Origin: Synechococcales cyanobacterium S06
GTDB taxonomy: Bacteria > Cyanobacteriota > Cyanobacteriia > Cyanobacteriales > JAABRE01
Length of the DNA: 42,565 nt
Assembly (NCBI GenBank): GCA_011391125.1
Contig: JAABRE010000045.1
Location: forward strand, 1 to 42,565
Reading direction: 5' to 3'
The translations under genes were made by a program, and so were the position numbers. Below the pieces are notes generated by a model. That model was given only the letters and a program-made list of their open reading frames with translations, did no database searches and was not told the DNA's origin. Shown piece after piece: positions 1-42,565 of the stretch; positions within the stretch are counted from its first letter, which is position 1, and the number at the start of each line of letters is the position of its first letter.

Positions 1-285
1 CAAGGAAAACGTCGATTTGGTTTAAACCAAATCATGTCCAAATTATCAGAAACTGCTGAAACTGAAATTGCTATTGCTTTTTTAGTAATGAATCTTAACA
101 CCCTGTTAAAAAGGGGTTATTATCTTCTTTTTCATGGTTTTGTTCAAGATCAAAGATTTTTTGCCAATTTAGATTATAAATACTTATATAAAAGACAAAA
201 ATTAATAAATAAAAATTATACTTATTTTTTATTTATTAATTTATCAAAACTGTTTGTTTTTTCATTCACTTATTCAGCAAGCCCT
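1..285 (+). mobile_element. IS5-like insertion sequence, 3' part (left copy)
   Basis: This is the distal end of an insertion sequence whose 5' part lies outside the window. Positions 1-285 are the reverse complement of 41996-42280, so the same element bounds the window on both sides in inverted orientation. The terminal inverted repeat reads TTATTCAGCAAGCCCT (270-285). Similarity to the other copy stops at 285/286, which fixes the element end to within a base or so. The target is an older IS701-like transposase gene. The target-site duplication cannot be read because the other end of this copy is missing. Confidence 0.85.
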
Positions 286-291
286 ATTTAA
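1..291 (+). CDS. IS5-like transposase, C-terminal fragment (5' partial)
   Basis: The reading frame is open from base 1 and encodes the C-terminal part of a DDE transposase. It begins with residues of the GKRRFGLNQIM stretch that follows the catalytic Glu in the fuller copy at the other end of the window. The frame stays open through the terminal inverted repeat, and its stop codon (TAA, 289-291) is supplied by flanking target DNA. The tail after MNLNTLLKRG is rich in Phe, Tyr and Lys and may be read-through of the IS end rather than a folded part. Family assignment to IS5 or an IS1182-like relative rests on the motif pattern only. Confidence 0.7.
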   Translation, partial: QGKRRFGLNQIMSKLSETAETEIAIAFLVMNLNTLLKRGYYLLFHGFVQDQRFFANLDYKYLYKRQKLINKNYTYFLFINLSKLFVFSFTYSASPI

Positions 292-643
292 AAAGATGTT
301 CAAAGACGAGCATCGTTACTATGCTGTTTGGTGTCCAAATGAGAATGAACTTGAACAGATAACTAGGTCAACTTTTCTCTTAATTCATGACCTGCATTGG
401 GGGATAGAACAGTATCATCGAGCCTTAAAACAAGTCGCCAATATTGAAAGGTTTCAAGTCAGAAAAACCGCTGCCATAAAAACGCATATTTTTAGTGCCA
501 TTGTGGGTTTTATCCAGTTAGAAATAGCAAGGTTTAATTCGGAAATAATAAATTGGTATGAACGGAAAAGAAATCTATTTAATGAAGTAATTCGTTCTTT
601 TATTGTGAATAATTTACCTCCAGAATTTACTATTTCTCAATAA
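287..643 (+). pseudogene. IS701-like transposase, C-terminal remnant
   Basis: About 118 codons encode the C-terminal third of a different DDE transposase. The motif WGIEQYHRALKQ, then NIERFQVR and AIKTHIFSAIVGF, matches the region around the catalytic Glu in IS701-family enzymes, where the usual form is W-x-IEQYHR-x-LKQ. The N-terminal two thirds are absent because the IS5-like element ends at 285 and the old coding sequence begins just after it. No independent start codon or ribosome site is convincing, so this is a nested-IS relic and not a working gene. It ends at TAA 641-643. Confidence 0.75.
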
Positions 644-745
644 CTAAGTTTTTCGTTACCTCAAAAGAGTGAATGCATATTTATCTTTTGTTGTCAATGC
701 GTAAGTCCTAGTTTGTTAAAGAATTATAAAATATTTGACAGTTTT

Positions 746-781
746 CCCTCACCCCCAACCCCTCTCCCAGAGGGTGAGGGG
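746..781. repeat. CCCTCACCCC-type palindromic repeat, copy 1
   Basis: This is a GC-rich imperfect palindrome (CCCTCACCCCCAACCCC, then TCTCCCAGAGGGTGAGGGG) at the 3' end of the restriction-modification ORF. It supplies the terminal codons of that ORF. Similar CTCACCCC/AACCCCTCTCCC sequences are a widespread class of bacterial intergenic palindromes. A related, longer copy lies at 1972-2056 inside the same gene. Confidence 0.8.
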
Positions 782-1971
782 AGTAGGATTTTTTCACGAA
801 AAAAGTAAGCGCAACTCCTACCATAATATTAAAAACGTTTCCTGTGGTATCTCCTGCGCGAATATTTCCTCCTAAATCTATCACATAAATATAATCAAAT
901 TCTTCTTTAACAATCTTCCTAAAACCGTCAAAAGTTCTCGCATCAATAAAAGATGAATTAGTAATAAATGCCACAATTCCATTCTCATTTAATCTATCAC
1001 TGGCCCATCTAAAAAAACGAGCATACATATCATAAACCTTCGTTTTTTGAGCGTTACTTTCCTTCACATAAGTATCTTTAATTCGCTTATCTATGGCTGG
1101 ATATTCACGATTTTTATTGTTATCATTTTCATTTTGTTGATTAGCATTATAGGGAGGATTTCCGATAATTACTGATATTTTACGGTCATTTTGTCGTTTA
1201 ATTCGAGTGGTATTTTCCTCTGTAAAAATACCAAGTATTACCCCCTGTTTTCCGACATAATCAAAAGCCATATTATCTAAAGTATCCACAAAACAAATAT
1301 TATTAAACTCTAAATATTTGCCCATTTTTTGCTTATAGGAATACTCAATATTTAAGTTAGCAATATAATAAGGTAAAATCGCCACTTCATTACAATGAAT
1401 CTCATTAAGATACTTATATTCAAGCTTATCTCTGTTTAAATATTCGATAATTTCGGGAATAAAAGTACCTGTTCCTGTGGCTGGGTCTAAAATTTCTACA
1501 TCTCGATCTTCTAATAATTTATTAAAGTGTTTATGTAACAGATAATCTGTACTTTCAATCATAAATTTGACAATCTCATTCGGAGTATAAACAATACCCA
1601 ATCTATCAGCTGCTAAGGGATTATAAGCTTTATAAAAATTCTCATAAACAGTCTTTAAAAATTCTTGTTTTTGATGATGATCGACAATATTAGCAGCACG
1701 ACTGCGAATTACATTATAATATCTTTCAATGGAACTTAATAGATTTCTTTTAGTAGCACCCGTCAAAAAACTATTAATAACTTCCTGTAATTGTCTCGCA
1801 ATATTATTTTCTCGATGGAATTGCACCTCATTAAAAATATTCAGGAAAATATCCTCAGTTAAAATATGTTGAATAATCATTTCCCTAACATCTTCTCTGG
1901 TGATATTAGGATTAATTGATTCTTGACATAACTTTAAAAGTGCCTTAAATCGTTGCTGAAATTCTTTGTTT

Positions 1972-2056
1972 CCCTCACCTCCTACCCCTCTCCCTGAGGG
2001 TGAGGGGAGACTCCCCCCTCTCTCTGAGAGAGAGGGGGGTTGGGGGGGTGAGGGGG
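1972..2056. repeat. CCCTCACCTCC-type double palindrome inserted in frame in a coding region
   Basis: Two adjacent hairpins, one around CCCTCTCCCTGAGGG and one with arms CCCCCCTCTCTCT and AGAGAGAGGGGGG, form an 85-bp GC-rich block in AT-rich surroundings. The reading frame of the restriction-modification ORF passes through it without a stop and gives a Pro/Gly/Ser-rich insert at residues about 178-205. The sequence is of the same family as 746-781. Confidence 0.85.
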
Positions 2057-2673
2057 TCAAGGTATTATTAATTAACTCCCGTAAAGTGGTTAAAATAATC
2101 GGTAAATCTTGTTTAAAAAGTTCAATTGCGTCTCGAAATTGTTTAACTTCAGGACGAATATAATTAATAAAAGCATTAATAATTTTATCTAACTTTTCTG
2201 GGTCTTTCATGGAAATTCGCATCGTTTCTTGACCCTTTTGGATTAAAATAGCCGTTATCGAATTTTCAAATAAAATATTATCATTCGGATAACCTTTATT
2301 AAATTTATCCTCAATTTCTATATCTAAATTATCTTTTGGATCTTTTGCTTCCCAATAACCCCAATCCAACCCCAAATCATCTTTAATAATCCCATCTAAA
2401 CGAATCGGTTTATTTAATTTTGAATTAGAATATAATTCACTAACAACTGTAAAATTTTTCGGTTTCAAATAATCATTTAACAGAGTTTGGAAAGCAGGAC
2501 GAATCGAATTCTCATTCAAACTTCCACCTCTTTGAATAATTTTATCTAATTCACGATAATATTGGGAAATTAATAGTTTAGACATGGTTAATTGAAATAA
2601 AATAAGGTTTAATTTTTGAAATTATAATATTATTTGATAATTTATGATAATATTCTTTACAACTGAATTACTA

Positions 2674-2704
2674 ATAACTGGTAACTGGTAACTGGTAACT
2701 GATA
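2674..2704. repeat. Heptamer tandem repeat (GGTAACT)n
   Basis: Four units of a 7-bp repeat (TAACTGG in one phase) lie upstream of argG. They belong to the class of short tandemly repeated heptamers common in cyanobacterial intergenic DNA. Other 7-bp arrays with related but different units occur at 4041-4118, 4416-4454, 12711-12742 and 38613-38666. Confidence 0.85.
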
Positions 2705-2833
2705 ATTATTAATTGTTAATTGGTGAATATCGCTTCACGTCAAGAAATCCCTACTTATTGCTCAAATAACGACAAAAATAAGGCTACATATACAGCTAAA
2801 ATAGCGAAGTTAGTTCTATTAAAGATAAAATTT

Positions 2834-4036
2834 ATGTCCAGAGCAAATAAAGTTGTATTGGCTTATTCAGGTGGTGTTGATACCTCAGTCTGTATCCCTT
2901 ATCTGATGCAAGAATGGGGAGTTAAGGAAGTTATTACCTTAGCTGCGGATTTGGGTCAAGGTGATGAATTAGGTCCTATTAAGCAAAAGGCCTTGGATTC
3001 AGGAGCTTCCATTTCTTTGGTGGAAGACGGTAGAGATGCTTTTGTCACCGAATATGCTTTTCCCGCCATTAAGGCAAATGCTCTCTATGAAAACCGTTAT
3101 CCCCTTTCTACCGCTTTAGCGCGCCCTTTAATTGCTAAAATGTTGGTGGAAGCTGCCGAAAAATACGGTGCTGACGCTGTCGCCCATGGTTGCACTGGTA
3201 AGGGTAATGATCAAGTCCGTTTTGATGTGGGAATCGCTGCCCTAAATCCTGATTTAAAAATCCTTGCTCCCGCGCGGGAATGGGGTATGAGTCGTGAGGA
3301 AACTATTGCTTATGGCGAAAAGTTCGGCATTCCTTCCCCAGTGAAAAAATCCTCTCCCTACAGTATTGATAAAAACCTCTTGGGTAGAAGTATTGAAGCA
3401 GGTCCTTTGGAAGACCCCATGAATGAACCTTTAGAGGAAGTTTTCGCCATGACAAAGGCGATCGCCGAAACTCCAGACGAACCAGAATACGTGGAAATTG
3501 GCTTTGAAAAAGGGATTCCTGTTAGTATTAATGGTGAAAATTTAGCTCCCGTCGAGTTGATTTCCCAGCTTAATGATCTTACTGGCAAACACGGTTATGG
3601 TCGTCTCGACATGATTGAAAACCGCGTTGTGGGGATTAAATCAAGGGAAATTTATGAAGCTCCGGCTTTGTTGGTGTTGATTCATGCTCACAGAGATTTA
3701 GAAAGCTTGACCTTAACAGCAGATGTCACCCAATATAAACGGGGTTTAGAGGACACCTATGGTCATTTAATCTATCGCGGTTTATGGTATTCTCCCTTAA
3801 AAGAAGCACTAGACGCATTTATCGACAAAACCCAAGAACAAGTCACTGGTACAGTTAGAGTAAAATTGTTTAAAGGAAACGCCACGATTGTTGGCCGTAA
3901 ATCCGACAACTCGATTTATGCTCCAGACTTGGCCACCTACGGTGCTGACGACAAATTCGATCACAAAGCCGCCGAAGGATTCATCTATATTTGGGGATTA
4001 CCTACCCGAGTTTGGTCCCAAAAAATGAGAGGTTAA
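2834..4036 (+). CDS. argG: Argininosuccinate synthase
   Basis: ArgG joins citrulline and aspartate with ATP to form argininosuccinate, the penultimate step of arginine synthesis, in the cytoplasm. The 400-residue product starts [18 protein letters not shown]. That carries the N-type ATP pyrophosphatase P-loop (AYSGGVDTS), and the downstream blocks [33 protein letters not shown] and [15 protein letters not shown]-type sequence are all present. An in-frame TTG at 2720 would add 38 residues that do not look like the family. ATG 2834 gives the normal length of about 400 and is preferred. The gene stands alone, with heptamer repeats upstream and downstream. Confidence 0.97.
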
Positions 4037-4040
4037 ATAT

Positions 4041-4118
4041 CAGTTGATAGTTGATAGTTGATAGTTGATAGTTGATAGTTGAGGGTTAATAGTGAACAGT
4101 GAATAGTGAATAGTTAAC
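4041..4118. repeat. Heptamer tandem repeats (GTTGATA)n then (TAGTGAA)n
   Basis: Immediately after argG, six or so units of AGTTGAT pass into degenerate TAGTGAA/CAGTGAA heptamers. They are followed by CTGTTCACTATCAACT, an inverted partial copy (4118-4133) that can pair back on the array. The reverse-complement heptamer (ACTATCA) recurs at 4416-4454 inside the neighbouring MITE-like element. Confidence 0.85.
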
Positions 4119-4241
4119 TGTTCACTATCAACTAAATAGGGTTTACTGAAAAAAGCACAAAGCCATGTAGATCAAGACTTTCAAGTTGGAGGGACTTGAA
4201 TTATAGTGATTCCAATTAAGATTAAAACAGTTGAAAAATAG

Positions 4242-4291
4242 GTTCGTAGTTGCGCTTTAGCGCTTCTTAGGACTAAAGTCCAACAACAAAC
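4242..4291. repeat. Dispersed palindromic repeat (GTAGTTGCGCTTTAGCGC type)
   Basis: The short hairpins GCGCTTTAGCGC (4252-4263) and GGACTAAAGTCC (4270-4281) lie inside the MITE-like element. The first hairpin motif recurs as TTGCGTTTTAGCGA near 30303-30316 and as a perfect 30-bp palindrome at 38804-38833, so it is a small dispersed family. Confidence 0.7.
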
Positions 4292-4415
4292 TAAAAACTT
4301 TTGTTTAATTTTTATTTGGAATTACTATAAGTGCAAGGATTTCAACAAATAATAGTAAAAAACCTTACATTTACTGGGATTAATCAAGATTTTTGCTCGT
4401 CAAAAGACGCGGTCA

Positions 4416-4454
4416 AACTATCAACTATCAACTATCAACTATCAACTATCAACT
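4416..4454. repeat. Heptamer tandem repeat (ACTATCA)n
   Basis: About five and a half units of ACTATCA occur here. The unit is the reverse complement of the TGATAGT heptamer repeated at 4041-4082. The two arrays are inverted and about 340 bp apart, so they could pair in single-stranded DNA or RNA around the element between them. Confidence 0.85.
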
Positions 4455-4576
4455 CGCCCTCACCCGCCATTTATTCAGCAAACCCTAAATACTAGACTGA
4501 TGTTACACTTTGTAATATAATGTGAGTAGCTAAATTGCAAAAGCTACAAAAAAATAATCATAAGGGGGTGACAGAC

Positions 4577-4930
4577 GTGCTACAAACAGTCAAAGAAACC
4601 AACCCAATGATAGTCAAACTAACTGACCAAATTTCAGTGGAAACTATCATTAGCTCAGAAAATCATGCGGCTTTACGCGCCGGTTTTGCGGGATATCCTT
4701 CAAATCCTCGCTGGTGTGTCATCAAATATCGCGCTTGGAAAACTGGTGTTCATTGGCGAACAGCACTAGAAAACGGCGAAATGCTAGTCAGAGAAAGCGA
4801 TTCACGGTTAATCTCTGCTTCTGAACAACCCGAACAAATACCGATCACGGAGTCACCCAAATTCGATTTTTCGGTTTTTGCCAAACAATTGTTGAATTAT
4901 AGTAGGAGCAAAACCCATTCACCAGTTTAA
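4577..4930 (+). CDS. Conserved hypothetical protein
   Basis: I do not assign a function. The proposed start is GTG 4577, because a strong ribosome site (AAGGGGG, 4562-4568) sits eight bases upstream; this gives 117 residues. An in-frame ATG at 4607 is an alternative, and the longer ORF reaching back to 4535 has no such signal. The core (SENHAALRAGFAGYPSNPRWCVIKYRAWKTG, then WRTALENGEMLVRESDSRL) looks like a compact basic/aromatic domain followed by a variable acidic tail. There is no signal peptide or membrane segment. I recall similar short proteins in cyanobacteria but cannot name a family. The gene is transcribed toward the leftward glycosyltransferase operon and separated from it by 18 bases. 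Confidence 0.75.
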   Translation: MLQTVKETNPMIVKLTDQISVETIISSENHAALRAGFAGYPSNPRWCVIKYRAWKTGVHWRTALENGEMLVRESDSRLISASEQPEQIPITESPKFDFSVFAKQLLNYSRSKTHSPV

Positions 4931-4948
4931 TTGTTTCAGTCTTCAGCA

Positions 4949-6160
4949 TTAATCCTTTTGACTGCTGAAGTCTGATAAAATCTTATAATAACTGTGGGCT
5001 AAATTTTCCCAAATATACTCTTTTTCAAGTAATTTTCGGCCATTTTTCGACAAATTTTCCCGCAATTTTTCATCTTCAAATAAAAGACTTATTTTCTCTA
5101 CATATTCCTCGATTTTATTCGCTCTTAAGGCAATATTTTCTGAATTTATTCCCTCTAAACCCCGATCGCTTGCAACTATTGGGCAACCCGAAGCTAAAAA
5201 TTCCAAGGTTTTGATCTTCATGCCAAAACCAGTGCGTAAAGGGGCGATCGCCACCGTTGCCTTGTGTAAATATTCCACGATCGAAGGAACACGGCCAGTT
5301 ACCGTAATAGCGGGATTTCGCCCTAATTCTAGCACTTCGGGAGCAGGTTTAGAGCCGACTAGAGTTAAAGTTGCGTCGGGATATTTTGCTTGAATTAATG
5401 GGAATACTTCCAAACTAAAAAACCTCACTGCATCTATATTCACAAAATAGTCTAAACCGCCCACAAACACCAAATTATGACCTCCGGGGTCATTTTGACG
5501 GTATGGAAATGTATCTAAATCAACTCCATTTGCCACTACTGCAACCATGGCGCTATTGTCATATAGTTGCATTTGCGCTTGATCTTCATCGGTGGTGACA
5601 ACCACACGGGAAAATTTGCGGACAGTTTTTTCTTCATAACGACGGAGGAGGGGAAGATAAATTGTGTCTCTTATTTTGTTGTCTGAGGTGTTAGTTTCTA
5701 ACTGATTTTTGCAGGTTTTATATAACGAACTATGGACATTTATAACCGTATTTAACTTATGTTTCCAATCTGGTTTTATATATATTTCATTAACACTATG
5801 TTCACAGGTTATCACGTCAAATTTGCCTTCGTTTACTCCATTATCAATCCATTTTTGCATCTCCTCTGAATATAAGGATAATACATTTGGTGGTGTTCCT
5901 CCTAAGATAAATTTAGCAAAACGGCCTATTTTAAATAATAAGTTATTTTTGCTATTTGAAGGGCGATCGAAAACCACTAAATTAGTCACATATTTACGCA
6001 AATTATTAAGATCATCCTCTGTGACATCTTCACTTTTTTGAGTTACTAAAGTTACCTGATTATTCCTTGCAATTGGCTCTAATAGATTAAAAGTTCGATT
6101 ATGTGTACCTCCTTTCGTGGGAGGATAGGGAAACGTAACAGAAATCATTAAAATATTCAT
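4949..6160 (-). CDS. Glycosyltransferase family 4
   Basis: This 403-residue GT-B retaining glycosyltransferase probably moves a sugar from a nucleotide donor onto a surface polysaccharide or lipid-linked glycan. The N-terminal Rossmann half opens MNILMISVTFPYPPTKGGTHNRTF, with the Gly-rich donor/acceptor loop. The C-terminal half has VFVGGLDYFVNIDAVRFF and the E-x7-E-like block GMKIKTLEFLASGCPIVASD (about residues 310-335), which binds the nucleotide sugar. No membrane segment is evident, as expected for a peripheral cytoplasmic enzyme. It is the last gene of the leftward glycan cluster, after the PIN/partner pair. Sugar specificity is unknown. Confidence 0.9.
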   Translation of the reverse strand: MNILMISVTFPYPPTKGGTHNRTFNLLEPIARNNQVTLVTQKSEDVTEDDLNNLRKYVTNLVVFDRPSNSKNNLLFKIGRFAKFILGGTPPNVLSLYSEEMQKWIDNGVNEGKFDVITCEHSVNEIYIKPDWKHKLNTVINVHSSLYKTCKNQLETNTSDNKIRDTIYLPLLRRYEEKTVRKFSRVVVTTDEDQAQMQLYDNSAMVAVVANGVDLDTFPYRQNDPGGHNLVFVGGLDYFVNIDAVRFFSLEVFPLIQAKYPDATLTLVGSKPAPEVLELGRNPAITVTGRVPSIVEYLHKATVAIAPLRTGFGMKIKTLEFLASGCPIVASDRGLEGINSENIALRANKIEEYVEKISLLFEDEKLRENLSKNGRKLLEKEYIWENLAHSYYKILSDFSSQKD

Positions 6161-6202
6161 AATTTTGTTATTTCCAATTAATAATTAATACTTAAAATTA
6201 TT

Positions 6203-6403
6203 TTATTGATTTTTTTCCTTTCTAATTGTTTCAATATCCGACCAAAATTGCTCTCTGGTAACATTTTTTAAAGATTGTTGACGTTCTTTTGTATAATCAC
6301 CAAAACCCCATCCCATCTCCTGTAAAAATCTAATTGTGTCAACTTGACCTAATTCTTTTACTAATACTTGATAACCTTTTTCTCTTAATTCAATTGGTGT
6401 CAT
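6203..6403 (-). CDS. Small protein, likely antitoxin partner of the upstream PIN protein
   Basis: This 66-residue protein is charged and mainly helical by appearance, ending in FWSDIETIRKEKNQ. The stretch TIRFLQEMGWGFGDYTKERQQ recalls small partner proteins found beside PIN-domain toxins in cyanobacteria. A good ribosome site (AAGGAGAT on this strand, about 6413-6420) overlaps the stop codon of the PIN gene, and the gap is 16 bases, so the two are co-translated. The order is toxin first and antitoxin second, the reverse of most vapBC pairs. No DNA-binding motif is recognisable, so autoregulation is uncertain. The antitoxin role is inferred from the neighbourhood. Confidence 0.7.
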   Translation of the reverse strand: MTPIELREKGYQVLVKELGQVDTIRFLQEMGWGFGDYTKERQQSLKNVTREQFWSDIETIRKEKNQ

Positions 6404-6419
6404 TATTGTTATCTCCTTC

Positions 6420-6866
6420 TCATAAAAAATTATTCATTAACCAAAAAACTGGATTTTCTATCTTCACTTGCAATAAATTATTATATTTAATTGCTTTTTT
6501 TAATAATCTATCATCTGTTGTTAGCAACACATCTACTCTAGCATATTCTGCACAAGCAATATGAAAAGAATCGTAAACACCAAAACCTAATTTTTCTATT
6601 TCTTGTGACCGTTGATCTATTTCCCTGTTTATAATTACTTTTGAATTAGCTATTTTTAATAACTTCTTAATTTCCTTTAATTTATCAAGATTACTCATCC
6701 TTTTTAATTCAACGTCGATTGTTTCACTACTAATTAATTGATATTTTGCTAACTCCAGAAGTTGAAAAATTTTAATAATTGCTTCACCTTCTAAACGGTT
6801 TCTATCTTGTTTCCAATCATCAAAAGGGCGATTTAAACAGCATAAATCCAGATATATTTTCTTCAT
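6420..6866 (-). CDS. PIN-domain ribonuclease toxin (VapC-like)
   Basis: This is a 148-residue single-domain PIN protein. The acidic residues that bind metal in PIN nucleases are visible: D7 in YLDLCCLNRP, E48 in SSETIDVEL, D99 in GVYDSFHIACAE and D118/D119 in LLTTDDRLLK. PIN toxins typically cleave RNA and are held inactive by a partner antitoxin. The CCLNRPFDDW opening is typical of a PIN subgroup in cyanobacteria. The gene lies 19 bases downstream of the gmd-like gene and is followed by its likely partner. All point the same way, so the pair sits within a carbohydrate operon and may be transcribed with it. Confidence 0.85.
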   Translation of the reverse strand: MKKIYLDLCCLNRPFDDWKQDRNRLEGEAIIKIFQLLELAKYQLISSETIDVELKRMSNLDKLKEIKKLLKIANSKVIINREIDQRSQEIEKLGFGVYDSFHIACAEYARVDVLLTTDDRLLKKAIKYNNLLQVKIENPVFWLMNNFL

Positions 6867-6885
6867 TTTAATCCTTATAAATTAG

Positions 6886-7842
6886 TTAATTTATTGTCAA
6901 AGATTCCAGCATCATTGTAACAATATCGGGCATTTTATACTTAGCTTCCCAACCTAATTTAAGTTTAGCTTTAGCAGGATTACCTTTACTGATTGCCAAA
7001 TCACTTGGCCGGAAAAAAGCATTATCACTGATTACATAATCTTGCCAATTTAAGCCAAAATAAGCGAAAGATTCCTTAATAAAATCTTCTAATTTGTAAC
7101 TATGACCAGTACAGATTACATAATCATCAGGTTCGGGTTGTTGTAACATTAAATACATCGCTTCCACATATTCTGGAGCCCATCCCCAATCGCGAATTAC
7201 GGTAATATTTCCTAATACTAATTGCTCCTGTTTTTTCTGCGCAATATTATAAGCAGCATTAATAATTTTTTGTGTGACAAAACGTTTCGGTCTTAAGGGA
7301 GAATCGTGGTTAAATAAGATACCAGAACAAGCAAAAATCCCGTAAGCTTCCCGATAAGTTGCTACTTCCCAAAATGCGGCAGATTTGGCGACAGCATAAG
7401 GACTTCGCGGATGAAATGGTGTATTTTCATCGGCAAATTGATCCCCGATATCGCCAAAACACTCACTTGAACCTGCATTATAAAACTTAATTGGTTTTTC
7501 AGTGAATCTAATCGCTTCCAGTAAATTTAATGTCCCCGTAGCGACACTTTCTAACGTCTCAACTGGTTGCTCAAAAGACAATCCCACTGAGGTTTGTCCC
7601 GCTAAATTATAAACTTCATCGGGGTTAAATTTTTTCAGGATTGAAATCACACTTCTAAAGTCATTTAAAGAGACAGATTCTAACTGAATTTTCTCCTTAA
7701 TTCCTAATATTTTTAAATTAGTAAAATTACTAACTTGAGCATCCCTTGAAGTTCCACACACTTGATATCCCTTATCTAACAGTAATTTCGCTAAATAAGC
7801 TCCATCTTGACCCGATACTCCACAAATTAACGCTTTTTTCAT
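6886..7842 (-). CDS. GDP-mannose 4,6-dehydratase-like enzyme
   Basis: This 318-residue extended short-chain dehydrogenase converts, in the best-known case, GDP-D-mannose to GDP-4-keto-6-deoxymannose, the precursor of fucose, rhamnose or perosamine donors. The Gly-rich NADP loop is GVSGQDGAYL (8-17). The catalytic set is in GSSECFG, where family members usually have TSE, and in YAVAK. The block FACSGILFNHDSPLRPKRFVTQKI and the RDWGWAPEYVEAM motif are characteristic of Gmd rather than of UDP-sugar epimerases. No fucose synthase or Rmd reductase is in the window, so the final sugar is not defined. It starts two bases after the stop of the upstream GT2 gene, indicating an operon. Confidence 0.88.
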   Translation of the reverse strand: MKKALICGVSGQDGAYLAKLLLDKGYQVCGTSRDAQVSNFTNLKILGIKEKIQLESVSLNDFRSVISILKKFNPDEVYNLAGQTSVGLSFEQPVETLESVATGTLNLLEAIRFTEKPIKFYNAGSSECFGDIGDQFADENTPFHPRSPYAVAKSAAFWEVATYREAYGIFACSGILFNHDSPLRPKRFVTQKIINAAYNIAQKKQEQLVLGNITVIRDWGWAPEYVEAMYLMLQQPEPDDYVICTGHSYKLEDFIKESFAYFGLNWQDYVISDNAFFRPSDLAISKGNPAKAKLKLGWEAKYKMPDIVTMMLESLTIN

Positions 7843-7844
7843 CT

Positions 7845-8756
7845 TTATTTCTTAAATATATTTTTTACAACTGCGGATAAATAACCTATTTGTCCATAAG
7901 CATATACCAAATTCTCGAAACTTTGGTCTGGTTTATTAACATATTTTAATGATTTATATAAACCCCGAATTATTCTTTCTCCTCCCCTTGAAAATTGACC
8001 GATTCCTGTGTTTCCTTGTATTTCCTCCCGGTAACATTCACTTATTCCCTGCCACCAACTTCGGCTTAAAAACCAATTTACTTCCATTCTTTCGGGGGCA
8101 ACATTGTGTTGAACTAAAGCCTCGGGTAAATAAGCGACTTCCCACCCTTTATTTAAAGCCAATTCTGTCATGTATAATTCTTCATTTGATAACAGATTTT
8201 TGCCTTTACGTCCTAAGTTAACATCAAACCCGCCAACTTCTTCTAAAAATGTTTTTCTGAGGGAATAATTTACACCTCGAGGAGTTAAATTTGGCGAAGT
8301 AATATTAATAGTTTGCTCCCCTAAATCATAATAACCTAAACCTCCCGATAATTCAGTAGATAACCATCGCGGAGGAGTCCTATTTTCCGGCCAAATTAAG
8401 GTTACTTTTCCTCCCGCAATTGCTAATTTTCCGTTATTTTCATAAGCTTGAACCAATGTTTTTAGCCAGTTGGGAGAGGCGATCGCATCATCATCAAGAT
8501 AGGCCAAAATTGGGGATTTAGCTTCATTTGCTCCCCTATTTCTGGCCGCTGATAAACCTAAAATTGGTTCATAAATGTATGTTAAAAGGGGATTATTTAA
8601 ACGGGATTCAACTATTTTTTTCGTGTTATCTGTCGAAGCATTATCTATTACTAATACCTCATAATTATCATAATCCTGATTAAGCAAGCTATCAATAGCA
8701 TCACCTAAATAATGCTCTCGATTATGGGTACAAATTATAGCAGAAATATTAGACAT
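7845..8756 (-). CDS. Glycosyltransferase family 2
   Basis: This 303-residue GT-A inverting glycosyltransferase is the first gene of the leftward glycan operon. The nucleotide-binding N-terminus has AIICTHNREHYLGDAIDSLL and VLVIDNASTDNT. The metal-binding DxD motif is LDDDAIASPNW (D88-D90). Further on are GGFDVNLGRKGKNLLSNEELYMT, with an acidic catalytic stretch, and the region around WFLSRSWWQGIS. No transmembrane helix is clear. It is divergent from the next GT2 gene across an 83-base gap that must hold both promoters. Acceptor and sugar are unknown. Confidence 0.9.
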   Translation of the reverse strand: MSNISAIICTHNREHYLGDAIDSLLNQDYDNYEVLVIDNASTDNTKKIVESRLNNPLLTYIYEPILGLSAARNRGANEAKSPILAYLDDDAIASPNWLKTLVQAYENNGKLAIAGGKVTLIWPENRTPPRWLSTELSGGLGYYDLGEQTINITSPNLTPRGVNYSLRKTFLEEVGGFDVNLGRKGKNLLSNEELYMTELALNKGWEVAYLPEALVQHNVAPERMEVNWFLSRSWWQGISECYREEIQGNTGIGQFSRGGERIIRGLYKSLKYVNKPDQSFENLVYAYGQIGYLSAVVKNIFKK

Positions 8757-8839
8757 AATAATTTTTAATTAACAATTAAAGGGTAAAGTAGGCCATATTT
8801 TTGATAATATCCTATTATACATAAAAAAATATTAATGAG

Positions 8840-9826
8840 ATGATGCCTAAAGTAACAGTTTGCATCCCCACCTATAATCGATCGCACTATCTCCAGTATG
8901 CCGTAAATAGCGTACTACAACAAACTTATGGGGATTTTGAATTAATTATCTGTGATGATGGATCAACCGATGATACTCCGGAAATAGTGAGGAAATTTAA
9001 TGATTCTCGAATCCAATATTTAAGACATGAAAAAAATATTGGTAGAAGTTGCAACATGAAATCCGGTTTTTTAGCCGCGAAAGGGGAATATTTTGTTAAA
9101 TTTGATGATGATGATGGTCTTACTCCCGAATTTTTAGCAAAAACCGTTAAAATATTAGATGAATTTCCTGACATTGATTTTGTTTGTACTAATCATTGGG
9201 TAATTAATAGTAAAGGAGAAAGGGATTTAATTGCAACGGAAGCAAATGCTAAAAAATGGAGAAAAACTGAGTTAAAATTAGGGCAAATTCCTAACTTATT
9301 AGAAGAAACATTTAGCAAACAAAGTTTACAAGTTGGTTCGACATTATTCCGTTTAAACTGTTTAAAAGAAGTGGATTTTATGAGGACAGAAGCTGACGGT
9401 TGCGAAGATTTTGATTTACTGGTAAGATTAGCAATAGCGGGAAAAAGTGGCTATTTTATTCCCGAATTATTAATGGAATATCGCTTTCATGGAGGTCAAA
9501 CAAGTTTAAAACAAAACTTACATTTTTTGAAAGCAAAAACCTTTTGTATTAATAGTTATAAATTTGTTAATCCTGACTTAGAAAAAACCAGAATTAACAA
9601 ATTGGCAATCACCGAACAAGCATTAGGATTAAGATTAATCGAAAATAATGAGACAAATTCGGGGAGAGAATTATTGTTAAAATCCGCTCAAATTTTAGGC
9701 AATTCAAATAAATTTAAATTGGCGATTGTTTTATCATATTTGCCGCTAAAATTAAGACAAATTGCCTTACAAATATTTCGAAATATTCGCAGTCAAGATT
9801 ACTCAGAAAAAGTCAGAAATAACTAA
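8840..9826 (+). CDS. Glycosyltransferase family 2
   Basis: This 328-residue GT-A glycosyltransferase reads away from the leftward glycan operon. It has the nucleotide-binding CIPTYNRSHYLQYAVNSVLQQ and CDDGSTDDTPEIV, and the metal site KFDDDDGLTPEF (D89-D92). YRFHGGQTS near residue 215 is the kind of late motif seen in GT2 enzymes of polysaccharide loci. The start is one of two adjacent ATG codons (8840 or 8843). The C-terminal part is helical and basic, perhaps for membrane association. The following nuclease gene begins after 22 bases with its own strong ribosome site and may be co-transcribed. Confidence 0.9.
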   Translation: MMPKVTVCIPTYNRSHYLQYAVNSVLQQTYGDFELIICDDGSTDDTPEIVRKFNDSRIQYLRHEKNIGRSCNMKSGFLAAKGEYFVKFDDDDGLTPEFLAKTVKILDEFPDIDFVCTNHWVINSKGERDLIATEANAKKWRKTELKLGQIPNLLEETFSKQSLQVGSTLFRLNCLKEVDFMRTEADGCEDFDLLVRLAIAGKSGYFIPELLMEYRFHGGQTSLKQNLHFLKAKTFCINSYKFVNPDLEKTRINKLAITEQALGLRLIENNETNSGRELLLKSAQILGNSNKFKLAIVLSYLPLKLRQIALQIFRNIRSQDYSEKVRNN

Positions 9827-9848
9827 TAAAAATAAGGAGGAAAATGAG

Positions 9849-10757
9849 ATGAGATTTATTAATCCTAAAACAGATTTCGCTTTTAAAAGAATATTTGGAG
9901 GACCAGATAGCAAAGATATTCTAATTAGTTTTCTCAATGCTCTGATCTATAATGGTGAAAATATCATTGAAGATTTGGAAATAATTGATCCCTATCAATC
10001 TGCCCAATTACAAGGTTTAAAAGACACTTATCTTGATGTTAAAGCGAGGTTAAACACGGGGGAATTAGTAATAATAGAAATGCAGGTTTTAAATGTAGAT
10101 TCTTTTGGGAAAAGGATTTTATATAATGCGGCCAAAGCTTACTCAATACAGTTAGATTCAGGGGAAAGTTATTGGACATTAAAACCTGTTATTGCTTTAA
10201 CAATTACTGACTTTATTATGTTTCCAGATTCGGAAAAAATTATCTCTCATTTTGTCTTTAAAGAGTTAGAAAGTAATTTAAAATATCGGGACAATGATCT
10301 AGATTTAGTATTTGTAGAATTACCAAAATTCAATAATACGATGGAACAAATTCAAAGTTTAACCGAAAAATGGATTTATTTTATGAAAGATGCCTCTCAT
10401 TTAGATAAAATTCCCGAAACAATGGTTAATGTTCAGCCAATAAATAAGGCTTTTAATATTGCTAATCGTACTAATTTAACGAGGGAAGAATTGGAAGATT
10501 TAGAAAAAAGAGAAATGTTTATTGCGGATCAACAAGCTGTTCTTATTAAAGCAGAAAAGGAAAAAATTAAAGCTAGAAAAGAAGGAAGACAAGAAGGAAG
10601 ACAAGAAGGAAGACAAGAAGGAAGACAAGAAGGAAGACAAGAAGGAATTGACTTAGGGATTAAACAAGTAGCAAAAAATTTACTTAATAGTGGAATGACT
10701 GTGGAAAAAGTCGCTGAATTAACAGGTTTATCTCCTGAACAAATTAACCAATTGTAA
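9849..10757 (+). CDS. Rpn-family PD-(D/E)xK nuclease (putative transposase)
   Basis: This 302-residue protein begins MRFINPKTDFAFKRIFGG, the hallmark of the Rpn/PD-(D/E)xK nuclease family transposases. The catalytic strand pair is YLDVKARLNTGELVIIEMQV (an Asp, then E-x-Q in place of E-x-K). ATG 9849 is chosen because AAGGAGG lies at 9834-9840; the longer frame starting at 9762 overlaps the glycosyltransferase gene. Family members promote RecA-independent recombination and nick DNA. The linker holds five tandem EGRQ units encoded by a 12-bp repeat, then the C-terminal module TVEKVAELTGLSPEQINQL, an HTH-like tail. Whether it is a mobile gene or a domesticated nuclease cannot be told here. Confidence 0.9.
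   Translation: MRFINPKTDFAFKRIFGGPDSKDILISFLNALIYNGENIIEDLEIIDPYQSAQLQGLKDTYLDVKARLNTGELVIIEMQVLNVDSFGKRILYNAAKAYSIQLDSGESYWTLKPVIALTITDFIMFPDSEKIISHFVFKELESNLKYRDNDLDLVFVELPKFNNTMEQIQSLTEKWIYFMKDASHLDKIPETMVNVQPINKAFNIANRTNLTREELEDLEKREMFIADQQAVLIKAEKEKIKARKEGRQEGRQEGRQEGRQEGRQEGIDLGIKQVAKNLLNSGMTVEKVAELTGLSPEQINQL
10577..10646 (+). repeat. 12-bp in-frame tandem repeat (EGRQ coding)
   Basis: Near-identical copies of GAAGGAAGACAA follow one another inside the Rpn-type nuclease gene and encode (EGRQ)5 followed by EG. The copy number could change by slippage without breaking the frame, lengthening or shortening the linker between the nuclease domain and the C-terminal module. Confidence 0.9.
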
Positions 10758-10762
10758 ATAAA

Positions 10763-10788
10763 TAGGGGTTAACGACCATTAACCCCTA
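10763..10788 (+). terminator. Hairpin terminator after the Rpn-type nuclease
   Basis: A perfect 10-bp stem, TAGGGGTTAA and TTAACCCCTA, closes a six-base loop five bases after the stop codon. No long T-run follows, so it is a stable 3' end or terminator candidate rather than a textbook intrinsic terminator. Confidence 0.65.
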
Positions 10789-10897
10789 CTATTATGATAA
10801 AAAGTGTTTAAAATTACATTCTGAGCCTAAATTTTAATAGATAATATATTTTTAAACTTAAAAAAGACAGCTCAAAATCTGTCGGTAAAAACGAGCA

Positions 10898-12589
10898 ATG
10901 AAACCTGAAATCATCGTTTGTGGATTAGGTCGAAGCGGATATAAGATATTTTGCTTACTGAGACAACAAAGAGCGGATGTTGTTGGGATAAGCGATCGCC
11001 CCTTACCCGGTGAACGACATGACGACATCATCATTGGCGATCTGAAATCCGGTGCAACCTTGATTCATGCGGGGCTAAAAACCGCTCACACCCTTGTTTT
11101 AGCCACCCATGATGATGCTCTCAATTTGGCAGTTTTAACTCAAGCAAAAGTAATCAATCCACAAATTAGAATCATTAATCGTCTTTACAACGAAGCACTT
11201 GGCGATAGACTCGACCATACTTTAAGTGATCATGTCACCATGAGTGTATCATCATTAGCCGCGCCCATTTTCGCCTTTGCCGGCTTAGGCAATCAGGCGA
11301 TCGGGCAATTGCGACTATTTCATCAAACTTGGCCCATTCACGAAGAAATCATTCACGAAAATCACCCCTGGTTAGGGCGAAAATTAAGCGAATTATGGGA
11401 TAATCCCGCTAGAATGCTCATTTACTACCTCCCAGCTCAGGGCGAAACCGATTTAGTCGCTGCCGTCATCAATGAAAATTCTCTCAACATAGGAGATCAT
11501 CTCATCATTGGTACACAGCCAACCTTTCGCAGTAAAGGGGGATCGAAAATCCGAAAATTCCTGAAAGCTATTACCAATATAGGTTCTATCCAACGTCATG
11601 CTCGCCCTGTTGCTTTAGTCACCCTTGCCTTATTAATCGTAATCATGCTCGCCACCTTTACCTACGTTTGCGTCAACCTTAACACCTCAGTAGTTGATGC
11701 TTTGTACTTTAGTGTCGGCATGATTACCGGAGCAGGGGGACAAGAGGAAGTTGCTGAACACGCCACCGATAGCATCAAAATATTTACCGCCATTATGATG
11801 ATTGTAGGTGCTGGAGTCATTGGCATTGGCTACGCCCTCATTAATGATTTTATCCTCGGAAGTCGTCTTCGAGAATTTTGGGATGCTGCGACAGTGCCGA
11901 GTCGTAACCATTACGTAGTCTGCGGTTTAGGCGGAATCGGGATGCAAATTGTCCGCCAATTAATCAGTCAAGGCAATGAAGTTGTAGTCATAGAAAGCGA
12001 TCCCCATAACCGATTTCTTCACACTGCGATGTCTTTGGGAGTGCCAATTATTCGAGAAGATGCAACCCTAGCCAATACCTTGACCAGCGCCAATATGAAG
12101 AAAGCAGCCGCTTTGTTGGCCGTCACCAGCAATGATATGATTAACGTGGAAATTGGCTTGACAGCTAAATCCATCAGCGCCAAAATTCCCACCGTCATTC
12201 GCTGTCAAGAACCTCAATTCGCCCAATCGGTCAAAGAAGTATTTGAATTTGAAAGCGTACTTTCTCCCATCGAATTAGCCGCTCCCTCCTTTGCAGCCGC
12301 GGCTTTAGGTGGTAGAATCTTAGGCAATGGCATGACTGAAGATTTACTCTGGGTTGCTTTGGCCACCATGATTACTCCCCATCATCCCTTCTGTGGCAAA
12401 ATAGTCAAGGATGCGGCGATGGCATCTGATTTTGTTCCTCTCTACATTGAACGATCTAGTCATCCTATCCATGGCTGGAATTTGCTCGAAGTTACTTTAC
12501 ACCCTGGTGATGTACTATATTTGACTATGCCGGCTAATAAACTGGAGCAGTTATGGCGACTTCCTCCTTCGGAGTTGGTTTTTAGTTGA
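10898..12589 (+). CDS. RCK-2TM-RCK potassium-channel-like protein with a non-standard filter
   Basis: This 563-residue protein has a TrkA-N/RCK domain at the N-terminus (CGLGRSGYKIF, residues 8-18). Two membrane helices follow (about 237-259 and 291-319) with a pore loop between them. A second RCK domain has CGLGGIGMQIV (about 342-352), and a TrkA-C-like tail completes the protein. The overall plan is a two-TM potassium channel with tandem nucleotide-binding domains. The pore loop reads YFSVGMITGAGGQEE, so the place where TVGYGD normally forms the selectivity filter holds TGAGGQ (277-282). Ion selectivity, or even conduction, is therefore uncertain; it could be a non-selective channel or a ligand-gated relative. 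It is a single gene. Confidence 0.85.
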   Translation: MKPEIIVCGLGRSGYKIFCLLRQQRADVVGISDRPLPGERHDDIIIGDLKSGATLIHAGLKTAHTLVLATHDDALNLAVLTQAKVINPQIRIINRLYNEALGDRLDHTLSDHVTMSVSSLAAPIFAFAGLGNQAIGQLRLFHQTWPIHEEIIHENHPWLGRKLSELWDNPARMLIYYLPAQGETDLVAAVINENSLNIGDHLIIGTQPTFRSKGGSKIRKFLKAITNIGSIQRHARPVALVTLALLIVIMLATFTYVCVNLNTSVVDALYFSVGMITGAGGQEEVAEHATDSIKIFTAIMMIVGAGVIGIGYALINDFILGSRLREFWDAATVPSRNHYVVCGLGGIGMQIVRQLISQGNEVVVIESDPHNRFLHTAMSLGVPIIREDATLANTLTSANMKKAAALLAVTSNDMINVEIGLTAKSISAKIPTVIRCQEPQFAQSVKEVFEFESVLSPIELAAPSFAAAALGGRILGNGMTEDLLWVALATMITPHHPFCGKIVKDAAMASDFVPLYIERSSHPIHGWNLLEVTLHPGDVLYLTMPANKLEQLWRLPPSELVFS

Positions 12590-12955
12590 TTACGCTAAGG
12601 GGGTGGTCGGTTTTAATACTAGGTTATCGCTTTTTGTCTCACGCACTCGAAGCAAAGGCGCTAAGGGGGTTTTCTGTTGGTCTAATATATTAGACTTCTT
12701 GGAGAAGTCAGGTAATAGGTAATAGGTAATAGGTAATAGGTAAAGAAATTGACGCTTATGAGAGGAAAATTGATTTTATTCTTAGTTTCCCAAGAGGTCT
12801 ATTAACTATCAACTGTCCCCTGTCAACTAAATTTTAGGTCTCGTATTTTTATTCCGAAATGGCATGGGGAATATAAAATAGGAAATCGCAGTGCGATCAA
12901 GTGGATATTTAGATCATTGCGTGGCCGATGCTGATTTATTTATTGGGTTGACAAA
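12590..12955. other. Non-coding stretch upstream of cbiA with heptamer repeats
   Basis: No gene was seen. The stretch holds a direct repeat CGCTAAGGGGG-like (about 12592 and 12659), a small palindrome TCTAATATATTAGA (12681-12694), the heptamer array at 12711-12742, and scattered ACTATCAACTG-like heptamer debris (12798-12830). No cobalamin riboswitch consensus was recognised before cbiA. Confidence 0.6.
12711..12742. repeat. Heptamer tandem repeat (GGTAATA)n
   Basis: Four and a half units of GGTAATA lie between the channel gene and cbiA. The unit is one substitution class away from the GGTAACT array at 2674-2704, and degenerate AGGTAATAGG pieces recur near 35456-35471 and 38699-38727. Confidence 0.85.
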
Positions 12956-14317
12956 ATGTCTTTAGTGATTGCCGGAGAAAGAAGTGGGGTCGGAAAAACA
13001 ACGGTAACTTTGGCGCTGCTGTCTTGGTTATCTCGTCATGGTTACAGGGTTCAATCTTTTAAAACTGGTCCTGATTATATTGACCCCATGTTCCATACCA
13101 GGGTAACGGGAAAATATTGCCGCAATTTAGACCCCGTTTTAACCTCCCAAACCTACGTTAAATCCTGTTTTAATTACCACTGTCAGGATGCTGAATATGC
13201 TTTAGTTGAAGGTGTGATGGGGTTGTTTGACGGTGTACCTTTTCAGCAAGATGTTAGTTTCGCCAGCACGGCTCACATCGCCAATCTTCTTGATTTACCT
13301 GTCTTGTTAGTCCTAGATTGTAGCAAAATTTCTACCTCGATTGGGGCGATCGCCAAGGGGTTTCGGGATTTTGACCCCCGCTTAAATTTCGCTGGACTGG
13401 TCTTAAATCGGGTGGGGAGCGATCGCCATCGAAACCTCTTGGAAAATGCCTTAGAAGGACTAAATTTGCCGATTCTAGGGGGTTTTTACCGAGACCAGGA
13501 CTTGACAATTCCCGATCGCCATTTAGGTTTAATTCCGACGGGGGAAATTTCCAACTTAAATTTTATGTTAGATAAATTAGCAACCGTAGCGGAAAAAAGT
13601 TTTAATTGGGAAAAATTATTACCGTTATTAAAAGTTAATCATATCCCAGTCAAATCATTGTATTTAGGGGATTCCAGCCCTCAAAATTCCGTGAGAATTG
13701 CCGTTGCTTATGATCAAGCTTTTAACTTTTATTATCAAGATAACTTCGATATTTTAAAACATTTTGGCGCCGAATTAATTTTTTGGAGTCCTTTACGGGA
13801 TCAAAAAATACCTGAAAATGTGCAGGGTTTTTATTTTGGTGGTGGTTTTCCCGAAGTTTTTGCCTCACAATTAAGTGAAAATATTAGCGTGAGGCGATCG
13901 CTTTTTCAAGCGCTAAAATCGGGTATTCCCACCTTAGCAGAATGTGGCGGTTTGATGTATCTTTGTAGTGCAGTTCGCGATTTTCAAGGACAAGATTATC
14001 CCATGGTGGGCCTTTTTCCTAATCATCTTACGGTGATGGCTAAAGGTTTAACATTAGGTTATCGTCAAGGGAAAATTTTGGCAAATACTCCTTTTTTAAA
14101 AGTAGGTGAAACAGTTTATGGCCATGAATTTCACCGTTCAAAATTAATGGATTTAGGGCTAAAGCCCCACCACGAACCTTTATTAGAAATTAAACCCATT
14201 TATGGCGATCAAAAAGCCTCTTTTGAAGGTTTGACAAAATACAATATTTATGCTAGTTATCTTCACTTACATTTCGGTAATTTTCCCTTGATTGCTCAAC
14301 GTTTTTGTCAAGTTTAA
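12956..14317 (+). CDS. cbiA: Cobyrinate a,c-diamide synthase
   Basis: CbiA amidates the a and c side chains of cobyrinate using ATP and glutamine in the anaerobic-type cobalamin pathway used by cyanobacteria. The 453-residue product has the P-loop GERSGVGKTT (7-16) and KTGPDYIDPMFH, which binds substrate. The C-terminal class I glutamine amidotransferase has nucleophile Cys330 in LAECGGLMYL and the His in YLHLHF (about 437-439). The start is ATG 12956; a TTGACA just upstream is too close to be its -35. No other cob/cbi gene is in the window. Its 3' end overlaps the convergent lipoprotein gene by four bases. Confidence 0.95.
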   Translation: MSLVIAGERSGVGKTTVTLALLSWLSRHGYRVQSFKTGPDYIDPMFHTRVTGKYCRNLDPVLTSQTYVKSCFNYHCQDAEYALVEGVMGLFDGVPFQQDVSFASTAHIANLLDLPVLLVLDCSKISTSIGAIAKGFRDFDPRLNFAGLVLNRVGSDRHRNLLENALEGLNLPILGGFYRDQDLTIPDRHLGLIPTGEISNLNFMLDKLATVAEKSFNWEKLLPLLKVNHIPVKSLYLGDSSPQNSVRIAVAYDQAFNFYYQDNFDILKHFGAELIFWSPLRDQKIPENVQGFYFGGGFPEVFASQLSENISVRRSLFQALKSGIPTLAECGGLMYLCSAVRDFQGQDYPMVGLFPNHLTVMAKGLTLGYRQGKILANTPFLKVGETVYGHEFHRSKLMDLGLKPHHEPLLEIKPIYGDQKASFEGLTKYNIYASYLHLHFGNFPLIAQRFCQV

Positions 14318-14820
14318 TTGTCAATTGTTAATTGTAATAAATCCCATTGTCCGTCTTCTGCGACTTCAAATGCTACAGTTGAACCATCAGCGCTAATGGT
14401 GGGATTTCTTACTTCTCCTTGGATATTATCGGTTAAACTACGTTTTTGTTGGGTGGTTCGATTATATAAATAAATGCGGGTTTTTCCTTGACTACTACTT
14501 GCAAAAACAATTTTTAAACCATCTTCGGATACACTAGGATCAGAAGCAATTTCATTGAAAGCATTTAACCCCGGTAAGTCAATTAAACGACGATTTTTCG
14601 CCTCATATAAATAGACATCTTGGGAACCATTGCGATCGGAAACAAAAGTGATATATTCTCCAGCTATATTCGGGGATAATTCCGAAGCCAAACTATTTAA
14701 ACTTCGGCCATTATTATCAAAAGGAAAATTAATAATGCGGGGATAACCGACACATCCTGTTAATAATAATGAGCTAAAAAAAGGCAAGAAAAAAACTATT
14801 TTTGGCTGATAATTTAACAT
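14314..14820 (-). CDS. Lipoprotein with TolB-like PD40 repeats
   Basis: This 168-residue secreted protein has a type II signal peptide: hydrophobic residues 9-20, then lipobox LLTGC with Cys23 as the lipidated residue. The mature part has three WD40-like beta-propeller (PD40) blades of the TolB kind: YITFVSDRNGSQDVYLYE, KIVFASSSQGKTRIYLYN and TVAFEVAEDGQWDLLQL. Three blades are too few for a closed propeller, so it may oligomerise or be a reduced family member. The location is the outer leaflet of the inner membrane or the outer membrane. Function is unknown. It is convergent with cbiA, with a 4-base overlap. Confidence 0.85.
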   Translation of the reverse strand: MLNYQPKIVFFLPFFSSLLLTGCVGYPRIINFPFDNNGRSLNSLASELSPNIAGEYITFVSDRNGSQDVYLYEAKNRRLIDLPGLNAFNEIASDPSVSEDGLKIVFASSSQGKTRIYLYNRTTQQKRSLTDNIQGEVRNPTISADGSTVAFEVAEDGQWDLLQLTIDN

Positions 14821-15015
14821 AATTTAGTTTAATAAATAGAAAAACTAATTTAATTATCTAATAGAAGGGTCAATTAGTTAAATTAATAGGAATAATTACT
14901 TAAATCTTAATTAACTCAAAAAAACTTAAACTAATCAAGAATAGTATTGTAAAGTATAAAAACAGTACCCTGAAAACATTTTCGGGATTTACTGATTTTA
15001 AATCTCAAATTAGAC

Positions 15016-15039
15016 CTTTGCGTCTTTGCGTCTTTGCGT
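15016..15039. repeat. 8-bp tandem repeat (CTTTGCGT)3 upstream of cysK
   Basis: Three exact copies of CTTTGCGT are followed by GAGA, 35 bases before the cysK start. Similar CCTTTGCGTCTTTGCG strings are dispersed in many cyanobacterial genomes. A regulatory role is not shown. Confidence 0.8.
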
Positions 15040-15073
15040 GAGATATTCCTAGAATTAATTAGCGAGAACACTT

Positions 15074-16018
15074 ATGAAAATTGCTTCTAACATTACCGAA
15101 TTAATTGGCCAGACTCCCTTGGTACAATTAAACCGCATTCCTCAAGCAGAAAATTGTGTGGCGAAAATAGTCGTTAAACTCGAGGGGATGAATCCAGCAG
15201 CATCGGTTAAGGATCGTATTGGTATTAGTATGATCAATACGGCAGAACAAGAGGGGTTGATTACTCAGGGGAAAACTATTTTAGTTGAACCAACTTCCGG
15301 TAATACGGGCATTGCTTTGGCCATGGTGGCTGCTGCTAAAGGTTATCAGTTAATTTTAACTATGCCTGAAACCATGAGTTTAGAACGTCGAGCCATGTTG
15401 AGGGCTTATGGTGCTAAATTAGAGTTGACTCCCGGTAGCAAGGGCATGATGGGCGCAATCAACAAAGCTCAGGAAATAGTTGACCATCTACCTGATGCTT
15501 ATATGTTGCAGCAATTTTCTAACCCCGCTAACCCCGCGATTCATCGTCTCACCACTGCTGAAGAAATTTGGCGCGATACTGAAGGGGCGATCGACTTTTT
15601 GATCGCTGGAGTTGGCACTGGTGGTACAATTACGGGCATAGCTGAAGTAATTAAGCAATATAAACCAGAATTTAAGGCGATCGCAGTTGAACCCGCCAAC
15701 AGTCCAGTTTTATCCGGTGGAAACCCTGGCCCCCATAAAATACAAGGGATTGGGGCTGGTTTTGTCCCCGAAGTCTTAAAAGTTGACTTAATTGATGAGG
15801 TTATCAAGGTGACTGACGAAGAAGCGATCAACTATGGTCGTCGGTTGGCCAGGGAAGAAGGAATTTTATCGGGGATTTCGTCAGGGGCTGCTTTATGTGC
15901 AGCCATTCAAGTTGGGCAACGTCCTGAAAATAAAGACAAACTCATTGTAATGATTCAACCAAGTTTTGGTGAACGTTACCTCAGCACTCCCATGTTTAAG
16001 GATTTAGAATTGGATTAG
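15074..16018 (+). CDS. cysK: Cysteine synthase A (O-acetylserine sulfhydrylase)
   Basis: This PLP enzyme makes cysteine from O-acetylserine and sulfide. The 314-residue product has the PLP lysine in [10 protein letters not shown] (K46), the substrate loop [11 protein letters not shown], the phosphate-binding Gly run [10 protein letters not shown], and the C-terminal SSGAA near the PLP pyridine nitrogen. It is of normal length for CysK. A second, more distant cysteine synthase is at 38893-39861. The gene is monocistronic in appearance, with a short repeat upstream and a hairpin after the stop. Confidence 0.95.
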
Positions 16019-16035
16019 TATTTATTGGACAAATT

Positions 16036-16058
16036 TTCGGGTTTTGATTAAACCCGAA
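16036..16058 (+). terminator. Hairpin downstream of cysK
   Basis: A 9-bp perfect stem, TTCGGGTTT and AAACCCGAA, closes a five-base loop 17 bases after the cysK stop codon. There is no T-run after it, so it may be a 3'-end stabilising hairpin. Confidence 0.5.
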
Positions 16059-16115
16059 GGGGAAAAGTTTGTTAAAATTAAATTAGTTTTTTTATGAGAT
16101 AGGAAATTTATTATT

Positions 16116-16445
16116 ATGTCGCAAACTACGGTGATTAAGGAAAATTCTGCGTCGGAAAATGAGGTTAATTCTGAAATTTCCATCGTGGATATTTTGTCAG
16201 AAATTCAAGCAATTCCCCAAGAATATTGGCCTAATTTATGTAAATTAATCAAGATATTTCAGGAAACGGTAACTCTCACTTCTGAAAAACAAGATCAACT
16301 GTTACCAGAGGATAAAAAGTTATTAATAGCACAACATAAAGCTTTAAAAGAATTAACTAAACAATGGATAGAAGAAGGAGACGAACAAGAACAAACAGAA
16401 ACTTATGCCTATTTGGTAGAATGTTCCGAGAATATTGCCATTTAA
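16116..16445 (+). CDS. Small protein upstream of a PIN-domain gene, likely antitoxin
   Basis: This 109-residue acidic protein has a disordered N-terminus (about 1-20) and then helical segments, including VDILSEIQAIPQEYWPNLCKLIKIFQETV and EDKKLLIAQHKALKELTKQW. No named DNA-binding fold is visible. It is 22 bases upstream of a PIN-domain gene on the same strand, the usual antitoxin-toxin order. The EIQAIPQEYWPNLCKLIKIFQE pattern resembles helical partner proteins found beside PIN genes in cyanobacteria. The antitoxin call is mostly by context. Confidence 0.65.
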   Translation: MSQTTVIKENSASENEVNSEISIVDILSEIQAIPQEYWPNLCKLIKIFQETVTLTSEKQDQLLPEDKKLLIAQHKALKELTKQWIEEGDEQEQTETYAYLVECSENIAI

Positions 16446-16467
16446 CAATTAATTTTGAGGAGAAAAA

Positions 16468-16923
16468 ATGAAAAAATTAATCATATTAGATACGGGAGTT
16501 TTAGGAATGGTAACAAATCCTAAAAGTTCTTCTCAAATTTGCGAAGAAGGCAAAAAATGGCTGGATAATTTACCATTGAAAGGTTATCAAATAGCTATAC
16601 CAGAAATCGCCGATTATGAGCTAAGAAGGGAGTTAATTCGAGCTAAGAAAAAACCAGGACTTAAACGTTTAGATCAATTAAAATCAGTTTTAACTTATCT
16701 TCCTATTACTACAGAAACTATGTTATTAGCTGCTCAATTTTGGGCCGAAATTAGGCAAAAAGGAAAACCCACTGCTCCTTCTAATTCCCTTGACGGTGAT
16801 GTGATTTTAGCCGCTCAAGCTAAATTAGAAGAAATCAAGGGATTTCAGGTTATTGTGGCCACAACTAATGTTAAACATTTATCACTTTTTATTGATGCTC
16901 GTGACTGGTCAATTATTAGTTAA
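16468..16923 (+). CDS. PIN-domain protein (VapC-like toxin)
   Basis: This 151-residue PIN nuclease has acidic site residues D8 in ILDTGVLGMV, E51 in DYELRREL, and D109/D111 in SLDGDVILAAQA. The last metal-site residue, usually Asp, is replaced by Asn in VATTNVKHLS (about N134), a change that occurs in some PIN subgroups. A clear ribosome site (GAGGAG) precedes ATG 16468. It follows its likely antitoxin by 22 bases. It is sequence-distinct from the PIN protein at 6420-6866, so the two pairs are not a local duplication. Confidence 0.85.
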   Translation: MKKLIILDTGVLGMVTNPKSSSQICEEGKKWLDNLPLKGYQIAIPEIADYELRRELIRAKKKPGLKRLDQLKSVLTYLPITTETMLLAAQFWAEIRQKGKPTAPSNSLDGDVILAAQAKLEEIKGFQVIVATTNVKHLSLFIDARDWSIIS

Positions 16924-16990
16924 AAATAGCCTGTTTATTTCCCTAAAAAAACCTATTTATCTATTTATAAAATAAATTTTAATTACCACT

Positions 16991-18579
16991 ATGTCAGCAA
17001 CTCCTTTTAGTAATGATAACCTAATCAAAAATCAATTATTAAATTTAATTCCCGCTAACGCTAAAATTATTCTCGAAATAAGTTGTCAAAATAGCAGTAA
17101 TTTAAAACCAGAATATCAAGAAATTAATTCCCATTGTCAATATCTATTTTCTCAAATTAATCCTGATAATTTAACTAATGATTTTGCCGATTCACTATTA
17201 AATAGATTCGGAATTAGTGAAGCAAATATTGACGTTTTAATTTGTCAAAATATTTTAGAAATTTTGCCTAAATCTCAACTATTTTTGCCAAAAATTATCT
17301 CCTACTTAAAACCAGAAGGAGTGGTCATTGCTTCCGTTTCTAATCTTCAATATTGGGAGGTTATTCTTAATTTATTACAGGGAAAATGGCCGTTAGAAAA
17401 TCAGTTATTATTAAATAATTATCGAGGTTTTCTCACTCTGGAAAATGTCAAAGAGTTATTTATTAATCTGGGGTTGACTATGGATCAATTATTGAAAATA
17501 GGTAATAATCATCCTGATTTCCCGAAATTCCAAAATTTAATTCAACCTCTGTTAAAAGAGTTTAATATTGACACTAATATTTTTGCAATTCAAAGTAGCG
17601 GTAATCAATATATAATTCGTGGTGTTAAAACAGAACAACCTTTACCCAGATTTTTTATCCAAACAGCAATTATGGCCGAAACTGGTTGCGCTGAAATTAG
17701 AGTCTATCAACCGGATAATTTAACCAAAACTCTTCCTGGAGTTAGGACTTTTTCCCAAGTAAAAAGGATGGATCTAAATATAGGCCAACCAGGAGAAGAA
17801 AAAGTGTTTATTATTCAGCGTATGATTATGAATTATCCCAAGGATTTAAACCTCTTAAAAAATTTATTAAATCAGGATTATTTAATCGTTGCTGAAATTG
17901 ATGATGATCCTTTGCGCCGCCCTGAATATGAGCAGAATAATTTTTTAAGTTATCGAGGTTGTCATTGTGTTCAAACGACAAATCAATTAATGAAAGATTT
18001 TTTAATTCAATATAATTCTAATGTGGCCATTTTTCCTAATCAAATTGCTAAGTTACCTCCCCAACGTATCTATGAAGAATCAAAGGAAATTAAGCTCTTT
18101 TTTGGCGCTTTAAATCGGCAAAATGATTGGGCCGAAATTATGCCAAGTCTCAACAAAATTTTAAAGGAAAATGAGGAAAAAATTAGAGTCAAAGTCATCC
18201 ATGATCAAGTCTTTTTTCAGACTTTAGAAACTAGAAATAAGGAATTTACTCCCTTTTGTTCCGGCGTTGCATGACTCTGAGATGAAATTGTAGGGGCAAT
18301 CCCTTGTGGTTGCCCCCGAAACGCTGATAGGGTAGGGACAAGCCCTTGTGGTTGCCCCCGAAACGCTGATAGGGTAGGGACAAGCCCTACCCCTACATTG
18401 AAAATAAATATCAAATCATCTTGCATAGGTGCAACGCCGTAAATGCCTATAATTATGTGAAAAATAATCGCTTATTATCTCAGCATTTTGAGAAACGTTA
18501 TCTTTGGTATCGAGAAATGAGAGAGAAATTACCCCTATTAAATCAGCAATTACGCTCAAGAATACCTGAATTATTTTAA
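16991..18579 (+). pseudogene. Methyltransferase-glycosyltransferase fusion, broken by a repeat element
   Basis: The intact 5' part (16991-about 18262) encodes a SAM-methyltransferase-like half (IILEISCQNS, the motif I position, then ICQNILEILPKSQLFLPKIISYLKPEGVV). A glycosyltransferase region follows (RVYQPDNLTKTLPGVRTF, a bridge, and DDDPLRRPEYEQ). At 18263 a 176-bp repeat element begins and the frame soon stops. Beyond it, 18442-18579 encodes in another frame NAYNYVKNNRLLSQHF and onward to a stop after PELF. That looks like the normal C-terminal helix of the same enzyme. The central part of the second Rossmann half is missing, so this is insertion plus deletion, not a simple insertion. The truncated protein is probably inactive as a glycosyltransferase; its methyltransferase half might still fold. 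Confidence 0.8.
18263..18438. mobile_element. MITE-like element with GGCGTTGCA termini
   Basis: The element starts GGCGTTGCATGACTCTGAGA, and its right end read inward is GGCGTTGCACCTATGCAAGA. Inside are two direct copies, about 51 bp apart, of a segment containing CCCTTGTGGTTGCCCCCGAA and CGCTGATAGGGTAGGGACAAG. These are GTAGGGGC/GCCCCTAC-type palindromes frequent in cyanobacteria. There is no coding capacity. No convincing target duplication is seen, in keeping with a deletion at the insertion point. Confidence 0.7.
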
Positions 18580-18740
18580 TAGTTTAAGAGTCGCTTTGTG
18601 CTAATAATTTATTCCTAAAAACAATTAAATTGCCATAAGCATCAATTAAAAATAATCATTAAATTTTTGCTTTCTACCTTGGCCTTAAGAATTAAAAATG
18701 ATATGATTGAGGTTGAAATTTTAACACTTAAGTATATGTT

Positions 18741-19421
18741 ATGTTAACCGCCAATTACTACCACATTTTAGAAATAAATCAGCAGGCCACAAGTAGCGAA
18801 ATTAAACAAGCTTATCGGCGTTTGGCGAAAATGTTTCATCCTGACAGCCAAACTCACACGGCTAATCCTGAAAAAATCATTATGATTAATGCTGCTTATG
18901 AGGTGTTGAAGGATTCCCACCGCCGTCGTCAGTATGACCAAACTTTGCAAGCTTATTCGACGCAACGACAAACTAGGAGTTACTCTTCAAGTAAAAGTAG
19001 TAAAAAACCAAGTGGGCACATACTTGATCTCGAAGTCGAAAAATGGTTGCAAAAGGTTTATTTTCCCATTAATTGTTTGGTAACGCAAATTATTTATCCT
19101 TTAGATAAGGAAATTGATTATTTAGCCGCTGATATTTATGATGATCAATTAATGGAGGCTTTTCTCTTATATTTGGAAGATTGTCAAGGATATTTGAAAA
19201 AAGCGCAATCTGTTTTTAATTCCCAATATAATCCCGCCAAATTAGCCACAACTGCGGCTAATTTATATTATTGTCTCAATCAAATTAGCGATGGTTTGGA
19301 ACAGTTGCAATGGTTTACTCTCAATTACGATGATTATTATTTACACACGGGTAAGGAGTTATTTAGAATTGCTCAAAATCTTCGTTATGAGGCACAATCT
19401 TCCGCTAAATCTTTTATTTAA
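18741..19421 (+). CDS. J-domain (DnaJ-like) protein
   Basis: This 226-residue protein has an N-terminal J domain: YYHILEINQQATSSEIKQAYRRLAKMFHPD carries the HPD tripeptide (33-35) that stimulates DnaK ATPase, and YEVLKDSHRRRQYDQ closes it (to about residue 70). A Ser-rich linker (76-90) follows. The C-terminal helical domain has no Gly/Phe or zinc-finger region, so it is a type III J protein and not DnaJ itself. The C-terminal domain seems cyanobacterial, and its client is unknown. It is convergent with the next gene, with three bases between stops. Confidence 0.9.
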   Translation: MLTANYYHILEINQQATSSEIKQAYRRLAKMFHPDSQTHTANPEKIIMINAAYEVLKDSHRRRQYDQTLQAYSTQRQTRSYSSSKSSKKPSGHILDLEVEKWLQKVYFPINCLVTQIIYPLDKEIDYLAADIYDDQLMEAFLLYLEDCQGYLKKAQSVFNSQYNPAKLATTAANLYYCLNQISDGLEQLQWFTLNYDDYYLHTGKELFRIAQNLRYEAQSSAKSFI

Positions 19422-19424
19422 TTA

Positions 19425-19913
19425 TTATTTGTTAATTTCCCAAGAATTGTGAGGGGAAAATGTAAAATCTAATTGCCATTTTTCCTGCTCATAATAATAC
19501 AAAGCTAAACATTGTTGATTTTGATTGAAGACACGCAAATTATAATTATAAAACCTAGCAACTGTACCAAAATTATTAACAAAACGATAACGTTCCAGAT
19601 AATTCATGATTCCCCAAAGTTGGGTATTAACTATCAGGTCAATGCGGTTTTCTTGGGGATAAGCTAACCAATTATTAACTAATCTTCCGCCATAATTATC
19701 AAATTGTTCTTTCGGCCACCAAAGACTAGGAATCGTGGCAGAATTTGGCGAATAACTATTAGCAGTTACTACCTTTTGGGGGAGTTTATTTTCGGTTAAT
19801 AAATTTAGTTCTAAAGGTACTTCACAGGATACAGAAGCCGTGCTATTTTGTGCTATTAATATTAAGGGAAATAATATTATTTGATAAATAAATATTTTAC
19901 TTTTAAGGTTCAT
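19425..19913 (-). CDS. Secreted hypothetical protein
   Basis: This is a 162-residue protein with a signal peptide (MNLKSKIFIYQIILFPLILI, then AQNSTAS), so it is probably exported to the periplasm. ATG 19913 is preferred to a start five codons upstream, because the shorter form begins with the Lys residues of a normal signal peptide and lies five bases after the upstream stop. The mature part has SLWWPKEQFDNYGGRLVNNWLAYP, NTQLWGIMNYLERYRFVNNFGT and NYNLRVFNQNQQ. I recall proteins of this type as cyanobacterial hypotheticals and cannot assign a function. It is probably in an operon with the aldo/keto reductase. Confidence 0.75.
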   Translation of the reverse strand: MNLKSKIFIYQIILFPLILIAQNSTASVSCEVPLELNLLTENKLPQKVVTANSYSPNSATIPSLWWPKEQFDNYGGRLVNNWLAYPQENRIDLIVNTQLWGIMNYLERYRFVNNFGTVARFYNYNLRVFNQNQQCLALYYYEQEKWQLDFTFSPHNSWEINK

Positions 19914-19918
19914 AATTT

Positions 19919-21034
19919 TTACTCCCAAAGACGACGACGAGGTGAACCATTTAACATTTCATGGGTTTCAAATAATAATTGGGGTATGGGTAATTTTTCG
20001 GGACAACGGGGTAAACATTCCCCACAATTTGTGCAACGATTACCTTTATTCCCCGGAAACCAGTGACCGGCATTTTCTAACATTTGATAACGATATTTTC
20101 CATATTCATTCATATTATATGCTAAAGTTAAGTTGCGTAATCTTAAGATTTCTGGAATGTTTATATTTTCGGGACAGGGGAGACATTCATAACATTGAAG
20201 ACAAGGATTTGAAATAGATTTTAACTCTGTTTCTAGGTTGTTAAAAAGGCTTTTTTCGCTTTCTGTTAAGGGTGAATTATGATCAGCAATTTCTAAGGGA
20301 TAATCTAATTCTTCGGGTATGGATGGACCAATACTTAGGGTTGTTATCTGGGGATTTGCTAATAGGAATCGGTAGGTTAAATGAAGGGGAGACAGGGGAG
20401 AAGTTAGGGAAATTAATTGTTCAGGAGGAGTATAAAGTCGGCCTCCCTTATCACTTGGTGAAATTATAAATATTCCTAAATCCTTTTCAATTGCTAACTG
20501 AATTGCGGGATAATTTCGCTGGTTAAAATAATAATAATGGAGGTTAACAAAGGAGAATAAATTAGTATTAATTGCGCTTAAAATTAACTCTAAACTACCA
20601 TGACTAGAAAATCCTAAATGTTTAATTTTGCCCGCTTTTTTTGCTTCATTAATTGCCTCGATCGCCTGTTCAAAACTTGATAAATGTTCCCAAGTATTAA
20701 TACCATGAATCGCCACACAATCAAGATAATCTGTTTTTAAACGAGTTAAAGATTCTTCAATCCAGTTAGTTAATTGATATTTATCATTAGTTGGCGTAAA
20801 TTTTGTGGTTAAATAAAACTGCTCTCTAGGTAAAGATAAACCCTGCTCCATCGCTAAACCTAAATACTCCTCACTTTTGCCATAATTTCGGGCAGTTTCT
20901 AAATGATTAATGCCCAATTTAAGCGCTTTATCGACAGTTTTAAAGGTCACATTTGCTGACTCTAAACAGCGCATTGTTCCTAAAGAAAACACCGATAAAT
21001 CTAAATTAGTTTGGCCAAATCTGCGATATTTCAT
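19919..21034 (-). CDS. Aldo/keto reductase with C-terminal 4Fe-4S domain
   Basis: This 371-residue protein is a TIM-barrel aldo/keto reductase (MKYRRFGQTNLDLSVFSLGTMR; catalytic Tyr region NHLETARNYGKSEEYLG). It has a C-terminal ferredoxin-like part with CLQCYECLPCPENINIP and CTNCGECLPRCPEKLPIP, two Cys clusters suited to 4Fe-4S. Such proteins are common in cyanobacteria and anaerobes and may link ferredoxin to an aldehyde or ketone substrate. ATG 21034 is chosen because the family begins MKYRxFG; an in-frame ATG ten codons upstream adds an unrelated lead. Substrate is unknown. Confidence 0.92.
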   Translation of the reverse strand: MKYRRFGQTNLDLSVFSLGTMRCLESANVTFKTVDKALKLGINHLETARNYGKSEEYLGLAMEQGLSLPREQFYLTTKFTPTNDKYQLTNWIEESLTRLKTDYLDCVAIHGINTWEHLSSFEQAIEAINEAKKAGKIKHLGFSSHGSLELILSAINTNLFSFVNLHYYYFNQRNYPAIQLAIEKDLGIFIISPSDKGGRLYTPPEQLISLTSPLSPLHLTYRFLLANPQITTLSIGPSIPEELDYPLEIADHNSPLTESEKSLFNNLETELKSISNPCLQCYECLPCPENINIPEILRLRNLTLAYNMNEYGKYRYQMLENAGHWFPGNKGNRCTNCGECLPRCPEKLPIPQLLFETHEMLNGSPRRRLWE

Positions 21035-21465
21035 AATTAACAAAAGTTCTCTTTTCTCCCTCATTTTATCATGATTGCGCTACCACGACTAGATCGTCAT
21101 TTCTCTTGACAAATCCTCGCGGAGTCAGATGTCTTAATAAGAGTTTCCTTTCCTGAAACTGGGGAATTTTTGCTACTAAATGAAATACAATTAAGACATA
21201 ATCAAGAAATACCAATTAACAATTAAATAGGTGGTTACAATTATTAATAAAAATGGCAAATCATCCTCTGACTTCGTATTTAAGTCCGTCGGGATCAACT
21301 ATTGTTGCCACCGACAGCAAAAAGCCGGAAAATTTATTCCCTTGTGCTTTTAATTACCAAAAAAGGAAAGGAATTTAGCCCGAACAATGTATTTTTAAAT
21401 ACAGATTTTTTTTTAATCAAGTAAATCTAAACAGGAACTAATAACAGTCATGGATTATCGAAAAA
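21035..21465. other. Intergenic stretch, 430 bases
   Basis: This lies between two leftward genes. It holds one short possible ORF (21253-21378) and an AT-rich tract near 21400-21420. No hairpin, tRNA or recognised RNA motif was seen. Confidence 0.5.
21253..21378 (+). CDS. Possible 41-residue ORF, unrecognised
   Basis: ATG 21253 to TAG 21378 encodes MANHPLTSYLSPSGSTIVAT and 21 more residues, ending KRKGI. The composition is protein-like, with few rare codons, and the frame lies in a large gap. There is no strong ribosome site: the AGGTGG at 21229-21234 is about 18 bases from the ATG. It may be a relic or a chance ORF. Confidence 0.25.
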   Translation: MANHPLTSYLSPSGSTIVATDSKKPENLFPCAFNYQKRKGI

Positions 21466-21972
21466 TCAAAATTCTGAATTAGCATCATAACCTGCGCGTT
21501 TAATCAATTCAGTTGGACTAATATTCGAGACAAAATTGCGGAAAGCTTGGCGCTCCTCTTCATCAGCATCTCGATCAACGGGAATGGAAGCGTCGGCGAC
21601 TACTTCTTCTACCACCCAAATGGGGCTATTGGTGCGCAAAGCAAGGGCGATCGCATCACTGGGACGACAGTCAATTTCCTTTTTCTTTCCATTTTGAGAC
21701 AGGGTCAAAACCGCATAAAAAGTATTATCCTGTAGGGAATGAATAATAATTTTGTCTAATTTCATTTGCCAAGCCTCCATTATATTGATCATCAGGTCAT
21801 GGGTCAAAGGACGGGGGGGAAGTTGGCCTTCTAAGACACTAATAATCGCTTTAGCTTGTTCTTGACCAACATAAATGGGAAGTGCCCGGCGATCGGAGCC
21901 ATCTTTGAGTAAAATAATAGGGCTACGGGTGATGGCATCTAAGGCAATTCCAGCAACTTTCATTTCAATCAT
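21466..21972 (-). CDS. Bifunctional nuclease family protein (DUF151)
   Basis: This 168-residue protein matches the BFN/DUF151 family. It opens MIEMKVAGIALDAITRSPIILLKD and has ALPIYVGQEQAKAI and the block DCRPSDAIALALRTNSPIWV that defines the fold. Plant and bacterial members were described as having DNase/RNase activity; in most bacteria the role is unknown. The protein is cytoplasmic, with no signal peptide. It is divergent from ribE, with about 150 bases between starts. Confidence 0.92.
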   Translation of the reverse strand: MIEMKVAGIALDAITRSPIILLKDGSDRRALPIYVGQEQAKAIISVLEGQLPPRPLTHDLMINIMEAWQMKLDKIIIHSLQDNTFYAVLTLSQNGKKKEIDCRPSDAIALALRTNSPIWVVEEVVADASIPVDRDADEEERQAFRNFVSNISPTELIKRAGYDANSEF

Positions 21973-22120
21973 AATTTTTAGCCTCTATAATCTAAGCAAT
22001 AACTTCCGGGATTGGAAGTTTCAGGATTACCCTTTAATAATATTCTAAACAAAAGTATGCCTTAGAATCAGGGCAATTTGCTTTAAGATTAGAAAAAAAT
22101 GTAATTTGGGCAGAAATAAA

Positions 22121-22783
22121 GTGTTTACGGGATTAGTTCAATCGTTAGGTTCAATCAATGTTACGAGTCAAGATGAGTTTAAAATAGCTCCTCAAAATAG
22201 TTTAGAAAATTTAGTAATTGGTGATAGTGTTGCTGTTGACGGAGTGTGTTTAACAGTGGAGGAAATTAGTGGTAATGATTTTATCGCCACGGCATCTCCA
22301 GAAACTTTAAAAAGGACTATTTTAGGACAACTTAATCACAATTCAACTTATGTTAATTTAGAAACTTCTTTAAAAGCAGGAGGTAAAATTGGCGGTCATT
22401 TTGTCACTGGACATATAGACGGTTTAGGCTGTTTAATTGAGTCAATTAACACAAATAAAGCATGGGAAATGGTGTTTTCTGCTCCTCCTTCTTTCAGTGA
22501 ACAATGGCATAAATATATTGCTCGTTATCTAGTTTCTAAAGGTAGTATAGCAGTTAATGGTATTAGTTTAACAGTTGCTGATTGTGATCCCGATGGCAAT
22601 TGGTTTAAAACGGCGGTTATTCCCCATACTTATCAAGAGACTAATTTGTCTTATTTAAAAATAGGTGATTTGGTGAATATTGAAGGTGATATTTTAGGGA
22701 AATATGTGGAAAAATTATTAAGAATTAATCCCCTTCAAGAGGATATTTCCTTAAGTTTTTTAGCTGAAAATGGCTATTTATAA
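22121..22783 (+). CDS. ribE: Riboflavin synthase, alpha chain
   Basis: Riboflavin synthase dismutates two molecules of 6,7-dimethyl-8-ribityllumazine to riboflavin. The 220-residue protein has the two homologous lumazine-binding barrels: VFTGLVQSLGSI with SVAVDGVCLTVEEI, and WEMVFSAPPSF with GSIAVNGISLTVAD. The C-terminal helix for trimerisation follows. GTG 22121 is the preferred start because the family begins M-F-T-G-L; the TTG at 22106 adds five unrelated residues. Its stop codon directly abuts the stop codon of the convergent giant gene with no base between. Confidence 0.93.
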   Translation: MFTGLVQSLGSINVTSQDEFKIAPQNSLENLVIGDSVAVDGVCLTVEEISGNDFIATASPETLKRTILGQLNHNSTYVNLETSLKAGGKIGGHFVTGHIDGLGCLIESINTNKAWEMVFSAPPSFSEQWHKYIARYLVSKGSIAVNGISLTVADCDPDGNWFKTAVIPHTYQETNLSYLKIGDLVNIEGDILGKYVEKLLRINPLQEDISLSFLAENGYL

Positions 22784-25700
22784 TTAATTATTCTTGTTTT
22801 TTAGGTTGTCAAGAATGGTTTTAATTTGTTCATTAGTTGGCTGCAATTCTAAAGCTTTTTGATAATTATCAATTGCTCCTGGAATGTCACCTTGTTGTTT
22901 GTTTACTTCAGCGATATTTCTCCAGACTGTAAATTTACTTGGATGACCAAATTCTGCGGCTTTTTGATAATATTCAATTGCTTGATCTAATTTTCCTTGT
23001 TTGCGGTTTAATTTGGCGAATGTTAAATTAACATAAGGATTATTTGGCTGGATAGTTAGCGCTTTTTGGGAATAGATAGTCGCTAAGTTTAATTCATTTT
23101 TATTTATATAAATATCTGCCAAAATATTAAGAGAAGATAAATGATGAGGCTCTAATTCGATGGCTTGATTATAGATATTAATGGCCTCTTCTAATCGGTT
23201 TTGTTTTTGATATAAACGACCTAATCTATCATAGATATTAAAATATTTAGGCTGTACTTTAAGACCTTGATTACAAGCATGAATGGCGGTTTCTATGTCT
23301 GCTTTTTCTTCATAAATTGTCGACATTAAACAATATATTTCTGCATTTTCAGCATTAAAGCTGAGAATTTGTTGATAAATTTTTAGCGCTTCTGCATAGT
23401 TTTTTTGTTTCCGATAACTATCAGCTAAACTTAAATAAAAGTTAACTTTTTCCGGAGCAATTTCTATCGCTTTTTGATAGGAATTAATGGCCTCATCTAA
23501 ATCATTTTCCTTACTATAAATATTACCCATAATCCAATAAACATGGAGATTATTTGGCTGAATTTTTAGAATTTCTTGGCAAGATTTAAGAGTTTCTTCT
23601 AAGGGAATATAATAATTAGTTTCCGGTAAAGATAACTCTTCTTTTTTAATTACAGTAATCTCAATTAATTGTTGGTATAATTTGTCAGCTTGGGTCAATA
23701 AATTTTGATAATTTTCATCACTTAATTGATTTAATTCGGTTGGTGAGATGGCGATTTTCTCTTGATGAATTAACTTACTATCATAAAATTGTGTCGCTAA
23801 TTCGGCTTCTAAATTAAGGCCTTCAAATTGCTGATTTAAGGTATTAATAACCTGTTTTAATTGAGCAAAATATTTCTCTTGAGGTACATCAAAACAAATT
23901 ATAGGAAATGGTGATTTTTGATATTCTTCGAGGAGAATTTTATTGTAATGTATCCATAAAGAAAGACCTTCTTGAAGGGTTTTTTTATCCCTTTGATAAA
24001 GAGATAGGGCCACTTTTAAAGGATGTCTAAAAGTGCCAACTAATTGTAAATTATCAATTTTTTCCTGCCAAAATTTAAGGGTTAAAATTGTGCGAGGATC
24101 TTTAAACATCCAGACATTAGTAATATTCTTAAATTCCGCAATAATCTTATCTCTTTCTTGTTGGTTTTGTTCTGTAAAATTAATTTGATTCGGTGGATTA
24201 TCCCAACTTCCTTGATTCTGTTTTAAGATAAATTCATTTAATCTTTGAATATCTAAATTTTCGATTTGGCCTTTCAGATTATCTGAGGTAAATTCGACGA
24301 CTTTTCCCGTAAATATTCCTGTTTTTTGTAGAGAACCAGCTAAACAACTTGTACCACTTCTGTGCATTCCTAAAATAGAAATAATTGGTAAATTAATACT
24401 TGATTGATTCCCATAATAGGAGGAATCAACTATTCCTTCTATTTGTTGTTTAACCCATTCATTCGAGACTCCACTAACTCTTTTATAAACAAAGAAATCA
24501 CCATTTAATTGAGAAAAGTAAAGGGTATTTATTTGAGATATGGGTTGATATTTATTAAAGAGAAAATTTAAAGCATAGGGTCCGGTAGAATACCAAACAT
24601 TGTTATATTTACGATATTTTAAATGATTAATTATTAGTAATATAGCATCTTTCAAAAAATCAAGTTTGGGAATAGTGCCTATAATTGAATTTGTAAAATG
24701 AGCTTGATCTTTACATTCTAAATAACGAGGAAAGTCATCTCGTCTAACTAAGATCAGGTCGGGATTATTAATAATAATAGTATCTATGGATTTACAAGTT
24801 TCCATAGCCGCATCTAAATAGATTCCACCATATTCATACAATAACATTAATCGGGCTAGATCACTACGAGCTGCGGGAATTTTGATGGCTTGATATAAGT
24901 CTAATATGTCTTTGTCATATTTTTCTTTAATAAATTTAATCATATAATTATCATCGGCAAAAATGACATTATAATCGGTATTTATTGCTTTTGTTTTTTG
25001 TATTGCTTCATTAATTTTATCAGGAATCTCATTTTGATTATGCCAAAATAAAATCAGATTTTTAGGGATTTTTCTTGACTCTATTTGAGTATTAAGATTA
25101 TTAATCATAGTTTGAATTTCTTCGTTATTTGGTTGTAATTTTAGAGCTTCTTGATAATTTATCATAGCTTCTTTAAGATTTCCTTGTTGTTGGTAAGTAT
25201 CAGCGATATTTCTCCAGACGGTAAATTTACTTGGATGACCAAATTCTACGGATTTTTGATAATATTTAATCGCTTCATCTAAATTTCCTTTTTGACGGTA
25301 GAAATTAGCAAATGTCCAATTAAGATAAGGATTATTGGGATTTTTATTAAGTGCTTTATTCATCAGTATTGAGACTTTGTCTAATTCATTTCTTTGCAGA
25401 TAAATGGTACTTAAAATATTATTAGCTGAAGCATCACTATCATCTATTTCTAAGACTTTTTCACAATAATAAATTGCTGATTCTAGGTCTTTTTTTCCCC
25501 AATTCATCTGGGCTAAATTTCTATTAGTATGAATATTATTAGGCTCAATTTCTAAGGCTTTTTGCAGATAATTAAAACTCGTGGTAAAGTCTTTTTGTTG
25601 AATATAAATATTGCCCAAGTAATTATACCAAGTTACTTGTCCATCGGGTGCTATTTCTAATAATTGTTGATAGAGATTAATGGTCTTTTCTAAATTACCT

Positions 25701-28700
25701 TCTTTTCTTTCCAAATTAGCCATTTTTAAATAAAAATTCTGGTTATTTGAATATAAATTAATCGCTTTTTGATAGGTTTCTTTTGCTTCCGAAAATAACT
25801 GTTTTTCTTCTAATAATTGTCCTAATTTTTGATATATTTTAGGTTCGTGATAATTTAAAGCTATCACTTTTTGATAGTTTAATATTGCGCTATCACTTTC
25901 TTTTAAATCATTTTTAATTTCGGCCATTAAGTAATATACTTGAGGATTTTCTTGCTCATTTTCTAGGTATTTATCACAGTAAGAGAATGCCGATTCTAAG
26001 GCTGCTGTTTTATAGTAAGAATAAGCTAATTTATAGTATGTATTAAGTACATTTTTTGTATTTTGGGTTAAGAAATTTTGATAATTTTTGATGGCATTTT
26101 TATAATCTCCTTGAGCAAAGAAAATATCCCCTTGATTTTCAGTTTTTTGATCATTAATCTGACTATTTTCTGACAAATTAGGTAATTTTTCTGGGTTAAT
26201 ATATTGAGATTTAGAATTAATATTTATCATAATTGTTGCAGTTTCTGATCCATTATTTTTAAACCAAGTTACTCCTTCTTCTACTAAGTCTATTTCTAAT
26301 AAATAATTTCCTTCTAGTTCGGGAGTTGTAATTGTTAATAATATTTCGGCGGTTTCTTGTGGTAAAATTGCTTGAGGTAAATCACTTATTCCATCTAACC
26401 ATTGGAGATATTCTTCTTCCTTATTTAACCAATGATTACCTAATTTAAGATTACTCTTTTCAGTTTTTTCCCATTTTACAGGACTAATATTTGTCACAGT
26501 AACAGGTATTTGTAAACTTTGATTAGGAGGTAAGTTTAATGTTTCAGGTACAGTAATTTTAGCTTGATATTTTTCTTGACTAAAAATTGTTTTATTTTCT
26601 TCAATTTCTTGGCTAGTTTCTGCTAATAATTCTGTAATAGTTTTCGCTAAATCTTGAATATTTGGTTCGTTAAAATATTCACCATGATCTCCTGAAATAG
26701 TCTTAACTGAAAACCCTAAAGGATATAATTTTTGCCAGGTTAATTCGGGATTAGAATAGAGTTTATAAGGATTATAATTATCACTGTCACGACCAAAAAT
26801 TAAAGCAATTTTACCCTGATAAGGTTGATATTTAATGTTTTCTAATAAACATAACAAAGCGACTGTTTTCCCTTGTTTTTGCAATTGTTTCGCAATTTCT
26901 GTTACGATGAAAGTTGATTGACAATTCCCTGCCAGAAAATATGGTTCATGGGGTTGAATTGAGATGATTTCATTAGTATAATAATGGGCTAATTCCTGTA
27001 AATTTTCCTCGGTATATTCTTCTATAATTAAATGAGCAGATCGCATTCCATAAATTGGCTGTTCCTCTCCTAAATATTTAGCTAATTGTGATAGTTCTCG
27101 ATACCCTTGTAAAACCCAAAATAAAGGCGGTTTTGTCCCATTTAAGTTATGTCCAAAGACTAAGGAATTCGGGTTAATTCTTGTTCCTGGCCAACCCGAA
27201 GTATAGGCCAATAATTGATGATAAATTTCGGGGTTTAAGGTGTTTTCTTGTTTAATAATATTCGCAAGATTAGCCACTTTTTTACTTGGTATTTCTTGGT
27301 CTAAAATTGTTACTAAGTCCGCAATTGTGTTTAATTGAGATAAGGCTAAAACTGGTAATTCTCGCTTAAATTCTTGTTCTATCTCTGTAATTAAATTGGC
27401 GGCTAAAAGGGAGTTTCCACCTAAGAAAAAAAAGTTATCATTAATACTTATTTCTTGGTCTAACCATAAAACTTTTTGCCAAATTTGTGCCACTTTTTTC
27501 TCAATTTCGGTGCGTGGTAAAACAATTTCTGTATTTAAACTATGTTCTCTTTCTGGTTTTGGTAATGCTTTTATGTCGATTTTTCCATTCGGTGTTAAGG
27601 GGAATGCTTCTAGGGGAATATATACAGTTGGTATCATATATTCGGGTAGTTTTTCCTGTAAATATGTCCTTAATTCAGTGGGGTTAGGAACTTGTTTTTG
27701 ATCAGGAATTATATAAGCAATTAAATAATCTTGCTGAGTAATAACAAGAGTTTTTTCTACTTGAGGATGTTGGTTTAAAATTGATTCAATTGTTTCGAGT
27801 TCAAAATTATTGATCTTAATATTTTGTTTAATATTTTTTGTGGCTAAATACCAACTAGAAATAATCTCTAAATTGTTATTTAAAAATTGGCAACGACAAA
27901 CCTGACGTTGAATTTTCCCACTGGATGTTTTAGGAATTGTACCTCGTTTAATCAAAACCACAGCATAAAGGGGTAATTCATATTCGTGAGCGATACTTTG
28001 TCTAATATTATTAATAATATCTTCAGAAGCAATATTGTTATTAATTTTCCCTTCTACTTCGGTCACAATAACTATCTGTTCATTACCATCTTTTTCGATC
28101 GCAAATACAGCAGAAGCATTATTTCTTAATTGGGGATGACATTTTTCAACACTCCATTCAATATCTTGGGGATAATAATTTTGTCCTCGAATAATAATTA
28201 AATCTTTTAATCTTCCTGTAATAAATAATTCTTCATCTTTAATAAATCCTAAATCTCCTGTTCTTAAAAAAGGTCCTTCACCGGTATCTAAATAAGCTTG
28301 AAAGGTGTGTTTTGTCACTTCTAAATTATCCCAATAACCTTCGGCAACTCCCGAACTTGATACCCAAATTTCTCCCACTAGATTTTGAGATAATTCTGTG
28401 CAAGTTTCTGGATTAATAATCACAATTTTAGTATTTTTTAGCGGTTTACCAACTCCTACTAATTGTGATCCATTTTCGGTTTCAATAATTTGGTTTTGAC
28501 TTAAGGCCTGAGAATCTACAGTTAAATAAATTGGTGGTTTATTTTCAGATTTATTGGTCACACCTAAAGTAGCTTCAGCTAACCCATAACCAGGACAAAA
28601 ACTCTCTTTTTTAAAACCACTGATTTGACAAAGATTCGAGAAATTTTCTATAGTTTCTACCTGAATCATTTCCGCTCCAATTCCAGCAGATTGCCAACTA

Positions 28701-29551
28701 TTTAAGTTTAAATTAGTAATCTTTTGAGGAGCTATTTTTTCGACACAATAAGCATAAGCAAAATTAGGAGCTTGGGAATGAGTTACTTGATAATGGGAAA
28801 TAGCTTGTAACCAATTTAACGGATGTCTAATAAAGTTTAAAGGAGACATCAAATAACAGCAATGACCATTATAAAGAGGTTCTAAAATGCCTTCTACTAA
28901 GCCATAATCGTGAAAATAAGGCATCCATGTTACTGTAATACTATTAGTATCATAACCACAGGATTCTTGCAAATCAGCTAAATGACACATCAAATTTTTA
29001 TGGGTTAACATAACTCCTTTAGGTTGAGAAGTCGAACCTGAAGTATATTGTAAATATGCCAATGTTTGCGGATTAATTTCTGGTTTGAGCCATTTTTCTG
29101 ATAACTGTTTCTCTAATATTTCTGCGGTGGAAAATTTAGAAATATTTTCCCAATCTAATTCATTAATTGTGGCTAAAAGTTGGTTATTAGTAAGTAAAAT
29201 TGTTGCTTGAGCATTATCAGCAATAGATGTTATTCTCGGTAAAAGACGTTTTAAACGAGACGATTCCGGAGCTGGAGTTGGAATGGCAATCATTCCAGCA
29301 TATAAACAACCAAAAAATGCACTTATAAACTCTAATCCTTGAGGATAAATTAATATTACTCTACTACCAACGGGGAATTTAGATTGCAGAAATGAGGCGA
29401 TTATTTGCGCTTTTTTGTCTAATTCTCCATAAGTCAAATAATCTTGTTCTTTAATACCATCGACTAAGAAACCATAGGCTTTTTGTTCGGGCTGATTTTT
29501 GGCTCTCCATTGCAATAATTCAACTAAAGTCGGTAATTTTTCTTTATTCAT
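22784..29551 (-). CDS. 2255-residue FAAL/carrier/thioesterase-like/TPR/GT32/sulfotransferase fusion
   Basis: Domains in order: (1) fatty-acyl-AMP ligase, 1-568, with YTSGSTSQPKG (169-179), WMPYFHDYGLVEG (209-221), GYGLAEATLG (321-330), RTGDLGF (430-436) and K546 in PKTSSGKIQR; (2) a lone adenylation C-subdomain, about 582-667, ending PLTPNGKIDIKALPKPE; (3) carrier protein, about 678-750, with the phosphopantetheine Ser714 in GGNSLLA; (4) thioesterase-like hydrolase, about 800-978, with Cys877 in GNCQS and His956; (5) Ig-like domain, about 995-1113; (6) TPRs, about 1135-1487; (7) GT32-like glycosyltransferase, about 1495-1690; (8) sulfotransferase, about 1722-1935, with GMHRSGTS and FRHPLKVALS; (9) TPRs, about 1965-2251. 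It should load a fatty acid on the carrier. The product and the acceptor of sugar and sulfate are unknown. No PKS, NRPS or phosphopantetheinyl transferase gene is near. Domain edges are estimates by eye. Confidence 0.9.
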   Translation of the reverse strand: MNKEKLPTLVELLQWRAKNQPEQKAYGFLVDGIKEQDYLTYGELDKKAQIIASFLQSKFPVGSRVILIYPQGLEFISAFFGCLYAGMIAIPTPAPESSRLKRLLPRITSIADNAQATILLTNNQLLATINELDWENISKFSTAEILEKQLSEKWLKPEINPQTLAYLQYTSGSTSQPKGVMLTHKNLMCHLADLQESCGYDTNSITVTWMPYFHDYGLVEGILEPLYNGHCCYLMSPLNFIRHPLNWLQAISHYQVTHSQAPNFAYAYCVEKIAPQKITNLNLNSWQSAGIGAEMIQVETIENFSNLCQISGFKKESFCPGYGLAEATLGVTNKSENKPPIYLTVDSQALSQNQIIETENGSQLVGVGKPLKNTKIVIINPETCTELSQNLVGEIWVSSSGVAEGYWDNLEVTKHTFQAYLDTGEGPFLRTGDLGFIKDEELFITGRLKDLIIIRGQNYYPQDIEWSVEKCHPQLRNNASAVFAIEKDGNEQIVIVTEVEGKINNNIASEDIINNIRQSIAHEYELPLYAVVLIKRGTIPKTSSGKIQRQVCRCQFLNNNLEIISSWYLATKNIKQNIKINNFELETIESILNQHPQVEKTLVITQQDYLIAYIIPDQKQVPNPTELRTYLQEKLPEYMIPTVYIPLEAFPLTPNGKIDIKALPKPEREHSLNTEIVLPRTEIEKKVAQIWQKVLWLDQEISINDNFFFLGGNSLLAANLITEIEQEFKRELPVLALSQLNTIADLVTILDQEIPSKKVANLANIIKQENTLNPEIYHQLLAYTSGWPGTRINPNSLVFGHNLNGTKPPLFWVLQGYRELSQLAKYLGEEQPIYGMRSAHLIIEEYTEENLQELAHYYTNEIISIQPHEPYFLAGNCQSTFIVTEIAKQLQKQGKTVALLCLLENIKYQPYQGKIALIFGRDSDNYNPYKLYSNPELTWQKLYPLGFSVKTISGDHGEYFNEPNIQDLAKTITELLAETSQEIEENKTIFSQEKYQAKITVPETLNLPPNQSLQIPVTVTNISPVKWEKTEKSNLKLGNHWLNKEEEYLQWLDGISDLPQAILPQETAEILLTITTPELEGNYLLEIDLVEEGVTWFKNNGSETATIMININSKSQYINPEKLPNLSENSQINDQKTENQGDIFFAQGDYKNAIKNYQNFLTQNTKNVLNTYYKLAYSYYKTAALESAFSYCDKYLENEQENPQVYYLMAEIKNDLKESDSAILNYQKVIALNYHEPKIYQKLGQLLEEKQLFSEAKETYQKAINLYSNNQNFYLKMANLERKEGNLEKTINLYQQLLEIAPDGQVTWYNYLGNIYIQQKDFTTSFNYLQKALEIEPNNIHTNRNLAQMNWGKKDLESAIYYCEKVLEIDDSDASANNILSTIYLQRNELDKVSILMNKALNKNPNNPYLNWTFANFYRQKGNLDEAIKYYQKSVEFGHPSKFTVWRNIADTYQQQGNLKEAMINYQEALKLQPNNEEIQTMINNLNTQIESRKIPKNLILFWHNQNEIPDKINEAIQKTKAINTDYNVIFADDNYMIKFIKEKYDKDILDLYQAIKIPAARSDLARLMLLYEYGGIYLDAAMETCKSIDTIIINNPDLILVRRDDFPRYLECKDQAHFTNSIIGTIPKLDFLKDAILLIINHLKYRKYNNVWYSTGPYALNFLFNKYQPISQINTLYFSQLNGDFFVYKRVSGVSNEWVKQQIEGIVDSSYYGNQSSINLPIISILGMHRSGTSCLAGSLQKTGIFTGKVVEFTSDNLKGQIENLDIQRLNEFILKQNQGSWDNPPNQINFTEQNQQERDKIIAEFKNITNVWMFKDPRTILTLKFWQEKIDNLQLVGTFRHPLKVALSLYQRDKKTLQEGLSLWIHYNKILLEEYQKSPFPIICFDVPQEKYFAQLKQVINTLNQQFEGLNLEAELATQFYDSKLIHQEKIAISPTELNQLSDENYQNLLTQADKLYQQLIEITVIKKEELSLPETNYYIPLEETLKSCQEILKIQPNNLHVYWIMGNIYSKENDLDEAINSYQKAIEIAPEKVNFYLSLADSYRKQKNYAEALKIYQQILSFNAENAEIYCLMSTIYEEKADIETAIHACNQGLKVQPKYFNIYDRLGRLYQKQNRLEEAINIYNQAIELEPHHLSSLNILADIYINKNELNLATIYSQKALTIQPNNPYVNLTFAKLNRKQGKLDQAIEYYQKAAEFGHPSKFTVWRNIAEVNKQQGDIPGAIDNYQKALELQPTNEQIKTILDNLKNKNN

Positions 29552-29833
29552 TTAGATTATGTTTTCTGAGTTATTTGTTAAAGTGTTTTTTTATAATGTT
29601 AAACTCATTATATCAAATCCTTGCTCTTTTTATTTAATTGATCAAAAAATAATTAAATAAAAATCAGAAACTACAGATTAAGACATAAACAAAAAAATAA
29701 TTATTTTAACTTTTTAATGTTTATATTTTATCAGATATTCCTTTAACCTTATTTTAGTTAGACAAATTACGAAGCAATGTTATATAATTGCTAACTTGTA
29801 CCAGTAATTATAGTCAGGATAAATTAAGGCAAT

Positions 29834-30286
29834 ATGTGGAACAGTGCAATTGTAGCTTATTTTCATTATCTCGGTTTAATGCTCAGTTTTGGAGCTTTAA
29901 TTGTGGAATTTTTGTATTTCAAAAAGGATATTACTGTTAAGGAAGCAAAAATAGTCGGTATTGCTGATGGTGTTTATGGTATAGCTATTACCACGGTTTT
30001 AATAACTGGAATTTTAAGGGTTATGTATTTTGGAAAGGGTGCAGAATATTACCTTAATAATAATTTTTTCTGGATAAAAATAGCCCTTTTTATTGTAGTA
30101 GGCCTACTCTCTCTTTATCCTACCATTACCTTTATTTTATGGTGGGTAAAAGACTTGTTTAAAGATCAAGTACCAACCATAAAACCTAATCAATTTAACA
30201 TAATTTCTTGGTCTATTAAAGGAGAATTAATCGTTTTTAGTTTAATTCCTTTAATGGCAGCAATTATGGCAAGAATCTCTAGTTAA
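29834..30286 (+). CDS. DUF2214-family membrane protein
   Basis: This 150-residue integral membrane protein has four hydrophobic helices, roughly at 7-27, 45-62, 82-105 and 128-147. The opening MWNSAIVAYFHYLGLMLSFG and the pattern VGIADGVYGIAITTVLITGILRV are typical of DUF2214 proteins. The His in the first helix and conserved polar residues suggest a possible heme or metal role as in related four-helix proteins, but none is shown. It is divergent from the giant gene across 282 AT-rich bases in which I see no other feature. Confidence 0.85.
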   Translation: MWNSAIVAYFHYLGLMLSFGALIVEFLYFKKDITVKEAKIVGIADGVYGIAITTVLITGILRVMYFGKGAEYYLNNNFFWIKIALFIVVGLLSLYPTITFILWWVKDLFKDQVPTIKPNQFNIISWSIKGELIVFSLIPLMAAIMARISS

Positions 30287-30302
30287 TTAAGGTTTGTAGT
30301 TG

Positions 30303-30316
30303 CGTTTTAGCGATTC
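30303..30316. repeat. Remnant of the TTGCGCTTTAGCGC palindrome family
   Basis: The string GTAGTTGCGTTTTAGCGATT lies between the DUF2214 gene and birA and is a decayed member of the family at 4242-4291 and 38804-38833. The central palindrome has lost symmetry by substitution. Confidence 0.5.
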
Positions 30317-30350
30317 AAAACAGCTTGCATTAAAATACAATAAAGAACCT

Positions 30351-31106
30351 TTAATTGTATCCTAAACTTATTGCACCAATAGGTAGGTTCATTTCTGAAG
30401 TTGCTCCGGGGGATGTTAATCTTACTTTTAATTCTCCCCTTTCTGTAACTCCAATTATTTCTCCTGTGTTACCTTCAAAAATTATTTTCTGGCCTAAATT
30501 AACGCATAATTCTAAATAGGAAACTAGCAATTTATCTACTCCTAAATTTAAGTAATTTTCGTATCCTAAAATAATTCCGCCAATGGTAATTGCGGCTAAT
30601 TTTTCTAAGCTTAGATCAAATCTTTCTAAGTTAATTCCTGTCTCTGGTACAATATTTTTATTATTAATTCCTACTCCTATTATTGCTTGCTTGATAAACC
30701 CGTTTTTACTGCTAATTTCTGTTTTTATTCCCCCTAATTTTTTTCCTTCTAAAATGATGTCATTCGGCCATTTTATTAACACGGGTATTTGTTCACACCG
30801 CAATTTTTTCACTATTCCTAAAATACTAAATAAAGTCAGATGAAAACTATCTGTTAAAGCCAGATTTACCTCTAAACCTAATGATAAATATAATCCTCCT
30901 AAAGATGATTCCCATTGTCTCCCCCATTGGCCTCTACCAGCACTTTGTTGTAAGGCAATTGTCCCCATCGGTGTTATAATTTCCTGAGCTAAAATTTCCC
31001 ACAATTTTTCATTAGTGGAAGGAATTAAATCAAAAATATGTAAAGGAATTTCTTGGTTTAAATTATGTAATAATAGTGACTGTAATTCTTGTTTATTAAA
31101 ATTCAT
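30351..31106 (-). CDS. birA: Biotin-[acetyl-CoA-carboxylase] ligase
   Basis: BirA activates biotin with ATP and attaches it to the carboxyl-carrier lysine of acetyl-CoA carboxylase. The 251-residue enzyme has the biotinyl-AMP loop GRGQWGRQW (family GRGRxGR), LIKWPNDIILEGKKLGGIKTE, and GVGINNK. There is no N-terminal winged helix, so it is the monofunctional type that cannot repress transcription. ATG 31106 (MNFNKQEL) is preferred; a start four codons earlier would overlap the divergent pgeF gene. The start codons of birA and pgeF are two bases apart. Confidence 0.9.
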   Translation of the reverse strand: MNFNKQELQSLLLHNLNQEIPLHIFDLIPSTNEKLWEILAQEIITPMGTIALQQSAGRGQWGRQWESSLGGLYLSLGLEVNLALTDSFHLTLFSILGIVKKLRCEQIPVLIKWPNDIILEGKKLGGIKTEISSKNGFIKQAIIGVGINNKNIVPETGINLERFDLSLEKLAAITIGGIILGYENYLNLGVDKLLVSYLELCVNLGQKIIFEGNTGEIIGVTERGELKVRLTSPGATSEMNLPIGAISLGYN

Positions 31107-31108
31107 AT

Positions 31109-31885
31109 ATGGACACAAAAACTGTTACTTGGACATGGGAATATGCAGATAATTTACCATATTTAACCTGTAGTTTATTAGCCGATTTTAAACACGGTTT
31201 TTTCACCCAACAATTTGCTCCCCAAACTCCCGAACTTTTAACCCCTATTTTAAACGAAAATGCTCAAAGTTTTCGTGTTCAACAGGTTCACGGAAATACG
31301 GTTTTATCAACTAACGAGTTGATTGAAACTTTATCGCCTGCTGATGGCCTCATCACAAATGCTGAACATCACGCCGTTTGGGTTGCCAGTGCGGATTGCA
31401 CTCCTGTTCTAATTGCTGATCGAAATACTGGTCAAGTCGCTGCTGTCCATGCAGGTTGGCGAGGTACTGCAAAACGCATCGTGCCAGAGGCGATCGCCCG
31501 TTTCCAAAACCAAGGAACTAGATTAGAGAATCTACTCATTGCCCTGGGACCGGCCATCAGTGGTCCGGTTTATCAAGTGACAGAAGCGGTGGCTGCCGAG
31601 GTGGGGTCAAGTTTAATCCAAAATACAGAAACAAGTACCACAGAATCTATTTTAAACGCTTTAAAGTCGCTAATCAACTCCCCTCTGCACCCCGATGAAA
31701 AAGAAGATCGAGTGCGGCTTGATGTCCGTCGGGTCAATGAGATACAATTGGAACAGTTGGGGGTAAAACGGGAGCAAATAGCGATCGCCCCCTACTGCAC
31801 ATATCAGCAACCAGAATATTTCTTTTCCTATCGACGTAGTCAGGAAAAAAAGGTGCAATGGTCTGGTATTGTAAGCAAAGTGTAA
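31109..31885 (+). CDS. pgeF: Peptidoglycan editing factor / YfiH-type laccase-domain protein
   Basis: This 258-residue protein is of the PgeF (YfiH, DUF152) family, which removes wrongly built muropeptides from peptidoglycan precursors in E. coli; other members act as purine nucleosidases or polyphenol oxidases. The zinc-binding/catalytic set is visible: H61 in VQQVHGNTV, C97 in ASADCTPVL, and H114 in AAVHAGWRGTAKRIV. The C-terminal part, with IAIAPYCTYQQPEYFFSYRR, is normal. It is divergent from birA with the start codons forming CATATATG. Confidence 0.9.
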   Translation: MDTKTVTWTWEYADNLPYLTCSLLADFKHGFFTQQFAPQTPELLTPILNENAQSFRVQQVHGNTVLSTNELIETLSPADGLITNAEHHAVWVASADCTPVLIADRNTGQVAAVHAGWRGTAKRIVPEAIARFQNQGTRLENLLIALGPAISGPVYQVTEAVAAEVGSSLIQNTETSTTESILNALKSLINSPLHPDEKEDRVRLDVRRVNEIQLEQLGVKREQIAIAPYCTYQQPEYFFSYRRSQEKKVQWSGIVSKV

Positions 31886-32006
31886 TGAGAATTATCGCTT
31901 TTAATCCTCTTATCATTAACTGTAAAGGTGAGAGTGACTAATTTGCTCGAATAGTGAGAAAAATGGTTACGATAAGCAAAGTAATTATAAATCCGAGGAT
32001 TGATTT

Positions 32007-32231
32007 ATGAGTAATATACAAGAACAAATTGAACAAGAATTGCAAAATGCGAGAGCCGTCTGTAGTACGGATGGTGCATCAACAGGTGAATGTGCGGCTG
32101 CTTGGGATGCTGTAGAAGAACTACAAGCAGAAGCTGCCCATCAAAAGCAAAGTCATCCGGAACAAAATTCCTTACAAAAATATTGCGAGGAAAATCCTGA
32201 TGCTGCGGAATGTCGCTTATATGACGACTAA
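32007..32231 (+). CDS. cp12: CP12, Calvin-cycle regulator
   Basis: CP12 is a small disordered redox protein that, when oxidised in the dark, ties GAPDH and phosphoribulokinase into an inactive complex. The 74-residue protein has both disulfide pairs, Cys19/Cys29 and Cys60/Cys69, and the core AAWDAVEELQ (31-40). The C-terminal ECRLYDD is the GAPDH-binding tail. A ribosome site GAGG lies just before ATG 32007. It is a single gene. Confidence 0.96.
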   Translation: MSNIQEQIEQELQNARAVCSTDGASTGECAAAWDAVEELQAEAAHQKQSHPEQNSLQKYCEENPDAAECRLYDD

Positions 32232-32234
32232 TTG

Positions 32235-32284
32235 ATAATTAACAATTAATAATTAATAATTAACCATAGTTAATTGTTAATTAT
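32235..32284. terminator. AT-rich hairpin after cp12
   Basis: A perfect 15-bp stem (ATAATTAACAATTAA with TTAATTGTTAATTAT, 32235-32249 and 32270-32284) and a 20-base loop follow the cp12 stop by three bases. It could end cp12 mRNA, but it is AT-only apart from one pair and may be weak. Confidence 0.4.
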
Positions 32285-32345
32285 TAACTAGAAAAAAGTA
32301 ATTTAATTAGACTCAATTTATTAACAATTTTATGTGATTTTTTTT

Positions 32346-32930
32346 ATGGAAATGTGGTTGAGGCCTTTAGTTTGGACAGATTATCGTTTAGCAGTTTTAT
32401 TTACGGTAATCATGCCAATAATCCTATTAATTTGGTCATTAATTGCCAAATCTCAAGCAATTCAAAAATTATTAATAATTTATTGGCGAGTTGCTAGTTT
32501 ATTAATGATTACCGTTTATTTAATGATTCCGGGCTGGAAGATTGGCTTCTTGACAGGTTTATCAGCTCGAATTTTAATCCCGATTTCTCTTTGGTTTTGG
32601 ATTGATTTAAATGAAGAAATTCGCGATTTACCTTATGGTCCTTTAAAAATAGCCTTAACAAGTTGGCGTTGGGCTGTGACAGTTTATACAACCCTAGGTG
32701 CGATCGCCAATATGTACTTTGTTTCCTGTTTTATTGCTCCTAAATTAAGTGCTTCTTGTCAAGTATGGTTAGAACCACCTCTGAGATATAAAGACATATT
32801 TCATGCTAATTCTGCTCCTGAATTTTTAGGATTTTTAGGAATATTAGGATTAGTTTTTTATGGACTTTATTTTATTTATTTTGTTTGTGTAACATTAGGA
32901 AGACAAGGAAGATCAGCTTTAGATAATTAA
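32346..32930 (+). CDS. DUF3177-family membrane protein
   Basis: This 194-residue cyanobacterial membrane protein has hydrophobic segments at about 14-34, 44-61, 68-86, 108-130 and 163-186. The opening MEMWLRPLVWTDYRLAVLF is typical of DUF3177. ATG 32346 is preferred to 32334, which adds only MIFF and has no ribosome site. Function is unknown. The last 17 codons, with the hairpin after the gene, are repeated twice downstream in a 3 x 130-bp tandem array, so part of the gene end exists in three copies. Confidence 0.85.
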   Translation: MEMWLRPLVWTDYRLAVLFTVIMPIILLIWSLIAKSQAIQKLLIIYWRVASLLMITVYLMIPGWKIGFLTGLSARILIPISLWFWIDLNEEIRDLPYGPLKIALTSWRWAVTVYTTLGAIANMYFVSCFIAPKLSASCQVWLEPPLRYKDIFHANSAPEFLGFLGILGLVFYGLYFIYFVCVTLGRQGRSALDN

Positions 32931-33270
32931 TTTGTAGGGTGGGCAGTTTTTCAATTAATTAGAAAAATCTAACCAATCATTTAGTTAAAAACTGCCCACC
33001 TTACCATAAATTGTTTGTGTAACATTAGGAAGACAAGGAAGATCAGCTTTAGATAATTAATTTGTAGGGTGGGCAGTTTTTCAATTAATTAGAAAAATCT
33101 AACCAATCATTTAGTTAAAAACTGCCCACCTGACCATAAATTGTTTGTGTAACATTAGGAAGACAAGGAAGATCAGCTTTGGATAATTAATTTGTAGGGT
33201 GGGCAGTTTTTCAATTAATTAGAAAAATCTAACCAATCATTTAGTTAAAAACTGCCCACCTTACCATAAA
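32881..33270. repeat. Three tandem copies of a 130-bp unit (DUF3177 3' end plus hairpin)
   Basis: Units begin at 32881, 33011 and 33141, each with TTGTTTGTGTAACATTAGG. Copies differ by only two visible substitutions: TTACC or TGACC near the unit end, and TTAGAT or TTGGAT near the gene stop. Each contains the last 17 codons of the DUF3177 gene and a hairpin with arms GGTGGGCAGTTTTT and AAAAACTGCCCACC. The first copy is the real gene end. The others carry no start and are non-functional coding scraps. Confidence 0.95.
32938..33000 (+). terminator. Hairpin after the DUF3177 gene (also repeated twice)
   Basis: A 14-bp perfect stem, GGTGGGCAGTTTTT at 32938-32951 and AAAAACTGCCCACC at 32987-33000, encloses a 35-base loop eight bases after the stop codon. 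GTAGGGTGGGCA sequences of this type are a dispersed cyanobacterial repeat. Identical hairpins follow at 33068-33130 and 33198-33260. Confidence 0.6.
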
Positions 33271-33291
33271 AAGACAGAATAACCGAAAAAA

Positions 33292-33576
33292 ATGCACAGA
33301 TTAGAACAATATACAATTAAAAAACCGAATGAAGTTTTACTGGTTAAAACTATCGTTAATAACGAAGAAGATGAACTTATAATTTTCAAAGGTTTTTCCA
33401 GTTCATTAAGGGGAAAAACCGAATTTGATCCCGATATTCCCGTCTTACCAGAAAAGGCAATAATTGTTACCATTGACCGACTAAAAAGTCCTTATAATCC
33501 AAATAATCCCCAGTATCTTGAACAGGAGCTAACATGGGAAAAAATGGAAACTTTGTTAACAGAAATAGGTGTTTAA
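33292..33576 (+). CDS. Conserved hypothetical cyanobacterial protein
   Basis: This 94-residue soluble protein starts MHRLEQYTIKKPNEVLLVKT and has an acidic centre (NNEEDELIIFKGFSSSLRG) and a Pro-rich middle (FDPDIPVLPEKAIIVTIDRL). I recall it as a conserved cyanobacterial protein of unknown function (possibly the DUF7734 group) and do not assign a role. The next gene starts three bases after its stop, so the two are an operon. Confidence 0.75.
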   Translation: MHRLEQYTIKKPNEVLLVKTIVNNEEDELIIFKGFSSSLRGKTEFDPDIPVLPEKAIIVTIDRLKSPYNPNNPQYLEQELTWEKMETLLTEIGV

Positions 33577-33579
33577 ATT

Positions 33580-34080
33580 ATGGCTTATGTATGTAATTTG
33601 GATACAGGACAAACGGTTTACCTAGAAAACCAAGGCAATCTCACAGTAATAACCACCATGATGATTAATCAGGGTCAACAACAACAATCATCCACCAGTG
33701 TGGAAACGGGAAATTGGACATCTCCACCCGAAATTTTCCGTACTTCCCAAGGTGTAATCTTAAAGATTCAAGGAGAAAGAGGTCAATCCCTGACAACAAT
33801 TCAGGGTAATAGTATTAGTAGCACGAATGAGTTATCCAATCTAGGTAACTTACAACCATTGCAATTACAGGAAGTCACCCAAACTCCCATTCAACCTCTA
33901 CCACCGATGCAACCATTGAAAATGGGTAATATGTCAATGTCCATGAATCCCATGGAAATGAGAATGGGTGACATGAACTTAAGTACATCGTCACCTCAAA
34001 TTAAAAAATTCTGTAGTCAATGTGGAGTTTCCGTAAAACCCGAAGCTAAATTTTGTTCTCATTGTGGAAACAAATTATAA
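33580..34080 (+). CDS. Zinc-ribbon protein with Met-rich linker
   Basis: This 166-residue protein has an N-terminal domain (1-75) of unknown fold, a Gln/Pro-rich stretch, and a Met-rich segment around MGNMSMSMNPMEMRMGDMN (112-130). The C-terminal zinc ribbon is KFCSQCGVSVKPEAKFCSHCGNKL, with four Cys in two CxxC pairs. Zinc ribbons of this kind bind nucleic acid or protein partners. The Met-rich part could be a flexible or metal-binding linker. It is translationally coupled to the hypothetical gene upstream. Confidence 0.8.
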   Translation: MAYVCNLDTGQTVYLENQGNLTVITTMMINQGQQQQSSTSVETGNWTSPPEIFRTSQGVILKIQGERGQSLTTIQGNSISSTNELSNLGNLQPLQLQEVTQTPIQPLPPMQPLKMGNMSMSMNPMEMRMGDMNLSTSSPQIKKFCSQCGVSVKPEAKFCSHCGNKL

Positions 34081-34085
34081 GTTGG

Positions 34086-34110
34086 TTATTGGGGCTGAAG
34101 CCCCCAATAA
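34086..34110. terminator. Hairpin between convergent genes
   Basis: A 9-bp stem, TTATTGGGG (34086-34094) and CCCCAATAA (34102-34110), lies just after the zinc-ribbon gene and before the convergent leuB end. A second palindrome, TTGGGCTTCAGCCCAA, is at 34138-34153; the two loops are mutually complementary (CTGAAG and CTTCAG). Confidence 0.55.
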
Positions 34111-34192
34111 GGACTAAAGCATCGATAATGCTTGTTGTTGGGCTTCAGCCCAAACCAAAACTATAGCATCGACAAGCAACTTGACTTGTCAA

Positions 34193-35269
34193 TTAGGCCA
34201 AAATTTTCAATAACACATCACCCATGGCGCGACAACCGACTAATTTCATGCCTTCTGACATAATATCACCAGTACGATAGCCTTGATTTAAGGCTTCTTG
34301 GACAGCATCTTCAATTTTACTGGCAGCTTCGGGTTGATCAAAAGCATAGCGTAACATCATGGCAGCACTTAAAACTTGAGCTAAGGGGTTAGCCTTGTCC
34401 TGTCCAGCAATATCCGGTGCAGAGCCGTGTACTGGTTCAAAAACACCGGGATTAGACTCCCCTAAACTAGCCGAAGGTAACATTCCAATACTACCAGTTA
34501 ACATGGCCGCGGCATCAGACAAAATATCGCCAAATAAATTACCTGTAACGATGGTATCAAATTGTTTTGGAGCGCGCACTAACTGCATGGCGGCATTATC
34601 AACATACAGATGAGATAATTCCACATCGGGATAATTGGCGGACATTTTAATGACTTGATCGCGCCATAATTGAGAAACATCTAAGACATTGGCCTTATCC
34701 ACCGAGCATAATTTGCCGCTGCGTTTTTGGGCAATTTCAAAGGCCACCTTGGCGATGCGATCGATTTCTGATTCAGTGTAGGCCATCGTATTAACCCCGC
34801 GTTTTTCACCAGTTTCGGTTTCAAAAATGCCTTTTGGTTGGCCGAAATAAATTCCTCCGGTTAATTCGCGCACGACCATAATATCAACGCCCTCGACGAC
34901 TTCTTTTTTCAGGGTAGAAGCGTCAATTAGTTGGGGTAAAATGGTGGCCGGCCGTAAATTGGCGAATAAACCCAAGCCTGCTCGTAGGCCTAATAAACCA
35001 GTTTCCGGACGTTGGTGACGGGGTAAATTATCCCATTTATAACCACCAATGGCTGCAAGTAAGACTGCATCACTGTTACGGCATTTTTCCAAAGTTTCGG
35101 CGGGGAGAGGTTCGCCGGTAGCATCAATAGCCGCACCACCGATCAAGGCTTCTTGAAAGACAAATTCAAGGTCAAATGGGGGCGCAATGACCTTTAGAAC
35201 ATCCACCGTAACGGCCAAAATTTCCGGACCAATTCCATCTCCGGGTAACAAAGTAATGCGGTATGCCAT
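34193..35269 (-). CDS. leuB: 3-isopropylmalate dehydrogenase
   Basis: LeuB oxidises and decarboxylates 3-isopropylmalate with NAD in leucine synthesis. The 358-residue protein has GDGIGPEI near the start, the active-site block [14 protein letters not shown], the Tyr and Lys region of the fold, and the NAD-site sequence [17 protein letters not shown]. The length is standard for the bacterial enzyme. It is monocistronic here, convergent with the zinc-ribbon gene. Confidence 0.96.
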
Positions 35270-35524
35270 ATAATAACCTCAAAATTTACGATCTAATTAA
35301 AAGCCCTGATAAGTGATCAACCTAGACTAGACAAAGGTTCGAGCTAATCACCTACACAAAACACAATCTAAAATTATGACACAGAAACAAGCTAAGGAGC
35401 GTTAAAATAGTTAGGTTTGTCTATTTTAACAATCTAGCGGCTGAAGATAATTAGGTAAGAGGTAATAGGTCTTTGTTATAGTATTAAATATTCTTAAAAT
35501 CATAACTAAATAATCGTTAAAATT

Positions 35525-36202
35525 ATGAAACTTAAATTACTTCAATCTAGTTTAATTGTTTCCTGTCAAGCTCCCACAAATTCGCCCTTACACCAACCCG
35601 AAATAATCGCCACGATCGCCCAAGCTTGCGTTAATCAAGGTGTCAAAACCCTAAGAATCGAGTCCCCCTCCCATGTGCAAGCTGTGAAGGCGAAAATGCC
35701 CGAAATTCCCGTGATTGGACTTTGGAAACAGCAAAATTTAGACTCAAGTGTCTATATTACACCACGTTTTCAAGATGCAGAGGCGATCGCCTCGGCTGGT
35801 GCTGAAATCATCGCCATTGATTGCACCCAAAGGCAACGACCGAATGGCGAAAGCGTGCCAGAAATGATCAAGAAAATACATCGGCTTGGGAAATTAGTCA
35901 TGGCTGATATCGACACTTGGGAAAATGGGGTTTTTGCGGCTGATTGCGGAGCGGATTTAATTGGGACAACCCTTTATGGTTATACCGAAGAGACTGAACA
36001 CCTGTCACCTCCGGGTTATGAATTATTAACCGAAATGGTCAAAAAAATAGATCGGCCAATTATTTGTGAAGGGGGAATTGCCAGTCCAGAAATGGCAAAA
36101 AAAGCCTTAGAATTGGGAGCTTATGCTGTTGTTGTGGGGACAGCCATTACGGGGATTGACCTGTTAACCAGAGCATTTCAAAATGTATTTTCTAACCGAT
36201 AA
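35525..36202 (+). CDS. nanE: N-acetylmannosamine-6-phosphate 2-epimerase
   Basis: NanE interconverts N-acetylmannosamine-6-phosphate and N-acetylglucosamine-6-phosphate, usually within sialic-acid breakdown. The 225-residue TIM-barrel protein has the opening LQSSLIVSCQAPTNSPLHQP, the segment MADIDTWENG, and phosphate-binding CEGGIASPEMAKKALELGAYAVVVGTAITG. No nanA, nanK or transporter is in the window, so in this organism it may serve amino-sugar recycling rather than sialic acid use. It is divergent from leuB across 255 bases. Confidence 0.93.
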   Translation: MKLKLLQSSLIVSCQAPTNSPLHQPEIIATIAQACVNQGVKTLRIESPSHVQAVKAKMPEIPVIGLWKQQNLDSSVYITPRFQDAEAIASAGAEIIAIDCTQRQRPNGESVPEMIKKIHRLGKLVMADIDTWENGVFAADCGADLIGTTLYGYTEETEHLSPPGYELLTEMVKKIDRPIICEGGIASPEMAKKALELGAYAVVVGTAITGIDLLTRAFQNVFSNR

Positions 36203-36249
36203 ACTATTGAGTTATTAATTATTAATTTCCTCATATTTTTCAGCCAAAT

Positions 36250-36594
36250 ATGTACAATAAAAACCGACATTCCAGTGAAATTGTGTATTTAGAATACGAT
36301 AATCAATATCTTTATGGTGAAGTGATCCAAGTGATAGAAGAAAAGGAAATCTGCTGGGTAAGACCTTTGTTATTAACAGTTAATTTAGGGGATTTAACCG
36401 AAGAACAAACTATAATTGATTTACGTTTTACCTCTGATTTACTATTACCTGAACAATTATTTCAACCAGCTTTAGATGTCGATTTTATTACTTTATTTGC
36501 CAAGTTAGAACCAGAAAATTATGGTCAGGAAAATTTAAGCCAATCCCACCAACAATTACAATTATTTATGCACAAATTATTAACAGCTAAATGA
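36250..36594 (+). CDS. Conserved hypothetical protein
   Basis: This 114-residue protein begins MYNKNRHSSEIVYLEYDNQYLYGEVIQVIEEKEICWVRPLLL and has an acidic middle (DLTEEQTIIDLRFTSDLLLPEQLFQP). It is probably a small beta-barrel soluble protein. I recall it among cyanobacterial proteins of unknown function and do not assign a role. It may be in an operon with nanE (48-base gap). Confidence 0.7.
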   Translation: MYNKNRHSSEIVYLEYDNQYLYGEVIQVIEEKEICWVRPLLLTVNLGDLTEEQTIIDLRFTSDLLLPEQLFQPALDVDFITLFAKLEPENYGQENLSQSHQQLQLFMHKLLTAK

Positions 36595-36745
36595 AAATGA
36601 AGTAAAGATATTATTTAGGATGTTTCAGTTAAATAATTGACACTTTAAGTACAAAATCAAGTTAACTCCCAGAGATAAAATTCAAGGAGCTTTAAGTATG
36701 TGCTAATTACTATTATAATTGTAGTTAAATATTTTCTTATCATCT

Positions 36746-37207
36746 ATGAAAAATCTACTTAAATTTGGCCACTATTCACTTTTGTTAACCTTAACAACCT
36801 GCTTAACTTTTGCCCAAAATTTAACTCTAAAAGCACAAACAATTTATCAACCAATCGCCATTTCTTCTCATCAAGAAATAACTGATATATTAACAGATCA
36901 AGATATTCCCACAGGAGACGGAGGTTTTTCTAGGGATTATAAAATAAACTTAAAAAAAGGTGATCAAGTAGCGATTGATTTATTTTCTGATGACTTTGAT
37001 ACTAAAGTATTTTTAATCGGTGCTGATGGCACAGCCATAGCCGAAAACGACGACGGACCAGACGGAAGCACTAATTCTCTATTATTTGTGAGAATTACAG
37101 AAGAAGAAGACTATATTGTTAGAGTTAGTGCCTTTGGTGAAACTGGAGGGGGAAATTTTACTTTAACAATTAGTCGTCTTAAATCTGCAAATGAATGCAA
37201 AAATTAA
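36746..37207 (+). CDS. Secreted PPC-domain protein
   Basis: This 153-residue exported protein has a signal peptide (1-31) and a pre-peptidase C-terminal (PPC) type beta-sandwich: INLKKGDQVAIDLFSDDFDTKVFLIGADGTAIAEND, then DYIVRVSAFGETGGGNFTLTISR. PPC domains normally sit at the end of secreted peptidases; here the domain stands alone, so it is likely a binding or structural module outside the cytoplasm. The Asp-rich loop ENDDGPDGS could hold Ca2+. No protease is nearby. Confidence 0.85.
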   Translation: MKNLLKFGHYSLLLTLTTCLTFAQNLTLKAQTIYQPIAISSHQEITDILTDQDIPTGDGGFSRDYKINLKKGDQVAIDLFSDDFDTKVFLIGADGTAIAENDDGPDGSTNSLLFVRITEEEDYIVRVSAFGETGGGNFTLTISRLKSANECKN

Positions 37208-37297
37208 GCTTAAATTAATTTTTAAAAAGTAATAAAAATTCTCACTTCCTACTCATTTTAAGGGTAGGTTGTAAGAAAATTTAGCACAATTTAATTT

Positions 37298-37726
37298 TTA
37301 GTAATTACCATTATTTAAACGTTCATCTCCATCTAAAAAGACAGAAGAAGGTTCAGTAACAGTAAAGTTTTCTAAATTAGATTGAAGACGCTCTTTTTGT
37401 TTATCACTTAAGCCAGGGATGTTTAAAACATCTTCCACCTTGTCATAAGGTGCATTTTTAACGATTTGAGCAGCTAAACTCGGGTAAAAACCTTTGTATT
37501 GGCGGAACAAGCGCACGTTGGCATTGTTCAAATCAATTTTTTGTCCGTAATCACTAGCTAATTTATCATCAGCTTCATTACGACGTTGGCCTTCCACTGC
37601 TAAAATAGTTGAAGCTTGATTAAAGCTAAAACCATTTAAGTTTAAAGCTCCCACAGGTTGTGCGATAAATCCAAAGCTACCGATAATTAAGGTTAAAACC
37701 GCCAACAAACTAACTAATTTTTTCAT
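37298..37726 (-). CDS. psbU: Photosystem II extrinsic protein PsbU (12 kDa)
   Basis: PsbU is a lumenal subunit that stabilises the oxygen-evolving complex in cyanobacteria and red algae. The 142-residue precursor has a thylakoid/periplasm signal peptide (MKKLVSLLAVLTLIIGSFGF, ending about AQPVGA). The mature part has IDLNNANVRLFRQYKGFYPSLAAQIVKNAPYDKVEDVL, the helix-hairpin-helix-like core, and NIPGLSDKQKERLQSNLENFTV. ATG 37726 is preferred over an upstream ATG at 37771 because it gives the signal peptide and has GGAGGT about nine bases before it. Confidence 0.95.
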   Translation of the reverse strand: MKKLVSLLAVLTLIIGSFGFIAQPVGALNLNGFSFNQASTILAVEGQRRNEADDKLASDYGQKIDLNNANVRLFRQYKGFYPSLAAQIVKNAPYDKVEDVLNIPGLSDKQKERLQSNLENFTVTEPSSVFLDGDERLNNGNY

Positions 37727-37770
37727 CTTGTACATACCTCCACAACAAGCAAAACTCTGAATCGTAACCA

Positions 37771-37776
37771 AGTATA
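37771..37776 (-). promoter_or_regulatory. Possible -10 of the psbU promoter
   Basis: On the minus strand TATACT lies about 45 bases upstream of psbU ATG 37726, giving a leader of about 38 bases. No good -35 is seen. Confidence 0.35.
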
Positions 37777-37922
37777 AGGCTAAATTTTGTTTTTTATCCT
37801 CTCATTTTATTGGTCAAATGAGAATAAACCTAATTACCGTTAAAAGATTAGATTACTATGAAATGTATCAAATTGTGATCAAGAAAAAAATTTTGGCCAC
37901 TAAATGAGATTTTGTGGCAATA

Positions 37923-37952
37923 TTGACAAAGATAAAACTAATCTTGTGCTAT
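37923..37952 (+). promoter_or_regulatory. Possible promoter of the peroxiredoxin gene
   Basis: TTGACA (37923-37928) with a weak -10 (TGCTAT, 37947-37952, 18 bases on) stands about 17 bases before ATG 37969. The spacing is plausible but the -10 matches poorly. Confidence 0.3.
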
Positions 37953-37968
37953 TAAAGGAAAAAAAATC

Positions 37969-38604
37969 ATGTCCTTAAAACTTGGCGATACAGTCCCTAA
38001 TTTTACCCAAGCTTCCACTGAGGGAGACATCAATTTTTATGAATGGGCAGCCGATAGCTGGGTAGTGTTATTTTCCCACCCGGCTGATTATACCCCCGTT
38101 TGCACCACAGAATTAGGGGAAGTTGCTAGACTCAAACCCGAATTTGACCAACGTAACGCCAAAGTAATTGCCTTAAGTATTGACGACGTTGACTCCCATA
38201 ACGGTTGGGTAGGAGACATCGAAGAAACCCAAGGTTACGGAGTGAATTACCCCATCTTAGCAGATGCCGATAAAAAGGTTTCTGACCTCTACGACATGAT
38301 TCACCCCTTAGCTAATGCTAAGGTAACAGTGCGCACCGTTTTTGTCATTGATCCTGACAAAAAATTGCGTTTAACCATCACCTATCCCCCCAGCACCGGC
38401 CGTAATTTTGAAGAAATTATCAGAGTTATTGATTCTTTACAGTTGACTGATAAATACTCAGTTGCCACTCCCGTAAACTGGAAATCTGGTGATGATGTGG
38501 TAGTCGCTCCCACCATTCCGACTCCCGAAGCAAGGGAAAAATTCCCCAAAGGTGTCACGGAAATCAAACCTTACTTACGCATGACTCCCCAACCCGATAA
38601 ATAA
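37969..38604 (+). CDS. 1-Cys peroxiredoxin (Prx6 type)
   Basis: This 211-residue thiol peroxidase reduces hydrogen peroxide and alkyl hydroperoxides. The peroxidatic Cys45 lies in HPADYTPVCTTELGEVARL; the Prx6-type C-terminal extension (SGDDVVVAPTIPTPEAREKFPKGV) is present and no resolving Cys is visible. In cyanobacteria such enzymes protect against peroxides made in the light. A ribosome-like AAAGGA precedes the ATG. Confidence 0.94.
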   Translation: MSLKLGDTVPNFTQASTEGDINFYEWAADSWVVLFSHPADYTPVCTTELGEVARLKPEFDQRNAKVIALSIDDVDSHNGWVGDIEETQGYGVNYPILADADKKVSDLYDMIHPLANAKVTVRTVFVIDPDKKLRLTITYPPSTGRNFEEIIRVIDSLQLTDKYSVATPVNWKSGDDVVVAPTIPTPEAREKFPKGVTEIKPYLRMTPQPDK

Positions 38605-38612
38605 AGTCTTTT

Positions 38613-38666
38613 CAGTTAACAGTTATCAGTTAACAGTTATCAGTTAACAGTTATCAGTTAACAGTA
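38613..38666. repeat. 14-bp (double heptamer) tandem repeat
   Basis: Nearly four copies of CAGTTAACAGTTAT follow the peroxiredoxin gene; each is two 7-bp units (CAGTTAA and CAGTTAT). A degenerate GGTAATAGG heptamer tail continues at 38699-38727. No gene is seen in 38605-38892. Confidence 0.88.
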
Positions 38667-38803
38667 GTGGTTAATTGGTCAAAAGTAAGAAGAAGTAAGA
38701 GGTAATAGGTAAAAAGTAATAGGTTTTTAATAACTTTTTGCTTATTAATTATTAAGTTTTACTTGTTAATGATCAAAATTAATTATCTAAATCTAAAAGT
38801 TCG

Positions 38804-38833
38804 TTGTTGCGCTTTAGCGCTAAAGCGCAACAA
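38804..38833. repeat. 30-bp perfect palindrome
   Basis: TTGTTGCGCTTTAGC (38804-38818) is followed directly by its exact reverse complement GCTAAAGCGCAACAA (38819-38833) with no spacer. It lies about 60 bases before the second cysteine synthase gene. Related, less perfect members are at 4242-4291 and 30303-30316. Confidence 0.95.
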
Positions 38834-38892
38834 CAAACCTGATTAATTTTGCTTAGGTACTCATTGCTATTACTTCATAATAAATTACAAAT

Positions 38893-39861
38893 ATGGATAT
38901 AAAAAATGGTTTTGTCGAAGCAGTCGGAAATACGCCTTTAATACGTTTAAATAGTTTTAGTGACGAAACTGGTTGCGAAATCCTCGGGAAAGCCGAATTT
39001 ATGAACCCCGGAGGATCAGTAAAAGATCGCGCTGCTTTATATATTATTGAAGATGCCGAAAAAAAAGGCCTGCTTAAACCCGGTGGTACAGTGGTAGAAG
39101 GTACTGCTGGTAATACTGGTATCGGTTTAGCTCATATTTGTAATGCTAAGGGTTACAAGTGTTTAATTATTATTCCTGAAACCCAGTCGCAGGAAAAAAT
39201 CGACTTGTTGAAAACTTTAGGTGCGGAAGTTAGAACAACTCCCGCTGTTCCCTACACCGATCCTCGTAACTATGCTAGATTATCGGGTACAATTGCTGGT
39301 GAAACTGACAATGCCATCTGGGCTAATCAATTTGATAACCTTGCCAATCGCCTCGCCCATTATGAAACCACCGGCCCGGAAATTTGGCAACAAACCGACG
39401 GTAAAATTGACGCTTGGGTCTCTGCTACGGGAACAGGAGGCACTTACGCCGGAGTTGCCATGTATCTCAAGGAAAAAAACCCCAATCTAAAATGTGTGGT
39501 TGCTGATCCTTTCGGTAGTGTACTTTATAGTTATGTGAAAACTGGCGAATTAAAGCGCGAAGGTAACTCCATTACGGAGGGGATTGGCCAGGGTCGTATC
39601 ACCGCTAATATGGAAGGTGTACCTGCTGACGATGCCATCCAAATTGGCGATCGGGAAGCTGTCAGAGTAATTTATCAATTATTACATAAAGATGGTTTAT
39701 TTGTCGGTGGTTCAGTGGGGATCAACGTTGGTGCTGCGGTACAATTAGCCAAAGAAATGGGGCCAGGCCATACCATTGTGACGGTACTTTGTGACAGTGG
39801 AAGTCGTTATCAATCCCGTTTATTTAACCCCGAATGGTTAAAGGAGCAAAATCTGATTTAA
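38893..39861 (+). CDS. cysK: Cysteine synthase family protein (second copy)
   Basis: This 322-residue PLP enzyme is of the cysteine synthase/cystathionine beta-synthase fold. The PLP lysine K44 is in NPGGSVKDRAA; the substrate loop is GTAGNTGIGLAH (the usual form is TSGNTG); the Gly run is ATGTGGTYAGVA; and the end is TVLCDSGSRYQSRLFNPEW. It is distinct from CysK at 15074-16018 in both length and motifs, and closer to a lineage often annotated as cysteine synthase A or O-acetylserine lyase in yeast-like and cyanobacterial genomes. It may use a different sulfur donor or acceptor. Confidence 0.85.
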   Translation: MDIKNGFVEAVGNTPLIRLNSFSDETGCEILGKAEFMNPGGSVKDRAALYIIEDAEKKGLLKPGGTVVEGTAGNTGIGLAHICNAKGYKCLIIIPETQSQEKIDLLKTLGAEVRTTPAVPYTDPRNYARLSGTIAGETDNAIWANQFDNLANRLAHYETTGPEIWQQTDGKIDAWVSATGTGGTYAGVAMYLKEKNPNLKCVVADPFGSVLYSYVKTGELKREGNSITEGIGQGRITANMEGVPADDAIQIGDREAVRVIYQLLHKDGLFVGGSVGINVGAAVQLAKEMGPGHTIVTVLCDSGSRYQSRLFNPEWLKEQNLI

Positions 39862-40019
39862 GTTTTGGTAAGGTGGGCAAATATCCTTAAATGTTATTGA
39901 TATTTTGCCTCACCACTTCAAAAAATGATTTTATCAAGCTATTGACAAAACATTATGACTACGATATAAAGAAAATAACAGCAAAAAGAAATTTAACTCT
40001 AGTTAAATCTCGGTTGTTG

Positions 40020-40356
40020 TCTCAGAAACATACTTGTAATCAAGTAACTCAACTTGGGGTTATCCATTGGCTGAAACCTTATTAGACTTCTTGCAATATC
40101 CTAAAATTCTCATCTTTTTAAATGGGGGTTAGACGGGTAAAAAAAGCAGTTTTACGGAAAGTTTATTCAGATCAAGTTTGCCTCCAGTAGTTAACTAAAA
40201 TTACAAATCAGTAACAAAAAATTTAACTCAATAGACATATTCTTGAACACCTTATTTAAAAAGGAGAAAATTTTAGGGTATTACAAGAAGTCTAATAAGG
40301 TTTGGCCAATGGATAATCCTAAGTTGAGTTACTTGATTACAAGTATGTTTCTGAGA
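40020..40356. repeat. Long inverted repeat (arms about 104 bp, MITE-like)
   Basis: The left arm (40020-40123, beginning TCTCAGAAACATACTTGTAA) is matched in reverse complement by the right arm (40254-40356) with only about a dozen differences. A 130-bp centre separates them. It has no credible gene; a 64-codon frame at 39891-40085 runs through the left arm. It could be a non-autonomous mobile element, or a transcript that folds into a long hairpin. Together with plain flanks it fills the 569-base gap between the second cysK and the NYN gene. Confidence 0.85.
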
Positions 40357-40430
40357 CTGGAACTTAGTATTTAACTCCCTATTTAGGGCTAATTTGCTGT
40401 TGATTTGTACCAAAGAACAGGAGTTGTTCC

Positions 40431-41150
40431 ATGTCACATATTAATATTTATTGCGATTGGCAAAATGTTCCCCTAAAGTTAGAATTGGCCGATCTTTTGT
40501 TAACTTTTGCTCAGGGTAAAGGTAATTTGGTTGTCAACAATTTATACTACAATTCTGAATTCGGAAATCAAGTTAATCTCAAAGAAATTTTCAGTAGTAA
40601 ATTTAACTGTGTTAATGTTCCTTGTAGTTTAAAAAATAGTGCTGACAATCAATTGAAATCAGATGTCCTTGATCATATTCATAGCAATTATTGTCCTGAT
40701 CAGATTATCATTGTTTCTGGAGATGGCGATTTTAAGGCTTTAGTTAAAGATGTGAAAAGTCACGCTATTAAAGTCATTGTAATTGCTAATAAGGGTAATG
40801 TAAAACAAGATTTAACTGAGATTGCGGATGAATTCTATTTTATTGAACAGTTACCTAATTTAGTTAACAATCTTACTCAAAAACAGACTAATCTAAGTAA
40901 AGATTATCTCACATTTGATGAGGCGATCGCCTGCTTAATTGAAACCATCAAAATAGTAATTGAAAAACGAAAACAGACAAAATTGAGTTTAATTGCGAGT
41001 TTAATGTGTCAATTATTTCCCAATTATCAAGGAGTAAAATCAATTATCGGGCCGAATGGTACAAAATTTAAACAGTTTAAAAAGTTTGTCGAGTCGGTGG
41101 AACTACAGGGGAAAGTCAAGCTAAAAAATGAGCAATTATTTTTAGTTTAA
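40431..41150 (+). CDS. NYN-domain ribonuclease-like protein with C-terminal OST-HTH/LOTUS-like domain
   Basis: This 239-residue protein has an N-terminal NYN (PIN-like) domain: D9 in IYCDWQNVP, D78 in LKSDVLDHI, and D98/D100 in VSGDGDFKAL are the metal-site acidic residues. The C-terminal region (about 155-239, from YLTFDEAIACLIETIKIVI to KLKNEQLFLV) looks like an OST-HTH/LOTUS winged helix, which binds RNA in related proteins. It may be an RNA-processing nuclease; its target is unknown. RNase III follows 133 bases downstream on the same strand. Confidence 0.85.
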   Translation: MSHINIYCDWQNVPLKLELADLLLTFAQGKGNLVVNNLYYNSEFGNQVNLKEIFSSKFNCVNVPCSLKNSADNQLKSDVLDHIHSNYCPDQIIIVSGDGDFKALVKDVKSHAIKVIVIANKGNVKQDLTEIADEFYFIEQLPNLVNNLTQKQTNLSKDYLTFDEAIACLIETIKIVIEKRKQTKLSLIASLMCQLFPNYQGVKSIIGPNGTKFKQFKKFVESVELQGKVKLKNEQLFLV

Positions 41151-41175
41151 TTACAATTTCATTTAATATTTCATC

Positions 41176-41241
41176 AGAAATCCGATTTTTACAAATTTTT
41201 TAGCTTTTGAGCCTGATTTTTTGGTAAAAAATCGGATTTCT
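41176..41241 (+). promoter_or_regulatory. Leader hairpin upstream of rnc
   Basis: A perfect 15-bp stem, AGAAATCCGATTTTT (41176-41190) and AAAAATCGGATTTCT (41227-41241), with a 36-base loop lies between the NYN gene and rnc, ending 42 bases before the rnc start. It could be a terminator of the first gene, an RNase III processing site, or a dispersed repeat of the AGAAACC...GGTTTCT type. Confidence 0.5.
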
Positions 41242-41283
41242 TACCTTTCCTCGTTCTTAAAATGTTAACCAAAAAGAGAAAAC

Positions 41284-41967
41284 ATGAATATAACCATTCC
41301 TCAATTTAAGAATGAAAACCTGTTCCGACAAGCTTTGACCCACCGTTCATATATCAATGAAAATCCCTTAATTGAAAATGAAGAAAATAACGAACGTTTA
41401 GAATTTTTAGGCGATGCTTTATTAAACTTTCTCTGTGGTGAATATTTATATCAATGTTTTCCCGACATGAGTGAAGATCAAATGACCAGAAGAAGATCCG
41501 CTTTAGTTGATGAAAAACAATTGGCAAGATTTGCCATTAAAACTGGTTTAGATTTAAGAATGCGTTTAGGTCAAGGTATTATTAAAGAGGGAGGTTTTAC
41601 CAATCCAAATTTATTAAGTAGCACCTTTGAAGCTTTTGTCGGTGCTTATTATTTAGATAACAATGGTAACATTAATCCAGTCAAAGAATTTGTGAGAAAT
41701 TTATTTGATTCTGTACCTGCTAATATTATTGAAACTCGTTCTAATGTCGATTCCAAAAATCGGTTTCAACAGTGGATTCAGAGCAATAAAGGACAAGTTG
41801 CCATCAAATATATCACAGAACAAATCGGAGGAACAAATCACGCTCCTGAATTTTTAGCTAGGATATTGGTAGAAAATGAAGAATATGGACAAGGTAAAGG
41901 TAGGAGTAAAAAAGATGCGGAAAAACAGGCCGCTGAAAATGCTTTAGAAAACCTGAAAAACAATTAA
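41284..41967 (+). CDS. rnc: Ribonuclease III
   Basis: RNase III cuts double-stranded RNA and matures rRNA precursors. The 227-residue protein has the signature ERLEFLGDALL (38-48), the second acidic site in LLSSTFEAFVGAYYLD, and a C-terminal dsRNA-binding domain (about 152-225: RFQQWIQSNKG and KGRSKKDAEKQAAENALE). It is normal length. A GAGA stretch precedes ATG 41284, with no strong ribosome site. The IS copy begins 29 bases after its stop. Confidence 0.95.
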   Translation: MNITIPQFKNENLFRQALTHRSYINENPLIENEENNERLEFLGDALLNFLCGEYLYQCFPDMSEDQMTRRRSALVDEKQLARFAIKTGLDLRMRLGQGIIKEGGFTNPNLLSSTFEAFVGAYYLDNNGNINPVKEFVRNLFDSVPANIIETRSNVDSKNRFQQWIQSNKGQVAIKYITEQIGGTNHAPEFLARILVENEEYGQGKGRSKKDAEKQAAENALENLKNN

Positions 41968-41995
41968 TACTTATTAATAATTCCCGAATATAATT

Positions 41996-42565
41996 AGGGC
42001 TTGCTGAATAAGTGAATGAAAAAACAAACAGTTTTGATAAATTAATAAATAAAAAATAAGTATAATTTTTATTTATTAATTTTTGTCTTTTATATAAGTA
42101 TTTATAATCTAAATTGGCAAAAAATCTTTGATCTTGAACAAAACCATGAAAAAGAAGATAATAACCCCTTTTTAACAGGGTGTTAAGATTCATTACTAAA
42201 AAAGCAATAGCAATTTCAGTTTCAGCAGTTTCTGATAATTTGGACATGATTTGGTTTAAACCAAATCGACGTTTTCCTTGTCCAAATTTTCCTTCGATTT
42301 CATTTCTAATTCTTTCATCTCTTTGAGATTGTTGTTGCATTTCTTTGGTAATATTTTTAGGTGGTCTTCCTAGGGGAGGGCCACTCATTCTGATACCTTT
42401 ATCTTTACAGAATTTTCGATTGTTTCTATTGCGATAAATTTTGTCCACATGGACGGATTCTGGATAGAATCCTGTTAAGTCTTTATAATTTTCTATTTGG
42501 GTTTCTAACCACAAAGCTTCATTAAAATTATCCCAACTTAAATGAGATAATAAAATATAGCCATC
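41996..42565 (-). mobile_element. IS5-like insertion sequence, 3' part (right copy, window-truncated)
   Basis: This inverted copy of the element at 1-285 extends 285 bases further in the 5' direction and runs off the window end. Its terminal repeat begins AGGGCTTGCTGAATAA at 41996. It lies 29 bases beyond rnc, pointing against it, so it does not disrupt rnc coding. Confidence 0.85.
41996..42565 (-). CDS. IS5-like transposase, C-terminal part (5' partial)
   Basis: The frame is open to the window end, so the 5' part of the gene is missing; the initial codons (DGYILLSHLSWDNFNEALWL) lie just inside the window. Recognisable parts are FYPESVHVDKIYRNRNN, with the second catalytic Asp, then SGPPLGRPPK, and EIEGKFGQGKRRFG with the catalytic Glu. 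The frame reads through the terminal repeat and 46 codons into the reverse strand of rnc (to about 41858) before stopping, so the protein end is undefined here. DDE transposase of the IS5/IS1182 kind is the best fit. Confidence 0.75.

Follow-up and report, generated by a model that had tools for sequence, protein, structure and literature searches.

A cyanobacterial gene that looks like a collapsed lipopeptide synthetase joined to glycosyltransferase-like and sulfotransferase units

Background

In aeruginosin clusters, genes for glycosyl- and sulfotransferases accompany those of a peptide synthetase; such clusters are not known to contain a core of fatty acyl-AMP ligase (FAAL), peptidyl carrier (PCP) and thioesterase (TE) or any fusion. 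These clusters (PMC10744761) are one comparison system for P0001, a gene of Synechococcales cyanobacterium S06 located in the window (the whole 42,565-nucleotide stretch that was analysed). In FAAL-started lipopeptide synthetases of the puwainaphycin type (PMC4219810), and likewise in a synthetase on contig 183 of Xenococcus, a FAAL loads a carrier and a PCP-TE terminates the line, as is predicted for P0001. Olefin synthase also brings FAAL, carrier, sulfotransferase (ST) and thioesterase together in one pathway, in the order FAAL-ACP-KS-AT-KR-ACP-ST-TE according to a 2025 review of FAALs (PMC11837247). The main text of that review contains no words beginning 'glycos' and uses sulfotransferase twice, in a figure legend and in connection with olefin synthase (PMC11837247).

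NRPS thioesterases with a Cys nucleophile are represented by SulM, ObiF1 and AB3403 (PMC11298585); SulM and ObiF1, which form a beta-lactam or beta-lactone, carry the acid at position II. The literature searched yielded no description of FAAL-PCP-TE proteins, and no paper joining FAAL, glycosyltransferase (GT), sulfotransferase and tetratricopeptide (TPR); a search on hassallidin terms likewise gave none.

Results

Architecture of P0001

A single frame of 2255 residues had been claimed from the sequence alone, and it does run uninterrupted on the minus strand; the frameshift that could have undone this reading is not there, nor is any stop, across all 2255 codons. The frame encodes, in order, a FAAL, a relic of an adenylation C-subdomain, a carrier, a TE, an Ig-like (NBR1/FW) domain, TPRs, a GT32-like domain, a sulfotransferase and further TPRs (Table 1). 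A Pfam search of the full protein and of pieces of it found none of the listed domains absent, with two below the Pfam cut-offs. The list is corrected in four respects: an NBR1/FW fold is predicted for the Ig-like domain, the assigned TE nucleophile is Cys877, the GT motif is D-A-A in place of DXD, and the sulfotransferase falls short of its Pfam cut-off although its motifs are retained. The sequence-only reading knew of no described system with the full order. None of the other genomes searched had this architecture, and a search of the phylum with A1 (E 1e-40) gave a match in the host's own genome only, of 386.

Table 1. Features of P0001, with positions in the window
Feature	Positions	Strand	Basis or detail
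Whole gene (P0001), 2255 aa	22784..29551	-	ATG at 29551, stop 22786-22784
Fatty acyl-AMP ligase (FAAL), residues 1-567	27851..29551	-	Pfam AMP-binding, NCBIfam FAAL models, PDB 7r7e, Xenococcus FAAL
NRPS adenylation relic, C-subdomain only from hinge on, residues 570-668	27548..27844	-	AMP-binding_C 41.6 bits
Peptidyl carrier (PP-binding), residues 678-752, Ser714 codon 27410-27412	27296..27520	-	Pfam 54 bits, LGGNSL motif
Thioesterase (TE), Cys nucleophile, residues 760-1000	26552..27274	-	Pfam Thioesterase, alignments, 2cbg
Ig-like domain, NBR1/FW fold (predicted), residues 995-1116	26204..26569	-	N_BRCA1_IG below cut-off, Foldseek 4ole
First TPR array, residues 1130-1480	25112..26164	-	Pfam
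GT32/Caps_synth-like glycosyltransferase, residues 1488-1705, motif D1580-A-A	24437..25090	-	Pfam, TPR-GT32 relatives
PAPS-type sulfotransferase, residues 1718-1960	23672..24400	-	Sulfotransfer_3 below cut-off, relatives, motifs
Second TPR array, residues 1985-2255	22787..23599	-	Pfam; end repeats end of first array

The first domain combines the AMP-binding fold (202 bits, Pfam) with FAAL-type sequence, and groups with other FAAL-like sequences in a tree. The best FAAL-only NCBIfam models, PRK05850 and PRK09192, match over their full length at scores under their curated cut-offs, while the top NCBIfam match of the protein is a large NRPS/PKS model aligned through its FAAL part; the best PDB match of the domain is 7r7e. 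In 291 genomes of the order no sequence comes closer than the starter FAAL (65% identical) that Xenococcus sp. PCC 7305 carries on contig 183; the two pair at 100/100 support in a tree of 16 FAALs. At 116 of the 119 positions invariant in 14 other aligned FAALs the residue is retained (three differ), which argues against decay, and the FAAL motifs are kept. The predicted loading of a fatty acid on the carrier by this domain is well supported.

The relic can be aligned with a Xenococcus terminal module, whose adenylation (A) domain is complete. Carrier and TE are homologous, in that order, to those of NRPS termination modules; the condensation (C) domain of such modules is absent and the A domain is reduced to its C-subdomain. 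An A core was likewise undetected in four more of the ten PCP-bearing rows (G067b, G159b, G083b and G026a). The TE exceeds its Pfam cut-off (38.5 bits against 26.4) and matches the fengycin TE 2cbg with a Z of 19.0 (VIA-align). Alignment assigns its active-site residues as Cys877, Glu904 and His956, and all 12 rows of the family alignment have the nucleophile Cys. Aligned with the AB3403 TE, the acid occupies position I in both; in P0001 it is Glu, a difference from SulM, ObiF1 and AB3403. The TE might also merely hydrolyse, a point against acyl transfer.

The Ig-like domain scores 22 bits with N_BRCA1_IG, below the cut-off of 28. Its predicted structure (pLDDT 71-93 by block) fits the NBR1/FW fold, matching chains of the NBR1 FW domain 4ole in Foldseek with E 1.4e-7 to 5.0e-7 and target TM-scores of 0.60-0.63. 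In the PCP-TE-FW portion, 22 of 125 positions that are otherwise invariant differ, more than in any other of the eight rows used, so the constraint on this part is weaker or has changed.

Gly_transf_sug matches the GT32-like domain well over its cut-off (60.6 bits against 23), and Caps_synth gives 36.8 bits, so that the domain itself stands as claimed from the sequence. Its activity is less sure than had been supposed: in place of a DXD motif P0001 reads GGIYLDAAME. Three TPR-GT32 relatives have D-A-D, but three Caps_synth loci have D-A-T, and D-A-A is thus no proof of lost function; the predicted GT activity is doubtful. A weak TcdA_TcdB match (15.7 bits, cut-off 23.6), which might have indicated a toxin-like GT, was taken as a chance overlap of the shared GT core. 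The sulfotransferase scores 22.6 bits with Sulfotransfer_3, below the cut-off of 27, and is 49-54% identical to stand-alone sulfotransferase-TPR proteins. GMHRSGTS and FRHPLKVALS are conserved in alignment with eight relatives and contain the sulfotransferase motifs, a P-loop-like RSGTS and a distal R-x-P...S. Folded as a single sequence, the GT32-ST region has a pLDDT of 34.7, too low for a usable model.

Kinship with lipopeptide synthetases

On Xenococcus contig 183 a frame of 3689 aa (FAAL-PCP-C-A-PCP-C-A-PCP-C, the last C weak) is followed on the same strand by one of 1731 aa (C-A-PCP-TE-FW-TPR). The relic-carrier-TE-FW-TPR part of P0001 matches termination modules of one family, including the one on this contig; identity to the Xenococcus genes is 65% for the FAAL and about 50% for TE-FW. 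Residues 583-1129 are 49% identical to the relic-PCP-TE-FW portion on Xenococcus contig 146. P0001 is left on an unresolved long branch of the TE-FW tree, so only the BLAST identity speaks for kinship with contig 146. A profile scan of genome contigs for TE-FW gave 43 loci, eight of which cover nearly all of it; the single-sequence scan before it gave no match, and tblastn found no TE-FW relatives in viral contigs.

Judged by these sequence matches, the gene resembles the opening and closing parts of a FAAL-started assembly line, put together at the hinge of the adenylation domain. The TPR-GT32 and sulfotransferase-TPR units, which occur as separate proteins elsewhere, look like additions. Since the FAAL matches a starter and the carrier-TE-Ig-TPR part a termination-module family, the protein has the look of a collapsed lipopeptide synthetase with additions, not of a free assortment, and the odd domain order would follow from this origin; a collapse event seems to lie behind P0001. 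It differs from lipopeptide synthetases in lacking a condensation domain and any complete adenylation domain, and in having a chain that also includes GT32 and ST.

Membership in the olefin synthases was considered and rejected. KS, AT and KR are missing from the matches to the protein (best 25 of 39 Pfam rows) and to its pieces, and the true olefin synthase of the host is a separate gene on another contig (C123). In P0001 the ST follows the TE and is closest to ST-TPR proteins, the TE is PF00975-like with Cys whereas the host olefin synthase has an Abhydrolase_1 match, and the two FAALs are 46% identical.

Separate-gene relatives and neighbouring genes

Three FAAL-PCP-TE proteins without other domains were found (G135, G182 and G218). 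They share the functional core of P0001, with Cys at the nucleophile position (GxCxG) in all, but lack the adenylation relic, FW and any fused GT or ST, and their TEs are 25-36% identical to that of P0001 in matched stretches. The sister FAALs of the P0001-Xenococcus pair are those of G182 and G218 (88/89); the G135 FAAL is not among them. ST and GT genes lie close by in two of the three. The G218 gene is followed, without a change of strand, by two genes for PhyH-UbiA-TPR and TPR-sulfotransferase proteins, while its opposite flank bears a GT group 1 gene; an ST gene and several GT genes are likewise part of the G135 locus. One GT2 gene adjoins in G182.

A precedent for fusion exists on Xenococcus contig 146, where a sulfotransferase and TPRs are fused behind PCP-TE-FW, and upstream of this fusion GT4-type, three Sulfotransfer_2 and GT8 genes lie on one strand. 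GT and ST genes are also present within NRPS loci of Planktothricoides and G135. Overall, by Pfam annotation of part of the neighbours, six of ten TE-FW loci (leaving out the window locus and two near-duplicates in G083) have a GT, an ST or another sugar gene nearby. The remaining four have no GT or ST among few annotated neighbours: five at Xenococcus 230, three and three in Gomphosphaeria, and two at Xenococcus 183, the two-gene synthetase with the closest FAAL. A uniform phmmer scan with 11 query proteins, which misses several genes found by Pfam in TE-FW loci, gave GT/ST neighbours at 4/10 TE-FW loci against 1/20 ordinary TE loci (one-sided Fisher p 0.03). Among the four positives, that of contig 146 is the fused ST itself; the ten loci share kinship, and the 20 controls were picked by hand, some being truncated by contig ends. 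No gene adjoining P0001 points to a glycan, and the distance from its near end to the GT genes of the window is 13-18 kb.

The earlier statement that no PKS, NRPS or phosphopantetheinyl transferase is nearby fits the frames of the window, as judged by eye, but does not extend to the genome. NRPS-like frames occur on host contigs C113, C138 and C27, the C113 synthetase having its own TE match at its end, and contig C1 has one phosphopantetheinyl transferase match, so the lack of such a gene near P0001 is no problem.

Discussion

With about even confidence, P0001 is considered a self-loading acyl-transfer enzyme derived from a collapsed FAAL-started lipopeptide synthetase, its acceptor most likely being a sugar, glycan or glycolipid precursor. 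The FAAL would convert a fatty acid to acyl-AMP, and the acyl group would be loaded onto the carrier of the same protein, on the phosphopantetheine arm at Ser714. The TE would receive the chain on Cys877 and then transfer it to the acceptor; since every condensation and adenylation step has been lost, no peptide-building module would take it over. The fused GT32-like and sulfotransferase domains would modify the acceptor too, and the FW and TPR parts may hold it or partner proteins. The sequences show the domains, their motifs, the kinship and which genes lie beside the relatives; we infer the collapse, the activity of each domain and, most of all, what the acceptor is. The sequence-only reading had proposed an all-in-one enzyme or scaffold for a sulfated or glycosylated lipid product, and an all-in-one enzyme for an acylated, glycosylated or sulfated product is still the best account. 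It gains from the occurrence of the same kinds of domain as separate neighbouring genes in other cyanobacteria; that proposal had missed the synthetase kinship and was too sure of the GT.

The source assembly is a draft of 168 contigs and the architecture was found nowhere else in the searches made, as might be expected of an assembly chimera of at least two genes. However, every domain junction is in frame, the FAAL-to-relic junction coincides with a domain hinge, and GC3 is near-uniform along the gene, at 0.19-0.21 for seven blocks out of eight (the Ig block has 0.115). What the two TPR arrays share as their longest repeat, 252 bp at the ends of both, is only 79% identical and so too diverged for easy mistaken bridging, and a chimera is extremely unlikely. 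The singular architecture, the D-A-A motif and the many deviations in PCP-TE-FW would also suit a functionless product of recent deletion and fusion, now decaying. Such decay is very unlikely, given 2255 open codons, the retained motifs of FAAL, PCP, TE and ST, and a FAAL that keeps nearly all invariant sites despite a 35% residue difference from its closest relative.

Two further alternatives accept a working protein and assign it other roles. The FAAL-PCP could feed the C113, C138 or C27 synthetases in trans, with TE, GT and ST finishing a glycosylated, sulfated lipopeptide. The NRPS-like frames on those contigs, the lipopeptide-type architecture of the parent family and the GT and ST genes in the Planktothricoides and G135 NRPS loci are consistent with this, but P0001 stands alone, with no NRPS gene visible by eye among the window frames, the C113 synthetase already has a TE match at its end, and a TE sharing a chain with the starter carrier would be a rival for the acyl group held there, which makes this role unlikely. 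It is quite unlikely that the TE only hydrolyses, leaving FAAL-PCP-TE futile or fatty-acid-editing, with GT and ST acting on an unrelated glycan after a chance fusion. The shared 252-bp stretch makes fusion through the TPRs plausible, and PCP-TE-FW carries the most deviations from otherwise invariant sites; yet partners of the same kinds are neighbouring genes in G218, G135, Planktothricoides, Moorena and Xenococcus contig 146, and this recurrence makes the joining look non-arbitrary.

Beyond the acyl-transfer reading of P0001 itself, we tentatively suggest, with more doubt than belief, a compact cyanobacterial class in which FAAL-carrier-CysTE cores, together with TPR-sulfotransferases and glycosyltransferases, acylate sulfated glycans by a thiotemplate route; P0001 would be the member with everything fused, having arisen when a lipopeptide synthetase collapsed. 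If true, thiotemplate (NRPS-type) chemistry would decorate glycans, joining the fields of lipopeptide synthetases and sulfated polysaccharides, which are treated apart, and a single gene would carry the loading, transfer, glycosyl and sulfo steps. P0001 would be a natural assembly line shortened at the adenylation hinge, an aim of engineers, and relatives with separate genes offer a direct way to test the idea. The thiotemplate route would represent an unrecognised way of making acylated sulfoglycans or sulfoglycolipids.

Architecture of P0001 and its surroundings

The fused protein P0001 is read from a single uninterrupted frame, as the sequence-only reading had proposed, and the plus strand over the same interval is stop-rich. 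Pfam recovers every kind of domain listed there, although N_BRCA1_IG and Sulfotransfer_3 are matched only under their curated cut-offs; AMP-binding, AMP-binding_C (a relic), PP-binding, Thioesterase, TPRs and Gly_transf_sug are found. Alignment agrees that the carrier (PCP) serine is Ser714. The thioesterase (TE) nucleophile motif is GNCQS, replacing GxSxG, and the aligned triad is Cys877, Glu904 and His956. Across 12 family rows the Cys is invariant, Glu occurs in 11 (one Asp) and His in 11 (one Tyr). In a predicted PCP-TE-Ig structure (pLDDT 78.7, from 9 sequences) the TE part is matched by NRPS thioesterases such as the fengycin TE (Z 19.0, rmsd 2.9, 174 aligned), and the Ig part resembles the NBR1 FW domain. 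The glycosyltransferase (GT) has D-A-A where DXD is expected; the sulfotransferase (ST) keeps both cofactor motifs. P0001 is encoded by a stand-alone gene. The convergent gene ends flush against its stop codon, and a divergent frame lies 282 bases from its ATG.

Coordinates of the P0001 gene, its surroundings and related loci
Feature	Sequence	Position	Remarks
P0001 gene	window	29551 -> 22784, minus strand	2255 codons, zero internal stops
Convergent gene	window	22106-22783	presumably riboflavin-synthase-like
GT and sugar-nucleotide genes	window	4949-9826	taken from their translations to be GT4, dehydratase-like and two GT2; 13-18 kb from near end of P0001 gene
Transposase-like frames, both contig ends	window	254-643; 41858-42514	translations judged by eye
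Complete olefin synthase	L054, host contig C123	2476-11112	FAAL-ACP-KS-AT-KR-ACP-ST-TE, 2878 aa (Pfam)
FAAL-PCP-CysTE, PhyH-UbiA-TPR, TPR-sulfotransferase row	L217, genome G218	7869-16449	possible pathway to a lipid or meroterpenoid
Apparently divided adenylation domain	L050, Planktothricoides sp. SR001	8453-15560	811-aa C-A part and 677-aa part; FMO-like and methyltransferase genes intervene, same strand
Stand-alone 511-aa adenylation domain	L167, Gomphosphaeria aponina MAG	1506-12062	near termination module without detected adenylation core; suggests loading in trans
TE-FW-ending peptide-synthetase genes within sugar locus	L102, Nitrosomonas-labelled MAG, DJMI01000171.1		label far from cyanobacteria; could be transfer or mis-binning

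Relatives of the TE-FW pair

Of 291 genomes searched in the order, 7, counting the host, contain matches that span nearly the whole thioesterase and FW Ig-like pair (TE-FW). A collection of species genomes holds eight such loci: three in Xenococcus sp. PCC 7305, two in Moorena bouillonii, and one each in the Gomphosphaeria aponina MAG, Planktothricoides sp. SR001 and the Nitrosomonas-labelled MAG. In most of these relatives the pair closes an NRPS-type chain that includes a carrier and the adenylation C-subdomain or more, trailed variably by TPRs; Moorena additionally encodes a TE-FW-TPR protein in which no carrier is detected. Among ten carrier-bearing rows, the chain also includes a complete adenylation domain in four (G067a, G067c, G026b and G135); five, P0001 among them, have the C-subdomain only, and in one (Planktothricoides) the domain is spread over two frames.

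GT, ST or other sugar genes adjoin six of ten TE-FW loci, a count that excludes two near-copies of the Moorena loci in G083. Neither GT nor ST appears among the annotated neighbours of Xenococcus contigs 183 (n=2) and 230 (n=5) or of two Gomphosphaeria loci (n=3 each). A uniform phmmer scan finds GT/ST genes at 4/10 TE-FW loci versus 1/20 ordinary TE loci (one-sided Fisher p 0.03), the scan being insensitive, the loci not independent and the contig 146 positive its own fused ST.

Sugar-related genes beside TE-FW loci
Locus	Genes
Xenococcus contig 146	GT4-type, Sulfotransfer_2 x2, GT8, Sulfotransfer_2, then C-relic-PCP-TE-FW-ST-TPR; one strand
Moorena, first	GT4-type, pyruvyl transferase
Moorena, second	GT28-like, FkbM, carbamoyltransferase, C-relic-PCP-TE-FW-TPR, TPR-GT-D-like, TPR-Sulfotransfer_4
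Planktothricoides	GT2, Sulfotransfer_3-like (slightly under cut-off), Sulfotransfer_1/2, GT group 1
G135	FAAL-PCP-TE, FAAL, PhyH-ACBP-PCP, A-PCP, C-A-PCP-TE-FW, ST (BLAST), several GT genes
Nitrosomonas-labelled MAG	GT group 1, UDP-glucose dehydrogenase, PPTase

Origin and novelty of the fusion

Among the matches listed from 291 genomes, the best for the FAAL comes from Xenococcus contig 183. There, a 3689-aa FAAL-PCP-C-A-PCP-C-A-PCP-C frame is followed by a 1731-aa C-A-PCP-TE-FW-TPR frame. Likeness to this FAAL stops at about residue 574 of P0001, and likeness to the adenylation C-subdomains of three termination modules begins at residue 574 to 583; the junction is the adenylation hinge. Relatives of the GT32 block are weak (28-31% identity) and occur in 4 of 242 other genomes searched, as TPR-GT32 proteins in Xenococcus, G119 and G043 and stand-alone in G214. 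The closest ST relatives among matches listed are ST-TPR proteins, 49-51% identical in the domain, in G083 (387 aa), Moorena bouillonii (398 aa) and G258 (at least 717 aa). Every block of P0001 thus exists apart elsewhere, with TPRs at or near the joints. A related ST domain is also N-terminal in frames of 1784-2129 aa at four loci of family f2 genomes (L083, L084, L085, L089). A 252-bp stretch is common to both TPR arrays at their ends, with 79% identity, which suggests a duplication or recombination between these ends. P0001 is probably the product of the collapse of a lipopeptide synthetase.

The complete architecture was not found outside the host genome among the matches listed in these searches. 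Apart from the host's own, no listed match to the FAAL-relic-carrier query (291 genomes) reaches the carrier, the longest extending to residue 635, and none to the GT32-ST query (388 genomes) begins before query residue 187; where frames were drawn at TE-FW loci, no FAAL precedes TE-FW on the same chain. A literature search, with most subscription papers outside its reach, returned no paper joining the domain words of P0001, and the accessible sections of a 2025 review describe FAALs as stand-alone, didomain or multidomain, with no GT link there (PMC11837247). The novelty is rated as a new, shortened, fused arrangement of lipopeptide-synthetase parts.

Stripped of its additions, P0001 is FAAL-PCP-CysTE. 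Three FAAL-PCP-TE proteins were found, in G218 (950 aa), G182 (920 aa) and G135 (947 aa), and each has Cys at the nucleophile position; in the FAAL tree the sequences from G182 and G218 are sister to the pair of P0001 and Xenococcus (support 88/89). In G218 the PhyH-UbiA-TPR and TPR-sulfotransferase genes come after the core gene and share its strand, and its other flank holds genes for a methyltransferase, PhyH and a GT of group 1. This locus is an unfused version of the combination in P0001.

Predicted function

Of 119 positions that are otherwise invariant across 15 FAALs, the P0001 FAAL deviates at 3; that of the host olefin synthase deviates more (20/136). The PCP-TE-FW part deviates at 22 of 125, the most of eight rows (next 17/120), with four of the 12 rows omitted: G159a and G083a (no carrier), G083b (near-duplicate) and G026b (very divergent). 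The alignments therefore argue for normal constraint on the FAAL and changed constraint on the TE part. The latter would be expected either under a change of substrate or under relaxation.

The FAAL is predicted, with high confidence, to load the carrier at Ser714. With no module between, a Cys-TE behind this carrier could either set the fatty acid free or transfer it to an acceptor. Acylation of a sugar-containing acceptor is judged the likeliest, because GT, ST and other sugar genes often accompany TE-FW loci; this predicted reading as a whole is evenly balanced between right and wrong. The host genome has a PPTase, and its contig 109 carries a Wzt-type exporter gene, an ST and a GT8-like frame (under cut-off). 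A sulfated surface glycan in the host cell is therefore plausible, and P0001 may be tied to it.
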